From: a virus | IMG/VR virus record: IMGVR_UViG_3300050821_002945 | Coordinates: 1 to 41,737 of that record | Length of the DNA: 41,737 nt | Reading direction: 5' to 3' (one strand) | Part shown: positions 1 to 41,737 of the stretch, one piece after another | How positions within the stretch are numbered: the stretch's first letter is position 1 | How the letters are laid out: each line of letters starts with the position of its first letter | Translations under genes and position numbers: made by a program | Notes under the pieces: generated by a model | Database searches by the model: none | What the model was told of the DNA's origin: nothing | What the model saw: the letters and a program-made list of their open reading frames with translations, nothing else

Positions 1-99
1 ATGCCAAAATTCGGAAGTAGGTTCCTTTTCGATCAAAACTCCCTTTCCTTCCAATAAACGGATTAGGTTTAAGCGATCACGCCTAGCCTTATCTAGCAA
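1..99 (-). CDS. Small hypothetical protein, truncated by window edge
   Basis: Reading leftward, 33 codons stay open from a TTG at 99 to the window edge; the C-terminus lies outside. The peptide begins MLDKARRDRLNLIRLLEGKG and looks helical and basic at its start. I choose the TTG because the ribosome-binding sequence AAAGGAG (on the minus strand, about 107-113) sits 7 nt upstream, and because the same terminator plus octaloop-hairpin module that precedes the other small leftward genes lies directly before it. No function is recognisable. It appears to be the next member of the leftward small-gene cluster. The start codon is the least certain part. Confidence 0.55.
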   Translation of the reverse strand, partial: MLDKARRDRLNLIRLLEGKGVLIEKEPTSEFWH

Positions 100-116
100 T
101 TTTTTCTCTCCTTTTA

Positions 117-136
117 AACTAGGCTTTGGACTAGTT
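117..136 (-). promoter_or_regulatory. Octaloop hairpin, copy 1 (leader of the gene at <1-99)
   Basis: In minus-strand RNA the sequence folds as a perfect 6-bp stem AACTAG/CTAGTT closing an 8-nt loop TCCAAAGC. It lies between a terminator hairpin (147-169) and the ribosome-binding site of the next small gene. Three more copies, with different stems but nearly the same loop, occupy the equivalent place before the next genes. The function is unknown; a protein-binding operator or an RNase processing site is possible. Confidence 0.6.
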
Positions 137-146
137 CTGCGAGTTA

Positions 147-169
147 AAACGCGGCATTTAACCGCGTTT
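147..169 (-). terminator. Intrinsic terminator-like hairpin after the gene at 176-358
   Basis: On the minus strand AAACGCGG pairs perfectly with CCGCGTTT (8 bp, 7-nt loop), and the 3' arm continues into a short U run. It begins 7 nt beyond the stop of the 176-358 gene, so it probably ends or attenuates that transcript before the next gene. Confidence 0.6.
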
Positions 170-175
170 CCATCC

Positions 176-358
176 TCAGTTTGTGAACCCAAAAAGTTCG
201 CTAAGATCGTTCGCGTACTCTGCGAATTGCTGCATTTCTGGCGAAAATTTCGCCCATTCTGCATCGTACTTAGCGCGCAGAATTTCCTTATAACTAGGCT
301 CATAATCCTCACCTAGTTGCTTGGATTCTTGGCGTACTATCCGACCAAATTCTGACAT
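176..358 (-). CDS. Small hypothetical acidic protein (60 aa)
   Basis: A 60-residue protein starting MSEFGRIVRQESKQ, rich in Glu, Lys and Tyr and probably helical; no known domain is recognised. The ATG at 358 is preceded by AAGGATGGTAAGGAA, a usable ribosome-binding site. It is one of five tiny leftward genes, each separated from the next by a terminator hairpin and a second hairpin with a conserved octaloop, so each is probably controlled individually rather than by simple coupling. Phage early regions often hold such small host-takeover genes, but nothing in the sequence assigns a target. Confidence 0.7.
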   Translation of the reverse strand: MSEFGRIVRQESKQLGEDYEPSYKEILRAKYDAEWAKFSPEMQQFAEYANDLSELFGFTN

Positions 359-385
359 TTCCTTACCATCCTTCGTTTATTCCGT

Positions 386-405
386 GAGTAGGCTTGGAAC
401 TACTC
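386..405 (-). promoter_or_regulatory. Octaloop hairpin, copy 2 (leader of the gene at 176-358)
   Basis: In minus-strand RNA GAGTAG pairs with CTACTC around the loop TTCCAAGC; one more A-U pair (406/385) extends the stem to 7 bp. It sits about 30 nt upstream of the ATG at 358 and downstream of the 418-435 hairpin. Compared with the other copies, both stem strands have changed together while the loop is nearly fixed. Confidence 0.6.
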
Positions 406-417
406 ATGCGGTTTATA

Positions 418-435
418 TGGGGCCATCGGGCCCCA
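418..435 (-). terminator. GC-rich hairpin after the gene at 446-808
   Basis: A perfect 7-bp stem TGGGGCC/GGCCCCA with a 4-nt loop starts 10 nt past the stop of the 446-808 gene. It lacks a long U tract (only TATA follows on the minus strand), so it may be a weak terminator or an mRNA end-stabilising hairpin. Equivalent hairpins occur at 866-886 and 1153-1171. Confidence 0.5.
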
Positions 436-445
436 CATCCTCACC

Positions 446-808
446 TTACGCTGCGAGAATTTCCGCGATTTTTTCTGGCGACATCGAAAGCAACTTAGCT
501 GCCAAATCGCCGTTTGTCTTGACGAGTTTTCGGTAGTTGGCGATTGCCTCTTTCCTTGCGGTTTTCTCTTCGTCAGTAAGCTTAACGCGAACTTTCTTAA
601 CGGACTCTGACGTATCGACGGTAATGACGCCATTCTTAGCAACTTTAGCGATTAGACCCGCTTCGTTTGCAAGTTTGGCAATCATCGAAGGAACACCAAA
701 ACCATTCCACAAATCTCCTGCGGTTTTGTGAACTGAAAACGCAACCCTAAAACGCTCCGATGGGTTACGTGGCTTGGCGACCTTGGCGACCTTAACTTTC
801 TTTCCCAT
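446..808 (-). CDS. Basic Ala/Lys/Val-rich hypothetical protein (120 aa)
   Basis: A 120-residue protein beginning MGKKVKVAKVAKPRNPSERF. The N-terminal ~20 residues are strongly basic with repeated KVAK motifs. A central part (about 45-75) reads like a compact alpha/beta fold, and the C-terminal third is a Lys/Glu/Ala-rich helix ending in KIAEILAA. The basic tail suggests nucleic-acid binding, but that is inference; no family is recognised. The ATG at 808 has GGAG 10 nt upstream. It lies in the leftward small-gene cluster between two octaloop-hairpin modules and is the largest gene there. Confidence 0.75.
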   Translation of the reverse strand: MGKKVKVAKVAKPRNPSERFRVAFSVHKTAGDLWNGFGVPSMIAKLANEAGLIAKVAKNGVITVDTSESVKKVRVKLTDEEKTARKEAIANYRKLVKTNGDLAAKLLSMSPEKIAEILAA

Positions 809-835
809 TGCTTTAACTCCTAACCGCTGAATTTC

Positions 836-855
836 GGAATGGCTTAGGACATTCC
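836..855 (-). promoter_or_regulatory. Octaloop hairpin, copy 3 (leader of the gene at 446-808)
   Basis: Minus-strand RNA folds GGAATG with CATTCC, a perfect 6-bp stem, around the octaloop TCCTAAGC. It lies about 28 nt upstream of the ATG at 808, just 3' of the hairpin at 866-886. The loop is identical to copy 4, whereas the stem sequence is unrelated to it. Confidence 0.65.
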
Positions 856-865
856 ATGCGGTTTA

Positions 866-886
866 AATGGCCCGATTTGGGCCATT
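866..886 (-). terminator. GC-rich hairpin after the gene at 895-1086
   Basis: AATGGCCC pairs with GGGCCATT (8 bp, 5-nt loop), starting 8 nt beyond the stop of the 895-1086 gene; the minus-strand 3' side continues as TAAACC. Its placement matches the hairpins at 418-435 and 1153-1171, all of which have GGCCC-type stems. Confidence 0.5.
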
Positions 887-894
887 CCTTCACC

Positions 895-1086
895 TTAATG
901 TAGGTATTTCTCTTCGAATTGAAATACCCTTGCTTTTTCGTTTTCCACATACCTGATTTCGTTTTCGGGTAGTGGGCCATTGGAGAGTTTTTCTAGAAAA
1001 CCCATCCGGTTAATCATCGCCAGTCTGACTAAATGCATTTCGGATTCAGTCAGGTAATGGCTTAGAATGTCTGACTTTGTAATCAT
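895..1086 (-). CDS. Small hypothetical protein (63 aa)
   Basis: A 63-residue protein beginning MITKSDILSHYLTESEMHLV, charged and predicted helical by eye, with no recognisable domain. The ATG at 1086 follows ACTAGGACGGTAAAGCCA. The 10-mer ACTAGGACGG recurs before the 1386 start and again at 2209-2218 with no gene after it, so it looks like a shared ribosome-binding or leader element. Part of the leftward small-gene cluster. Confidence 0.7.
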   Translation of the reverse strand: MITKSDILSHYLTESEMHLVRLAMINRMGFLEKLSNGPLPENEIRYVENEKARVFQFEEKYLH

Positions 1087-1121
1087 TGGCTTTACCGTCC
1101 TAGTTCATGCTAAACGCTATC

Positions 1122-1141
1122 GATCAGGCTTAGGACTGATC
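1122..1141 (-). promoter_or_regulatory. Octaloop hairpin, copy 4 (leader of the gene at 895-1086)
   Basis: Minus-strand RNA pairs GATCAG with CTGATC (6 bp) around the loop TCCTAAGC, 35 nt upstream of the ATG at 1086 and downstream of the hairpin at 1153-1171. This is the fourth member of the series. Confidence 0.65.
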
Positions 1142-1152
1142 TAGCGGTTTAA

Positions 1153-1171
1153 TTGGCCCACATCGGGCCAA
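1153..1171 (-). terminator. GC-rich hairpin after the gene at 1180-1386
   Basis: TTGGCCC pairs perfectly with GGGCCAA (7 bp, 5-nt loop), 8 nt beyond the stop of the 1180-1386 gene. On the minus strand it is followed by TTAAACCGC, the same trailer (AAACCGC) seen after the hairpins at 418 and 866. It probably acts as a transcript end or attenuation point. Confidence 0.5.
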
Positions 1172-1179
1172 CCCTTCAC

Positions 1180-1386
1180 CTATTCGCCGTCGTGAGCGTA
1201 CTCACAAATCAGACAATCGCCGTATTCGCCGTATTGATTTGCGTTAGTGGGATGTCCGCATGAGCGAACATAACCGAACGATGGGTCAGTCATCATTACT
1301 GACCATTCCGATTCGGTAAACCGAACCTCTTCCCTACCATCGGAATATTCGGTTACTAGGTCATCTTCGAACGTTTTGTAAGCCAT
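1180..1386 (-). CDS. Small acidic, putative zinc-binding protein (68 aa)
   Basis: A 68-residue acidic protein beginning MAYKTFEDDLVTEYSDGREE. The C-terminal part carries the Cys/His pattern SCGHPTNANQYGEYGDCLIC (about residues 42-61), with CGH and CLIC spaced like a small zinc knuckle; metal binding is inference. The ATG at 1386 is preceded by ACTAGGACGGTAAGAA, sharing its 10-mer with the neighbouring gene. It is the first gene of the leftward small-gene run; upstream (1390-1600) only structured DNA is seen. It could be an early regulator, but nothing shows a target. Confidence 0.7.
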   Translation of the reverse strand: MAYKTFEDDLVTEYSDGREEVRFTESEWSVMMTDPSFGYVRSCGHPTNANQYGEYGDCLICEYAHDGE

Positions 1387-1545
1387 TTCTTACCGTCCTA
1401 GTTTCACATCCCAAATTGGGGATTTTCAAAGCATGTTGAATCATGCGACTAGGGGCCCGACATTGGAAACGCCGAAAATGGGTCACACCTTGGAAGATGA
1501 TGCATTTTCAGGATTTCCCATCGGGCCATATCAGTCCCATCACCG

Positions 1546-1593
1546 CAGTCCGTACGTATCAGTCTCAGTAGCCTACGGACTGTATACCGTAGG
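1546..1593. promoter_or_regulatory. Two mutually exclusive perfect hairpins
   Basis: CAGTCCGTA (1546-1554) can pair over 9 bp with TACGGACTG (1574-1582). CCTACGG (1572-1578) can pair over 7 bp with CCGTAGG (1587-1593). The two helices share bases 1574-1578, so only one can form at a time, an attenuator-like layout. It lies about 190 nt upstream of the first leftward small gene (start 1386). The transcribed strand and any ligand are unknown. Confidence 0.4.
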
Positions 1594-1906
1594 TTATTCG
1601 CAAGGTCTTATTTGTTGACGCCTTACTGTCTGAATTCCAAGATACGTTTATGGATTGTCTGCTAGGCATTTTATTGACTCAAAATAACTCGCTCGGATAG
1701 TTCGAATCCCTACCTATGCGTTAATCGATTTCGATTCGATGCCACAGGCAATTAGACTCTAGATTTTTCATGCGGCCTAGGTGTCTGACTTGCACGCCTA
1801 AACCTAACCCACGTCTATTCAGACACACGGGGCCGAACGGGGCCGCTACGTGGCTGTAGGACGCTGTAGCGCGACGCTACGGGGCCATACTCTTAATCTC
1901 TATCCT

Positions 1907-1945
1907 TCACACAGTCAGGGTAAACATCGGTTTGTCAGTCATCAT
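1907..1945 (-). CDS. Possible 12-codon leader peptide
   Basis: ATG at 1945 to TGA at 1907 encodes MMTDKPMFTLTV. It is noted only because an excellent ribosome-binding sequence (AAAAAGGAAA) sits immediately upstream in an otherwise gene-free stretch and because it is followed on the minus strand by a tight hairpin (1866-1880). Chance occurrence is quite possible. Confidence 0.2.
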   Translation of the reverse strand: MMTDKPMFTLTV

Positions 1946-2743
1946 TTTCCTTTTTCCTAGGCTTGGCTTGGCGTTACCGCTTTCCCTCTCTGCTATCGGA
2001 AAGACTTAACCATTTATCGCGCCGTCCCATGTCAACGGGGCCCTATCCTCTCTCAGTTTTCGATTTGCAATGAACCTGTTGGGTATTTGGTTCACCTAAG
2101 ATACGTTCGGTTTGATTGCGCTCTGATTGGAAACGCTACCCTTCGATGGATCGCTTTAGGTTTCTACTTTCCGGTTTTCCAATTGCCTGTTACAGCTATT
2201 GGGTTTCGCCGTCCTAGTCGCAGACTGAAACGTATTCCCACCTTGACTGTATGAACCGAACCGACATGGGGCCATCTGACTGGCGTCCCTACCGGTATCG
2301 GATTTGTAAGGTTCTGCTACTCGATCCTACTCTGACCGGATTCTTTAGACCGGTATCTCGATGATCGAATAGTTACTGCGGTTTCCCGCAAGACAAGTAG
2401 ACGATATATCGGCCTAGCCTGTCAGTTAGTTCTTGTTAGTTTAATTGAGATTTGTTAAGTCTTGTACTGGTGAGTACTACAGCTAGAAAATCAGTCTGGG
2501 CCAGTCTGGGGAGTGCTGCGAAACCATGCTCTTGGAATCGTAACCTATAGATTGACAAAATGATTTATTCAATAAAAGTATGGATTAATTCCCTAAGCCA
2601 TGGAGTGACATGAAACGGAAAATAGAGTATGGGAGTGCCCTAGAAATCCTACCGGGCCGTGTGGGGCATCGTAGGGCCCGTACGTAGATGGCATGATAAT
2701 GTAAGTGAGTATCAAACACTTGTTTGTTTTGATCTAGTTAAAT

Positions 2744-2788
2744 CCAAGCACTCTTGTATTTTCGAAGCACTAAATGCTTGGGTTTTCT
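2744..2788 (+). terminator. Possible plus-strand terminator with an alternative pairing
   Basis: CCAAGCA (2744-2750) pairs with TGCTTGG (2775-2781), followed by GTTTTCT. A closer competing arm AAGCA (2765-2769) can pair with the same TGCTT. The short U tract makes termination only plausible, and no rightward gene is seen upstream to need it. Confidence 0.25.
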
Positions 2789-2909
2789 ATTGATATTGAA
2801 TGTTCCTTATCATACAGATAAACACAGACAATTCACAGGAATGGCCGTATGGCTTTCTCTGTGATGGATCGGAGTGGCGGGTCGGCGGTGTTCAATCTCG
2901 TGAGTAATA

Positions 2910-3020
2910 CTAAAAAGTTTCATTTTTAATTACTAGTATTATTCCTGCTATTAAAAACCCAACTGAGGTGACTAGAAGACTCCAATCAAACAACCACAAT
3001 AAACCAGTAATAGTAGACAT
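2910..3020 (-). CDS. 36-residue single-pass membrane peptide
   Basis: ATG at 3020 to TAG at 2910 encodes 36 residues beginning MSTITGLLWLFDWSLLVTSV. Residues about 6-32 are almost entirely hydrophobic (GFLIAGIILVI) and end in the charged tail KNETF, the pattern of a one-helix membrane peptide. GGGAGGG lies about 11 nt upstream of the ATG. It stands alone, about 125 nt downstream (minus sense) of the candidate small-RNA terminator. Function is unknown; tiny phage membrane proteins include superinfection-exclusion and lysis-control factors, but no motif decides between these. Confidence 0.5.
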   Translation of the reverse strand: MSTITGLLWLFDWSLLVTSVGFLIAGIILVIKNETF

Positions 3021-3144
3021 AATTACTAAGTCCCTCCCCACCAGACCGATTATTTAACGTTGTCGTCCTCACAACATTCTGCCCCGTTTCCGAGTGTCAG
3101 TTCCGTACTTGTTGCCTCGCGCCGGATATGCGAGTTGAGTAGAA

Positions 3145-3180
3145 ATAAAAAAGCCCTAAGAGTTTCCTCCTAGAGCTTTT
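3145..3180 (-). terminator. Intrinsic terminator, strong in the leftward direction
   Basis: AAAAGCCCTAAGAG (3149-3162) pairs with CTCCTAGAGCTTTT (3167-3180): 14 positions with two mismatches and a 4-nt loop. On the minus strand it runs into a TTTTTTATTT tract, an intrinsic terminator. It closes both the candidate small RNA and any read-through from the leftward operon that ends at 3304. The plus-strand tail (CTTTTCTAT) is weaker. Confidence 0.8.
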
Positions 3181-3256
3181 CTATCTACCAAGTTTCCCAC
3201 TCCGTCAAGTGTGCTGCCATTCAGAGTGGTGTGAAACGTAACTTTCGGCAGCACGT
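3145..3256 (-). ncRNA. Candidate ~110-nt small RNA with an H-type pseudoknot
   Basis: The region has its own promoter (3262-3290) and terminator (3145-3180) and no ORF. In minus-strand RNA GTGCTGCC (3254-3247) pairs perfectly with GGCAGCAC (3218-3211). Inside that loop GTTTC-ACA-CCACTC (3237-3224) is complementary to GAGTGG-GAAAC (3202-3192) downstream, giving 6+5 bp with a 3-nt bulge. The two helices interleave as an H-type pseudoknot with linkers of about 9, 5 and 8 nt. The predicted start lies at the edge of the first helix. No known RNA family is recognised. Confidence 0.5.
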
Positions 3257-3261
3257 CAAGA

Positions 3262-3290
3262 AGGATACTACATCAGAAACTTCTTGTCAA
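3262..3290 (-). promoter_or_regulatory. Sigma70-like promoter for the small RNA
   Basis: On the minus strand a perfect -35 TTGACA (3290-3285) is followed after 17 bp by TATCCT (3267-3262); an overlapping TAGTAT is closer to the -10 consensus but spaced only 14 bp. It starts 14 nt beyond the stop of the 3304-3528 gene and points toward 3256. CTTGAC also recurs at 3259-3254 and 3209-3204. Confidence 0.6.
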
Positions 3291-3303
3291 GTGCTATTTT
3301 AAT

Positions 3304-3528
3304 TTATCCAATTATGTAGCAATGTGGACAATGACATATATTCGGATTGTTCGCTCTGGCCCGACGCATCTCCTTACGATCTCGTTCCATTTGCTCATTA
3401 AACTCTCTATCTGCCTCTCTAAGGATTTTTTCCATATCTATATCTACAGGTTTGCCGATACTAACTAGTAGTCGGCCAAACTCATCTTTATTCTTATACA
3501 TGTTACTTGTCAGGTTCTTGGTCATCAT
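3304..3528 (-). CDS. Hypothetical protein with C-terminal Cys motif (74 aa)
   Basis: A 74-residue protein, the last gene of the leftward operon. The middle is a charged helix (about residues 33-60, with READREFNEQMERDRKEMRR) likely to coil. The tail carries CHCPHC (residues 65-70), a compact possible metal site. The ATG at 3528 overlaps the upstream gene by 26 nt; a second ATG one codon on is an equal candidate. No family is recognised. A promoter for the candidate small RNA follows within 15 nt of its stop. Confidence 0.65.
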   Translation of the reverse strand: MMTKNLTSNMYKNKDEFGRLLVSIGKPVDIDMEKILREADREFNEQMERDRKEMRRARANNPNICHCPHCYIIG

Positions 3529-3826
3529 CTTCTACAAAGTAAACCTTAAATCGGGGGGTACGGCCTTTCTCTTTAAGAATTCTTTCAAATGCTTCTTTAA
3601 ACACACTAAACGCATGTGGATTGTGAATTAACATAGTGGCGTTTCCAGATGGGGTGTATTTGCCAAACGTACCGTGTTTTGCGGCGTTCATCTGGACTTC
3701 GCCGCCCATCTCTGTGTAATAAGTCTTTTGACCATCTACTTCTTTATAGTCACTAACTGGAACTAATTTAATTCCAGAAATATAAAAACGTGCTTCTATA
3801 ACCGTCTTGTCTGTATCGATCTGCAT
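3503..3826 (-). CDS. Hypothetical protein (107 aa)
   Basis: A 107-residue protein beginning MQIDTDKTVIEARFYISGIK. The N-terminal half is rich in beta-prone residues, a helix (about residues 70-87, AFSVFKEAFERILKEKG) follows, and the tail is very acidic (EDDDQEPDK). No family is recognised. The ATG at 3826 has AAGGA 8 nt upstream. The upstream gap (3827-3883) contains two small hairpins, CTAGC/GCTAG and GCGC-TAAG-GCGC, so expression may be adjusted separately from the gene before it. Confidence 0.7.
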   Translation of the reverse strand: MQIDTDKTVIEARFYISGIKLVPVSDYKEVDGQKTYYTEMGGEVQMNAAKHGTFGKYTPSGNATMLIHNPHAFSVFKEAFERILKEKGRTPRFKVYFVEDDDQEPDK

Positions 3827-3883
3827 GGGTGATCCTTCGCGCCTTAGCGCAGAATCCGTCTATCTAGCCTGGGTAGCTAGAGT

Positions 3884-4231
3884 TCACCCAGGGGTAAGTA
3901 TAGCTAGTTCTTTATCAATATTCCACATGGCGCAATTTAAATTAGGAAATGGCCCGTAAATTTTATCTCCGACTTGAATTTTTATGGCCCCGCCCCAAGA
4001 TTCATAGGAATTGTATTCAAAGAACTGCCCACAAAAGATAGTTACATCGTATTGATTTAAGTCTTCTGTGTAGTTACCACCTAACTTACAGAAGTGATTA
4101 ATAAATTGTTCTAAGGTTATTCTATCTTTCCAAACTCCACCATAGTCGAACTGGTATCTTCCACAAAAACTACAATATCGATAATGATATTTAAGGTTTA
4201 GTTGCCAATATTTACATTCATGTCTAGACAC
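3884..4231 (-). CDS. Hypothetical Cys/Tyr/Trp-rich protein, putative zinc binder (115 aa)
   Basis: A 115-residue protein starting with GTG at 4231 (MSRHECKYWQLNLKYHYRYC). The N-terminus holds HEC, then YCSFCGRYQ (CxxC), which with nearby His could form a zinc ribbon. The rest is rich in aromatic residues and Gly. The start overlaps the end of the upstream gene by 8 nt, as is typical of this operon. No family is recognised; metal binding is inferred from residue spacing only. Confidence 0.65.
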   Translation of the reverse strand: MSRHECKYWQLNLKYHYRYCSFCGRYQFDYGGVWKDRITLEQFINHFCKLGGNYTEDLNQYDVTIFCGQFFEYNSYESWGGAIKIQVGDKIYGPFPNLNCAMWNIDKELAILTPG

Positions 4232-4469
4232 GTTGTAGTTTGTCCCAAGGTACTGAAAATTGTAATATCCTATCTTTTCTTAATTTTTCGAGTCTAAGTT
4301 TTTCAAACTCTTCTTCATTCATAAGTGTGGTTACTTTAAAAGTTTGATTAGGATAATACTTAAGAAAATCTTCTATTTCTTCTGCTTTACAAAGAGTCTC
4401 CAAAACAATCATAGTATCTGGATATTCGATTCCACTAGATTGAACAGCTTTAATATGATATACGATCAT
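4224..4469 (-). CDS. Hypothetical protein (81 aa)
   Basis: An 81-residue protein beginning MIVYHIKAVQSSGIEYPDTM. The pattern of a strand, then helix-rich Glu/Lys sequence (NEEEFEKLRLEKLRKDR), suggests a small alpha/beta protein; no family is recognised. Its ATG (4469) overlaps the TGA of the methyltransferase gene (ATGA), indicating translational coupling within the leftward operon. It lies between the sugar-modifying genes and small zinc-binding proteins. Confidence 0.65.
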   Translation of the reverse strand: MIVYHIKAVQSSGIEYPDTMIVLETLCKAEEIEDFLKYYPNQTFKVTTLMNEEEFEKLRLEKLRKDRILQFSVPWDKLQRV

Positions 4470-5143
4470 TTAATTAAATCTGTCCTTATGAACATTACAT
4501 CGTTATGTGAAACAATAGGGCTGTCGCGGGTAAAACCTCTTTTTTCAAGCCAGTTAGTAATTTCTTGTCCCGAAGCCTCTCCGTTCCATAAAGGAGTCTC
4601 AGAACACTCAATCATTAAATATTTCATTTGATATATATATCTTCCGAAGCCCTCCAAGACCTGAAGTTCCATTCCTTGTACGTCAATAACTAAGGTGTCG
4701 TAAGGCGCAAGGGCCCAATCGTTAATTCCAACCCAATCATCAAATCTTGAACACACAACCATCTCTTCGGCTGTTTTGGTATTTGGAATCCAACCCATCT
4801 TTATTGCATTTTCGGCCGGAATTTGACCTAAACCAGTTGCTCCCTTTGTGTCCCATACTCCGTTGAATTCAGAAACAGTCATTTTTAAAGCTTCTGATTT
4901 ATTTCCAAGAGCGCAGTTTGAAATGTAAACCTGTCCGGAGGCAATTTCAGGAGCATAATTTTTCAAACAAGCCATATATGCGCTATATATAGGTTCAAAT
5001 CCTAAAACTGGCAAACGGCCAACGTGCCAGTACCAAGTGATCTCTTCACCGTCATTCATACCTACATGAATGACTCCATGTAATTTGTAGCCCTTTTTAA
5101 TAAAATGGTCTTCCTTTCCATATCCAAGGGGTGCGCGTGGCAT
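4466..5143 (-). CDS. FkbM-family SAM-dependent methyltransferase (copy 1, 225 aa)
   Basis: A 225-residue Rossmann-type methyltransferase of the FkbM family, whose members usually O-methylate sugars or glycan ends. The SAM-binding motif I is HVGMNDGEE (residues 26-34, usually HVGAN.G), followed by the acidic motif GFEP (about 48-51). The family signature YDTLVIDVQGMELQVLEGFG lies near residues 148-167, and MIECSETPLWNGE follows. It is clearly paralogous to the protein at 19036-19704 (shared DVQGMEL..L.GFG and ECS.TP). The gene starts 1 nt after the glycosyltransferase stop, suggesting the two modify the same glycan. The target is unknown. Confidence 0.85.
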   Translation of the reverse strand: MPRAPLGYGKEDHFIKKGYKLHGVIHVGMNDGEEITWYWHVGRLPVLGFEPIYSAYMACLKNYAPEIASGQVYISNCALGNKSEALKMTVSEFNGVWDTKGATGLGQIPAENAIKMGWIPNTKTAEEMVVCSRFDDWVGINDWALAPYDTLVIDVQGMELQVLEGFGRYIYQMKYLMIECSETPLWNGEASGQEITNWLEKRGFTRDSPIVSHNDVMFIRTDLIK

Positions 5144-5144
5144 T

Positions 5145-5675
5145 TTAGTCCTTTAAGGATTCAATCCTTTTCTTTTCTGTGTAAGAAACTCCGATTTTAT
5201 GGTGGAATCTTACTTTGTCTGAAATAATTACTTCTTCTTTTGGAATTGAATGACACCAATCATCTAATAAATCTCCGTTAGGCATTGGATATTTTTCTAA
5301 AAGTTGTCTATCTACTACAGCACAAAAACTTAGGAATCCATCATATGTGGAATTATCATCTGATTGTCCACAAACAAACTTATTTGGAATACAAAGAGAA
5401 CGCATAGTTCCTTCAAGAATGGTTACGTCAGAATCTAACATTCCAATGTAATCGCCAGAAGCCACCTTACAACCTAATCTAAGATTTCCAGCGTGGCCCA
5501 ATCTTTTATGAAAAAGATAAGTATCAGCTACTATTCTTAAAAAATATTGTGATCCCCCATCTTCAGAGATAACAAGTTCATCACACATACCTCTGACTTG
5601 ATTTGATAAATGCAAGGCCATACGTGCCAATTCGATTGAGCCAGACCAAGTAGGAATAACAATAGAAAGAGTCAT
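5145..5675 (-). CDS. GT2-like glycosyltransferase, short (176 aa)
   Basis: The 176-residue sequence has the GT-A start MTLSIVIPTWSGS, then LVISEDGG, and the metal/nucleotide-binding DxD-type motif GMLDSDVTILEG (near residue 100), followed by DDWCHSIP. At 176 residues it is shorter than typical family 2 enzymes and lacks a long acceptor domain, so it may be a minimal transferase. Known family members move a sugar from a nucleotide donor. It is followed without a gap by an FkbM methyltransferase. AAAGGAAAA precedes the ATG at 5675, just after the tRNA gene. Confidence 0.8.
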   Translation of the reverse strand: MTLSIVIPTWSGSIELARMALHLSNQVRGMCDELVISEDGGSQYFLRIVADTYLFHKRLGHAGNLRLGCKVASGDYIGMLDSDVTILEGTMRSLCIPNKFVCGQSDDNSTYDGFLSFCAVVDRQLLEKYPMPNGDLLDDWCHSIPKEEVIISDKVRFHHKIGVSYTEKKRIESLKD

Positions 5676-5696
5676 AGTTTTCCTTTAAATAAATAG

Positions 5697-5766
5697 TTCC
5701 AGAGGTAGGATTCGAACCCACACTACTTGATCCAAAATCAAGCCGCCTACCATTAGCTACTCTGGA
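5697..5766 (-). tRNA. tRNA-Gln (anticodon TTG)
   Basis: A 70-nt cloverleaf: 7-bp acceptor TCCAGAG/CTCTGGA with discriminator A, a short D arm with AATGGTA in the loop, anticodon stem CTTGA/TCAAG with loop TTTTGGA (anticodon TTG, reading CAA), 4-nt variable loop, and T arm GTGGG-TTCGAAT-CCTAC with one G-U pair. CCA is not encoded. It lies inside the leftward operon between a small gene ending at 5768 and the glycosyltransferase start at 5675, so it must be excised from that transcript. It may supplement decoding of Gln CAA codons, frequent in the phage genes. Confidence 0.93.
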
Positions 5767-5767
5767 A

Positions 5768-5875
5768 TTAAACTATCTTTTCGCAACGAGCGCAATAAAC
5801 CCCAAATCTAGTTCTAGGGTCGTGTCGCCAGTCGTGGTCAATCAGTAGACAAATTATCAGTTTTAGAAGTTTCAC
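5768..5875 (-). CDS. Small CxxC protein (35 aa)
   Basis: The reading frame ending at TAA (5768-5770), 1 nt before the tRNA, encodes ..LIDHDWRHDPRTRFGVYC followed by ARCEKIV. The layout of a hydrophobic N-terminus, then HDW, then CxxC, is common among tiny phage proteins of unknown function. The best start I see is GTG at 5875 (MKLLKLIICLL), overlapping the upstream gene by 38 nt; the ribosome-binding site is weak. The two Cys could bind metal with the His residues. Too short for reliable family assignment. Confidence 0.45.
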   Translation of the reverse strand: MKLLKLIICLLIDHDWRHDPRTRFGVYCARCEKIV

Positions 5876-6092
5876 TTGGCTTCATTTTGTCTAGTAACTC
5901 ATTTCGTTGAACTTCTGTCATACCTTCGGCGTCTGCTGGTTTTGTTTGAACTTGACCCCAAGCTGTTAAATATGGACAGTTTACTTGATGTCCGTGATAC
6001 ATCTGACAATATGGGCAAGGTTGACTGTTTGCATGAGCCTCGTCAGCCGCTCTTACGATATCTTCAGGACTTTCACTTTTCTGTTTTGGCAA
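5838..6092 (-). CDS. Putative zinc-finger hypothetical protein (84 aa)
   Basis: An 84-residue protein beginning MPKQKSESPEDIVRAADEAH. Residues about 26-41 contain CPYCQMYHGHQVNCPYL, a CxxC..HxH..C arrangement suited to one zinc ion. The C-terminal half is polar (Lys/Ser/Thr/Asp). The ATG at 6092 overlaps the upstream gene by 20 nt. No family is assigned. It is one of several Cys/His-rich small proteins in this operon, which may mediate protein or nucleic-acid contacts. Confidence 0.7.
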   Translation of the reverse strand: MPKQKSESPEDIVRAADEAHANSQPCPYCQMYHGHQVNCPYLTAWGQVQTKPADAEGMTEVQRNELLDKMKPSETSKTDNLSTD

Positions 6093-6330
6093 TTAAATCT
6101 CCTATACGAATTATTCCATTGTCGTTGAATTTCCAGCGACCAGTATATTCATGGTCACCAGGACACTCTACACAGAATATCTTACCTTCCCACCAAACTT
6201 TACATTGATTCTTTTCAATGGCGTGTTGAGTAAATTGCTTAAGGAAGGTACTAATAGGAATTTGATTAACCAAAGATGTCTTTAATACGCTGTGTAGGGG
6301 TTGGGGCGTTAATATTTTGTTGGTCGCCAT
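6073..6330 (-). CDS. Hypothetical protein (85 aa, or 66 aa from a later TTG)
   Basis: Starts at ATG 6330 (GAGG about 10 nt upstream), overlapping the upstream gene by 65 nt. A TTG at 6273 would give a 66-residue form with only 8 nt overlap, more like its neighbours. The core WWEGKIFCVECPGDHEYTGR (with CVEC) followed by WKFNDNGIIRIGD looks like a small beta-rich zinc ribbon. No family is recognised. The start choice is undecided because neither site has a strong ribosome-binding sequence. Confidence 0.6.
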   Translation of the reverse strand: MATNKILTPQPLHSVLKTSLVNQIPISTFLKQFTQHAIEKNQCKVWWEGKIFCVECPGDHEYTGRWKFNDNGIIRIGDLIAKTEK

Positions 6331-6460
6331 GTGTATGTGGCCTCAAACTTTTTAAAACGTTATTTGCTTCATACTCAGAGGTTCCTTCCCAGAGAATCTC
6401 ATGAGTATCTTCTTCTTCGATTCTAAACTTACCTTCCAATTGAATCAATCTGATCTTCAT
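6266..6460 (-). CDS. Hypothetical protein (64 aa)
   Basis: A 64-residue protein beginning MKIRLIQLEGKFRIEEEDTH. The pattern of beta hairpin, then WEGTSEYEANNVLKSL helix, then a polar tail ending QRIKDIFG, suggests a small folded domain; it is not recognised. Its start overlaps the preceding gene by 32 nt and its tail overlaps the next gene, so the region 6266-6330 may be coding in two frames. Confidence 0.6.
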   Translation of the reverse strand: MKIRLIQLEGKFRIEEEDTHEILWEGTSEYEANNVLKSLRPHTHGDQQNINAPTPTQRIKDIFG

Positions 6461-6770
6461 GGTCTAATCCTATATCATTCCCAAGAAATGCGTTTACTAA
6501 TTGTTTCATGAGTAGGGTGTGTTTTTGAAGTTCAATAAGAATTTCTTCTTCAATTGAAGTAGGAACAGGAGAATCTATAGCTTCTCTGAGAAATATAGAG
6601 TTTTTACGCAAGGGAGATAAAGGAGGGCCAAGTAAGGTAGACGAATTTTCTTTAAGTTGAACTGGAACCGTTACAACATCAGTATTTAATAATTCAGGTG
6701 GAGTTTTAGTATTTGCTGTTCCACTTGCACCTGTCATTCGGGCCAATAACTCTTCCTTAGTTAGAGACAT
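6429..6770 (-). CDS. First gene of leftward operon; MSLTKEELLARM-type protein (113 aa)
   Basis: I start this gene at ATG 6770 (not the longer frame back to 6914) because AAGGAGAGCAAGG lies directly upstream. The N-terminus MSLTKEELLARM closely matches MGLSKEELLKRM of the protein at 40414-40740, and both leaders contain ATATAAGGAGA, so the two are related or share a short functional tag. The middle is Pro/Ser/Thr-rich and the C-terminus (IEEEILIELQKHTLLMKQLV) is a probable coiled coil. Function is unknown; the match to a gene beside the lysin hints at a virion or assembly role. Confidence 0.7.
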   Translation of the reverse strand: MSLTKEELLARMTGASGTANTKTPPELLNTDVVTVPVQLKENSSTLLGPPLSPLRKNSIFLREAIDSPVPTSIEEEILIELQKHTLLMKQLVNAFLGNDIGLDHEDQIDSIGR

Positions 6771-6795
6771 CCTTGCTCTCCTTATATATGTGAGT

Positions 6796-6867
6796 GGGTC
6801 GGGGGGAAAGTGGAAGCGGGGGCTTCTCTTCATCCTGGTTGTTACATCAAGGCCCCCGACCCGTAAC
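6796..6867. promoter_or_regulatory. Nested competing inverted repeats in the divergent promoter region
   Basis: GGGTCGGGGG (6796-6805) is perfectly complementary to CCCCCGACCC (6853-6862). CGGGGGC (6817-6823) competes for the same arm (GCCCCCG, 6852-6858). GTTAC (6841-6845) also pairs with GTAAC (6863-6867). The block lies in the 160-bp gap between the leftward gene starting at 6770 and the rightward gene starting at 6932, where promoters for both directions are expected. A weak leftward candidate (TTGAAC at 6915-6910, 18 bp, TAGCAT) is present. Confidence 0.45.
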
Positions 6868-6931
6868 AAGTATACAACAAGTGGTATGCTATTAGTATGA
6901 AATATATCGTTCAATATTTAAGGAGAGGTTA

Positions 6932-7225
6932 ATGGCGGATTTTCCAGTTGCGGTTCCACCAGGAACACCACAAGTTGATAGAGCCTATCTAGAAGTTCCA
7001 CAAGACGAAACCCCACCCTCTTCACCGGATGATCCGCCTGTTAAATTTGTTGAACCTAAATTACTTCATATTATGGTTAAGGTAGATCAAAAACCACTTA
7101 TGACTGCGGTTGATAAGGCTATAAAGGAAAATGATATTCAAAGAGTTATTAGTCTTTTTAATAATGGAAAATTTGTAGCTGAACGTGCAGGTGAGATGTT
7201 GGTAAACGTGGTGATGAAACCTTGA
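6932..7225 (+). CDS. Hypothetical Pro-rich-N-terminus protein (97 aa)
   Basis: First gene of the rightward operon. AAGGAGAGG ends 4 nt before the ATG, a strong ribosome-binding site. The first ~40 residues are rich in Pro and acidic residues (PQDETPPSSPDDPP). Residues about 45-97 look like a folded alpha/beta unit (HIMVKVDQKPLMTAVDKAIK). No family is recognised. It is translationally coupled to the phosphatase-like gene through a TTGA overlap. Confidence 0.7.
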   Translation: MADFPVAVPPGTPQVDRAYLEVPQDETPPSSPDDPPVKFVEPKLLHIMVKVDQKPLMTAVDKAIKENDIQRVISLFNNGKFVAERAGEMLVNVVMKP

Positions 7226-7557
7226 AGTATCTCTGTGTTTGTAATGGAGCCCATGTTCGATCCGTAACTCTCGCACGTTTGTTGAATAAGCGTGGTTTTG
7301 AAGTACTCACTTGTGGAGTGGATTCAGATTTTAGTGATGATACTATTAAGATGTTATTTAATTGGGCTGATAAAGTATATGTTCTTGGTGGCGATAGTCT
7401 TGCTAAGTTAATGAAACGAAACGTACTTACAAATGAAACTTCTGGAAAAATCGACCATACAACATTTAATGTTGGATTAGATGACTGGAAAGTTCCTCAA
7501 CATCCAGAATTGCTTAAATTACTAAGGGATAGATGTATTCAGGTGTTTGGACAATGA
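7222..7557 (+). CDS. Low-molecular-weight protein tyrosine phosphatase-like protein (111 aa)
   Basis: The N-terminus MKYLCVCNGAHVRSVTLARL contains the phosphate-binding loop CX5RS (Cys7, Arg13, Ser14) after a hydrophobic strand, as in low-molecular-weight phosphatases and the COG4551-type predicted tyrosine phosphatases. Near the C-terminus GLDDWKVPQHPELLKLL matches the Asp-containing loop plus helix that supplies the general acid in this family. At 111 residues it is the size of the short COG4551 type. TTG start at 7222 overlaps the previous stop. The substrate is unknown: a phosphoprotein, phosphosugar or signalling compound are all possible. Confidence 0.75.
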   Translation: MKYLCVCNGAHVRSVTLARLLNKRGFEVLTCGVDSDFSDDTIKMLFNWADKVYVLGGDSLAKLMKRNVLTNETSGKIDHTTFNVGLDDWKVPQHPELLKLLRDRCIQVFGQ

Positions 7558-7754
7558 GAATTACAATTGAGATTCCAGATAGTTGGCCGAAGGGGAAAGA
7601 TTGGAGAGCGTCTGGATTAATGAAGTGCGAAAAGGATGGATGCAGTTTTATTACTCCTGATGCGGGAGCCTTTTTAAATCACCTTTATCAAGTTCATCTG
7701 ATGGATGAACTTACTAAACCAGATTTACCAGAAACACTCACTACCGCTCCATGA
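7554..7754 (+). CDS. Single C2H2 zinc-finger protein (66 aa)
   Basis: I start at ATG 7554, which overlaps the preceding TGA (ATGA). Residues 25-48 fit C-X4-C-X12-H-X4-H exactly (Cys25, Cys30, His43, His48), with hydrophobic Phe and Leu at the usual core positions, so a classical C2H2 finger is likely. A short N-terminal segment (MRITIEIPDSWPKGKDWR) precedes it. Single-finger C2H2 proteins are uncommon in bacteria but known in phages; DNA or protein binding cannot be decided. Confidence 0.7.
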   Translation: MRITIEIPDSWPKGKDWRASGLMKCEKDGCSFITPDAGAFLNHLYQVHLMDELTKPDLPETLTTAP

Positions 7755-7846
7755 TTTTTTGGATTGTTGGAATTGTTGGGTTCATTTTATTGTTGATTGT
7801 GGTAGGGATATGGATATACGTAACCTTCTTTCATCCAGTAGGATAA
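7751..7846 (+). CDS. 31-residue single-pass membrane peptide
   Basis: ATG at 7751 overlaps the zinc-finger gene stop (ATGA) and runs to TAA at 7844-7846. Of 31 residues, about 25 are hydrophobic (FWIVGIVGFILLLIVVGIWI), giving one membrane helix with a short tail FFHPVG. Tight coupling with its neighbours supports it being real despite its size. Function is unknown; membrane targeting of neighbouring products or altering the host envelope are guesses. Confidence 0.6.
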   Translation: MIFWIVGIVGFILLLIVVGIWIYVTFFHPVG

Positions 7847-8139
7847 AAAGATTCTTATGGTTAGTGTTTTTCCGAAGATGGTTTCAACGAAAGAGACTTG
7901 GAACTTTTTGGTGTGATAAACATTGGAAGGTTATAGAAAATTCTCAACTTGATCTACAACCAATTGATCCTGCCATTGCTGCGGCAGGAATAGCCGCTGC
8001 TTTGTATTTAAAGGGAATTGAACCAGAGTTTGTTCGAAAAAATGGAACAGCCTGTTGTATACTTAATACAATGAGTAAGTCGTTAAATTTGTTAGACGGA
8101 ATTTTTGAAAGATCAAGAGGATGGATACCAATAAAATGA
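7810..8139 (+). CDS. Hypothetical protein (109 aa; start uncertain)
   Basis: The frame is convincingly coding in its second half (FWCDKHWKVIENSQLDLQPI, then DPAIAAAGIAAALYLKGIEP). I use ATG 7810 with AGGG close upstream; this overlaps the small membrane-peptide gene. GTG at 7864, beginning just after that gene's stop, would give 91 residues and may be preferable. The basic N-terminus (RRWFQRKR) followed by CDKHW could be a metal or nucleic-acid contact. No family is recognised. Confidence 0.6.
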   Translation: MDIRNLLSSSRIKRFLWLVFFRRWFQRKRLGTFWCDKHWKVIENSQLDLQPIDPAIAAAGIAAALYLKGIEPEFVRKNGTACCILNTMSKSLNLLDGIFERSRGWIPIK

Positions 8140-8384
8140 CTGATAGTAACCGTAAGACTGAAGAAGTTGCTGACCCGGCTACTGGTGAAATTATCACTAT
8201 TGATATAACAGGGCCCTCACATATGCCAGATACTATTGATTATTCTAAAATTCCAGAGGGAAAGGAACCAGAGGTTTTTGATCAGAATACTGGAATGAAT
8301 ATGCCAGATAAAGTTCCTGATGATCGTATTAACACGGATGATGTTTTTGATGAAACGATACGAGATACATCTTCTAAAGAATAA
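8136..8384 (+). CDS. Acidic, probably disordered hypothetical protein (82 aa)
   Basis: ATG at 8136 overlaps the preceding TGA (ATGA); an ATG at 8121 would add five residues. The protein is strongly acidic, rich in Asp, Glu, Pro and Thr (DPATGEIITIDITGP; KVPDDRINTDDVFDE), with little hydrophobic core, so it is probably extended or disordered. No family is recognised. It sits just upstream of the terminase genes; a DNA-mimic or adaptor role is possible but unsupported. Confidence 0.65.
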   Translation: MTDSNRKTEEVADPATGEIITIDITGPSHMPDTIDYSKIPEGKEPEVFDQNTGMNMPDKVPDDRINTDDVFDETIRDTSSKE

Positions 8385-8541
8385 TTTAAAACCTTGGTTT
8401 AAGGTTTATGGTGACGGAGTTCGTTTTGGTGTGGGTAGAATTCAATTTTTAGTTGGTGGGAAGTCAAAGTTGGGAATTTGGTGGTTAAAGAAAAACAATA
8501 CACTTTGGACTATAGTGGATTTTGGATATAAACCTAACTAA
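8350..8541 (+). CDS. Small basic beta-rich hypothetical protein (63 aa)
   Basis: ATG 8350 with GGATG upstream gives 63 residues, overlapping the previous gene by 35 nt. Sequence GVRFGVGRIQFLVGGKSKLG followed by IWWLKKNNTLWTIVDFGYKP suggests a small antiparallel beta fold with a basic surface. No family is recognised. It overlaps the start of the small-terminase gene by 20 nt. Confidence 0.55.
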   Translation: MKRYEIHLLKNNLKPWFKVYGDGVRFGVGRIQFLVGGKSKLGIWWLKKNNTLWTIVDFGYKPN

Positions 8542-9160
8542 TCTTGCACAAGAACTTGCAGAAGAAGAACATCCAGAACTCTTACCCAAGACACCTGGAC
8601 ATAAAATGGTTCAGAAAACTGCAAGTCTTACTGCATTTGCTCAAGGTGTTCGCGCTCTCGATTTACGAACCAAAGAAGGTCTTACCTGGGCCCAAGTCGC
8701 AGAACGAATGGGTTTACGAAACGCATCAAGTGCTTATAGTCTTGCTTCACGGGCTAGAGTTAAATTAGATGTTGAATCGAAAGTCGATAAGCGTTTTATT
8801 CAGCGTCAGCGTCTTGAGCGTATGTATATTGCTCTTGAGCCCAAAATTGCGGCAGGGCGCGAACGTGCTGTTGAAGTCGCGGTCAAAATACTTGAACGTG
8901 AAGCACGTCTAGAAGGTCTTGATTTAGATGGGCAAACACAAGAAGGAAATCGACAGGCCATTGTTATCAACGTCCAACCCCACCCCGACGATATCGAAGC
9001 AAGAAAATTCGTCATTGAGCATCAACCCAAACTTTTACCTGCACCAATTGAAGGCGTATCACTCGAAGAAGAGATTCATTCCTCTGATCGGGGGAACGGG
9101 AGCGGGGAAGACTTGGTTCGCCCCGTATTGGATTCTGAAACATCTGATGGAGCCAGGTAA
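8522..9160 (+). CDS. Terminase small subunit (TerS, 212 aa)
   Basis: TerS recognises phage DNA for packaging and hands it to the large subunit. The predicted helix-turn-helix is at about residues 52-80 (GLTWAQVAERMGLRNASSAY). A long helical stretch (RAVEVAVKILEREARLEGLD) matches the oligomerisation helices of terminase small subunits. TTG at 8522 is used because no ATG fits; it overlaps the previous gene by 20 nt. The C-terminal third shares 233 nt with the large-subunit frame, including the DNA that encodes the Walker A motif there. The true C-terminus is as annotated by the stop codon. Confidence 0.8.
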   Translation: MDINLTNLAQELAEEEHPELLPKTPGHKMVQKTASLTAFAQGVRALDLRTKEGLTWAQVAERMGLRNASSAYSLASRARVKLDVESKVDKRFIQRQRLERMYIALEPKIAAGRERAVEVAVKILEREARLEGLDLDGQTQEGNRQAIVINVQPHPDDIEARKFVIEHQPKLLPAPIEGVSLEEEIHSSDRGNGSGEDLVRPVLDSETSDGAR

Positions 9161-10268
9161 AAGATGTCTTGCAATTGGCATGGGCTATCAAAAACATGTC
9201 GAGCGCGTGATGATGTGGACTTTAGAGCAGTTCTTTAAGCAATACAAGATTCCATATACACCCAATAGATCAACTGCAACATTCACTCTCTTCAATGGCT
9301 CTCAAATTATTTTTGGTTCTAGTGAGAATCCAGAGTCACTTGAGGGCCCTCACGTTGATTGTGCGTGGATAGATGAAGCAGGATATATGCCACGTCTTGC
9401 TTGGGATGTTGCAACTCGTCGTACCGATTATCAGGAAGGGCCAATTCTTATTACAAGTGTCCCTTATTATCTAAATTGGCTTAAGACTGATCTTTACGAT
9501 GAATGGATTAAGGGCGATCAAGATATTGATTGGATTCATTGTCGATCTGCTGATAATCTAAAATATAGTCAAACAGTTCTTGAAAGGGTTAAAAGGACAA
9601 GAAGGCCAGAATATTATGAAATTTATTATGAAGGTAATTTCGCTCGGCCTTTTGGCCTCATATATGGCGATCCTCCTAATGATTCTATTGTGGTCGATTC
9701 TGAATCTCTTTTTCCCAACGGGATACCTAATGATTGGCCTTGTTACTCTGGACATGACTTCGGAATTAATAATCCTAATGCCGGTGTATGGGGCCGTCTT
9801 GCTCCTGATGACACTTTATATATTGTTGCGGAATATCAAGCCCCTGAATTAACGATGAAATCTCATGTTGAAAGATGGCGTAGGGCAGGTTTGGATAATA
9901 CGGATCAATCTTTTGGTGATCCCGCTGGTGCAGATCAAATGCTTACTGCCGCAGAAGAAGGTTTTAATATTGAGAAAGCAAATAATGATATATTATTTGG
10001 AGTTGATCTTGTTTATGATCGGTTTAAAACTGGTCGTCTTAAGATACTTAGAGGATGTAAAACTCTTCTTGACTATCGTTCTTTGTATGTTTGGAAAAAG
10101 AACCCCAAGAATGAAGATGAGTTAATGGATCAACCTGAAAAACCTCAACCATCCGAACACATGATGGATGCTCTAAGATATCTTTGTACGGGTATTTTCG
10201 AGAATGTTGCTGGAAACACCGATAACAATACTCCCGAGTTGAGGATAAGAAGAAGAAACGTTGCCTGA
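8928..10268 (+). CDS. Terminase large subunit (TerL, 446 aa)
   Basis: The ATP-driven packaging motor and headful nuclease. Walker A is GGTGAGKT (residues 55-62), Walker B is CAWIDE (145-150) and a coupling motif ITSVP lies at 175-179. The RNase H-like nuclease has acidic residues at HDFG (Asp277), GDPAG (Asp331) and MDALRY (Asp414). The upstream sequence LHQLKAYHSKKRFIPLIGG is the usual TerL lead-in, so the protein must begin well inside the TerS frame: ATG 8928 is used, with TTG 8961 or 9015 as alternatives. The length is normal for the family. Confidence 0.93.
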   Translation: MGKHKKEIDRPLLSTSNPTPTISKQENSSLSINPNFYLHQLKAYHSKKRFIPLIGGTGAGKTWFAPYWILKHLMEPGKRCLAIGMGYQKHVERVMMWTLEQFFKQYKIPYTPNRSTATFTLFNGSQIIFGSSENPESLEGPHVDCAWIDEAGYMPRLAWDVATRRTDYQEGPILITSVPYYLNWLKTDLYDEWIKGDQDIDWIHCRSADNLKYSQTVLERVKRTRRPEYYEIYYEGNFARPFGLIYGDPPNDSIVVDSESLFPNGIPNDWPCYSGHDFGINNPNAGVWGRLAPDDTLYIVAEYQAPELTMKSHVERWRRAGLDNTDQSFGDPAGADQMLTAAEEGFNIEKANNDILFGVDLVYDRFKTGRLKILRGCKTLLDYRSLYVWKKNPKNEDELMDQPEKPQPSEHMMDALRYLCTGIFENVAGNTDNNTPELRIRRRNVA

Positions 10269-10608
10269 GAATATACTTCAGAGAAGTATAAAAAGATTAC
10301 GTCCTGGTTCTGGTGGACCGACTCAAGCCATTTCAATTGTTGATGGCCCAACAAGTAGATCGGGTGATTTTTCTACAGGTTTTAAGAGAGCAACACAAAC
10401 TGATGAAGATTTTGACGATATAAAGAGCGGACAGCCACTTGCGTTATCCAATGAATTATCGGTAGCTTCAAATATTCTTCCTGCGCCAGTTGGATTATTG
10501 GCAGGGGTTGACCCAAATGATCCTGATAAAAGAATTCCATTTCATCAACCAGATGATCCTCAAGTTTTGTATCGATTATTTGGACTACGTGGAATGTCAG
10601 ACGAGTGA
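10261..10608 (+). CDS. Hypothetical protein between terminase and portal (115 aa)
   Basis: TTG at 10261 overlaps the TerL stop by 8 nt. The 115 residues are polar with many Pro, Gly and Asp (RPGSGGPTQAISIVDGPTSR; GVDPNDPDKRIPFHQPDDP), lacking obvious secondary structure until the end (QVLYRLFGLRGM). No family is recognised. Position in the packaging operon suggests a virion or assembly role, but there is no direct evidence. Confidence 0.65.
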   Translation: MPENILQRSIKRLRPGSGGPTQAISIVDGPTSRSGDFSTGFKRATQTDEDFDDIKSGQPLALSNELSVASNILPAPVGLLAGVDPNDPDKRIPFHQPDDPQVLYRLFGLRGMSDE

Positions 10609-10611
10609 TTA

Positions 10612-10827
10612 ATGGCAAATTATCGTATATCCTTTGTCCTGGTTGGAGGATCGGATAAACGAATTCATATTGCGGTTAGGGGTGATGAATTCACTTTTTG
10701 TAAAACAAAGATGGAAACCTTTCATCAACTTGTAAATCTTACTGAAATTAAGAAGTTACCATTTTGTAAGACTTGTCAAGAGGCGTATCATGAACGAAGC
10801 GAAAGGAATTTTGCAGTAATTAACTGA
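10612..10827 (+). CDS. Small Cys-containing hypothetical protein (71 aa)
   Basis: A 71-residue protein beginning MANYRISFVLVGGSDKRIHI, with a probable N-terminal beta sheet and three Cys residues (FCK, then FCKTCQEAYH) with a nearby His that may bind zinc. Its stop codon overlaps the portal start (TGATG), so it is coupled to portal translation. No family is recognised. Confidence 0.65.
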   Translation: MANYRISFVLVGGSDKRIHIAVRGDEFTFCKTKMETFHQLVNLTEIKKLPFCKTCQEAYHERSERNFAVIN

Positions 10828-12617
10828 TGATAAATTTTACTCCACCAGGAACAGAAGGGGCCAGACCAACTCTTGATGCATCTGTACTTATGCCCAGGAG
10901 AAATCCTGGATTAATTGCACGTATTGCAGATGCAATTTTTAGATCACAACCCACAACTGGCCCTCAACCTGAAGATCAAGAAACAAGTGGTACGGGTGTT
11001 GTTTCTGAAGGTCTAGTTTCTCTCTATGATCGTCAGTTTAAGTTTGATGTCACCCGCAGGGCCACATATAAGGACGTAGAGGAAATTGACCAAGCTTCAG
11101 AGGAAGCGTCTGTTGCTCTAGACACTATCGCCAATAATGTTTGTACGTCAGAAGATGGCGTTCAAATGTCATTTCAGGTTATGGCGAAAGATTCAAAGGC
11201 TCAAGCTGTTTTTGATAAGGTTATTCAGACCTCTAAGTTACACCAAAAGATTCAATATATAGTTCGTAATCTTGTTAAGTATGGTGACTTTTTTGGTGAA
11301 GTAGTTGTTAATGCTGCTCTAGAAATTGTAAACATTAAACCACTTCCCCCAATCACGGTATTTAGAAATGAAAACCTAGCAGGACATCTTTTAGTTGGGG
11401 AACCAAGGTATGACAAGAAATCAGGCAAAGTACAAAACGGAAGTGAAGAATGTGCGTTTGAGCAAAAAGCTGAGTCCACAGGAAATCTTATTGCTACATT
11501 CTGGCCCTGGCAAATTCTACATATACGACTTAATCATGACGGATTCTCTCCGTATGGTCGAAGTCACCTTCGGGTTGCAAGGGTTACTTACAAAAAACTT
11601 AAGGCAATTGAAGAAGGACTTATTGTTGGGCGGTTAACTCGTGAGTACCAGAAACTTATTTTCTATGTAGATACTACAGGTCTTTCAAAAAAAGAAGCAA
11701 GCGTTGCATTAACTGAGTTTCAACAAAATGTAGTGCAGCGTGTTCATGTTGATGGTCGTCGTGAAAATCCATTCTCAGTAATGACAGACTTTTTCTTGAC
11801 TACTGGATGGATCAAGATTGGAACTCAAGTTCAACCACGTAAAACTTCTATCGATATTATTGATCCTAAGAATGTAGGAATTCACGACATAACAGATGTT
11901 GAATATCTACATCGTAAATTTCTTGCTGCATTACGTGTTCCTCCTGCTCATATGGGATTTGAGAAGGATGTTAATGCCAAGGCCACCCTAACCATTCAGG
12001 ACGTTCAATATGTCCGAATGCTTAGAAATATTCAGCAACTTGTTGGTCATGGATTAGAGCAGGTATTTGATACTGCTCTTGTTCTTGCTGGAATGGACCC
12101 TGAGCAAGTTGATTATGAAATTGCGTGGCCTGCACTTGTAGCTACAGATCAAATGAACTCTGCACAAGCAGAATTGTGGAGGGCTCAGAAGTTTCAACTC
12201 TACAGCACAGTTATGCATGTTGTTGATGATATGTGGATACAGCAACATGAATTTAATATGACTGATGAAGAAATTAAAGAAGTTAATGAGCGAATTGCCG
12301 TTCAACAGCAACAGCAACAGGCTCAAGCAGCCCAAGACGCACAAATGGATACAAATAGACAAGTTGATCTTATTAAAGCTAAAGCACAAGTTGGTGGTTT
12401 TCAACGTAAAGCTGAAGATAAAACCGTGCAGGGCCGCGTGAATCGTCACTCTCCTGGTGAAGATGATGTTCCGGCTCAAGGAAATCCAAATAAGGATATT
12501 GGAGCAGAATCCAAGATACTTGCACGTATTCTTGCTGGTAATGTAACTGATTTAGTAACTGAAGACCTTTCTCGTGTACTTAAGTCTCTATCCTTGAATG
12601 GAACTTCGCATGATTAA
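10827..12617 (+). CDS. Portal protein, T4 gp20-like (596 aa)
   Basis: The portal forms the dodecameric ring at the capsid vertex, the channel for DNA and docking site for terminase. Matching features of T4 gp20-type portals include EQASEEASVALDTIANNVC near the N-terminus, and the segment running through IDIIDPKNVGIHDITDVEYL, HRKFLAALRVPP and KATLTIQDVQYVRMLRNIQ, equivalent to the gp20 region around EIEDIEYF..KLYRALNVP. A Gln/Ala-rich stretch (VQQQQQQAQAAQDAQ) near residue 495 begins a polar C-terminal tail. The ATG overlaps the preceding TGA. About 600 residues is the usual size. Confidence 0.88.
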   Translation: MINFTPPGTEGARPTLDASVLMPRRNPGLIARIADAIFRSQPTTGPQPEDQETSGTGVVSEGLVSLYDRQFKFDVTRRATYKDVEEIDQASEEASVALDTIANNVCTSEDGVQMSFQVMAKDSKAQAVFDKVIQTSKLHQKIQYIVRNLVKYGDFFGEVVVNAALEIVNIKPLPPITVFRNENLAGHLLVGEPRYDKKSGKVQNGSEECAFEQKAESTGNLIATFWPWQILHIRLNHDGFSPYGRSHLRVARVTYKKLKAIEEGLIVGRLTREYQKLIFYVDTTGLSKKEASVALTEFQQNVVQRVHVDGRRENPFSVMTDFFLTTGWIKIGTQVQPRKTSIDIIDPKNVGIHDITDVEYLHRKFLAALRVPPAHMGFEKDVNAKATLTIQDVQYVRMLRNIQQLVGHGLEQVFDTALVLAGMDPEQVDYEIAWPALVATDQMNSAQAELWRAQKFQLYSTVMHVVDDMWIQQHEFNMTDEEIKEVNERIAVQQQQQQAQAAQDAQMDTNRQVDLIKAKAQVGGFQRKAEDKTVQGRVNRHSPGEDDVPAQGNPNKDIGAESKILARILAGNVTDLVTEDLSRVLKSLSLNGTSHD

Positions 12618-13770
12618 CGAGAAAGACCTTACTTTAAGTGATGTCATAAGTGATACTGCTCAGATATTAGCGGGTCGTTTACGATCTCAACTTAAAGAGA
12701 TAGAAGATGCAGGTAAGGCTCTTAAAGCTGAAGTTGCTCATGTTAAAGATTTACATCAAAAGGATATTCAATATTACATTGGTGAAATTGCTGGTTTAAA
12801 AGAGAGTAATCAACTTCTTCAGGAACGAGTTGCGGAATTTTTACCTCGACCCCCTGAACATCAACATGATCCAGATGAACCAAACGCAGTTTTTACTTTC
12901 GATCAGGATGGTACTTTAAAACCTCAAGTTTCCCAAGGAGATGGTGGAAATTATCCTATTTTAGAAGTTCCATTTCCTAATGTTAAAAAATGGTTAGACC
13001 GATGGACAGCAAGAAAGGTCTGTATTCATCTTGCTACTGCTGGTCTTTATTATGGTGGGCCCCAAGATTTAGAAATTTATATGGCAAGACTTGAAATGCT
13101 TAAGTCTTGGGCTATGGCAAATGGTCTTCCTATAACTTGTTATCTTCCTAAAATTCCTTCAGATATTTATTATGATGATCGTATGATTGTTATTCCTGGT
13201 GACCCCACCCTCAATAGGAAGAAGAATTCCAAATTTGTTCCTGATTGGGATGCAATCGGCATGTTAGTTGAATCAGATATGAAAAAGAGATTTGATTTAG
13301 TTAATGGTGAGTGGATTCGTCAACCTAAAACAAGAGTAGGAAAGGAAATTGATGATTGGCCTAGTGTAGAAGATTATCCAAAAGATTTTCCTCGTGGATA
13401 TTCTGGGCCGCGAATTGATGTGGATATGCATAGAACTCTTTCTCTTGCCTCTTCAAGTTTACGATTAGCACCCCCTAGACCCGGTGCGCGAGAAGCCCTT
13501 ATAATTCTCTTTAATGGCGGAATAACAATTCGTATTTCTTGTGCGGGTTGGAATCCTAAAACTCATACAAAAAGTGACGCCGATCGTCGTTTAGCGGCAA
13601 TCAGACAATGGTTGTTAGAAAATAGCATTCCTTATGATAGAATCGTTACCAAAGATCATGCTGACCTGTATTTTGATGATAAAGGTTTTAGATTTACTTC
13701 ATGGGAAACTGATTTACCAGGAATTCAGAAGCGATTACCAGAGGAAGAGTCATACAGGCATGGAGATTAA
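12610..13770 (+). CDS. Tandem HAD-like phosphatase-domain protein (386 aa)
   Basis: ATG 12610 overlaps the portal stop and has GGAAC 7 nt upstream; an ATG at 12598 is less likely. Residues 1-~80 form a coiled coil. Two HAD-type units follow. Unit 1 has TFDQDGTLK (Asp98, Asp100), LATAG (Thr143), Lys181 and YYDD (Asp189/190). Unit 2 has IDVDMHRTL (Asp270, Asp272), ISCAG (Ser310), TKDHADLYFDD (Lys348, Asp356/357). Both keep every HAD motif residue, so both may be active phosphatases. The family acts on phosphosugars, nucleotides or polynucleotide ends; the substrate here is unknown. It sits between portal and head-protease genes. Confidence 0.75.
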   Translation: MINEKDLTLSDVISDTAQILAGRLRSQLKEIEDAGKALKAEVAHVKDLHQKDIQYYIGEIAGLKESNQLLQERVAEFLPRPPEHQHDPDEPNAVFTFDQDGTLKPQVSQGDGGNYPILEVPFPNVKKWLDRWTARKVCIHLATAGLYYGGPQDLEIYMARLEMLKSWAMANGLPITCYLPKIPSDIYYDDRMIVIPGDPTLNRKKNSKFVPDWDAIGMLVESDMKKRFDLVNGEWIRQPKTRVGKEIDDWPSVEDYPKDFPRGYSGPRIDVDMHRTLSLASSSLRLAPPRPGAREALIILFNGGITIRISCAGWNPKTHTKSDADRRLAAIRQWLLENSIPYDRIVTKDHADLYFDDKGFRFTSWETDLPGIQKRLPEEESYRHGD

Positions 13771-13772
13771 CT

Positions 13773-13877
13773 ATGAGTGATACAACTACGGGAAATCTTT
13801 CTCTTCCACCAAATCCAGTTAATAAACAAAAACCTACGCCAAAGCCCAAGCCTCGACCAAAACCGAAGGGAAGATGA
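13773..13877 (+). CDS. 34-residue Pro/Lys-rich peptide
   Basis: ATG at 13773 with GGAG 7 nt upstream, ending in an ATGA overlap with the protease gene. It encodes MSDTTTGNLSLPPNPVNKQK followed by repeated Pro-Lys/Arg pairs (PTPKPKPRPKPKGR). The Pro-Lys tail resembles linkers or nucleic-acid-neutralising tails. Strong translation signals on both sides support it being expressed, perhaps as an internal head peptide, but no function is known. Confidence 0.6.
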   Translation: MSDTTTGNLSLPPNPVNKQKPTPKPKPRPKPKGR

Positions 13878-15676
13878 GCGGATTACATCAAGATACAACT
13901 ACAAATACAGATATTAATTATTTAGGAGGCCCTATAGGGGGTCATGGAGGTAGAACTACGGGTAAAACGGGACGCGATGCAGATGAAGACCCTAAGCATG
14001 ATAGAGAAAGAGATGTAGGGAACCATGCTGATGTGGATGCATCTGAACGAGGACGTACTCAGGTGCGATTACAGTCAATGCCAAATGGTGAATATCCAAT
14101 TAGAAATGCTGCTGAATTAAAGGCAGTAATTCGTGAATGGCAGACTGGTCTAGTTTCTAATCGTTATAGTGGAGCAGAGATTCAGCGACACATTATTCGT
14201 CGGGCTCGTGATCTTAAATTAGTAGCTCTTTTACCTGATGCTTGGGGTGTTAGTCTTGAAATTATGTCTGAAGGATTGATTTCTGAGGCTAATATATTTT
14301 TAACTATTGAGCAATTAGAGAGTGAAAGTCGTAATTTTGGGGCTGCACAGCGTAGAAAATATGCGAGTCAAGGTATTGCCTTACCAGATGGCTCTTTTCC
14401 TATCCCTGATAAGGATGCTCTTAGACGAGCTATCAAATTGGTTGGGAAGGGGGGGGCGGGAGCCAAGAAACACATCATAAAAAGGGCCAAAGCTCTTGGC
14501 GCAACTAGTATGCTTCCTGATACGTGGGGCGTAGCTGCCGAAGAAAAAGAAGAGGAATTTTTAATGGCTGAAGTGTTTCAATCGTTTCTTGTTTTAGAAG
14601 GGAAAAATGTTCCCCAACCTTTAGTTCTTGAAGATAACGGTGTTGACAAGACAATGAAGGTAAGGGTTCCTTTCTATATTGGCGATTCGATAACACATGC
14701 TCCTGGTTTTGATAAAAGAATCTTTTTCCCCACATCTTTATTACAAGAAATTGTTAAAGATGGAAAGGATGATATCGCAGCGGGTATTCAACCGCTGACC
14801 GTTTATGCGCGTCACGCTCACGCAGCCGACGCCGATTATTTGCCAATTGGCGGCGTGTCTGATTTGAAAGCGGAAGGTAGCGTTGGCTACGCTATCTTGG
14901 ACATCGAGCCAACGACTTACGGCAAGGACGCTCAAGTTTTACTTCGTGCCAAACCACCGAAATTGAATGCAGTTTCGTTGCGGTCTGGTAAGAGTAATTT
15001 TGAGATGGAACGAGTCGAGGTTAATGGTGAGATGATGTATCGTCCTAAGAAGCTTCGTTTGTCTGGAATCGATTTCGCACCTGATTCCCCGGCAATGAAG
15101 ACTTATGGGATTGAGATTCTGGCCGCTGAAAATTTGAACGTGAAGCTAATACCAAATTCAAAGGAGGACAAAAACAATAAAGTGCCTGATAAACTGACCT
15201 TGGAAGCGGTCAAGGCTGAGCCTGAGATCGTTGCCGAGATCGAGCGTCCAATCGTTGCAAGATTAGATGTTGAATTGAAGAAGAATGAAACGCTAACTGC
15301 GGAGAATACTTCTCTCAAAGAAAAACTTGCAAAGGTTGAAATTGATGCTTTTGTGCTTGAAATAGCATCGAAGCATCCGAAGCGTGATGAAGTTCTTCCT
15401 ATTCTTACTGAAATGGCGAAAACTTGTAAGTCTAAGGATGAATTTTCTACAAAGGTTTTTCCAATTCTTATGGAAGCATTACAAAGCGCTCCAAAGCAAG
15501 GCGAAAAGCTGAAGCCACCCGAGAAGTCACCTGAAGATAAATTGCGTGATCTTTTTGGTGCTGGTAGTGGTGGACGTGGCGTTGTTCGTCTTGAGAACGG
15601 TGAACCCGTTACTGAAGAGGAAGACGAAACCGAACTTAAGGGTGAGCATGTCGGCGTTCTACAGGTTCCAAATTAA
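13874..15676 (+). CDS. Fused prohead protease and scaffold with two DUF6582-like repeats (600 aa)
   Basis: Four parts can be seen. (1) A disordered charged N-terminus (1-~70). (2) Two copies of a ~50-residue unit, GEYPIRNAAELKAVIREW..HIIRRARDLKL..LLPDAWGV and GSFPIPDKDALRRAIKLV..HIIKRAKALG..MLPDTWGV, like the DUF6582 unit often attached to actinophage head proteases. (3) A protease domain (about 240-425) with YARHAHA and AVSLRSG supplying the probable His and Ser. (4) An acidic coiled-coil scaffold (TLTAENTSLKEKLAKVEI) and tail. It would scaffold then mature the procapsid. It lies just before the capsid gene, as expected. DNA for the HAHA region is more GC-rich (84 of 150 in 14781-14930). Confidence 0.8.
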   Translation: MSGLHQDTTTNTDINYLGGPIGGHGGRTTGKTGRDADEDPKHDRERDVGNHADVDASERGRTQVRLQSMPNGEYPIRNAAELKAVIREWQTGLVSNRYSGAEIQRHIIRRARDLKLVALLPDAWGVSLEIMSEGLISEANIFLTIEQLESESRNFGAAQRRKYASQGIALPDGSFPIPDKDALRRAIKLVGKGGAGAKKHIIKRAKALGATSMLPDTWGVAAEEKEEEFLMAEVFQSFLVLEGKNVPQPLVLEDNGVDKTMKVRVPFYIGDSITHAPGFDKRIFFPTSLLQEIVKDGKDDIAAGIQPLTVYARHAHAADADYLPIGGVSDLKAEGSVGYAILDIEPTTYGKDAQVLLRAKPPKLNAVSLRSGKSNFEMERVEVNGEMMYRPKKLRLSGIDFAPDSPAMKTYGIEILAAENLNVKLIPNSKEDKNNKVPDKLTLEAVKAEPEIVAEIERPIVARLDVELKKNETLTAENTSLKEKLAKVEIDAFVLEIASKHPKRDEVLPILTEMAKTCKSKDEFSTKVFPILMEALQSAPKQGEKLKPPEKSPEDKLRDLFGAGSGGRGVVRLENGEPVTEEEDETELKGEHVGVLQVPN

Positions 15677-15678
15677 AT

Positions 15679-17013
15679 ATGAGAGTTCAACTTTCAAATT
15701 TAACTGACCAACAGAAGGCAGGACTTGCAGCCTATACCGCTCTTTCCGCAGAGGAAAGAATTCGATACCAGGAAGAGGCCACGTATGAAAAATGGGCTCG
15801 TACTGGTTGGCTTGATTTGGAAGATGTTCCCAAGTCAGTTAAAACTCAATTTCCAAAGCGATATGCTGGAATTGAGGAATTTCATGAGCAGGCTCAGTTT
15901 CCAAAGTTAAGTAGAGATGCAAAGCGGAAGATGTCGTTGATTCTTGAAAATCAGCGGCAGTTTCAAATGGGACGTACGGTTGATGTTGTTAATAACAAGG
16001 TTGCTCTTGTTCAGGACACCGCAACTTCAGATGAAGCGCTTCCGACAAAATTTGCACTTCCAATCGTTCGTCGCGCATATGCACTTCTTATGCAGCGTGA
16101 CTTTTCGATTATTCAGCCACTTCCAGGCCCTTCAGCGTTCGTTTTCTGGCTTGACTTCTTACGTGAATCTGACACAACTAACATTCTGTCAGTTGAATAC
16201 AACTGGTTGCTTACGGCAGAACTTGGAGTTCCCGCAAAAGGTAAACTTCAATTAAACCGTTTCCAACTTCAGGTTGTAAAGCAATTGATGGGTACGACCT
16301 TCACGCTTGAAGCTCAGGAAGACGCTAGGGCGCAGTTGGGACTCGACATTGAGAACGAGTTAATTACCGCATTTACGGAAGAATTTGCTCGTAACTTAAT
16401 GGGTCGGCACATTAAGCATATTTATGCTTCTGCAACTGGTTTGCAGGATAACCCTGCAACTGGTGCTTCACTTGTGCAGCCTTGGTTGGGTCCAAACACC
16501 GTTGTTAACATCGCGGCTCGTGGTGGTACTTCAATCACCGATTACAAACAAGTCATTTACAACGCAATTATCGACGCTGATGTGAACTACCAGAGGGCCA
16601 ATCGACGCCCAACGGACACAATTATCGCCGGTTATGCGATGGCTGGTTTTCTTCAGAAATTGAATACCGCTACACAGTCACAGGCTCCAAATCAGATGAA
16701 CTTAGCATCTGTTGGAATTACAGACTATGGAACGTATGCAGGACGTTGGCAGATATGGGGTACTGACTTCATGCCTGACAACTATGCGCTTCTTTATGTG
16801 AGAAATCCCCCTCCACTTTGGGCGGGTCACATTTATGCGCCATATGTTCCTCTTCAAGTCATGCCTGCAATTTATGGGGATTACGATACTACAACTGGTA
16901 ACTACCAGAACAAGGATGCGTGGACTCGTAATATTCGAGAACGTTCGGCAGATATTACAACGAAACCGTATGCATTTCAGCCTGTAACGACACCTAACCC
17001 GCCAACGTTCTAA
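15679..17013 (+). CDS. Major capsid protein, T4 gp23/HK97-fold type (444 aa)
   Basis: The shell protein. The helical N-terminus (1-~100) could be a delta domain removed on maturation. FSIIQPLPGPSAFVFWLDF and VVKQLMGTTFTLEAQEDARA followed by GLDIENELITAFTEEFARNL correspond to the gp23-type segment before the A domain (T4: ARKLKAEYTMELAQDL..). Position after a protease-scaffold gene and 444-residue length fit. An AGG-containing leader lies before ATG 15679. Two hairpins follow the stop, marking a transcription or translation boundary before the glycosyltransferase. Confidence 0.88.
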   Translation: MRVQLSNLTDQQKAGLAAYTALSAEERIRYQEEATYEKWARTGWLDLEDVPKSVKTQFPKRYAGIEEFHEQAQFPKLSRDAKRKMSLILENQRQFQMGRTVDVVNNKVALVQDTATSDEALPTKFALPIVRRAYALLMQRDFSIIQPLPGPSAFVFWLDFLRESDTTNILSVEYNWLLTAELGVPAKGKLQLNRFQLQVVKQLMGTTFTLEAQEDARAQLGLDIENELITAFTEEFARNLMGRHIKHIYASATGLQDNPATGASLVQPWLGPNTVVNIAARGGTSITDYKQVIYNAIIDADVNYQRANRRPTDTIIAGYAMAGFLQKLNTATQSQAPNQMNLASVGITDYGTYAGRWQIWGTDFMPDNYALLYVRNPPPLWAGHIYAPYVPLQVMPAIYGDYDTTTGNYQNKDAWTRNIRERSADITTKPYAFQPVTTPNPPTF

Positions 17014-17030
17014 ACTAGTAAGGCTAGTTT
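17012..17030 (+). terminator. Weak terminator-like hairpin at the capsid gene end
   Basis: AAACTAG pairs with CTAGTTT (7 bp, 5-nt loop) beginning inside the capsid stop codon. It has a short U run and is AT-rich, so it is probably a partial terminator or mRNA-protecting hairpin. Confidence 0.35.
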
Positions 17031-17037
17031 CGGGAAA

Positions 17038-17066
17038 GATGGGAGAGTCAATGTGGCTCTCCCATC
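17038..17066 (+). promoter_or_regulatory. Hairpin sequestering the ribosome-binding site of the GT4 gene
   Basis: GATGGGAGAG (17038-17047) pairs perfectly over 10 bp with CTCTCCCATC (17057-17066) around a 9-nt loop. The 5' arm contains the GGGAGAG ribosome-binding sequence, the loop contains the GTG start (17053), and the 3' arm is the first codons of the gene. Translation of the glycosyltransferase should be blocked unless the hairpin is opened, for example by ribosomes leaving the capsid gene or by a factor. Confidence 0.65.
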
Positions 17067-18351
17067 AACATATAAGGATGAAATGATTTCTTCTGAATCC
17101 CAGATTTCTGTGTTTAATAAAGGACAGACTATTAAACAATGTGGGCAATACTTATTACATCCGAATACATCTACACTAGTTCCTTTTAGTTTTCTAGCTC
17201 AATTTGGGTCTGATCCTGATTTTGTATTTGATTACACTCCTTTTAAAGATCAGATGCAGACCCGAGATGAACAGGGAAGATTTACTTTTGACTGGTGGTG
17301 CCCCCTTTCAATGATTGATGGGTATGGACGACATGCTCTTTCAATTTTTCAGGGCATTACTCAATTAGGGGCCGCGCCCCATTTACGTAACGATGGATGG
17401 GGATTAGATAGAACTTATTTACCTGCGGATATAGAAGCCGCAAGGTATGTGGCAAAGTATAAAATGCCATCTAAGATTGCTGCAATGATGACTCTTCCTT
17501 ATCATCCATTTGATACTCAATCTTTTGCAAAGATTATTGTTACTCAATTTGAAACTGATCGAATTCCAGAAAAACACGTAAAAAACGTTAATCAATTCGA
17601 TCATTTAATTGTTACTTCCAGTTTTCAACCAGAAGTTTGGAGAAAAAGTGGTTGTAAAATACCAATTTCCGTAATGACTCCTGGTGTTGATACTGATATT
17701 TTTACTTATAAAGAAAGAAAGAAAGATGGTAAATTCAAAGTTTTAATGCTCGGGGCACTAACTGGACGTAAAAATCCCTTGGGCGCTATAAGGATTTTTC
17801 AACAAGCCTCAGAAGGTAACTCAGATTGGCGACTTTGTATCAAAACTCGTAACGCAGACGGCATTAAGGGCGTTGAGCAACTAGCCTCGTACGACAAACG
17901 AATTGAAGTAATTAAAGGTGATATTCACCCTTCTTATGTTGTTAGGTATTATCATAATTTTGATGTTTTATTATGGCCTTCTAAGGGTGAAGGGTGTGGA
18001 TTACCTCCACTAGAAGCTCTTTCGACTGGAATGGAGGTAGTTTGTTCTGATAATTCAGGAATGATGGATTTTATTGATGAAAATCATGCTTATCCAATAA
18101 AAACTGAGCGAATGGAGCCTGCAAATATTCCAGGAGTGGGATTTTCGAAGGATTACGAACTTAACTATGGGAGAGTTGGTCAATGGTGGTGTCCATCTGA
18201 GTCTCATGGTGTCTCACAGTTAAAAAAATGTTTTGACAATTGGTATAAAGGAAACGGAAAGGGAGAAAAAGCAGCTAAGTATGTTAGGGAAAATCATACA
18301 CTTAAACATCAAGCTATTTCTGTGCTTAAAGTGATAATGAAATACGAATGA
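17053..18351 (+). CDS. GT4-type glycosyltransferase (432 aa)
   Basis: A GT-B fold retaining transferase. The C-terminal donor domain shows PGVDTDIF, FKVLMLGALTGRKNP, and the family signature WPSKGEGCGLPPLEALSTGM with the EX7E pair that binds the nucleotide sugar. The N-terminal acceptor domain (WWCPLSMIDGYGRHA) is intact. 432 residues is full-length. GTG start lies inside a strong hairpin. It begins a three-gene set (GT4, GT2, FkbM) joined by 4-nt and 11-nt overlaps directly after the capsid gene, suggesting glycosylation of virion protein or of a host glycan late in infection. Confidence 0.88.
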   Translation: MALPSTYKDEMISSESQISVFNKGQTIKQCGQYLLHPNTSTLVPFSFLAQFGSDPDFVFDYTPFKDQMQTRDEQGRFTFDWWCPLSMIDGYGRHALSIFQGITQLGAAPHLRNDGWGLDRTYLPADIEAARYVAKYKMPSKIAAMMTLPYHPFDTQSFAKIIVTQFETDRIPEKHVKNVNQFDHLIVTSSFQPEVWRKSGCKIPISVMTPGVDTDIFTYKERKKDGKFKVLMLGALTGRKNPLGAIRIFQQASEGNSDWRLCIKTRNADGIKGVEQLASYDKRIEVIKGDIHPSYVVRYYHNFDVLLWPSKGEGCGLPPLEALSTGMEVVCSDNSGMMDFIDENHAYPIKTERMEPANIPGVGFSKDYELNYGRVGQWWCPSESHGVSQLKKCFDNWYKGNGKGEKAAKYVRENHTLKHQAISVLKVIMKYE

Positions 18352-19046
18352 AATATGCATATGCGATTTCAACTTGGTCTGGTGCTAGAATTGTAGAAAC
18401 TATTCAATCGGTTCCGAAGGGATCACGATTATTAATAGTAGATAATTCTCAACAAGGGTGGCCTCTTGCTAAATCGTGGAATTATGCAATGGAACGACTC
18501 TTAGTTCACGAAAAATATGATGCAGTCATTATTATGAATGATGACGTAGTGCTTAGATCAGATACAGGTGAGTTATTAGCTTGGGCACTTCTCTATGGTC
18601 AGTTTGAACAAGGATATAACAAAGAATTACTTTTAATTTCTGCTCGTCATGCTAATCATGGGGATATGTTTACAGATGTTGTTAATTGGGATTTAATGAA
18701 TGCAAAAGAACCTAGATTTGAACCTGGGCCGGATTTTTCTTGCTTCTGCACAACTAGAAAATTGGTTGATATTGTCGGCCCTTTCGATGAACATTTCATA
18801 CCAGCCTATTACGAAGATAACGACATGCATAGACGAATTCAACTCGCTGGATATGAAGCATATGCTTACGCTCCCTATTGGCATTACCGATCCGTTACTG
18901 TGCGAACTGATCCAGAAAGAGCTAGAGAAGTAACTTCAGGAGCCCAAGAAAGATGTCGTCAGTATTACTTACAAAAGTGGGGTGGCGCACCTTCAGAGGA
19001 AAGGTTTACTACTCCATTTAACAGGGGTGTTTTAATTGCTAAGTAA
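18348..19046 (+). CDS. GT2-type glycosyltransferase (232 aa)
   Basis: A GT-A fold transferase starting MKYAYAISTWSGARIVETIQ, with the motif IIMNDDVVLRS (metal/nucleotide site, near residue 64), PGPDFSCFCTTRKLVDIVGPF, and the acidic EDNDMHRRIQLAGYEAY (about residue 160), which contains the ED and downstream Arg/His typical of the family's acceptor/catalytic region. ATGA overlap with the GT4 gene indicates coupled synthesis. It shares the start ..STWSG.. with the short GT2 at 5145-5675 (IPTWSGS). The acceptor is unknown. Confidence 0.85.
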   Translation: MKYAYAISTWSGARIVETIQSVPKGSRLLIVDNSQQGWPLAKSWNYAMERLLVHEKYDAVIIMNDDVVLRSDTGELLAWALLYGQFEQGYNKELLLISARHANHGDMFTDVVNWDLMNAKEPRFEPGPDFSCFCTTRKLVDIVGPFDEHFIPAYYEDNDMHRRIQLAGYEAYAYAPYWHYRSVTVRTDPERAREVTSGAQERCRQYYLQKWGGAPSEERFTTPFNRGVLIAK

Positions 19047-19704
19047 ACTTCTCACTCCTGACATGCATGAGTTAAAGGAAACAAAAATAGAGTGGTTTAC
19101 TCAACATAAATATAAAATCGGTGGAATAATTCATGTTGGGGCTAATGTAGGTCAAGAAATACCTTGGTATCTTCATAAACTTTATCTTCCAATATTGGTT
19201 TTTGAACCTCACCCAATAGCTTTTGAAGAACTTAAAAGAATCTATGGACAATATGTAAACGCTATTCCGGTTGCTTTGGGTGATAAAAACGAAATGATGA
19301 CACTTCATATTCCTAGTGATGGGAACCATGAACGTAGTTCTAAATATCATCCTGTGGAAACTGTGGGTCATGATTGGACTAAGGTTCCAATGTCTGAAGA
19401 GATACAAGTTCCAGTTTTACGATTTGATGCTTGGGTTAAATTAAATCAAGAATATATTGATTTAACAGCTTATGACACGTTAGTTGTAGATGTTCAAGGT
19501 ATGGAACTTGAAGTACTTAGGGGCTTTGGAAAACTTCTAAATGGATTTCATTTTTTGTGTGTGGAGTGTTCAGCTACACCCATGTATGATGGTGAGGCAT
19601 GGGCGGAAGAAATTATACAATTTACGTTTCAACATGGTTTTGGAAGGATAACTCCAATTGAAGAGCATGATGATATTCTTTTCAAAAGAATGAGAGAAAT
19701 GTAG
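19036..19704 (+). CDS. FkbM-family SAM-dependent methyltransferase (copy 2, 222 aa)
   Basis: Motif I is IIHVGANVGQEIPWY (canonical HVGAN.G), followed by LVFEPHP, then the signature YDTLVVDVQGMELEVLRGFG and CVECSATPMYDGEAW. It is paralogous to the methyltransferase at 4466-5143 over its whole length, so the genome has either a duplication or two separate gains. TTG 19036 is used because AGGGGTG lies upstream; ATG 19063 is possible. Expected role: capping O-methylation of a sugar added by the two upstream transferases. Confidence 0.85.
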   Translation: MLSKLLTPDMHELKETKIEWFTQHKYKIGGIIHVGANVGQEIPWYLHKLYLPILVFEPHPIAFEELKRIYGQYVNAIPVALGDKNEMMTLHIPSDGNHERSSKYHPVETVGHDWTKVPMSEEIQVPVLRFDAWVKLNQEYIDLTAYDTLVVDVQGMELEVLRGFGKLLNGFHFLCVECSATPMYDGEAWAEEIIQFTFQHGFGRITPIEEHDDILFKRMREM

Positions 19705-19706
19705 TT

Positions 19707-20024
19707 ATGTGTATGGGGTGCAAGTGTGGGAAACCAAATGACGATCATGGAAACCCTTGGAATATAACTTATCTTAAACTTGTAAAGTCTATGATTGCGG
19801 GTGATGTACCCTCTGTGATGGCAACTCTTCAAAATATGTGCGATACATATTCTGCAATGTGTGCGGCAGGAACGACCGATGTATCTTATGGTGATGATGA
19901 TAACAATTCAAGTCCATCCTCAGCGACACCCCCTACCGCAGATAAAGGTGATGGCCCAGGGACAATTCCAAATGATCCGAATTATCTCAGAAATACTATG
20001 CAATACGTAAAACAACCAAGTTAG
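19707..20024 (+). CDS. Cys-rich-N-terminus hypothetical protein (105 aa)
   Basis: Starts MCMGCKCGKPNDDHGNPWNI with CxxCxC and a nearby His, a possible metal or lipid-like site. A short helix (residues ~22-52) includes two more Cys, and the second half is disordered (Ser/Asp/Pro-rich). No signal peptide is present, so a lipoprotein is unlikely. No family is recognised. It lies between glycan genes and virion proteins. Confidence 0.65.
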   Translation: MCMGCKCGKPNDDHGNPWNITYLKLVKSMIAGDVPSVMATLQNMCDTYSAMCAAGTTDVSYGDDDNNSSPSSATPPTADKGDGPGTIPNDPNYLRNTMQYVKQPS

Positions 20025-20033
20025 GAGGAATGA

Positions 20034-21104
20034 ATGTCAGGCGGTGCTGTTGATGTACTTGAAGGTATAGAGGAAGAGAGTCCGCGTAAAGCGAGACTTC
20101 GTAATCCCTTTCTACACAAAAGGATAGACGAGAAACTTGTTAAATTAGGTGTTCTCGATCCTCTTGGATTTGAAAATGGATTTAAGTATTTCCAAAATCC
20201 TGTTGAAGCTGTTTTTACTACTTTAATTCCTGATAGTAAAAAGATTGATCCACTACTTATTGCTAAAAATCCAAGGTATTTTACTGATCCAGTAAAAGTA
20301 AATGGAATTTGGTTGGATCGTGCTGGTGGTTATCAGCGCCGTGAAATTACCGCTATTAGAAGGAGTAAAAATCTTCGCGTAACGATGGGCCGCGACCAAT
20401 GGCAGCGTTGTTTAATGATGGGCGACGTTGGTGGTTCTGGTGTTGGGAATGGTGTCACAGGAGCCCTCACAGCTTCCTCGGGAACTACTGCAACCCCTTC
20501 TGGTGGTGGTTTAACAACCTCTGCACAATCTTCAGGAAATACTGGTCTTCAAGGAAAAATTATCTTTGTTGGGCCCAATAACTCTGGTACTGGTTCTTCA
20601 GTTTTTGGAGTTATTGTTTCAAATACCGCCACAGTTATTACGGTCGATCAATGGTATGCAATTCCTGTAACTGGTGCAGCCGGTACAACTCCAAACGCAA
20701 CTGGTAACTACGTTATTTTGCCGGGAATGTCGTGGGCTTCATGGGTTGGACTTTCAACTTCCGTTGCAGCGGCAGCCGCCGGTGATGTTTTAAGAACCGC
20801 TGACGGATTATTTGGTGACGGCACAACTGGTGGTGCTGCAACTGAGCAAAACGCAAACGGTTTAGCTCGTGCATATTTAGGTCAAGGTGGAGGTACTGCT
20901 CCAACATTTGGATCGGGTACTTATGTTTTAGCGCACACTTGGACTTATTCAACAACCGGTGCAGTTACCCTTGCAAAAGTTGTGATGTGTAATTCTCTTG
21001 CCGCTGCTGGTTCCCTTCTTTTTTTGGAGACTTTACTTTCTGCAACTGGTCAGGTTTCAGCAGTTAACGACACCATCACGGTTACCTGGACCGTGACTCT
21101 GTAG
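20034..21104 (+). CDS. Virion structural protein with beta-rich C-terminal domain (356 aa)
   Basis: AGGAGGAATGA precedes ATG 20034, a strong site suited to an abundant product. Residues 1-~135 are basic and mixed alpha/beta (LRNPFLHKRIDEKLVKLGVL). From ~150 a Gly/Thr/Ala/Ser-rich beta domain runs through GKIIFVGPNNSGTGSSVFGV and ITVDQWYAIPVTGAAGTTPN to LLFLETLLSATGQVSAVNDT, the pattern of a domain I know from actinophage virion proteins annotated only as structural. Likely a capsid decoration, fibre or minor head protein. Confidence 0.65.
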   Translation: MSGGAVDVLEGIEEESPRKARLRNPFLHKRIDEKLVKLGVLDPLGFENGFKYFQNPVEAVFTTLIPDSKKIDPLLIAKNPRYFTDPVKVNGIWLDRAGGYQRREITAIRRSKNLRVTMGRDQWQRCLMMGDVGGSGVGNGVTGALTASSGTTATPSGGGLTTSAQSSGNTGLQGKIIFVGPNNSGTGSSVFGVIVSNTATVITVDQWYAIPVTGAAGTTPNATGNYVILPGMSWASWVGLSTSVAAAAAGDVLRTADGLFGDGTTGGAATEQNANGLARAYLGQGGGTAPTFGSGTYVLAHTWTYSTTGAVTLAKVVMCNSLAAAGSLLFLETLLSATGQVSAVNDTITVTWTVTL

Positions 21105-21113
21105 GAGAATAAA

Positions 21114-21326
21114 ATGGCTGATTTTCATATCGGAATAGTTGGAAAAGCTGAAGAAGAAATTGTAGACAAACAGGTATTAAAGAAGATATCTAAATTCGTT
21201 GCTGACCTTAAAGCTTTAGGTGTTGAGTTTGAAACTGCACATATGAATTCTGGTCATTTCTTGGGTGGTGCCAAGAATTTGATTGATGAACCCGCTGAGG
21301 TAGTTGAGCCAGTAGCGGAGAGTTAA
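21114..21326 (+). CDS. Small hypothetical protein (70 aa)
   Basis: GGAGAATAAA precedes the ATG. The sequence MADFHIGIVGKAEEEIVDKQ and VLKKISKFVADLKALGVEFE suggests a strand-helix-helix fold with an acidic tail (DEPAEVVEPVAES). It sits between two structural proteins and is followed directly by the next gene, so it is probably a virion accessory or assembly factor. Not recognised. Confidence 0.65.
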   Translation: MADFHIGIVGKAEEEIVDKQVLKKISKFVADLKALGVEFETAHMNSGHFLGGAKNLIDEPAEVVEPVAES

Positions 21327-22079
21327 GTGGTTAAGACTTATAATCTTAATGATCTAAAGTTAGAGAAATTTAGACAAGCTTCAGCGTTGCAATCTGCAAA
21401 ATGTCGTGCCGATCTTTATCGTGCCGCTCACGAAGCGGAAATGAATGATCCAGCTAATGCTGAGATTCGTAAGTTTTTTGAGCGACGTGGAAAAGTATGG
21501 CATCCGGTTGGTGGTGGACTTCCTTCTGTTCCCATAACCCTTGCTATTCTTCTTGATCCGGTAACTGTTAATACCTTTACATCTGCGGCAACTGTTCTAA
21601 CTACATCATCAGTTGGTCCATTTAATCCTGATTATTTCAAGACCGAAGCTGCCTCCTGGGAACAAGAGGCAATGGGTGTTATTTCCACAACCGCAACACC
21701 TACAATTGCATTTGGCACTTATTTTGGGGTAGTTGCTGGAACCATTACGACAGTTCTTGCAATTTCTCCGACTATTACCACAGCTTCAGCATTAGCAAAC
21801 GTTGACTGGTATTACAAAGTTTTTGGTCGAACAGTAGTTTCAACTGGTTCAACTTCAACAATTATCGTTACTGGATTTTTATGGGGTAACATTGAGGTTT
21901 TGGGTGCAACTGGTGCAACCGAACCTACGCAACCAGTTAAGAATGCGACTCCCCCGACTGCTGTTACATCAGACCTGAGTTCAAGTGTATTTCTTGACCT
22001 CAAGGCAACCTGGGGAACTTCAAGTGTTAGTAATACGATTACTACTAACTTTTATAAGTTAATGAGTACATATTCATAA
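21327..22079 (+). CDS. Virion structural protein, beta-rich (250 aa)
   Basis: GTG at 21327 with GGAGAG upstream. The N-terminal ~70 residues are helical and basic (KFRQASALQSAKCRADLYRA). The remainder is Thr/Ser/Ala/Val-rich beta sequence (TTVLAISPTITTASALANVD; WYYKVFGRTVVSTGSTSTII), similar in style to the 20034-21104 protein, which it probably joins in the virion. Such pairs follow the capsid gene in some actinophages. The exact role (decoration, spike or fibre) is unresolved. Confidence 0.6.
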   Translation: MVKTYNLNDLKLEKFRQASALQSAKCRADLYRAAHEAEMNDPANAEIRKFFERRGKVWHPVGGGLPSVPITLAILLDPVTVNTFTSAATVLTTSSVGPFNPDYFKTEAASWEQEAMGVISTTATPTIAFGTYFGVVAGTITTVLAISPTITTASALANVDWYYKVFGRTVVSTGSTSTIIVTGFLWGNIEVLGATGATEPTQPVKNATPPTAVTSDLSSSVFLDLKATWGTSSVSNTITTNFYKLMSTYS

Positions 22080-23509
22080 TGAAAATATTTAAAGCAATTA
22101 CAGGGGTTGCGCTCTTTAGTTTAGTGATTTTGGTTGCAACTGCTGTTGTTTCGGGGCCAGTCTCAGCTTCACCGCAACCATATAGTTTTAATTGGACTGG
22201 AACTCCTTCAAGTCCATTAAGTGTTGTTCCTTCAACATGGGATGTTCAGATTCATAAGCGATTTCAGGGCGACGACATGGATTCGTTTCAAGCTCAACAT
22301 GGTTCGGATTGTTCCGCGCCCCCTGCCTCACACTTAGTTAATACTCTTACTCAAGGGGTATTTATTTGTAACAACCACCTAATGACCGCAGTAAGCGATT
22401 CAGGTTATGGTGAAATTGCTTTAACACCAGATCACATGGCAGATTGGTCGAGTGGAACAACTGTAATTACTGTTGATGTGAGTACATTACAATTAAATCC
22501 TCGTGATTGGGTTGAGATATATATAACACCGTTTACTGACAATCAATCACTTCCATTTGAAGCTTCTGACCCCGATATGCAGGGGCCTCCTAAAAATTCT
22601 TTGATTTTTTCGGTTAATCCTGCTGAGTTATTTGGAACTAATGCAGGAACCATTCAACAGGTTAGTAACTTCAATATTTCTAGGTTATCTCAAGCACGAA
22701 ATGACAGTTTAGGAAGTATTCTTGGCCCTAGTGCAACCATACGTACTACCTACGAAATAGATATTTCATCGGGCCATGTTCGTTTTGGACTACCTGCTTA
22801 TGGTGTTTGGTGGACGGATACTAATGTAAATATTCCATTTACTCAAGGTGTAGTTACTCTCACTCATCACAGTTACGATCCTCAACATGAAGGAAATCCA
22901 AATACAGATACTTGGCATTGGTCTAATTTTACTATTTCTAATGCTGTACCATTCACGATTATTAATGGAAATGAGCGTTCACTAAATCCAAGTGGAGCTT
23001 CGGTGGTTCATTTTCCACAACCGGCTCCTTCTGGTTCATTTCTTAGGTTTTCTGGAATTGGACCGCAAGGTAGTACATATACCGTTTCTTATGACAATGG
23101 AAAAACATGGGTTTCTCCAAGTCTTCAATCACATACCGGAACTCATGATGAGCATTTCTCTACTTATTGGACTCCTATACCAACTGGAACTCAAGTTGTA
23201 ATGTTTCGTGGTAATAATTGGTGGGGTGGTGATTGGTGGGTTCGTGATCCTGCGATTTGGTCACTTACCATCGGATCACAACCATCTCCAAGTCCCTCAA
23301 TTATTCCTACTCCAACGCCTACCCCAATAATTACTCCAAGTCCATCTCCGATATCTTCACCAAGCCCATCACCGTCACCCAGCCCTTCGCCACTTCCATC
23401 ACCGTCACCGAGTCCTTCTCCAATTTCAATAAATAATATTCCATGCGTGGTGACTATTAATGGAGTTCAACAAACCGGAACTTGTAGCGGCACTTTTCAA
23501 CCGCATTAA
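22079..23509 (+). CDS. Sec-secreted beta-sandwich protein with Pro-Ser linker (476 aa)
   Basis: The N-terminus MKIFKAITGVALFSLVILVA followed by TAVVSGPVSA-S is a textbook Sec signal peptide (basic n-region, hydrophobic core, AxA-type site near residue 30). The mature part is rich in Trp, Asp, Asn, Gly and aromatic residues with several Cys, reading as one or two beta-sandwich domains (about 35-390), possibly lectin- or CBM-like. A PSPSPSP linker (~395-450) and a short Cys-containing end (CVVTINGVQQTGTC) follow. Such proteins are typical of host surface proteins, not virions. Role unknown: glycan binding, host-surface masking, or exclusion of other phages. Confidence 0.7.
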   Translation: MKIFKAITGVALFSLVILVATAVVSGPVSASPQPYSFNWTGTPSSPLSVVPSTWDVQIHKRFQGDDMDSFQAQHGSDCSAPPASHLVNTLTQGVFICNNHLMTAVSDSGYGEIALTPDHMADWSSGTTVITVDVSTLQLNPRDWVEIYITPFTDNQSLPFEASDPDMQGPPKNSLIFSVNPAELFGTNAGTIQQVSNFNISRLSQARNDSLGSILGPSATIRTTYEIDISSGHVRFGLPAYGVWWTDTNVNIPFTQGVVTLTHHSYDPQHEGNPNTDTWHWSNFTISNAVPFTIINGNERSLNPSGASVVHFPQPAPSGSFLRFSGIGPQGSTYTVSYDNGKTWVSPSLQSHTGTHDEHFSTYWTPIPTGTQVVMFRGNNWWGGDWWVRDPAIWSLTIGSQPSPSPSIIPTPTPTPIITPSPSPISSPSPSPSPSPSPLPSPSPSPSPISINNIPCVVTINGVQQTGTCSGTFQPH

Positions 23510-23512
23510 TTA

Positions 23513-25852
23513 GTGTTTAAAACTCGCGGCGCTCTCGCCTTAACTTGGTATGAGCCGGAATATAAAACTCAATATATTCCGGCTCTTCCTAATCCTAAGC
23601 CATATAAGCCACTTTGGACTCCGCGTGTAATTCCTGGTGGATTAAAAACTCCAAGAATTTATGCTGCCTGGGGCCATGTAAATAACGATAAAACTGGCTC
23701 AGGTAGTAGTGCTAGTACTTCTAGTTTCACGGTAAATTGGAATTCCAATACAACAGTTGGTAATAGAGCTTTTATTGTTGTTGAAGCAGATCGAAACGCA
23801 CAAGTTCCAACTATTACTTCAATCACCGATCCACGAGGCAATTCTTGGCATCAAGATTTACATATTGCTCCTGTTGATGGATCATTTGATTGTTTTGTAG
23901 ATGTCTGGTCGGCGCAAATTACAACTCAAATTCTTAGTACTGATAATCTCACGGTCAATATTGGAAATTCAATTGATGATTGGGTTTGGGCTACCCATGA
24001 AATTAGTGGCTTAGATACTTCAGCAACTCCGGTAGATGTCAAAGTTTCAGCAACCAATGGTACGGCTAATCTTTCACCTGCTTCTGGAAATACAGCCGCT
24101 ACCGCAGCGGCAAATGAATTTGTTCTTCATGTTTATGGTGATGATGGTGCAACGGACACTTGGAGTGCTGCGCCATCGGGAACGGCGATGGCAAATTTTA
24201 TGAGTTCGAGTGTTGGTGAACTTTGGGATTCGTACGAAGATTCCGGTAGTTCAGGTTCAACTCCACACACGTCGGGAACTTTAACTCCAACCAATGCAAT
24301 TTGGGGTTGTGGAACTGTTGTTTATAAATTAGCTCCTAGTGGTGGAGTTGCAATTCCAACCAAACCATTTCAATATAAATTAATACAACCGAAAAGTGGT
24401 CATTTAAGTGGAACCACTTCTACTCAACTTACAGTTTTAAGCTTTAAGGCAACTCCTAAGCGAAATGTAAATGTATTAGCTAATGTTTTTTTGCAATTAA
24501 CGGCTTCAGATTCATTAGGTGCCATTTCAGATACAGCCGTACGTAATGTTCAAAACTTTTCAAGAACCGCTTCTGATTCCTTAAGTGCATTAAGTGACAC
24601 AGCAGTACGAAATATTATGGCTTTTGTGCGAACTGCATCTGACACAATAGGGGCTCTTTCTGATACAGCCATAAGAAATGCTATGAATTTTCAACGTACT
24701 GCATCAGATAATTTAGGAGCTTTATCAGATACGGCAATTAGAAATGTTATGGCATTTTTACGTACTGCGTCGGATTCTCTAAGTGCATTATCTGATTCGA
24801 CTGTTCGTGTAGTGACTCAACCAAGAACTGCGAGTGATACTTTAAGCGCACTTTCTGATAGTGCAGTTCGCGGTGTTATGTCTATTTCTCGTACTGCATC
24901 TGACACACTTTCTGCACTTTCTGATTCTGCAATTCGAAATGTAATGACGTTTCTTAGAACGGCCTCAGATACCCTTGGATCAATAACTGATGTTGCTAAT
25001 GAAAAAGTGGCCCTTCCAAGAACAGCAAGTGACACTCTTTCTGGAATTACGGAATCAACAACTGTTCAAAAAGGAATTTCAAGGACAGCAAGTGATGCTT
25101 TGAGTGCGCTCTCCGACTCGGCTGTTCGAAATGCAATGAGTTTTCAAAGAACTGCTTCGGATACCTTAAGTGCCTTAAGTGATAGTGCAATTAGAAATAT
25201 TCAAAACTTTATTAGAACAGCATCGGATACTTTAAGCGGTCTTACTGAGTCAACTGTTACTCAAAAGGGTGTTATACGCACAGCCAGCGACACACTTTCG
25301 GCAATTTCAGATAGTGCAATTCGTAATGTAATGGTCATAAACCGTACGGCATCCGACTCACTTGCGGCTTTAAGTGATTCAGCAGTTAGAAATGTTCAAT
25401 CATTTATAAGAACTGCTTCAGATGCACTTTCAAGTATTACGGATTCAGCAACTAGAAATTCTATGTCGTTTATTAGAATCGCAACTGATAGTTTAGCCGC
25501 CATAACCGACACAACCTTAAGGATTATGGCAAATCCCCGAACAGCGGCGGATACTATTAATGCAATTTCAGATGTGAATATAAGAAACCCACAAGGATTT
25601 ATTCGAACTGCAATAGATATTCTAAATGCAATTCTTGATTTTGCTCAATTACCTCCTAAGTTTTTTATTCTTCAAACTCAAACTATTTACACTAGAGATG
25701 GGATTGGAAAAATAGATGGAATTTCAATTCTTCAAACTAGAGATGGAACACAAAAGATCAATACAAGAGATGGTTTTTTAACAATAACAACTAGAGATGG
25801 GAAACAAACCATCTATACTAGAGATGATAAGTTCACAATAAAGGAAGGTTAA
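23513..25852 (+). CDS. Repeat-rich tail fibre or surface protein (779 aa)
   Basis: GTG at 23513 begins just after the secreted-protein gene. Residues ~60-275 look like a beta-sandwich found at the base of phage fibres (FIVVEADRNAQVPTITSITD; HEISGLDTSATPVDV). Residues 329-719 are 18 tandem copies of a 21-22-residue unit with consensus RTASDTLSALSDSAIRNVM. The C-terminal ~55 residues hold five TRDG or TRDD units (IYTRDGIGKIDG). Repetitive Asp/Ser/Thr shafts of this kind form long fibres. Its gene neighbours are a BppU-like baseplate domain and a secreted protein, so an adhesion role is likely. No catalytic motif is seen. Confidence 0.7.
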   Translation: MFKTRGALALTWYEPEYKTQYIPALPNPKPYKPLWTPRVIPGGLKTPRIYAAWGHVNNDKTGSGSSASTSSFTVNWNSNTTVGNRAFIVVEADRNAQVPTITSITDPRGNSWHQDLHIAPVDGSFDCFVDVWSAQITTQILSTDNLTVNIGNSIDDWVWATHEISGLDTSATPVDVKVSATNGTANLSPASGNTAATAAANEFVLHVYGDDGATDTWSAAPSGTAMANFMSSSVGELWDSYEDSGSSGSTPHTSGTLTPTNAIWGCGTVVYKLAPSGGVAIPTKPFQYKLIQPKSGHLSGTTSTQLTVLSFKATPKRNVNVLANVFLQLTASDSLGAISDTAVRNVQNFSRTASDSLSALSDTAVRNIMAFVRTASDTIGALSDTAIRNAMNFQRTASDNLGALSDTAIRNVMAFLRTASDSLSALSDSTVRVVTQPRTASDTLSALSDSAVRGVMSISRTASDTLSALSDSAIRNVMTFLRTASDTLGSITDVANEKVALPRTASDTLSGITESTTVQKGISRTASDALSALSDSAVRNAMSFQRTASDTLSALSDSAIRNIQNFIRTASDTLSGLTESTVTQKGVIRTASDTLSAISDSAIRNVMVINRTASDSLAALSDSAVRNVQSFIRTASDALSSITDSATRNSMSFIRIATDSLAAITDTTLRIMANPRTAADTINAISDVNIRNPQGFIRTAIDILNAILDFAQLPPKFFILQTQTIYTRDGIGKIDGISILQTRDGTQKINTRDGFLTITTRDGKQTIYTRDDKFTIKEG
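24497..25669 (+). repeat. 18 tandem in-frame protein repeats (21-22 codons each)
   Basis: Eighteen units, each starting (R/L)TASD or a close variant and carrying D(T/S)A(I/V)RN in most. Units 5, 8, 9, 12 and 16 are degenerate in the second half. Although protein copies are near-identical, their codons differ strongly (for example TCAGATACC, AGTGATACT and TCTGACACA for SDT), so little long exact DNA repetition remains. Confidence 0.9.
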
Positions 25853-25857
25853 GGAAA

Positions 25858-26178
25858 TTGGCAATCAGCCCTTATGTGATTGGGAATACTCATACAAAAT
25901 GGTTACTTCCATTTGTAACTGATTCTGCGATTGTAGATTTAACAGGGGCCACACTTAAACTACGTATTCTACGTCCAGATAATACCGCTCATGATGGAGT
26001 TAATGTCCCTAGTATTTTGGGAGCCCCAACTTTGGGTCAAGTAAATTATCTAGTGGATGTGGCTGATTTTCCGGTTGTAGGTACTTATACACTTCAGATA
26101 CAAGCTGATTATGGTGGCTCACCTGATTCTTTGACTGTTTCTGATGCATTTCTACTTACAGTAAATACGAAGATTTAA
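25858..26178 (+). CDS. BppU-like N-terminal domain protein, baseplate/fibre adaptor (106 aa)
   Basis: TTG at 25858 with AAGGAAA upstream. The 106-residue sequence with DLTGATLKLRILRPDNTAHD, then LGQVNYLVDVADFPVVGTYT, matches the Ig-like beta-sandwich that starts BppU/DUF2479 baseplate proteins, which attach receptor-binding proteins to phage tails. Here it stands alone without a C-terminal module. It probably anchors the long repeat fibre encoded just upstream. TAATG overlap couples it to the aminotransferase. Confidence 0.7.
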   Translation: MAISPYVIGNTHTKWLLPFVTDSAIVDLTGATLKLRILRPDNTAHDGVNVPSILGAPTLGQVNYLVDVADFPVVGTYTLQIQADYGGSPDSLTVSDAFLLTVNTKI

Positions 26179-27341
26179 TGATTCCTTTATTCGCGGTTCA
26201 CATGCCTACGACTGTTGATAAGCCACTTCTTGATGTTCTTCATTCGGGGTACATAGGACAAGGGAAGAAAGTTGAAGAATTTGAAAAAGCACTTGGTCAA
26301 TATATAGGAAATGAAAATGTACTCACGGTTAATTCTGCAACATCTGGCTTGGAACTTGCGCTTGTTTTATCGGGAGTTAATTTTGGGGATGAAGTTATTA
26401 CTTCACCAATGACTTGTATGGCAACTAATACTCCGATTATTTCTCGGGGAGCCATTCCGGTTTGGGCAGATGTTGATCCAGATACGGGATTAATTGATCC
26501 TCTTGATGTAGAGAGAAAGATCACCAAGAAAACCAAAGCCATAATTGCAGTACATTGGGGCGGTCTACCGTGTGACCTGTTGGCCCTGGCAGGCGTAGCG
26601 ACCGCTTACGGCCTCCCGTTGATCGAGGACGCCGCCCATGCCTTCGGGAGCCGCTATGGGCATCGTAGGCTTGGGGATCAAACTCTTCAAATGCAACAAG
26701 TTCCACACTTTACTGTGTATTCATTTCAAGCAATTAAACATATAACTACAGGTGATGGTGGGGCTGTGTTTTGTTCTAGAAGTGAAGATTACAAACGTGG
26801 AAAATTACTTCGCTGGTATGGCATAGATCGAGAAGTAGAACGAAAGGATATGCGTTGTGAAGAGGATGTAATTGAGTCAGGATGGAAGTGGCACATGAAT
26901 GATATTAATGCCACAATCGGAATAGTTCAACTTAATTATATCGATGGGGTTCTCAAGGCCCAACGAGAGAATGCACTTTATTACTATGAACATTTAAGGG
27001 GGCCATCTCCCGCTTTTCCTAAAGAATCCCTTCAATCAACCTATATGCAAAGTTCCTTTTGGTTATATACAATTCTTTGTAATGATGAATCTGAGCGTAA
27101 TGAATTTATGGGATTTATGAATAAAAAAGGAGTGATGGTAAGTAAAGTACATACAAGGCATGATACCCATACAGCTTTCGCTCCATTTAGAAAAAGCCCA
27201 CTTCCAGGTGTAGATTCTTTTTCTGATAGACATATTTCAATTCCTGTTCATTGGGCTTTAACTACACGGGAGAGGGATCATATTGTGGATTCTGTTAATT
27301 CATTTTATGAGAGTAGACAAAGGATAGAAAAAGATGCTTAG
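26178..27341 (+). CDS. DegT/DnrJ/EryC1/StrS-family sugar aminotransferase (387 aa)
   Basis: A PLP enzyme that places an amino group from glutamate on a keto nucleotide-sugar. Visible motifs are GYIGQGKKVEEFEKALG (start), VNSATSGLELAL, the Asp of IEDAAHAFGS that binds the PLP ring, and SFQAIKHITTGDGGAV with the Schiff-base Lys. The length is normal. Followed by a GNAT acetyltransferase, a familiar pair for making N-acetylated amino sugars. Bases 26561-26670 around the EDAAHAFGS motif are about 67% G+C, far above the rest of the gene, suggesting patchwork ancestry. Confidence 0.9.
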   Translation: MIPLFAVHMPTTVDKPLLDVLHSGYIGQGKKVEEFEKALGQYIGNENVLTVNSATSGLELALVLSGVNFGDEVITSPMTCMATNTPIISRGAIPVWADVDPDTGLIDPLDVERKITKKTKAIIAVHWGGLPCDLLALAGVATAYGLPLIEDAAHAFGSRYGHRRLGDQTLQMQQVPHFTVYSFQAIKHITTGDGGAVFCSRSEDYKRGKLLRWYGIDREVERKDMRCEEDVIESGWKWHMNDINATIGIVQLNYIDGVLKAQRENALYYYEHLRGPSPAFPKESLQSTYMQSSFWLYTILCNDESERNEFMGFMNKKGVMVSKVHTRHDTHTAFAPFRKSPLPGVDSFSDRHISIPVHWALTTRERDHIVDSVNSFYESRQRIEKDA

Positions 27342-27549
27342 GATTGCAGTTGGTCAACATGGGTATATGTCCAGTATTTCAAGGGATGGAGAAAGAATTC
27401 CTGCTATTGAAGCTACCATCTCAATGTCAGTAGAAAAACCAACTATGGTTTGGATTAAAACTGTTGAATTTGATGGAGAAAACACTAAATACAATGAGTT
27501 TAGTGTTTTAGGTGGCGACAACGAAGAAATTCAAATAGTACAAGCATGA
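27334..27549 (+). CDS. Small hypothetical protein (71 aa)
   Basis: A 71-residue protein beginning MLRIAVGQHGYMSSISRDGE, likely all beta (ISMSVEKPTMVWIKTVEFDG), overlapping the aminotransferase end by 8 nt and the acetyltransferase start by 4 nt. Its place inside the sugar gene set suggests a helper or sugar-binding role, but no family is recognised. Confidence 0.6.
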   Translation: MLRIAVGQHGYMSSISRDGERIPAIEATISMSVEKPTMVWIKTVEFDGENTKYNEFSVLGGDNEEIQIVQA

Positions 27550-28076
27550 AATTATCCTTTGTACGTGTTGAAACTTGGTTTCAAGCATTTCAATTGATGG
27601 GTATTCGGAATGAATGTCGAGAAGGGATGACACATCATTCTGATGAAATTACACCTGAACAGCAAGAGAAATTTTGGAAGGAACGTATATTAACTGGTTT
27701 AGTTGAATGTTATCTTCTTTATAATTCTGAATATTCAACTGATGAAGTTGTTCCGATTGGATTTGGTCTTTTACGATGGGAGGAAAATAAATACTGGATG
27801 ACCATAGGTGTTGCAAGAGCCTATAGGGGAAAGCATCTTTCTAGATTGCTAACTTCTCTAATTACTGCAATGGGTCATCGAGAGGGAGCCGAAGTTTGGT
27901 TAGATGTGTATGATAAGAATTTAGCTATATCAAGCTATATCAAGGAAGGATATCAGTTTATTAATTCCTATATAAAAGGTGATAGGAAGGTTTGGGTTAT
28001 GAGACATGAGAAGAAGAGAATACTAAATCCCAAGGAAGCTTTTGTTTTAGAGGAAATGAAGGAAAAAGTAAAATGA
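27546..28076 (+). CDS. GNAT-family N-acetyltransferase (176 aa)
   Basis: A GCN5-type fold: a helical N-terminus, PIGFGLLRWEENKYWMTIGV beta strands, then ARAYRGKHLSRLLTSLI, where RxYRGKH corresponds to the acetyl-CoA pyrophosphate-binding (R/Q)xxGxG/A motif A, and LDVYDKNLAISSYIKEGYQF (motif B region with the C-terminal bend). Length is standard for the family. Between an aminotransferase and a glycosyltransferase with 4-nt overlaps, it probably acetylates the amino sugar made upstream. Confidence 0.82.
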   Translation: MKLSFVRVETWFQAFQLMGIRNECREGMTHHSDEITPEQQEKFWKERILTGLVECYLLYNSEYSTDEVVPIGFGLLRWEENKYWMTIGVARAYRGKHLSRLLTSLITAMGHREGAEVWLDVYDKNLAISSYIKEGYQFINSYIKGDRKVWVMRHEKKRILNPKEAFVLEEMKEKVK

Positions 28077-28939
28077 TTTGGTTAGGAGTTCCAGTAGTAG
28101 ATCAACATAAATTAACTGCTCAGTTTATTGAATCAGTTCTTAGAACAGTAGTTGATGATGATGTTCGAATTGTTATTTTTGATAATGCTTCTGAAAAGCC
28201 CTATCCGATAGACCATGGATTGCGATGGGGTACAACTATTAGATACGAAACAAATCATGGGTACTATCAACCGATTAATGATTTAGCTGACCTAGCAACT
28301 CCTGGTGATATTGTTGCACTTGCACATAATGATTTAATTATCTATGAATCGGGTTGGGATAGACGTTTACGTGAGTGTTTTGTTAATGATGGCCGTCTTG
28401 GAATGATTGGATTTCTTGGTTCTAATCAAGTTGATGACCGCGGGGGCCGTGGCGGTGGGACGATGGGTAATTTTCAGGGTCTTAAAGGTGCCTCAATGGA
28501 AGGTACAGGGACTAAATTAACCGATCTTGCTCCTGCATTAATTTATGATTCTTTATTTATGGCAATGCGTCAACCTGTAGTTAAATGTTTGAAGGTTGAT
28601 GAACACTTTCAACTTTGTCATTTTGGGGATCGTATTTGGCCTCTACGTGCTATTGAAAATGAGTGGCGAGTTGGAGTTTTAGGAATAGCAATCGATCATA
28701 TTGGGGGCCAAACTGCTGTTGGAAGTGAAAGAATAGAAGCTGATGATAGGGCATGGTGTAATCGTGAGGGGATCAAGATTCCAGATGGTATGATTGCAGG
28801 TACAGCGCAGTATCTTGAAGCAGAACGAAGGTATCTCTCAGAATTTCGTGATACAAAACATATGATTCCGGCAGCTATGAATGGGTGGCAAATTCGCCCA
28901 CTTCAAAGAGTTGAAAGGATGTCTTATCTTACTCTTTAA
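28073..28939 (+). CDS. GT2-like glycosyltransferase (288 aa)
   Basis: Begins MIWLGVPVVDQHKLTAQFIE, a GT-A strand and helix, then VIFDNASE (typical DN.S), NHGYYQPIND and VALAHNDLIIYESGWD, where HND takes the DxD position. A C-terminal part includes HFGDRIWPLRAIENEW and HIGGQTA, consistent with acceptor-binding and catalytic residues. ATGA overlap with the acetyltransferase completes an amino-sugar set. The acceptor may be a virion protein or a host glycan. Confidence 0.8.
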   Translation: MIWLGVPVVDQHKLTAQFIESVLRTVVDDDVRIVIFDNASEKPYPIDHGLRWGTTIRYETNHGYYQPINDLADLATPGDIVALAHNDLIIYESGWDRRLRECFVNDGRLGMIGFLGSNQVDDRGGRGGGTMGNFQGLKGASMEGTGTKLTDLAPALIYDSLFMAMRQPVVKCLKVDEHFQLCHFGDRIWPLRAIENEWRVGVLGIAIDHIGGQTAVGSERIEADDRAWCNREGIKIPDGMIAGTAQYLEAERRYLSEFRDTKHMIPAAMNGWQIRPLQRVERMSYLTL

Positions 28940-28950
28940 TGGAGATATAA

Positions 28951-29787
28951 TTGGCATCAACTTGTAGGATTGGTTCTTCACTTACTTATGATGTAATTGC
29001 ATATGTTCGTAATCAAATTGAAGATACCGTGGCACCATTTGTGGTTAGTGATGCTGCTTTGCTTATTTATGTGGAGAATGCAGCCGAAGAGTTTTCAAAA
29101 TGGGAGCCATTGGGTGAGGAAATCGTTGGCAATATTGCAGGAACATCAGGTTCCCCGCCTTCATCTCCATTCCAGACTCAGTCATATGTTTCGCGCTATA
29201 GCTGTTCAGTTGCTAATGGGTTTGCTCACACACCAGCACAAATAATTGATGTTCTTTATCGAGCGTCGGGTGTATTTAGCGCGGCAAGTGAAATTGCGTA
29301 TTTAGCATTGATGCCAGTTTCACCATTAAACTGGTTTCGAATTGACAAAGACCTTCTTAATAGTCCAAGTTCCAGACATATTCGTGACCAATACCTTCAA
29401 GAGTTAGACCATTATGGAATTGGTTATTGGGGTGTTGCACGAGATTCAACGGGGTTAAAAGCAATTGATCTTTATCCTCCCCCTGTTACTGCCGGTCTAC
29501 CTATTTTTGTGCGTTATACATATACTCATGCGAACAACTCAGGTGATCCACTTAATCCCACTTATCCGACGATTCCAGAAGACCTCAAGAGATATTTCGC
29601 AAAGTTTCTACTTGCTGAAACTATTGAGGAAGAGGCTGATCGTCTTATAAAAAGATCACAAACTAAAGCGGGTATTACCCAAAGATGGTCAAGTCCCGCT
29701 GAGGCAGTTCGTTATGCCTGTGAGTTAAGGGATAGAACTGAATTAGCAATGGGTTCCGCAGTGAGTGTAGTTAAGGTCAGTTGGTAA
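28951..29787 (+). CDS. Head-tail adaptor-like protein (278 aa)
   Basis: TTG 28951 with GGAGA upstream. Its N-terminal helices (TYDVIAYVRNQIEDTVAPFV, LIYVENAAEEFSKWEPL) and its lead position in the neck gene series suggest the gp6/gp15-type ring that joins portal to tail. The length is larger than minimal adaptors because of a central beta-rich insertion (about 75-200). No precise family is recognised; assignment rests mainly on gene order. Confidence 0.55.
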   Translation: MASTCRIGSSLTYDVIAYVRNQIEDTVAPFVVSDAALLIYVENAAEEFSKWEPLGEEIVGNIAGTSGSPPSSPFQTQSYVSRYSCSVANGFAHTPAQIIDVLYRASGVFSAASEIAYLALMPVSPLNWFRIDKDLLNSPSSRHIRDQYLQELDHYGIGYWGVARDSTGLKAIDLYPPPVTAGLPIFVRYTYTHANNSGDPLNPTYPTIPEDLKRYFAKFLLAETIEEEADRLIKRSQTKAGITQRWSSPAEAVRYACELRDRTELAMGSAVSVVKVSW

Positions 29788-30231
29788 ATGGCTACGGCTA
29801 GACAAATTGAGATTTACTATCTTCATAAAGATGTTTGTATGGATAATGGACATCCTCAAGTCTCCTTTCTACATCGTAAACCAGAAGGTATCCTAACTCC
29901 GGTTCCTGGGTTTCCAAATAATATGGATTATTCAGAACCAGGAGCAAGATCAATTGATTCTCCTGTAAATACAAACGTTCCACTTTGGGCCACTTGGGAG
30001 CCACTACAACTTCGCGGTGCCACTCAAGATGCAGGAGATACTGAATCAGGAAAGATGTGGCAGATGCGTTCTAAATTCCAATGCCCTGCAATTGATGACA
30101 ATTTTGCTTTGGTTGTAATGCAAGATGAAGATTATGTTTCTGATCCTCAAGGAAATAGGTTTCGTTTAGAGAATCCCGTTCTTAGTCCTGATGGAGCATT
30201 TTGGACTGCCATTGCAACGGTAATGCGTTAA
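29788..30231 (+). CDS. Putative head-closure or neck protein (147 aa)
   Basis: Starts immediately after the adaptor stop (MATARQIEIYYLHKDVCMDN). Beta-rich with little helix (QCPAIDDNFALVVMQDEDYV). In siphovirus-like order this place is held by head-closure proteins of the SPP1 gp16/lambda FII class; size fits. Direct sequence evidence for the family is lacking. Confidence 0.5.
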   Translation: MATARQIEIYYLHKDVCMDNGHPQVSFLHRKPEGILTPVPGFPNNMDYSEPGARSIDSPVNTNVPLWATWEPLQLRGATQDAGDTESGKMWQMRSKFQCPAIDDNFALVVMQDEDYVSDPQGNRFRLENPVLSPDGAFWTAIATVMR

Positions 30232-30665
30232 TGCTTGGGATAAACATTACAGATCAAGGTGGAATAGAACGAGTTATTTATCGTATGACTTCTGGATATC
30301 TTTACGCTGATAGTCGAATTGAAGGTGCAGTTGATGATGAATTAACCTGGGGTCTTGGTGAAGCTCAATCAATCATGACTGAAATGGTTTATATGCAACC
30401 TTCAACATATGAAGATCGTAGAACTGGTGATATGTTAAGGGCTCTTGATATTACAAGATTTCAATCTGGAACTGCCGCAGGTATGGTTTATATTAGTCGT
30501 CAACATCTTGAAAAATATTATCCGCCCTACGTTGAATGGGGCACTATGTATTTCCATGGTCGATTCTTTTGGGAGGCTACTAAGGCAGTTCTTAGAAGTC
30601 ACATTCATAAAAATATGGATGAAGCTAGAATGGATATTGCGAGGACTATGAGCGGTGCCTTCTAG
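30231..30665 (+). CDS. HK97-gp10-like neck/tail-completion protein (144 aa)
   Basis: I start at ATG 30231 (TAATG overlap) rather than at 30201. The motif YYPPYVEWGTMYFHGRFFW resembles the APYVEYGT..F segment of HK97 gp10-type tail-completion proteins, which join the neck to the tail tube. A C-terminal helix (NMDEARMDIARTM) follows. Its position between closure and tail-terminator genes agrees. Confidence 0.65.
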   Translation: MLGINITDQGGIERVIYRMTSGYLYADSRIEGAVDDELTWGLGEAQSIMTEMVYMQPSTYEDRRTGDMLRALDITRFQSGTAAGMVYISRQHLEKYYPPYVEWGTMYFHGRFFWEATKAVLRSHIHKNMDEARMDIARTMSGAF

Positions 30666-31206
30666 TGGCCCTTACGCGGATGCGTTAAATGACTTGAAAT
30701 TTAATGCTATTGAAAAATGGGATTATTCAAGTGCATTCCCAACATTAAATCCTGATGGTACTCCATATACTAATCCAGTTGGGCCAATATTTGTAGATGG
30801 GTGGCCTTGGCAGTTAGATAAACAATTACAATCCGTGTCTAATTCTGGGCAAATGACTCAACCATATATTTCTTTCTTCTCATTACCATTTTCGGATAGA
30901 GATAGAACGTTTGGAGATATTTACCAAGCAGGACAGGGGGCGGGGCCGTTATCATTACGTTTAGGTAGGCGCGTTGACCCATCCTTTTTAATTAGTTGTT
31001 GGGCAGATCAACAACTAGGAGGAATGGATATGTGTCGTAAGTTAGGGAGTCATGTGATATCCGCTGTATTTTATTACAGAAATAGACTTGCGACAATTAG
31101 GGGTTTGCGAGTGGCTCACAGCCATGAGGCACTTTCAGACGCAGCGCAACTATACCGTTTCGATTTGACTATTGCGGGACGAGCCTTAATGGTTACGGAC
31201 GTTTAA
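30655..31206 (+). CDS. Putative tail terminator protein (183 aa)
   Basis: GTG 30655 overlaps the previous gene by 11 nt with GAGG upstream. The sequence (LNDLKFNAIEKWDYSSAFPT; FYYRNRLATIRGLRVAHSHE; LYRFDLTIAGRALMV) is alpha/beta with a final strand, as in tail terminators, which end tube assembly and dock to the neck. The family is inferred from position and general pattern. Confidence 0.5.
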   Translation: MPSSGPYADALNDLKFNAIEKWDYSSAFPTLNPDGTPYTNPVGPIFVDGWPWQLDKQLQSVSNSGQMTQPYISFFSLPFSDRDRTFGDIYQAGQGAGPLSLRLGRRVDPSFLISCWADQQLGGMDMCRKLGSHVISAVFYYRNRLATIRGLRVAHSHEALSDAAQLYRFDLTIAGRALMVTDV

Positions 31207-31240
31207 TGGTCAAGAAAATTTTAGGAAAAGGAGGTAACGT

Positions 31241-31726
31241 TTGCCGACACTAAGCACTCTGGTTCCTGAAGCAGTTGCTCATGGATCAGAAATTCTGATG
31301 CAGGCTTTGGGGCCTTCAGGTACTTATCAAACCATCGCTGAACTCTACGAAATCGATTACGATGCCGATAACAAAATAGAACCCTTAAACGTATTTGGTT
31401 CTCGTAGAACTGGATATAGAAGGGGAAGGTTTGAAGTTAAAGGTACTATCAAGGCATACTGGCTCAACTCAACATTGCGTTCAATGTGGGCCGGTTATGG
31501 AACCCCTTCGTCTGCTGGTTCGGGCCCTCTTTTGTATGAATCTCAGGTGCCATTTACGCGATATCAGATCATTGTTCTGAACGCAAACTGGCCGGGTAGC
31601 GCAATTGTTAATCCGTATGTGGTTTTCATGAACGTTGTCCTTGAGAAAGATACGATTAAGTGGGTTGCTGATAAACCTACAACTGAAGATATTACTTTCG
31701 TAGCTGAGGATATCTACGGTCAGTAA
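31241..31726 (+). CDS. Major tail tube protein (161 aa)
   Basis: TTG 31241 is preceded by AAAAGGAGGT at 5-nt spacing, the strongest ribosome-binding site in the window, as expected of an abundant structural protein despite the weak start codon. Residues 60-160 are beta-rich (RRGRFEVKGTIKAYWLNSTL; YVVFMNVVLEKDTIKWVADK) with a long loop, fitting the tube fold. It directly precedes chaperone and tape-measure genes. No sheath gene is seen, so the tail is probably non-contractile. Confidence 0.75.
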   Translation: MPTLSTLVPEAVAHGSEILMQALGPSGTYQTIAELYEIDYDADNKIEPLNVFGSRRTGYRRGRFEVKGTIKAYWLNSTLRSMWAGYGTPSSAGSGPLLYESQVPFTRYQIIVLNANWPGSAIVNPYVVFMNVVLEKDTIKWVADKPTTEDITFVAEDIYGQ

Positions 31727-32179
31727 ATGAGTGATGGAAATAAAAGGAGAAATGGATTAATGCAGGGTATGGCCCCACCGCCTGAGCAACTTTCAAGGAT
31801 GCGTCAGGCCCCACGTTCAGTCGAAAAGAAAGACGAGAAGAGCGGGGATGAGTTAGAGATGAAAATCAAAAATGATTCCCCGTTCTTCAGAACTGAAATT
31901 AGTATGATAATGTTCTCTATTTTTTGGCAATATCAAAAAAGAATTCTTGATATTGTTGAAATCTTTTGTCATGATGACAGGCAATGGGCTACAACTCGTA
32001 GGGTTCTGATGGATATACAAACAGAACAAATTGATGTGATGCGTGTAATGGTCGCTAAGGCGATTAGGGAAAGTAAGACCGTTAAGGAAAATTCAACAAA
32101 GGAAAATGAAGATGAGTCAAATGGAATCGGACGAGACATATCCAGTATTGGGGCGGGGGCCGATACACAACGATCCTGA
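31727..32179 (+). CDS. Tail assembly chaperone, first component (150 aa)
   Basis: Starts directly after the tail-tube stop (MSDGNKRRNGLMQGMAPPPE). The middle is helical with aromatic residues (FRTEISMIMFSIFWQYQKRI), and the tail is polar. Its place between tube and tape-measure genes is the usual site of chaperones that coat the tape measure. It overlaps the next frame by 68 nt or more. No frameshift site linking it to the next frame is evident. Confidence 0.5.
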   Translation: MSDGNKRRNGLMQGMAPPPEQLSRMRQAPRSVEKKDEKSGDELEMKIKNDSPFFRTEISMIMFSIFWQYQKRILDIVEIFCHDDRQWATTRRVLMDIQTEQIDVMRVMVAKAIRESKTVKENSTKENEDESNGIGRDISSIGAGADTQRS

Positions 32180-32600
32180 GTCTCCACGCGAAGCAATAGC
32201 ACAGGCAGCGGAAGACGTTGCTGATATTGATCCTCTTCAATGGTTAACTCACGACGATAATCTTCGTACTGCATATGTTGTAGTTGGTGCAGGGAGATTA
32301 AAGATTGCTGCATTAACCGAAAAAGAAGGGGATAGAATTAGGAAATTATCCGAAGGCCCTGATCCCCGCAATCCAAAACAGCGACAATCTAGCCTTAAGA
32401 AACTTAGAGTTTTAACGGTAGTTTGGTCGTTAAATAAAGCTGCTGGATGGATAAATACTCCCCAAGCAATTACTCCTGAACAAGTAGAAGAAAAATTGAT
32501 GGGAGAGATTACAACTCTAGTTTCTGAGATTTCAAAGTTAAGTGGTTATTCGGAGGATGGTCAGGCACAAAACCTTGGTTCCTTTCTTCCGGTTAGCTGA
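32112..32600 (+). CDS. Tail assembly chaperone, second component (162 aa)
   Basis: AAGGA lies 8 nt before ATG 32112; an ATG at 32106 is too close. The sequence has a helical core (DNLRTAYVVVGAGRLKIAAL; RLRVLTVVWSLNKAAGW-like region; LMGEITTLVSEISKLSGY). It is followed by an overlapping frame (32542-32829) that is +1/-2 relative to it, the layout used for lambda G/GT-type frameshift extension products. Function is by position. Confidence 0.55.
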   Translation: MSQMESDETYPVLGRGPIHNDPESPREAIAQAAEDVADIDPLQWLTHDDNLRTAYVVVGAGRLKIAALTEKEGDRIRKLSEGPDPRNPKQRQSSLKKLRVLTVVWSLNKAAGWINTPQAITPEQVEEKLMGEITTLVSEISKLSGYSEDGQAQNLGSFLPVS

Positions 32601-32829
32601 GAAGGAAGATTTCGGGCCTTTTGGAACCAAAATTCCATTATATCCAAGCGCAGTTTTTCTTAAGTTTATAGTAGAATGGGCTAATGAGCATGGCTATATG
32701 CCATCAAAAGTTTATGAGCAATATCTAAGAAACCCTAAAGACTTTACTCTCTTATCCGCTTATAGGAAATACAAGGCGGAAAGAGAAAAGGAAGAGATCG
32801 ACAAGGAAAAATCAAAAGCTAAAAAATAG
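32542..32829 (+). CDS. Chaperone C-terminal extension or separate protein (up to 95 aa)
   Basis: Frame with LAEKEDFGPFGTKIPLYPSA, VEWANEHGYMPSKVYEQYLR and a charged Lys/Glu tail. It may be translated alone (GTG 32542, ATG 32557 or TTG 32575; none has good ribosome-binding spacing) or by a +1/-2 ribosomal frameshift from the upstream chaperone, whose stop lies 59 nt into it. In lambda and relatives the extension contacts the tape measure. I cannot find a convincing slippery heptamer. Confidence 0.5.
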   Translation: MVIRRMVRHKTLVPFFRLAEKEDFGPFGTKIPLYPSAVFLKFIVEWANEHGYMPSKVYEQYLRNPKDFTLLSAYRKYKAEREKEEIDKEKSKAKK

Positions 32830-32835
32830 GAAAGA

Positions 32836-35640
32836 TTGGATACATCTTACGCTGAAACAATTGCGTTTAGATTCATAGGATATAACCTTCTTGGTACTGC
32901 GGTACGGGAAGTTACTGGTCTATTGCGTGGTGTTGCTGTTACTTCTAGTGAGAGTACTTCTCAAATAGCAACCAGTATGGGCCAAGCTGGTGCAGGAGTG
33001 GCTGCACTTGGTGGTGCTTTTATCCTTGCTGGTATTGCAATTGTTGGTGCAATGGCTTTAGGGGTTGCAAAAGCCTCTGAGTTTAATTCTCAAATGATTC
33101 TTTTGCATACACAAGCGCGTGTTGCAACGGATCAATTACAAGCACTTGGTACTGGTGTACTTCAAATGGCAGGCCAAGTTGGATTTAGTGCTGATGCTCT
33201 AGCGCAAGGTCTTTACTTTATTGAATCAGTTGGTGCTGGTTCTTATACGACGGCTCATGCATTGGATATTTTGAAGGCTGCGGCAGAAGGTGCTGCGGTT
33301 GGACATGCTGATTTAGCAACTACTGCTTCTGTTCTTGCTTCTGTAATGGCAGTATTTCCACAATACTTACCTATTCAAGCAATGGGTCAGTTGGATGCCA
33401 TTATCGGTCAAGGCAAGATGACAATGGAAGATTTGAATGCCGCCATGAAGACTGGTATTTTGGCGACACTTCAAGCTTCTGGTGTATCTCTTGCTGACTT
33501 TGGTGGTGCATTAGCCACCATGACTGACTATGCAATTCCTGCGAGTCAGGCAGCAAACGCTTTGCGTATGGCTATTTATTTAATATCTGCACCAACTGCT
33601 GCTTCTAATAAAGTTCTTCAAGAGTTTGGTTTAACTACTGCCGAAGCTTCTTCATCAAGCCAAGCTTGGACTGATGCATTAGCAAAAGCTGGAATTAGAC
33701 ATGCTCAATTAGCTGATGATCTTCGTAAACCGGGTGGAATTATTGTTGCTCTTGAAGATTTACGTACTCATTTACAATTGGCTGGTCTTGATGCAGAAGC
33801 ACAAGCAGAGGTTATCTATAAAGCATTTGGTGGCGGTAAAATGGGTAAAGCTGTCATTACTTTATATGAAAATATTGGCGGCGGGGCCAGAGCGTCAGAT
33901 GCAGAGCTTCAAAAATTAGGCTTTACTCTTGATGAGATCGCCACTCTCCATGATCGATTAATAACCAAGACCGCTGCTGTTAATGCTCAGGCATACTTAC
34001 TTGGGCAAAACTTTGCATTTATTCAACAGAATGACCCAGCGTTTATGTGGAAGCAATTTCTTGAAGCAACTAATGCACTAATTATTGCTTTTGGTGAAGC
34101 GTTTATTCCACTTCTTATTCTTTTACTTCAGACCCTTACTCCCCTAGTTGTTCAATTGACTGGATTTGTAGCTGCTCATCAAGATTTAATAAGAGTCATA
34201 TTCGTAGGGGCAGCAGCGTTCTTCCTAATAATGGGTGCAGCTTTAATATTTATTGGTATTCTTGGAGTGGTGGCCGGTGCCTTATTAGCTATTGGTGCAA
34301 TTGGAATAGGGGGCACTATTCTTCCTTTGGTTGGGATTTTTATAATTCTTGCCGCAGCACTAGTAGGAGCGGCTTATTTAATTGTTACTCATTGGAATGA
34401 AGTAAAAGCATTTTTTGCACAATTTACTCCATATTTTAATCAGGTAAAAATGGTAGTTATACAATACACAAATGAATTAGTGTCATTTTTTAAGAGTAAA
34501 TTACCAGAGTTACAACAACTTATTAATACTGTTTTAAATAATATTCGATCTTTTTGGCAGCAACATGGAACTCAAATTATAGCCATACTTGAGTTTACTT
34601 GGACAATGATTGTTGACACTATTAGGGTTGCTGTTACTTTACTTGAAGGAATTATATCTGTTGTATTAGATGTTCTAAATGGAAATTGGGGCAAGGCTTG
34701 GAGTGATATTCAGAAGTATGGATATCAAATTTGGCAAAATATCTTAAGTTATGTTTCAGATTTTGCAGATGGGATATGGGCAGTAATTGGCCGTTTTGTA
34801 AATGGAATTCTTGATTGGTTTAGAAATTTATGGACTAAGGCTCTTGCATTTTGGCAAGACTTCACTAGTCGTCCAATGTTTTATGTAGGTGAAATGATTG
34901 GATGGTTAATGATTAAGTTTGCTGAATTACTGATTTTCCTGGCCGTATTCTTTGTGATGTCTTTTGAAAAAGCAAAGCAATGGGGAATTGATATTTGGCA
35001 TACCATCATTAATTATTTTGGAATTTTGTACGGGGACTTCTTAGGCTGGTTGAATAAGATGTATATATCCTTCTCTAGTTGGGTAGTTGATACATTCAAT
35101 TATCTTAAGAATAACTGGCCTCAAATAATTGGTTGGCTAGTAAATGAAATGGTTAGTTGGCCTGCCCAAATGAGACAGATAGGTGTAGATATTGCAGTAG
35201 GTGTTTGGAATGGAATTCAAAGTATGGCAGGTTGGCTCGGAAAACAAGTTGCAGATTTCTTTGGTGGAATAGTTGCTGGTGCAAAAAAAGCAGTAGGAAT
35301 TTCATCTCCCTCTAAAATGTTTGGAGATGAAATTGGCGTTCCTATGGCTCAAGGAATTGGAGTAGGGTTTATGGGCCAAATGCATACCATCCAAGGACAA
35401 ATTAATTCAACTATTACACCAGCCTCATTTATTGGTGGTGGAATAACTAGTGGGTCAAGGCCATCCTCAGTTAATTCTAATACGGATACTCCAATTCTTG
35501 AAGACATTAGAGATGCACTTCTTCAAATTATTAACACTAAGGCTCCTGCTCCAAGTACAAGTGTTGAAGCTTTGATTTGGGAAATAACTCAAAGAGTTAG
35601 TAATAGTCGGGCTCGGGGCCTTAAAGGTTACGCATTGTAA
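32836..35640 (+). CDS. Tail tape-measure protein (934 aa)
   Basis: The longest-helix tail protein, setting tail length and ejected with DNA. TTG 32836 with AGGAAA upstream. The N-terminal part has Ala-rich helices and the TP901-like block (TSESTSQIATSMGQAGAG). Hydrophobic segments at about 455-520 (AAAFFLIMGAALIFIGILGV; AALVGAAYLIV) are expected membrane-passing parts. The second half is helical with repeated Trp/Asn patterns. The end has AVGISSPSKMFGDEIG, a common tape-measure C-terminal motif. By the usual ~0.15 nm per residue the tail would be about 140 nm. Confidence 0.9.
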   Translation: MDTSYAETIAFRFIGYNLLGTAVREVTGLLRGVAVTSSESTSQIATSMGQAGAGVAALGGAFILAGIAIVGAMALGVAKASEFNSQMILLHTQARVATDQLQALGTGVLQMAGQVGFSADALAQGLYFIESVGAGSYTTAHALDILKAAAEGAAVGHADLATTASVLASVMAVFPQYLPIQAMGQLDAIIGQGKMTMEDLNAAMKTGILATLQASGVSLADFGGALATMTDYAIPASQAANALRMAIYLISAPTAASNKVLQEFGLTTAEASSSSQAWTDALAKAGIRHAQLADDLRKPGGIIVALEDLRTHLQLAGLDAEAQAEVIYKAFGGGKMGKAVITLYENIGGGARASDAELQKLGFTLDEIATLHDRLITKTAAVNAQAYLLGQNFAFIQQNDPAFMWKQFLEATNALIIAFGEAFIPLLILLLQTLTPLVVQLTGFVAAHQDLIRVIFVGAAAFFLIMGAALIFIGILGVVAGALLAIGAIGIGGTILPLVGIFIILAAALVGAAYLIVTHWNEVKAFFAQFTPYFNQVKMVVIQYTNELVSFFKSKLPELQQLINTVLNNIRSFWQQHGTQIIAILEFTWTMIVDTIRVAVTLLEGIISVVLDVLNGNWGKAWSDIQKYGYQIWQNILSYVSDFADGIWAVIGRFVNGILDWFRNLWTKALAFWQDFTSRPMFYVGEMIGWLMIKFAELLIFLAVFFVMSFEKAKQWGIDIWHTIINYFGILYGDFLGWLNKMYISFSSWVVDTFNYLKNNWPQIIGWLVNEMVSWPAQMRQIGVDIAVGVWNGIQSMAGWLGKQVADFFGGIVAGAKKAVGISSPSKMFGDEIGVPMAQGIGVGFMGQMHTIQGQINSTITPASFIGGGITSGSRPSSVNSNTDTPILEDIRDALLQIINTKAPAPSTSVEALIWEITQRVSNSRARGLKGYAL

Positions 35641-36524
35641 TGCCGCAACCACAATGGAATCTAACGCCGTGGCAATGGAGTCAAAGAGGCATACTTAAAT
35701 TTGGTGGCAAGCCTCTTCCATTAATCGGCACAGTCATGACATATGTAGATTTAAATGATACAGTTTCGTGGTTTACTGAGAATATTACAGTAGATCACAA
35801 GAAACTTTTAGGTGTTAAACCTCTAATCTTTACGGGAGAGTCTGTTTGGATTTCGGAAGACTTTGGCCCAAAGAGTATTAAAGTTAAAACTAAATTTGAT
35901 GAGTCTGGTGGTATCCCATTTGCTCAACACAAAGCATTACTTTCTCAGAGTGGTGAGCAATTTTTAACTACAGATAATTCAACTGGAATTGCTTGTAAGT
36001 TAGTCTCAATAGGTTCCCCTTCATTAGTAACGGGTAGTGTTAGTCCATTTGTTTTTTCAACTGATCTTGAGTTTATGGCTGTAGTTCCTTGGGCTTTAGA
36101 CCTTTCACAGACAGTAGTTTCAGCCTTTGCGGTTGCTGGTTCTTCTGGTGGTGGAACAACAACTAACTTTAACATTACATATAACGGTAGTGTTTATGGG
36201 AAGCCAATATATACACTAACAATTCCTAATACAAACACGGTTACTATTTCACAGATTAAACTTCAAAACACCACTACGGGACAGATTCTTACGGTTAACT
36301 TCTCTCCTGTCCTTCCTGCAAGTACGGCAATTACTATTGTGATTGATTGTGGATTGTGGACTATAAAAGATGGGTCTGGAAACTTTTATGATCCAGTTGG
36401 ATCATTTCCAATATTTGCACCCCCGGCGGGAACGGTAAATGCTCACTCATTCACAATAGTTTCAAGTGCAGCTACTACAGGAATAACTCTTGGATATTCC
36501 TATTACAATCGTTGGGAATTCTAG
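35640..36524 (+). CDS. Distal tail protein (Dit)-like (294 aa)
   Basis: ATG overlaps the tape-measure stop (TAATG). The N-terminal half (ISEDFGPKSIKVKTKF; GEQFLTTDNSTGIACKLVSI) resembles the ring domain of Dit proteins, and the second half (NFNITYNGSVYGKPIYTLTI) a galectin-like beta domain. Dit forms the hub base between tube and fibres. It sits directly before the tail-hub gene, as expected. Confidence 0.75.
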   Translation: MPQPQWNLTPWQWSQRGILKFGGKPLPLIGTVMTYVDLNDTVSWFTENITVDHKKLLGVKPLIFTGESVWISEDFGPKSIKVKTKFDESGGIPFAQHKALLSQSGEQFLTTDNSTGIACKLVSIGSPSLVTGSVSPFVFSTDLEFMAVVPWALDLSQTVVSAFAVAGSSGGGTTTNFNITYNGSVYGKPIYTLTIPNTNTVTISQIKLQNTTTGQILTVNFSPVLPASTAITIVIDCGLWTIKDGSGNFYDPVGSFPIFAPPAGTVNAHSFTIVSSAATTGITLGYSYYNRWEF

Positions 36525-36527
36525 TAG

Positions 36528-39500
36528 TTGACCACTTCGTATCTTGCTCCTAGGTCACAGCCATATATTATTCATGTCTATGACCATACAGGTATAGCGT
36601 CTGGTTTTAAGAAAACAGTTCAAATTCTAAATCACCCTGCCCTATCTATGGTTGTTAATTCAACTGGACAAAAAGTAACTCTTGATATGCCAGCCGAGGC
36701 AAATCCACCAGGAGTTTCTCCTGCAATTGCTCAAGGCGATATTATCAAGATTACAGAACAAGCTATTGGTGGTTTTCCAGGCATTGTAGATGATTTTGAA
36801 GTTCCTGATCCATCAGATGCAACACTTCCTTATGGATGGGTTCATAACAATGTAGGAACAGGTACGGATATTATTGCAGCCAACAATGCACATTCTGGTA
36901 ATAATTCCCTTCAATTAACCAATCCAAGTACGGGAAATTATGGTGGAGTTTATCGTAAACAAGGTATAGCAATTCCCTTTACTGGTGGGACGTTAAATCT
37001 TTCTATTTGGGCGAAGGGAAGTGCGGGTGGAACAACAGGGCCATTTAGGATTACATTTGCTAATTCAGGTATGGCAATTGATGATAATGGAGTTGCCAAT
37101 CAACAACCAAGTGCCCAATTAGGAGTTTCTGTTTCAGATAGAAACTTAACAGTAACTACTAGTTATCAGCAATTTACAGATTCAATCGCAATTCCTGCCG
37201 GATATACCTGGGCATTTGTAGAGTTTTATGCGGCGGCGGCAGGAACTCCTGCAACTCTTTACGAAGATACTTTAGCTATCTCAATTGTTCCTGTTGATCC
37301 AGGTGTTCTATATACGGGAATTGTTGAAGACCTTCCTGATAATATCGATCAAACAGTTCAACATCAAATAGTTCTGTCACCCCTAGGAATTGAACTAGGG
37401 GATACAGATTTTACACAAAACTATTCATCTGCTACGGATATTGGGCAGATGATTCGTGATGCTGTAGCACGATGTATTCATTGTACGGCCACGGTTTCAA
37501 CAGTTCCAAATACGGGATTAACTCGTATTTTTAACTTCAATGAAACTAATGTACTTACTGTTTTACAGACTGCTGCAAAAATGGCAGGAGCAAACTACAT
37601 CTGGTTTGTTGATGAGTTGGGTCAGGTCTGGTTTGGTAGTACTTCAGCGGGTACTACGTATTCTGCGAAAACTAGAATTGAGGCTCCTGTTAGAAAACTT
37701 ACAGCCCCAATCACAGGTCTTAAGAATTACATAGAAGGGTTCGGGGCTGTCATTCCAAATACAGATGGGGTAAGAGTTCATGCTATTTATGATGGAACTG
37801 CTGGAAGTCCTTATGGCCGACGTGCCCTTATTCCTCCAATTCACTTTCCGAATCTAACAGATCAACCAACATTACAAGCAATAGTTAATACCCTGGGGTC
37901 TGCTCTTAATCAGATTCAAACTACTATAGTTCTTGAGTTGCCCAATTATGGACAAAGAATAAACTTAGCTCGGGTTGGTGGTTCATCTATAAGGTATTGG
38001 GAACCCATAACTGATCCATATCCTGAAACGGAACCGGGAAGTGGGGCGTACTCAGCTTCGTATGTGATTATGCAAGTTGATGTAGATGGCCCTATACAAA
38101 CAATAACTGCTCGTGGAATTGCCCTAAATGTCGATGATTTTGTAAATGAAATCAACGACACAATGAATCGAGTAGCAAATGATACAGTTCCTGCACTTTA
38201 TCCAATTACACCAGGACAAGTTTCAGGGGCCACATCTGGTGGATCAAGTACTCCTGCTGCACCAGGATGGGATTTCCCTCATTGGTCAACTGGTATAGAT
38301 AATCTTGCTCAAGTAAATAATGCATATATTATTGTTCGATGGGTTCCTAATACTGCAAGTGATAATGTAGATTTCTATGAGATACGTTATTCAAAGAATG
38401 CAGATGGAAACTACACTCGCGTTCAAACGGCATCCCCGGCAGCGTTAGACGGAAACGGAGATGCATTTCTTAAAATATTTGGATTAATTCAAGGTACTTC
38501 TTATACCTTTGAAGTTAGAGGTACAAATAATTTAGGAGTAGCAAGTTCCTGGTCAAGTACACAAGCGCAGGTTTCTGCAACCGACGCAACATCCCCTGCG
38601 GTTCCTACTGGACTTGCTGCAATCAAAACTCCACGCGGAGCATTGGTAAGTTGGAATGGAAATACCGAAGCAGATTTACAGGGTTATGAATTACAAGTTT
38701 CAATAGGTGGTGGTGGATTTTCTCTTGTAACTCCTGGGCCTACTCTTGGAACAACGATTGCATATACGGCTCCGTCTGGAACTGCATTAGGAACATCACT
38801 TCAATTTCAAGTTAGGGCTGTTGACTGGTCTGGAAATTTTTCGGCCTATTCAGCTTCTTCAACTGCTGTAAATACAGATGGAATTGTTTTTGATGAGTTA
38901 CTAGTTGGAAATCTTAAAGTATTTGGAACTATTACAACTGGTGGATTTCAAACTGCTGCCTCAGGAGCCCGAGTAGTAATTGATTCAACTGGTATTCGTA
39001 TTTATGACGGCACAGCCACTAACTATGAATCCAATGCTGGATTTCCAAGTCCAGTTGTGGGAGTAACAGCCGAACTACGAAATGATGGAAATGCATTTTT
39101 TCAAGGAACCGTTTATGGTTCAAGTGTTTTTGCCTCGGTTGTTGCCACAAGTGGAAGTGTAGGAACTACAGGTAATGCAGGATTCCATCTCGGAGGTTCG
39201 TTTTTAGATTTTTATACAATCGGCTCAACCGCAGAAGGAAATCGTTATTATTTTGCTCCTGACAATGTAACTGCTTTTTCATTGGCAGGAGAATTAGCGG
39301 CTGCTTCTAGTACATTTGCAGGGCCAGTTACTAAAACAGTTCTTCAATTAACAAACTTTATTGGTCTTGAAGCAACAACTTCTGATGGTACATTTGGTCG
39401 TGGTTTTATTCAAACTCAATATTCAACCGATGCTAACTCTGGACAAGTTACGGGCCGTAAGGCTCGTGGAACTATGGGAACACCAACTGTTATAGCTGCT

Positions 39501-40022
39501 GGTGATGGTGTATTAGCTATTACTGGTCAGGGATATGATGGTACAAACTGGATTGCAGGAGCTTTAATTGGAATAGGACCTCCGTCAACAGCAACAATTG
39601 CAGCAGGAAGTGTTCCAATGGATTTTGCTGTTCTTCTTGGACATAGTGGAGCATCTTTAGCTGAAATATTTCACCTTACATCAACTGGTCATTGGTGGTC
39701 TAATGGTGGAGTATCACCAACTGTAGGTGCATTACAAGCTAATGTTTCGGCTCAGTCAGTTGCGGGAACAGATGTTGCTTTTAATTTTAGTTTTACAATT
39801 GGTGCTGGTGGGATTGGGAATGCTAATGTTGGTATTGTTAATTATGGTACAGCGTTTGGAGCAATTCCGAAGCACGGTTTAACTGTTGTTAAGCCAACTG
39901 TAGCAGTAGGATTTGCATATTTAAATACAGATACTACAGGTGGAGTTACTTTCACAACTCAAGATGCACTAGCTGGAAATGCAACTGGAAACTACAATCT
40001 TATTACAATAGGACAGAGTTAA
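36528..40022 (+). CDS. Tail hub / receptor-binding protein with CBM-like insert and FN3 domains (1164 aa)
   Basis: TTG 36528, 3 nt past the Dit stop. Domains: hub start (1-~83); a CBM4/9-like carbohydrate-binding domain inserted at ~84-256 (DDFEVPDPSDATLPYGW; NLSIWAKGSAGG); hub continuation (~257-560, LYTGIVEDLPDN; TVLQTAAKMAGANYIWFVDE); two FN3-like domains (~590-785, FYEIRYSKNADGNYTRV; GYELQVSIGGGGFS); and a Gly/Thr-rich fibre tail to 1164 with KVFGTITTGGF and RVVIDSTGIRIYDG. It probably contacts host glycans; no lytic motif is seen. Confidence 0.82.
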   Translation: MTTSYLAPRSQPYIIHVYDHTGIASGFKKTVQILNHPALSMVVNSTGQKVTLDMPAEANPPGVSPAIAQGDIIKITEQAIGGFPGIVDDFEVPDPSDATLPYGWVHNNVGTGTDIIAANNAHSGNNSLQLTNPSTGNYGGVYRKQGIAIPFTGGTLNLSIWAKGSAGGTTGPFRITFANSGMAIDDNGVANQQPSAQLGVSVSDRNLTVTTSYQQFTDSIAIPAGYTWAFVEFYAAAAGTPATLYEDTLAISIVPVDPGVLYTGIVEDLPDNIDQTVQHQIVLSPLGIELGDTDFTQNYSSATDIGQMIRDAVARCIHCTATVSTVPNTGLTRIFNFNETNVLTVLQTAAKMAGANYIWFVDELGQVWFGSTSAGTTYSAKTRIEAPVRKLTAPITGLKNYIEGFGAVIPNTDGVRVHAIYDGTAGSPYGRRALIPPIHFPNLTDQPTLQAIVNTLGSALNQIQTTIVLELPNYGQRINLARVGGSSIRYWEPITDPYPETEPGSGAYSASYVIMQVDVDGPIQTITARGIALNVDDFVNEINDTMNRVANDTVPALYPITPGQVSGATSGGSSTPAAPGWDFPHWSTGIDNLAQVNNAYIIVRWVPNTASDNVDFYEIRYSKNADGNYTRVQTASPAALDGNGDAFLKIFGLIQGTSYTFEVRGTNNLGVASSWSSTQAQVSATDATSPAVPTGLAAIKTPRGALVSWNGNTEADLQGYELQVSIGGGGFSLVTPGPTLGTTIAYTAPSGTALGTSLQFQVRAVDWSGNFSAYSASSTAVNTDGIVFDELLVGNLKVFGTITTGGFQTAASGARVVIDSTGIRIYDGTATNYESNAGFPSPVVGVTAELRNDGNAFFQGTVYGSSVFASVVATSGSVGTTGNAGFHLGGSFLDFYTIGSTAEGNRYYFAPDNVTAFSLAGELAAASSTFAGPVTKTVLQLTNFIGLEATTSDGTFGRGFIQTQYSTDANSGQVTGRKARGTMGTPTVIAAGDGVLAITGQGYDGTNWIAGALIGIGPPSTATIAAGSVPMDFAVLLGHSGASLAEIFHLTSTGHWWSNGGVSPTVGALQANVSAQSVAGTDVAFNFSFTIGAGGIGNANVGIVNYGTAFGAIPKHGLTVVKPTVAVGFAYLNTDTTGGVTFTTQDALAGNATGNYNLITIGQS

Positions 40023-40390
40023 TGTCGTGGCCTAAGAATTTTCCTAATGCTGATCATCATAATGGTCAACCACTTCAACCCGATCATCCTCAATGGCGAC
40101 CAGTTCCAGGAAGACCCGGTGTTTATATTCATGACGATGTACCTACGCAAGAAGTAGAGATTATTATTTACCAATGTTTGATATGTCAACATGAACAACA
40201 GACAGTTTTTTCATTAGGATCGACTACTACCGCTCTCGCTGCTGGAATTATTCATGAAATAGCTTCAGTAGAAGCTCGTACATATCATTCAACATGCCCC
40301 ATGGGTCACTCAATGAATAAAGTTAGTTTAGAACAATCTAAACATGGGAGATTTAATGATATTCCGTTTATTAAAGATTGGAAACTTTAA
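40022..40390 (+). CDS. Putative zinc-binding tail accessory protein (122 aa)
   Basis: TAATG overlap with the hub gene. Pro/His-rich start (NADHHNGQPLQPDHPQWRPV), then IYQCLICQHEQ (CxxC) and later STCPMGHSM (C..H), which could form one zinc site. Being coupled to the tail hub suggests a virion or chaperone role; no family is recognised. Confidence 0.6.
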   Translation: MSWPKNFPNADHHNGQPLQPDHPQWRPVPGRPGVYIHDDVPTQEVEIIIYQCLICQHEQQTVFSLGSTTTALAAGIIHEIASVEARTYHSTCPMGHSMNKVSLEQSKHGRFNDIPFIKDWKL

Positions 40391-40413
40391 TCTAAGAAAT
40401 ATAAGGAGAAAAA

Positions 40414-40740
40414 ATGGGATTAAGTAAGGAAGAATTACTTAAGCGTATGGATAAGTCAAAGTTGAATGGTATCTCAGAACCAATTGAAACACCAGAAATA
40501 AATTTTACTGAAATAGAGAAGCAACTTTTAACATCAGCTTTTTCTGAAGCGACACAAACAGTTAATGATCATCAACAATTACAACAATTATTGCAACAAA
40601 AACATGATGCTATGATTGGAGCAACTAAATCAGCGGATAAAGTTTATAGAGCAATCATGATAATGAAAGGAATAAATCCAGATGCATTTCAATTGGGGTG
40701 GAATCCTCAAACAAATGAATTAAGACTACAGCAAAAATGA
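40414..40740 (+). CDS. MGLSKEELLKRM-type helical protein (108 aa)
   Basis: ATATAAGGAGA precedes ATG 40414. The first 12 residues match those of the 6429-6770 protein (MSLTKEELLARM) on the opposite strand. The remainder is a long Gln-rich helix (QTVNDHQQLQQLLQQKHDAM), probably a coiled coil, then QLGWNPQTNELRLQQK. It overlaps the lysin gene by 4 nt. It may be an assembly or lysis accessory factor; the family is unknown. Confidence 0.65.
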   Translation: MGLSKEELLKRMDKSKLNGISEPIETPEINFTEIEKQLLTSAFSEATQTVNDHQQLQQLLQQKHDAMIGATKSADKVYRAIMIMKGINPDAFQLGWNPQTNELRLQQK

Positions 40741-41477
40741 GAATATTACGAGATTCGACAAATGGTTTTGATATTCCACAAGGTACTCCAATGGTCGGAG
40801 GTTATGTTGATGGAATTTTCAAATGGTCGGATCAAGAATGGGCCTTTCATAGTGGCTCAAAAAAAGTACGCATTGCTTGTTTTTCAGGGACAAATGATGG
40901 AGATGTTGGAGATGTAGAAACTGGTGACATGCAACCTTGGGAATTTCCAGGGTGGGCAAATATGCGACTACATTCAGGAAAAATATTTGTTGTAGCTTAT
41001 GTAAATCGTAGTAATCGTCCGGTAATTGAATCAAGTTTGCGATCCTCTGGTTTAACTGGAAGTCAAGTAGGTTTATGGATCGCAACGGATGATGGTACGC
41101 AATTTGTACCGCAGGGGTCGTATCCTGTAATGGGAGTCCAGTACGCAAATCCATTAATAACTGGACACCACTACGATGAATCGTTTGTAGCCGATTATTG
41201 GCAAGGAGTAGACGTAATGAATCCTACAGATGTTAAAGCGGTAATCATCAACGCTATTCATGGAAGTGGACAGGGGGCCGATCCTATTGATACACAAGCC
41301 AATGTAGATGCTTATGCACTTCAATATGCAAATGGAAAGCCGCTTGATTCAATTGTTGCAGGTATTTGGTCTACAGCCGAAGCTGTTGCATATCAAGCTA
41401 ATGTTGCTAAGTTAATTGCAGCAGGCCCTACTCAAGTCCCTTCTTTTGTAATTGCTGGTACTATCACCCCTAAGTAG
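40737..41477 (+). CDS. Endolysin, DUF1906/GH25-like glycoside hydrolase (246 aa)
   Basis: A TIM-barrel-type domain like actinophage lysins: an early GGYVDGIFKWSDQEW, KVRIACFSGTNDGDVGDVET with the acidic DVE pair at the usual catalytic strand end, IFVVAYVNRSN, VGLWIATDDGTQF, MGVQYANP and YDESFVADYWQGVDVM. Expected to cleave host peptidoglycan for release. No signal peptide is present, so a holin is needed; a membrane protein follows at once. No separate cell-wall-binding module is evident. Confidence 0.75.
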   Translation: MRILRDSTNGFDIPQGTPMVGGYVDGIFKWSDQEWAFHSGSKKVRIACFSGTNDGDVGDVETGDMQPWEFPGWANMRLHSGKIFVVAYVNRSNRPVIESSLRSSGLTGSQVGLWIATDDGTQFVPQGSYPVMGVQYANPLITGHHYDESFVADYWQGVDVMNPTDVKAVIINAIHGSGQGADPIDTQANVDAYALQYANGKPLDSIVAGIWSTAEAVAYQANVAKLIAAGPTQVPSFVIAGTITPK

Positions 41478-41699
41478 TTGAGTCCCGACGAGATTTTTAA
41501 ACTATTAGTTCAGGGTTCTCCTGTTGAACTCCTTGCATTAATAGTTATAACAGGAGCTTTAGGATATTGGGATTTTAGAAGAGTGAGAGTTACCTTGACA
41601 GCAGAAAGAGATGCTTGGAGAGTAACTGCTCAAGATGCGGTAAAAGTTGCCGAAAGATTGACGGAAATTATGGAAACCGCAAAGCGTGGTCGGAGGTAA
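41478..41699 (+). CDS. Holin-like membrane protein (73 aa)
   Basis: TTG 41478 starts immediately after the lysin stop. One hydrophobic helix (residues ~13-31, PVELLALIVITGALGYWDF) is followed by a charged helical tail ending TAKRGRR. Size, single membrane segment, basic end and position beside the lysin fit a holin or holin-associated protein, though such families are too diverse for certainty. Confidence 0.65.
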   Translation: MSPDEIFKLLVQGSPVELLALIVITGALGYWDFRRVRVTLTAERDAWRVTAQDAVKVAERLTEIMETAKRGRR

Positions 41700-41703
41700 T
41701 ACA

Positions 41704-41737
41704 ATGAACATCTTCCATCGAAAGAAGCGTGTTCAGA
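41704..41737 (+). CDS. Start of a further gene, cut by window edge
   Basis: ATG 41704 has GGAGGT 6 nt upstream and reads MNIFHRKKRVQ before the window ends. Only eleven residues are visible, so nothing can be said of its function; the strong ribosome-binding site supports a real start. Confidence 0.5.
   Translation, partial: MNIFHRKKRVQ

Follow-up and report, generated by a model that had tools for sequence, protein, structure and literature searches.

The window analyzed here is the whole 41,737-nt stretch of IMG/VR record IMGVR_UViG_3300050821_002945 (positions 1 to 41,737). At its left end lies a run of five leftward small genes, and all four junctions between these genes (4 of 4) hold an RNA unit that, judged from sequence, belongs to the twister class of self-cleaving ribozymes. 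The features of the run, in 5' to 3' order, are:

1180..1386, minus strand: small gene A, 68 aa, no Pfam match; stop codon TAG (1182-1180) overlaps the first base of ribozyme 1
1122..1180, minus strand: twister ribozyme 1, type P5, 59 nt; RF02684 44.3 bits (1124-1180), descriptor match, own covariance model 68.1 bits
Parts of ribozyme 1, minus strand: P2 1180-1178/1148-1146 (GGU/ACC); GA 1177-1176; T1 AGG 1175-1173 with CCU 1134-1132; P1 hairpin 1172-1152; predicted cut between U1151 and A1150; T2 GC 1145-1144; P4 1141-1136/1127-1122; L4 1135-1128
895..1086, minus strand: small gene B, 63 aa, no Pfam match; stop codon TAA abuts ribozyme 2
836..894, minus strand: twister ribozyme 2, type P5, 59 nt; RF02684 41.1 bits (838-894), descriptor match, own covariance model 68.0 bits
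Parts of ribozyme 2, minus strand: P2 GGU/ACC; T1 AGG 889-887 with CCU; P1 hairpin 886-866; predicted cut between U865 and A864; P4 855-850/841-836; L4 849-842
446..808, minus strand: small gene C, 120 aa, no Pfam or PHROGs match; stop codon TAA abuts ribozyme 3
386..445, minus strand: twister ribozyme 3, type P5, 60 nt; RF02684 42.2 bits (388-445), descriptor match, own covariance model 65.6 bits
Parts of ribozyme 3, minus strand: P2 GGU/ACC; T1 GGA 440-438 with UCC; P1 hairpin 437-416; predicted cut between U415 and A414; P4 405-400/391-386; L4 399-392
176..358, minus strand: small gene D, 60 aa, no Pfam match; stop codon TGA overlaps ribozyme 4 by 2 nt
117..177, minus strand: twister ribozyme 4, type P5, 61 nt; RF02684 46.4 bits (119-177), descriptor match, own covariance model 59.9 bits
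Parts of ribozyme 4, minus strand: P2 GAG/CUC; T1 UGG 172-170 with CCA; P1 hairpin 169-147; predicted cut between U146 and A145; P4 136-131/122-117; L4 130-123
1..99, minus strand: probable gene E, cut off at the contig end; open frame with a TTG start (99-97) behind AAGGAG

Relative to the start of ribozymes 1 to 4, the stop codon of the preceding gene ends at -1, 0, 0 and -2 nt. Adjoining this leftward operon, positions 1440-2900 form about 1.4 kb without a convincing gene on either strand, with a GC content slightly above the rest; no Rfam family reached its cut-off there. Elsewhere the window carries a tRNA-Gln gene with anticodon TTG (5696-5766, minus strand) and glycan- or sugar-related genes at 4466-5675 (minus strand), 12598-13770 and 26178-27341 (both plus strand), a set that includes an FkbM methyltransferase, a family 2 glycosyltransferase, a protein end resembling phosphoheptose isomerase and an aminotransferase.

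The four minus-strand units are, by sequence and predicted structure, type-P5 (circularly permuted) twister self-cleaving ribozymes of 59-61 nt each, with cleavage predicted. The RF02684 matches listed above come from a low-filter Rfam scan; all four exceed the gathering score of 37.6, with E-values of 9e-8 to 2e-6 in a 3.5-kb search, well outside what chance would produce. Our own covariance model, whose seed includes three of the four units, scored them at 59.9-68.1 bits as against 9.3 bits for the next best site, and found no further unit elsewhere in the whole window. Run over the entire window, the default fast Rfam scan picked up a single one of these units and missed three above-threshold twisters; twister arrays are easily overlooked by standard scans and are therefore probably under-annotated. 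Weak Rfam matches to freshwater-2, RsaD and istR lay below their cut-offs and were disregarded.

An earlier note on this DNA had described minus-strand hairpins at 117-136, 386-405, 836-855 and 1122-1141, and these exist exactly as stated, with perfect 6-bp stems and 8-nt loops. Each is the 3' half of a unit that reaches upstream to 177, 445, 894 and 1180, respectively. On both strands the window contains 54 hairpins of this stem and loop geometry, and a TYCNAAGC loop together with the common upstream block is confined to these four.

Read from its 5' end, each unit comprises one strand of P2 (GGU or GAG), GA, a T1 triplet, a closed P1 hairpin of 8-9 bp and UAA with the predicted cut after its U, followed by the P2 partner (ACC or CUC), GC, a 7-nt stretch that opens P4, G-U, the second T1 triplet, AAGC, C and the P4 partner. 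P1, P2 and P4 stand in the P5 order in all four window units, with P1 closed and the ends lying beyond P2 and P4, and the descriptor finds the core features GA, UAA, the L2 GC and G-U-NNN-AAGC-C in every one. Pseudoknot T1, which joins L1 to L4, consists of three Watson-Crick pairs out of three in each unit and occurs as three different types (AGG/CCU in units 1 and 2, GGA/UCC in unit 3, UGG/CCA in unit 4), its upstream triplet lying about 40 nt before the loop; pseudoknot T2, between the GC of L2 and that of L4, is GC/GC in all four. The twister L4 is known for an essentially invariant closing G-C pair, a U-A pair, three letters given to T1 and two given to T2 (PMC5408937), and the window octaloops are L4 loops with every such feature. 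The claim of fully different stems around a fixed octaloop has to be given up in both its parts: the loop-closing G-C pair is identical in all four copies, as the twister fold requires, and the loop itself varies (CCA, UCC, CCU, CCU), each variant matched upstream (by UGG, GGA, AGG and AGG).

The units thus share with RF02684 a score above the curated threshold in four of four cases, stems P1, P2 and P4, both pseudoknots, the U-A cut site, GA, the L2 GC and the L4 letters; they differ in having a 3-bp P2 and no evident P5 stem. The Rfam consensus has a P2 of 4 bp, and a 3-bp P2 is also present in 68 of 98 related units (see below). Flanking sequences gave no sign of a conserved P5 stem, with pairing of 10.49 versus 10.33 for shuffled partners among 88 units. 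Because stem P5 is optional in twisters (PMC5408937) and absent from the Rfam model, its lack is compatible with membership. Minimum free energy folds of units 1 and 3 with their flanks favour other pairings, as computed by a method that cannot model pseudoknots.

Searches of IMG/VR with four exact patterns, one per T1 type, returned 2, 23, 37 and 25 stretches. A descriptor blind to T1 then gave 98 units in the window and these loci, with T1 forming three Watson-Crick pairs in 98 of 98, and these include four T1 types outside the searched patterns. With a covariance model built from 17 units, T1 and T2 left out, 137 units were found in 20 loci. T1 is fully Watson-Crick in 131 of the 137; the loci were picked by T1-specific patterns, so that this count is fully independent only for units outside the pattern selection, and among the 19 units whose T1 type was in no scan it is fully paired in 13. 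T2 likewise shows two-sided changes in the relatives (GC/GC, AC/GU, GG/CC, CC/GG and CU/AG), and GA is present in 136 of 137 units. In the drawn structure 98.1% of cells are paired, a share that falls to 59.9% with shuffling and to 51.4% or less with sliding, and all four helices show two-sided changes (134 distinct rows). P1 ranges from 5 to 14 bp across the related units and is mostly 7-10 bp. One locus (L105) is unusually diverse, its five neighbouring units having five T1 types (GGA, UGG, UGA, GUA and GUG). The earlier proposal of a selected RNA structure with compensatory stem changes is borne out by this covariation, and the further copies in other phages that it had named as a test occur in dozens of phage records.

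The related units repeat the arrangement seen in the window. Across the 137, 126 start between -12 and +19 nt from the stop codon of a same-strand ORF; in the earlier set, 74 of the 98 descriptor units start between -3 and +10 nt from such a stop, compared with 5.8% of random positions. In 81 of 117 intervals between neighbours one ORF occupies at least 60% of the space, P4 is followed by the downstream start codon at a median distance of 28 nt over the arrays, and no array locus has units on both strands. Counts of RF02684 matches over whole records reach 20, 14, 11, 9, 9 and 9, and 14 control genomes contained no such unit. The 20 type-P5 units of the largest set are divided between both ends of a single 90.6-kb record (L094 and L095) and probably form one continuous block that the contig ends interrupt; another record (L058) carries 14 tandem type-P5 units within 5.7 kb (5672-11422, plus strand), with a single gene in most intervals. 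Genes within arrays encode a DNA helicase, a DNA methyltransferase, an ATPase and a relative of SprT-like proteases, and most have no known function. At E 1e-6 the window has no ORF in common with the loci found by pattern; among themselves, the array loci share few genes except for two pairs (L096/L097 and L106/L107). The same layout of one ribozyme per gene recurs in many phages without a detectable gene shared with the window phage. In bacterial genomes, searched with the T1 GGG/CCC pattern only, there were six matches, two of them Rfam-supported (in Poribacteria and Nitrospira metagenome-assembled genomes) and four not twisters by Rfam. Four tandem units are found in L089 (2055-2978, plus strand), which is catalogued as a Poribacteria metagenome-assembled genome and is possibly a prophage or phage contig.

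Close relatives of the window phage at the DNA level were not found, nor were relatives via the terminase or gene C. The closest structural relative is a contig with a 72% identical major capsid protein and a 59% identical portal. It has one unit near the contig end, at 33.7 bits and thus below the gathering score; as in the window, the unit and the structural genes are on different strands. No units were detected in three shorter relatives, contigs that cover part of the genome, or in seven isolated phages with related genes, searched as whole genomes. Given how sparse the units are in these relatives, they are probably gained and lost quickly within the phage group.

Taken together, type-P5 twisters at all junctions would very probably allow a polycistronic phage RNA to cleave itself into mRNAs of one gene each, bounded on either side by a hairpin. 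From the computed properties of the units, namely family identity, pseudoknot covariation, stop-codon position, one gene per ribozyme and recurrence, we infer cleavage in the cell and its benefit. Each nascent ribozyme would fold from the stop codon of the preceding gene, forming P1, P2, P4, T1 (L1-L4) and T2 (L2-L4), and would cut itself between the U and the A just 3' of P1 to yield single-gene mRNAs. The predicted cut is accordingly not in or near the octaloop, where the earlier note had proposed to look for it, but just 3' of the upstream hairpin. The upstream mRNA would keep the closed P1 hairpin, predicted to fold at -13 to -16 kcal/mol, as a stable hairpin at its 3' terminus, ending in a 2',3'-cyclic phosphate soon after the stop codon. 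The downstream mRNA would start with a 5'-OH, with the P4 hairpin 9 nt from the end and the start codon 46-64 nt in. A likely gain would be mRNAs whose stability is fixed and similar and which are translated independently, without a host or phage nuclease.

P1 is dispensable for twister cleavage (PMC5408937). That it is nevertheless kept at 5-14 bp suggests a role after cleavage, most simply protection of the 3' end. With the ribozyme starting at the stop codon, its 5' strand must lie under any ribosome that is terminating there; as a guess, cleavage may be delayed until the ribosome is released and so be gated by termination. Structure prediction also raises the idea that the leader might refold into an extended 5' hairpin after the cut, which shows clearly in unit 2 and less so in the other three.

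The position of the ribozyme start at or inside the stop codon, with its 5' strand under the terminating ribosome, would suit active ribozymes that serve to lower or time expression, for example by stop-codon-gated cleavage that exposes mRNAs to decay and is held back as long as the ribosome sits on P2 and T1; 5'-OH ends can mark or alter decay. We regard this reading as possible but doubtful: a long perfect P1 and a retained P4 place hairpins at both new ends, which suggests protection. The 5'-OH and 2',3'-cyclic phosphate ends expected from the ribozyme class are also RtcB-type substrates, and freed mRNAs might be circularised or tied end to end by an RtcB-type ligase, or by reassembly of half-ribozymes at an mRNA's two ends; T1 and P2 are identical throughout several arrays, so that hybrid ribozymes could form. 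Neighbours are compatible in 83 of 117 cases (71%), however, compared with 713 of 986 (72%) of all within-array pairs, and in the window in one of three neighbour pairs, and this reading appears quite unlikely. The same comparison gave no signal of selection for or against pairing of neighbouring half-ribozymes, whether for end-tying or for avoidance of cross-talk.

Repeated intergenic hairpins with a common loop had led the earlier note to propose an operator for an RNA-binding regulator or processing sites like those of T7. That the units are operators, or nuclease sites such as those of RNase III, is very unlikely. The variable letters of the loop change together with a far-off triplet, as expected for twister T1, and T2 covaries too, which a protein operator would not require; the units also score above the cut-off of a ribozyme family, and this identity would make RNase III cleavage unnecessary. 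In place of an operator we find a self-cleaving ribozyme from an established Rfam family, and of the T7 comparison the processing of RNA between genes survives as the best functional reading, the protein-cleaved site giving way to the Rfam ribozyme. The preceding terminator-like hairpins correspond to twister stem P1, part of the same element as the octaloop hairpin. Their GC-rich sequence directly past the stop codons would be in keeping with intrinsic terminators, the octaloop hairpins then being separate leader elements. We consider this exceedingly unlikely, as P1 is followed by UAAAC or UAACU instead of a U-tract, no terminator-like site was called at any of the four hairpins, P1 lies within the ribozyme model, and the triplet flanking it pairs with the octaloop. 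Self-cleavage of a polycistronic RNA by twisters remains our preferred reading.

In phage T7, the polycistronic early mRNA is cut between genes by RNase III to give hairpin-ended mRNAs. The process proposed for the window resembles it in the cutting of polycistronic phage RNA between genes and in the hairpin-ended products, but the window units are predicted to be cut by the RNA itself without a protein, and the two are not the same kind of site. A precedent is provided by clusters of prophage hammerhead ribozymes flanking single genes, reported in 2011, which cleave in vitro and for which single-gene processing was proposed; one triple array cleaves in E. coli (PMC3088659). Both systems place several self-cleaving ribozymes beside individual phage genes, with cleavage shown for the hammerheads; these are of another class, with few units per tested array, whereas as many as 20 twisters occur in a record, in most cases with one to a gene. 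Gut phages likewise encode self-cleaving RNAs, the HDV-like theta ribozymes, but these have another fold and are linked to suppressor tRNAs, not to runs of protein genes (PMC10879173).

Within the twister class itself, what sets the window units apart is their setting, four in a row, each at a stop codon and one per junction. Twisters are reported to be enriched near Mu-like phage genes and other ribozymes, for a reason given as unknown (Roth 2014 and Weinberg 2015, as cited in PMC10085705). The window units share with these the association with phage genes and with further self-cleaving ribozymes, and a stop-codon layout of one gene and one ribozyme goes unmentioned in such secondary accounts of the two papers, as far as these extend. 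In the literature searched, whose reach stopped short of Roth 2014 and Weinberg 2015 themselves, arrays with a twister in each gene junction are not described. Twisters are a known class of RNA, and phages offer a precedent in their tandem hammerheads; the gene-by-gene twister layout may be new.

The role of twisters in bacteria and phages has been described as unclear or unknown (PMC5408937, PMC10085705). Dense stop-codon arrays, in phages that share no detectable genes with the window phage, point to a concrete job, the cutting of polycistronic phage RNA. We hold it to be an evenly balanced question whether this represents a general, so far unrecognised phage layout, in which a stop-codon twister at every gene would yield hairpin-capped single-gene mRNAs, with type P5 favoured for the P1 hairpin it leaves at the 3' end and with gating by the ribosome possible. 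The layout makes the question of twister function directly testable, in a fragment of 1.4 kb.

Follow-up and report, generated by a model that had tools for sequence, protein, structure and literature searches.

The fluoride/crcB, ZTP/pfl and preQ1 transcriptional riboswitches each join a pseudoknot to an intrinsic terminator. A second kind of promoter-proximal RNA comes from HK022, where putL lies just downstream of the PL promoter and suppresses termination; the put RNA is ~70 nt long, folds into two stem-loops and has proven antitermination activity (PMC9378689). GOLLD and ROOL, in turn, are large phage RNAs (PMC12286853). The locus compared here with these systems occupies positions 3290-3145, on the minus strand, of a 41,737-nt stretch (the window) from an IMG/VR record. 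This uncultured phage contig carries T4-type terminase and portal genes and tape-measure genes. A preliminary description had presented the locus as a free small RNA of ~110 nt with its own promoter, pseudoknot and terminator. We lean towards reading it instead as the promoter and leader of a leftward unit, in which an ORF-free RNA is followed by an operon of small genes punctuated by ribozymes. Sequence comparison shows the position of the promoter, compensatory changes in the 5′ helix, conservation of the RNA past the terminator and the ribozyme matches downstream.

Like the three riboswitch classes, the locus would place a 5′ pseudoknot ahead of an intrinsic terminator within an operon leader. 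Unlike them, it has no Rfam match and no pairing that competes with the terminator, as an antiterminator exclusive with the terminator 5′ arm would, and the next element is a non-coding RNA rather than a metabolic gene. With HK022 put it shares a structured RNA directly after an early phage promoter, with termination downstream on the same transcript. It differs in having one pseudoknot and a single adjacent terminator, with no sign of antitermination. Two adjacent stem-loops spanning ~70 nt are absent, and the two relatives that share the leader have one hairpin at that place. The neighbouring ORF-free region is, like GOLLD and ROOL, a candidate long structured RNA, and unlike them it matches neither family in Rfam. 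ToxI-like systems, with tandem pseudoknot repeats and a toxin gene directly past the terminator, do not fit either: the unit is not tandemly repeated in window positions 1-8000, and 1685 nt around and beyond the terminator (1619-3303) hold no ORF of at least 60 aa. The preliminary description recognised no family, and the search it had suggested agreed, as 3290-3145 matched no Rfam 15 family at gathering threshold; the best sub-threshold scores were 17.8 bits for His_leader (threshold 49) and 14.3 for NsiR1 (threshold 39).

Promoter and 5′ helix in three phages

Among GenBank phages the best portal match is ~24% identical, and no close relative was found there. The major capsid gene of the window contig was assigned by conservation and position, and profile searches with portal and capsid recovered related contigs. 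The useful ones for comparison with the window were G005 (69.9 kb) and G009 (10.8 kb), both from uncultured phages, and G001 (50 kb). G005 is probably a complete genome, because one gene spans both its ends; the G009 sequence stops ~0.5 kb past the leader and covers little of the downstream part. Two portal homologs (L003 9888-12356 and L004 3625-6549) contain an additional internal stretch that the window portal lacks; their matches split around window residues 353-390, and the stretch may be an intein or some other insertion.

The RNA is present once in the window. By blastn, the 110-nt RNA matched G005, G009 and G001 at chance level, whereas the adjoining region does match. DNA similarity searches of the RNA against phages, and of its region against phages and plasmids, also gave chance-level matches only. 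The proteins encoded nearby at 3503-3826 and 4466-5143 retrieved no relatives when searched against viral contigs, and scans of genome contigs with the capsid profile and a conserved 19-mer found no matches; all database searches were limited to the collections named. G005 has its homologs of window 3503-4469 at 44-47 kb. The upstream neighbours thus differ, and the leader still adjoins the non-coding region. Upstream of the leader, the leftward gene cluster includes a minus-strand tRNA-Gln (TTG anticodon) at window 5766-5696.

Table 1. Coordinates of promoter, RNA and ribozyme features in the window and related contigs
Feature	Contig	Coordinates	Strand	Details
Promoter	window	3290-3262	minus	TTGACA (3290-3285), 17-nt spacer, TATCCT (3267-3262); 10/12 match
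Homologous promoter	G005	13719-13747		TTGACG-17-TAGCCT; same 17-nt spacer as window
Homologous promoter	G009	10215-10243		TTGACG-17-TAGCCT; same 17-nt spacer as window
Helix S1	window	3254-3211	minus	GUGCUGCC (3254-3247) with GGCAGCAC (3218-3211); at predicted transcript 5′ end
Candidate pseudoknot pairing S2	window	3237-3192	minus	3237-3233 and 3229-3224(3222) with (3204)3202-3192
Intrinsic terminator (predicted by fold)	window	3186-3143	minus	GCUCUAGGAG-GAAA-CUCUUAGGGC, then UUUUUUAUUU
Conserved element downstream of terminator	window	3072-3010	minus	AATCGGTCTGGTGGGGAGG at 3051-3033; 78% identity to G005
Candidate long non-coding RNA or leader	window	2400-1395	minus	~1 kb without long ORFs, strongly structured
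Twister-P5 ribozymes (four)	window	1180-1124, 894-838, 445-388, 177-119	minus	41.1-46.4 bits; gathering score 37.6
Twister-P5 ribozymes	G005	15172-15231, 18344-18432, 18701-18758 (in L032)		above Rfam gathering score
Twister-P5 ribozyme	L033	2668-2777		above Rfam gathering score

The minus-strand promoter of the preliminary description was confirmed. It is the sole 10/12 site in window positions 1-8000, where sigma70-like sites as a class are not enriched (12 observed versus 19 expected by shuffling). On the minus strand of positions 1-4180 no other sigma70-like site reaches even 9/12. The operon at 1386-1 is thus left without a better candidate, and the sole good promoter for the RNA past the terminator lies upstream of that terminator; these statements concern sigma70-type promoters, and phage-specific ones between 3145 and 1386 are possible. 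The homologous promoters of G005 and G009 score just 8/12. A promoter-pattern search matched only these two and L040, which is the same sequence as G005, so the leader has two independent relatives. From the promoter we infer a transcription start at ~3256-3254, which would place the first bases of the RNA already in helix S1.

S1 consists of 8 bp and one extra G-U pair. In all three phages a helix begins 4-7 nt past the -10 box, with arms that mostly differ in sequence and keep their pairing: GUGCCCUU/AAGGGCAC in G005 and GUGGGGC/GCCCCGU in G009, matched to the window arms by position and not by sequence alignment. Shuffling gave p = 0.0003 for a helix of this strength at the expected 5′ end in the window, and 0.003 and 0.012 in the other two. 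Arms swapped between phages do not pair fully. Judged from these sequences, S1 shows compensatory change across the three phages, and the 8-bp helix proposed earlier is thereby borne out.

The first bases of S1 also admit a coding interpretation, in which a leaderless transcript would begin translation at GTG 3254, at its very 5′ end, and encode a 32-aa leader peptide. A GTG does lie 4-7 nt past the -10 box in 3/3 phages, with open frames of 32 (window), 19 and 29 codons. However, frames so short are expected by chance, the peptides are alike in neither sequence nor length, and the GTG belongs to S1; we regard this interpretation as very improbable. The earlier statement that the locus has no ORF was nearly right, the exception being this GTG frame (3254-3156), which has no Shine-Dalgarno sequence and nothing resembling it in the relatives.

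Predicted pseudoknot and terminator in the window lineage

The S2 pairing, which would close an H-type pseudoknot with S1, consists of 8+5 bp flanking a 3-nt bulge, with a possible extension by 3223-3222/3204-3203. By a rough estimate of energies, the pseudoknot would be more stable than the best nested fold (-27.3 versus -21.3 kcal/mol), and among simple H-type pseudoknots S1/S2 scores best on both strands of the 41.7 kb. Shuffles of the body alone matched its strength in 1/4000 cases. However, an equally strong pseudoknot arose somewhere in 12/120 whole-window shuffles, and once S1 is fixed S2 is reached in 1.1% of shuffles (p = 0.011). It is therefore the place of the pseudoknot between promoter and terminator, and not its strength alone, that sets it apart. 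The pairing that had been described is present in the window and missing from both G005 and G009 (p = 0.76 and 0.97). Chance pairing in an ordinary leader, in which only promoter, 5′ hairpin and terminator matter, could account for this absence and for the results of the whole-window and S1-fixed shuffles, and would be compatible with the leader reading. Set against it are the body-only shuffles and the rank and exact location of the pseudoknot, and we consider chance pairing possible, if doubtful.

A scan of the relatives for a pseudoknot followed by a terminator found a comparable arrangement in G001 (31362-31478, equal to L002 4296-4180, minus strand). This intergenic segment lies directly before an ORF and has a pseudoknot (p ~0.01) with loop proportions as in the window RNA, then a 12-bp terminator. 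It was rejected as a homolog, having no sequence identity to the window RNA and no clear promoter. A further match, at G005 33283, falls within a gene, and the scan thus gives false positives.

The terminator described earlier was recovered by folding. A 10-bp GC-containing stem (3176-3167/3162-3153) with a GAAA loop precedes U6AU3, and the stem lengthens to 20 bp through A/U tracts. Compared with shuffled sequence, the whole RNA has a much more stable fold (z = -5.9). The suggestion that an AGGAGG in this region binds or mimics ribosome-binding sites found no support, the bases being buried in the terminator stem. In the window phage, the leader would additionally fold the pseudoknot and end at this strong terminator, so that most transcripts would be released as a compact, 5′-protected RNA of ~110 nt, read-through would be limited, and the operon would be reached only by read-through or antiterminated polymerases.

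Read most directly, the sequence gives a transcript that starts at ~3255 and ends at ~3145, and to that extent the free ~110-nt RNA stands; an isolated small RNA gene is the less likely interpretation. In G005 and G009, promoter and S1 are retained, the corresponding place has no terminator, S2 is missing and the RNA would continue into a long ORF-free region, which argues for the leader of a longer unit. An independent gene whose RNA has phage or host targets in trans, with the downstream region transcribed separately, would agree with the complete promoter-body-terminator anatomy, the stability of the fold, and a strong terminator that nothing in the leader pairs to disrupt, so that termination looks constitutive. 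Yet the promoter and S1 of the relatives lead into a long RNA, no discrete unit with its own terminator is conserved there, S2 is not conserved, and no target or binding partner was identified. We consider an independent gene unlikely; a free small RNA function is possible and is not supported by conservation.

Returning to the leader reading, we looked for antiterminator pairing with the terminator arm and found none, the best helix between leader and terminator being 5 bp (-7.3 kcal/mol). A cis mechanism for regulated read-through is thus not apparent from the sequence. The pseudoknot might still set read-through by acting on RNA polymerase, as HK022 putL suppresses termination just past PL (PMC9378689), or by sensing a ligand, as in the fluoride and ZTP riboswitches. 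Structure right at the start of a phage transcript, directly before a terminator and with conserved sequence beyond, would suit such a role. However, the locus has no Rfam match, put RNA has two stem-loops and not a pseudoknot, no alternative pairing would break the terminator, and in the relatives S1 occurs with no terminator next to it. We judge cis-acting control of this kind quite unlikely. The stronger proposal of a new leader class, in which a 5′-terminal pseudoknot governs the adjacent terminator and so the supply of a kilobase-scale RNA and a twister-cut operon, seems to us still less probable.

RNA and ribozymes beyond the terminator

The RNA downstream of 3145 still appears to be selected as RNA, because an element and a hairpin there are conserved with compensatory changes. 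The element matches G005 13888-13949 at 78% identity over 63 nt (E 1e-6). In the hairpin at 3077-3057, comparison of three sequences shows four pairs changed on both sides with the stem kept, support that comes mainly from the window versus G005, as G009 breaks 4/7 pairs in this register and has its own, slightly shifted hairpin. A hydrophobic 36-43 aa ORF at 3041-2910, considered as a small membrane protein, was dropped; the aligned G005 segment does not have its ATG.

Further along, the structured ~1 kb has a stability of z = -4.1 on the minus strand versus -3.2 on the plus strand (1395-2394) and no Rfam match. ORF-poor structured regions occur near corresponding places in G005 (~14340-14915) and G001 (~36600-37680); the three are ~0.6-1 kb each, with little mutual sequence similarity. 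We know of nothing in the GOLLD or ROOL families that corresponds to the 110-nt leader.

Each of the 4/4 intergenic gaps examined in the small-gene operon downstream in the window holds one Twister-P5 ribozyme, lying at the stop codon of the preceding gene and ahead of the ribosome-binding site that follows. The path of the G005 transcript likewise runs through ORF-free RNA with the 63-nt element into an operon of the same kind, with twister ribozymes in several gaps. By its Rfam matches, this is apparently a small-gene operon punctuated by self-cleaving ribozymes, and it is arguably more striking than the leader. A limited search of open-access papers returned no description of such an operon.

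The leftward unit would then run from the leader through ~1.8 kb of ORF-free, partly structured RNA to small genes separated by twister ribozymes, with the leader presumably controlling the operon. If this holds, a conserved 5′ helix stands at the head of a long non-coding transcript in a group of uncultured phages with only remote database relatives, and one lineage has a terminator between the transcript start and the operon with its ribozymes. The result would be a simple model of dosage control, open to testing, with a very stable short RNA as by-product. Coordinates are now at hand for the structured long RNA and for the twister ribozymes in successive intergenic gaps.

A motif resembling AACTAGGA[CT]GG occurs before small genes in G001 (37630-37680, 38041-38095) and on the minus strand of the window (1105-1092, 1403-1390). 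It sits inside repeated intergenic hairpin-like segments that have no twister score.
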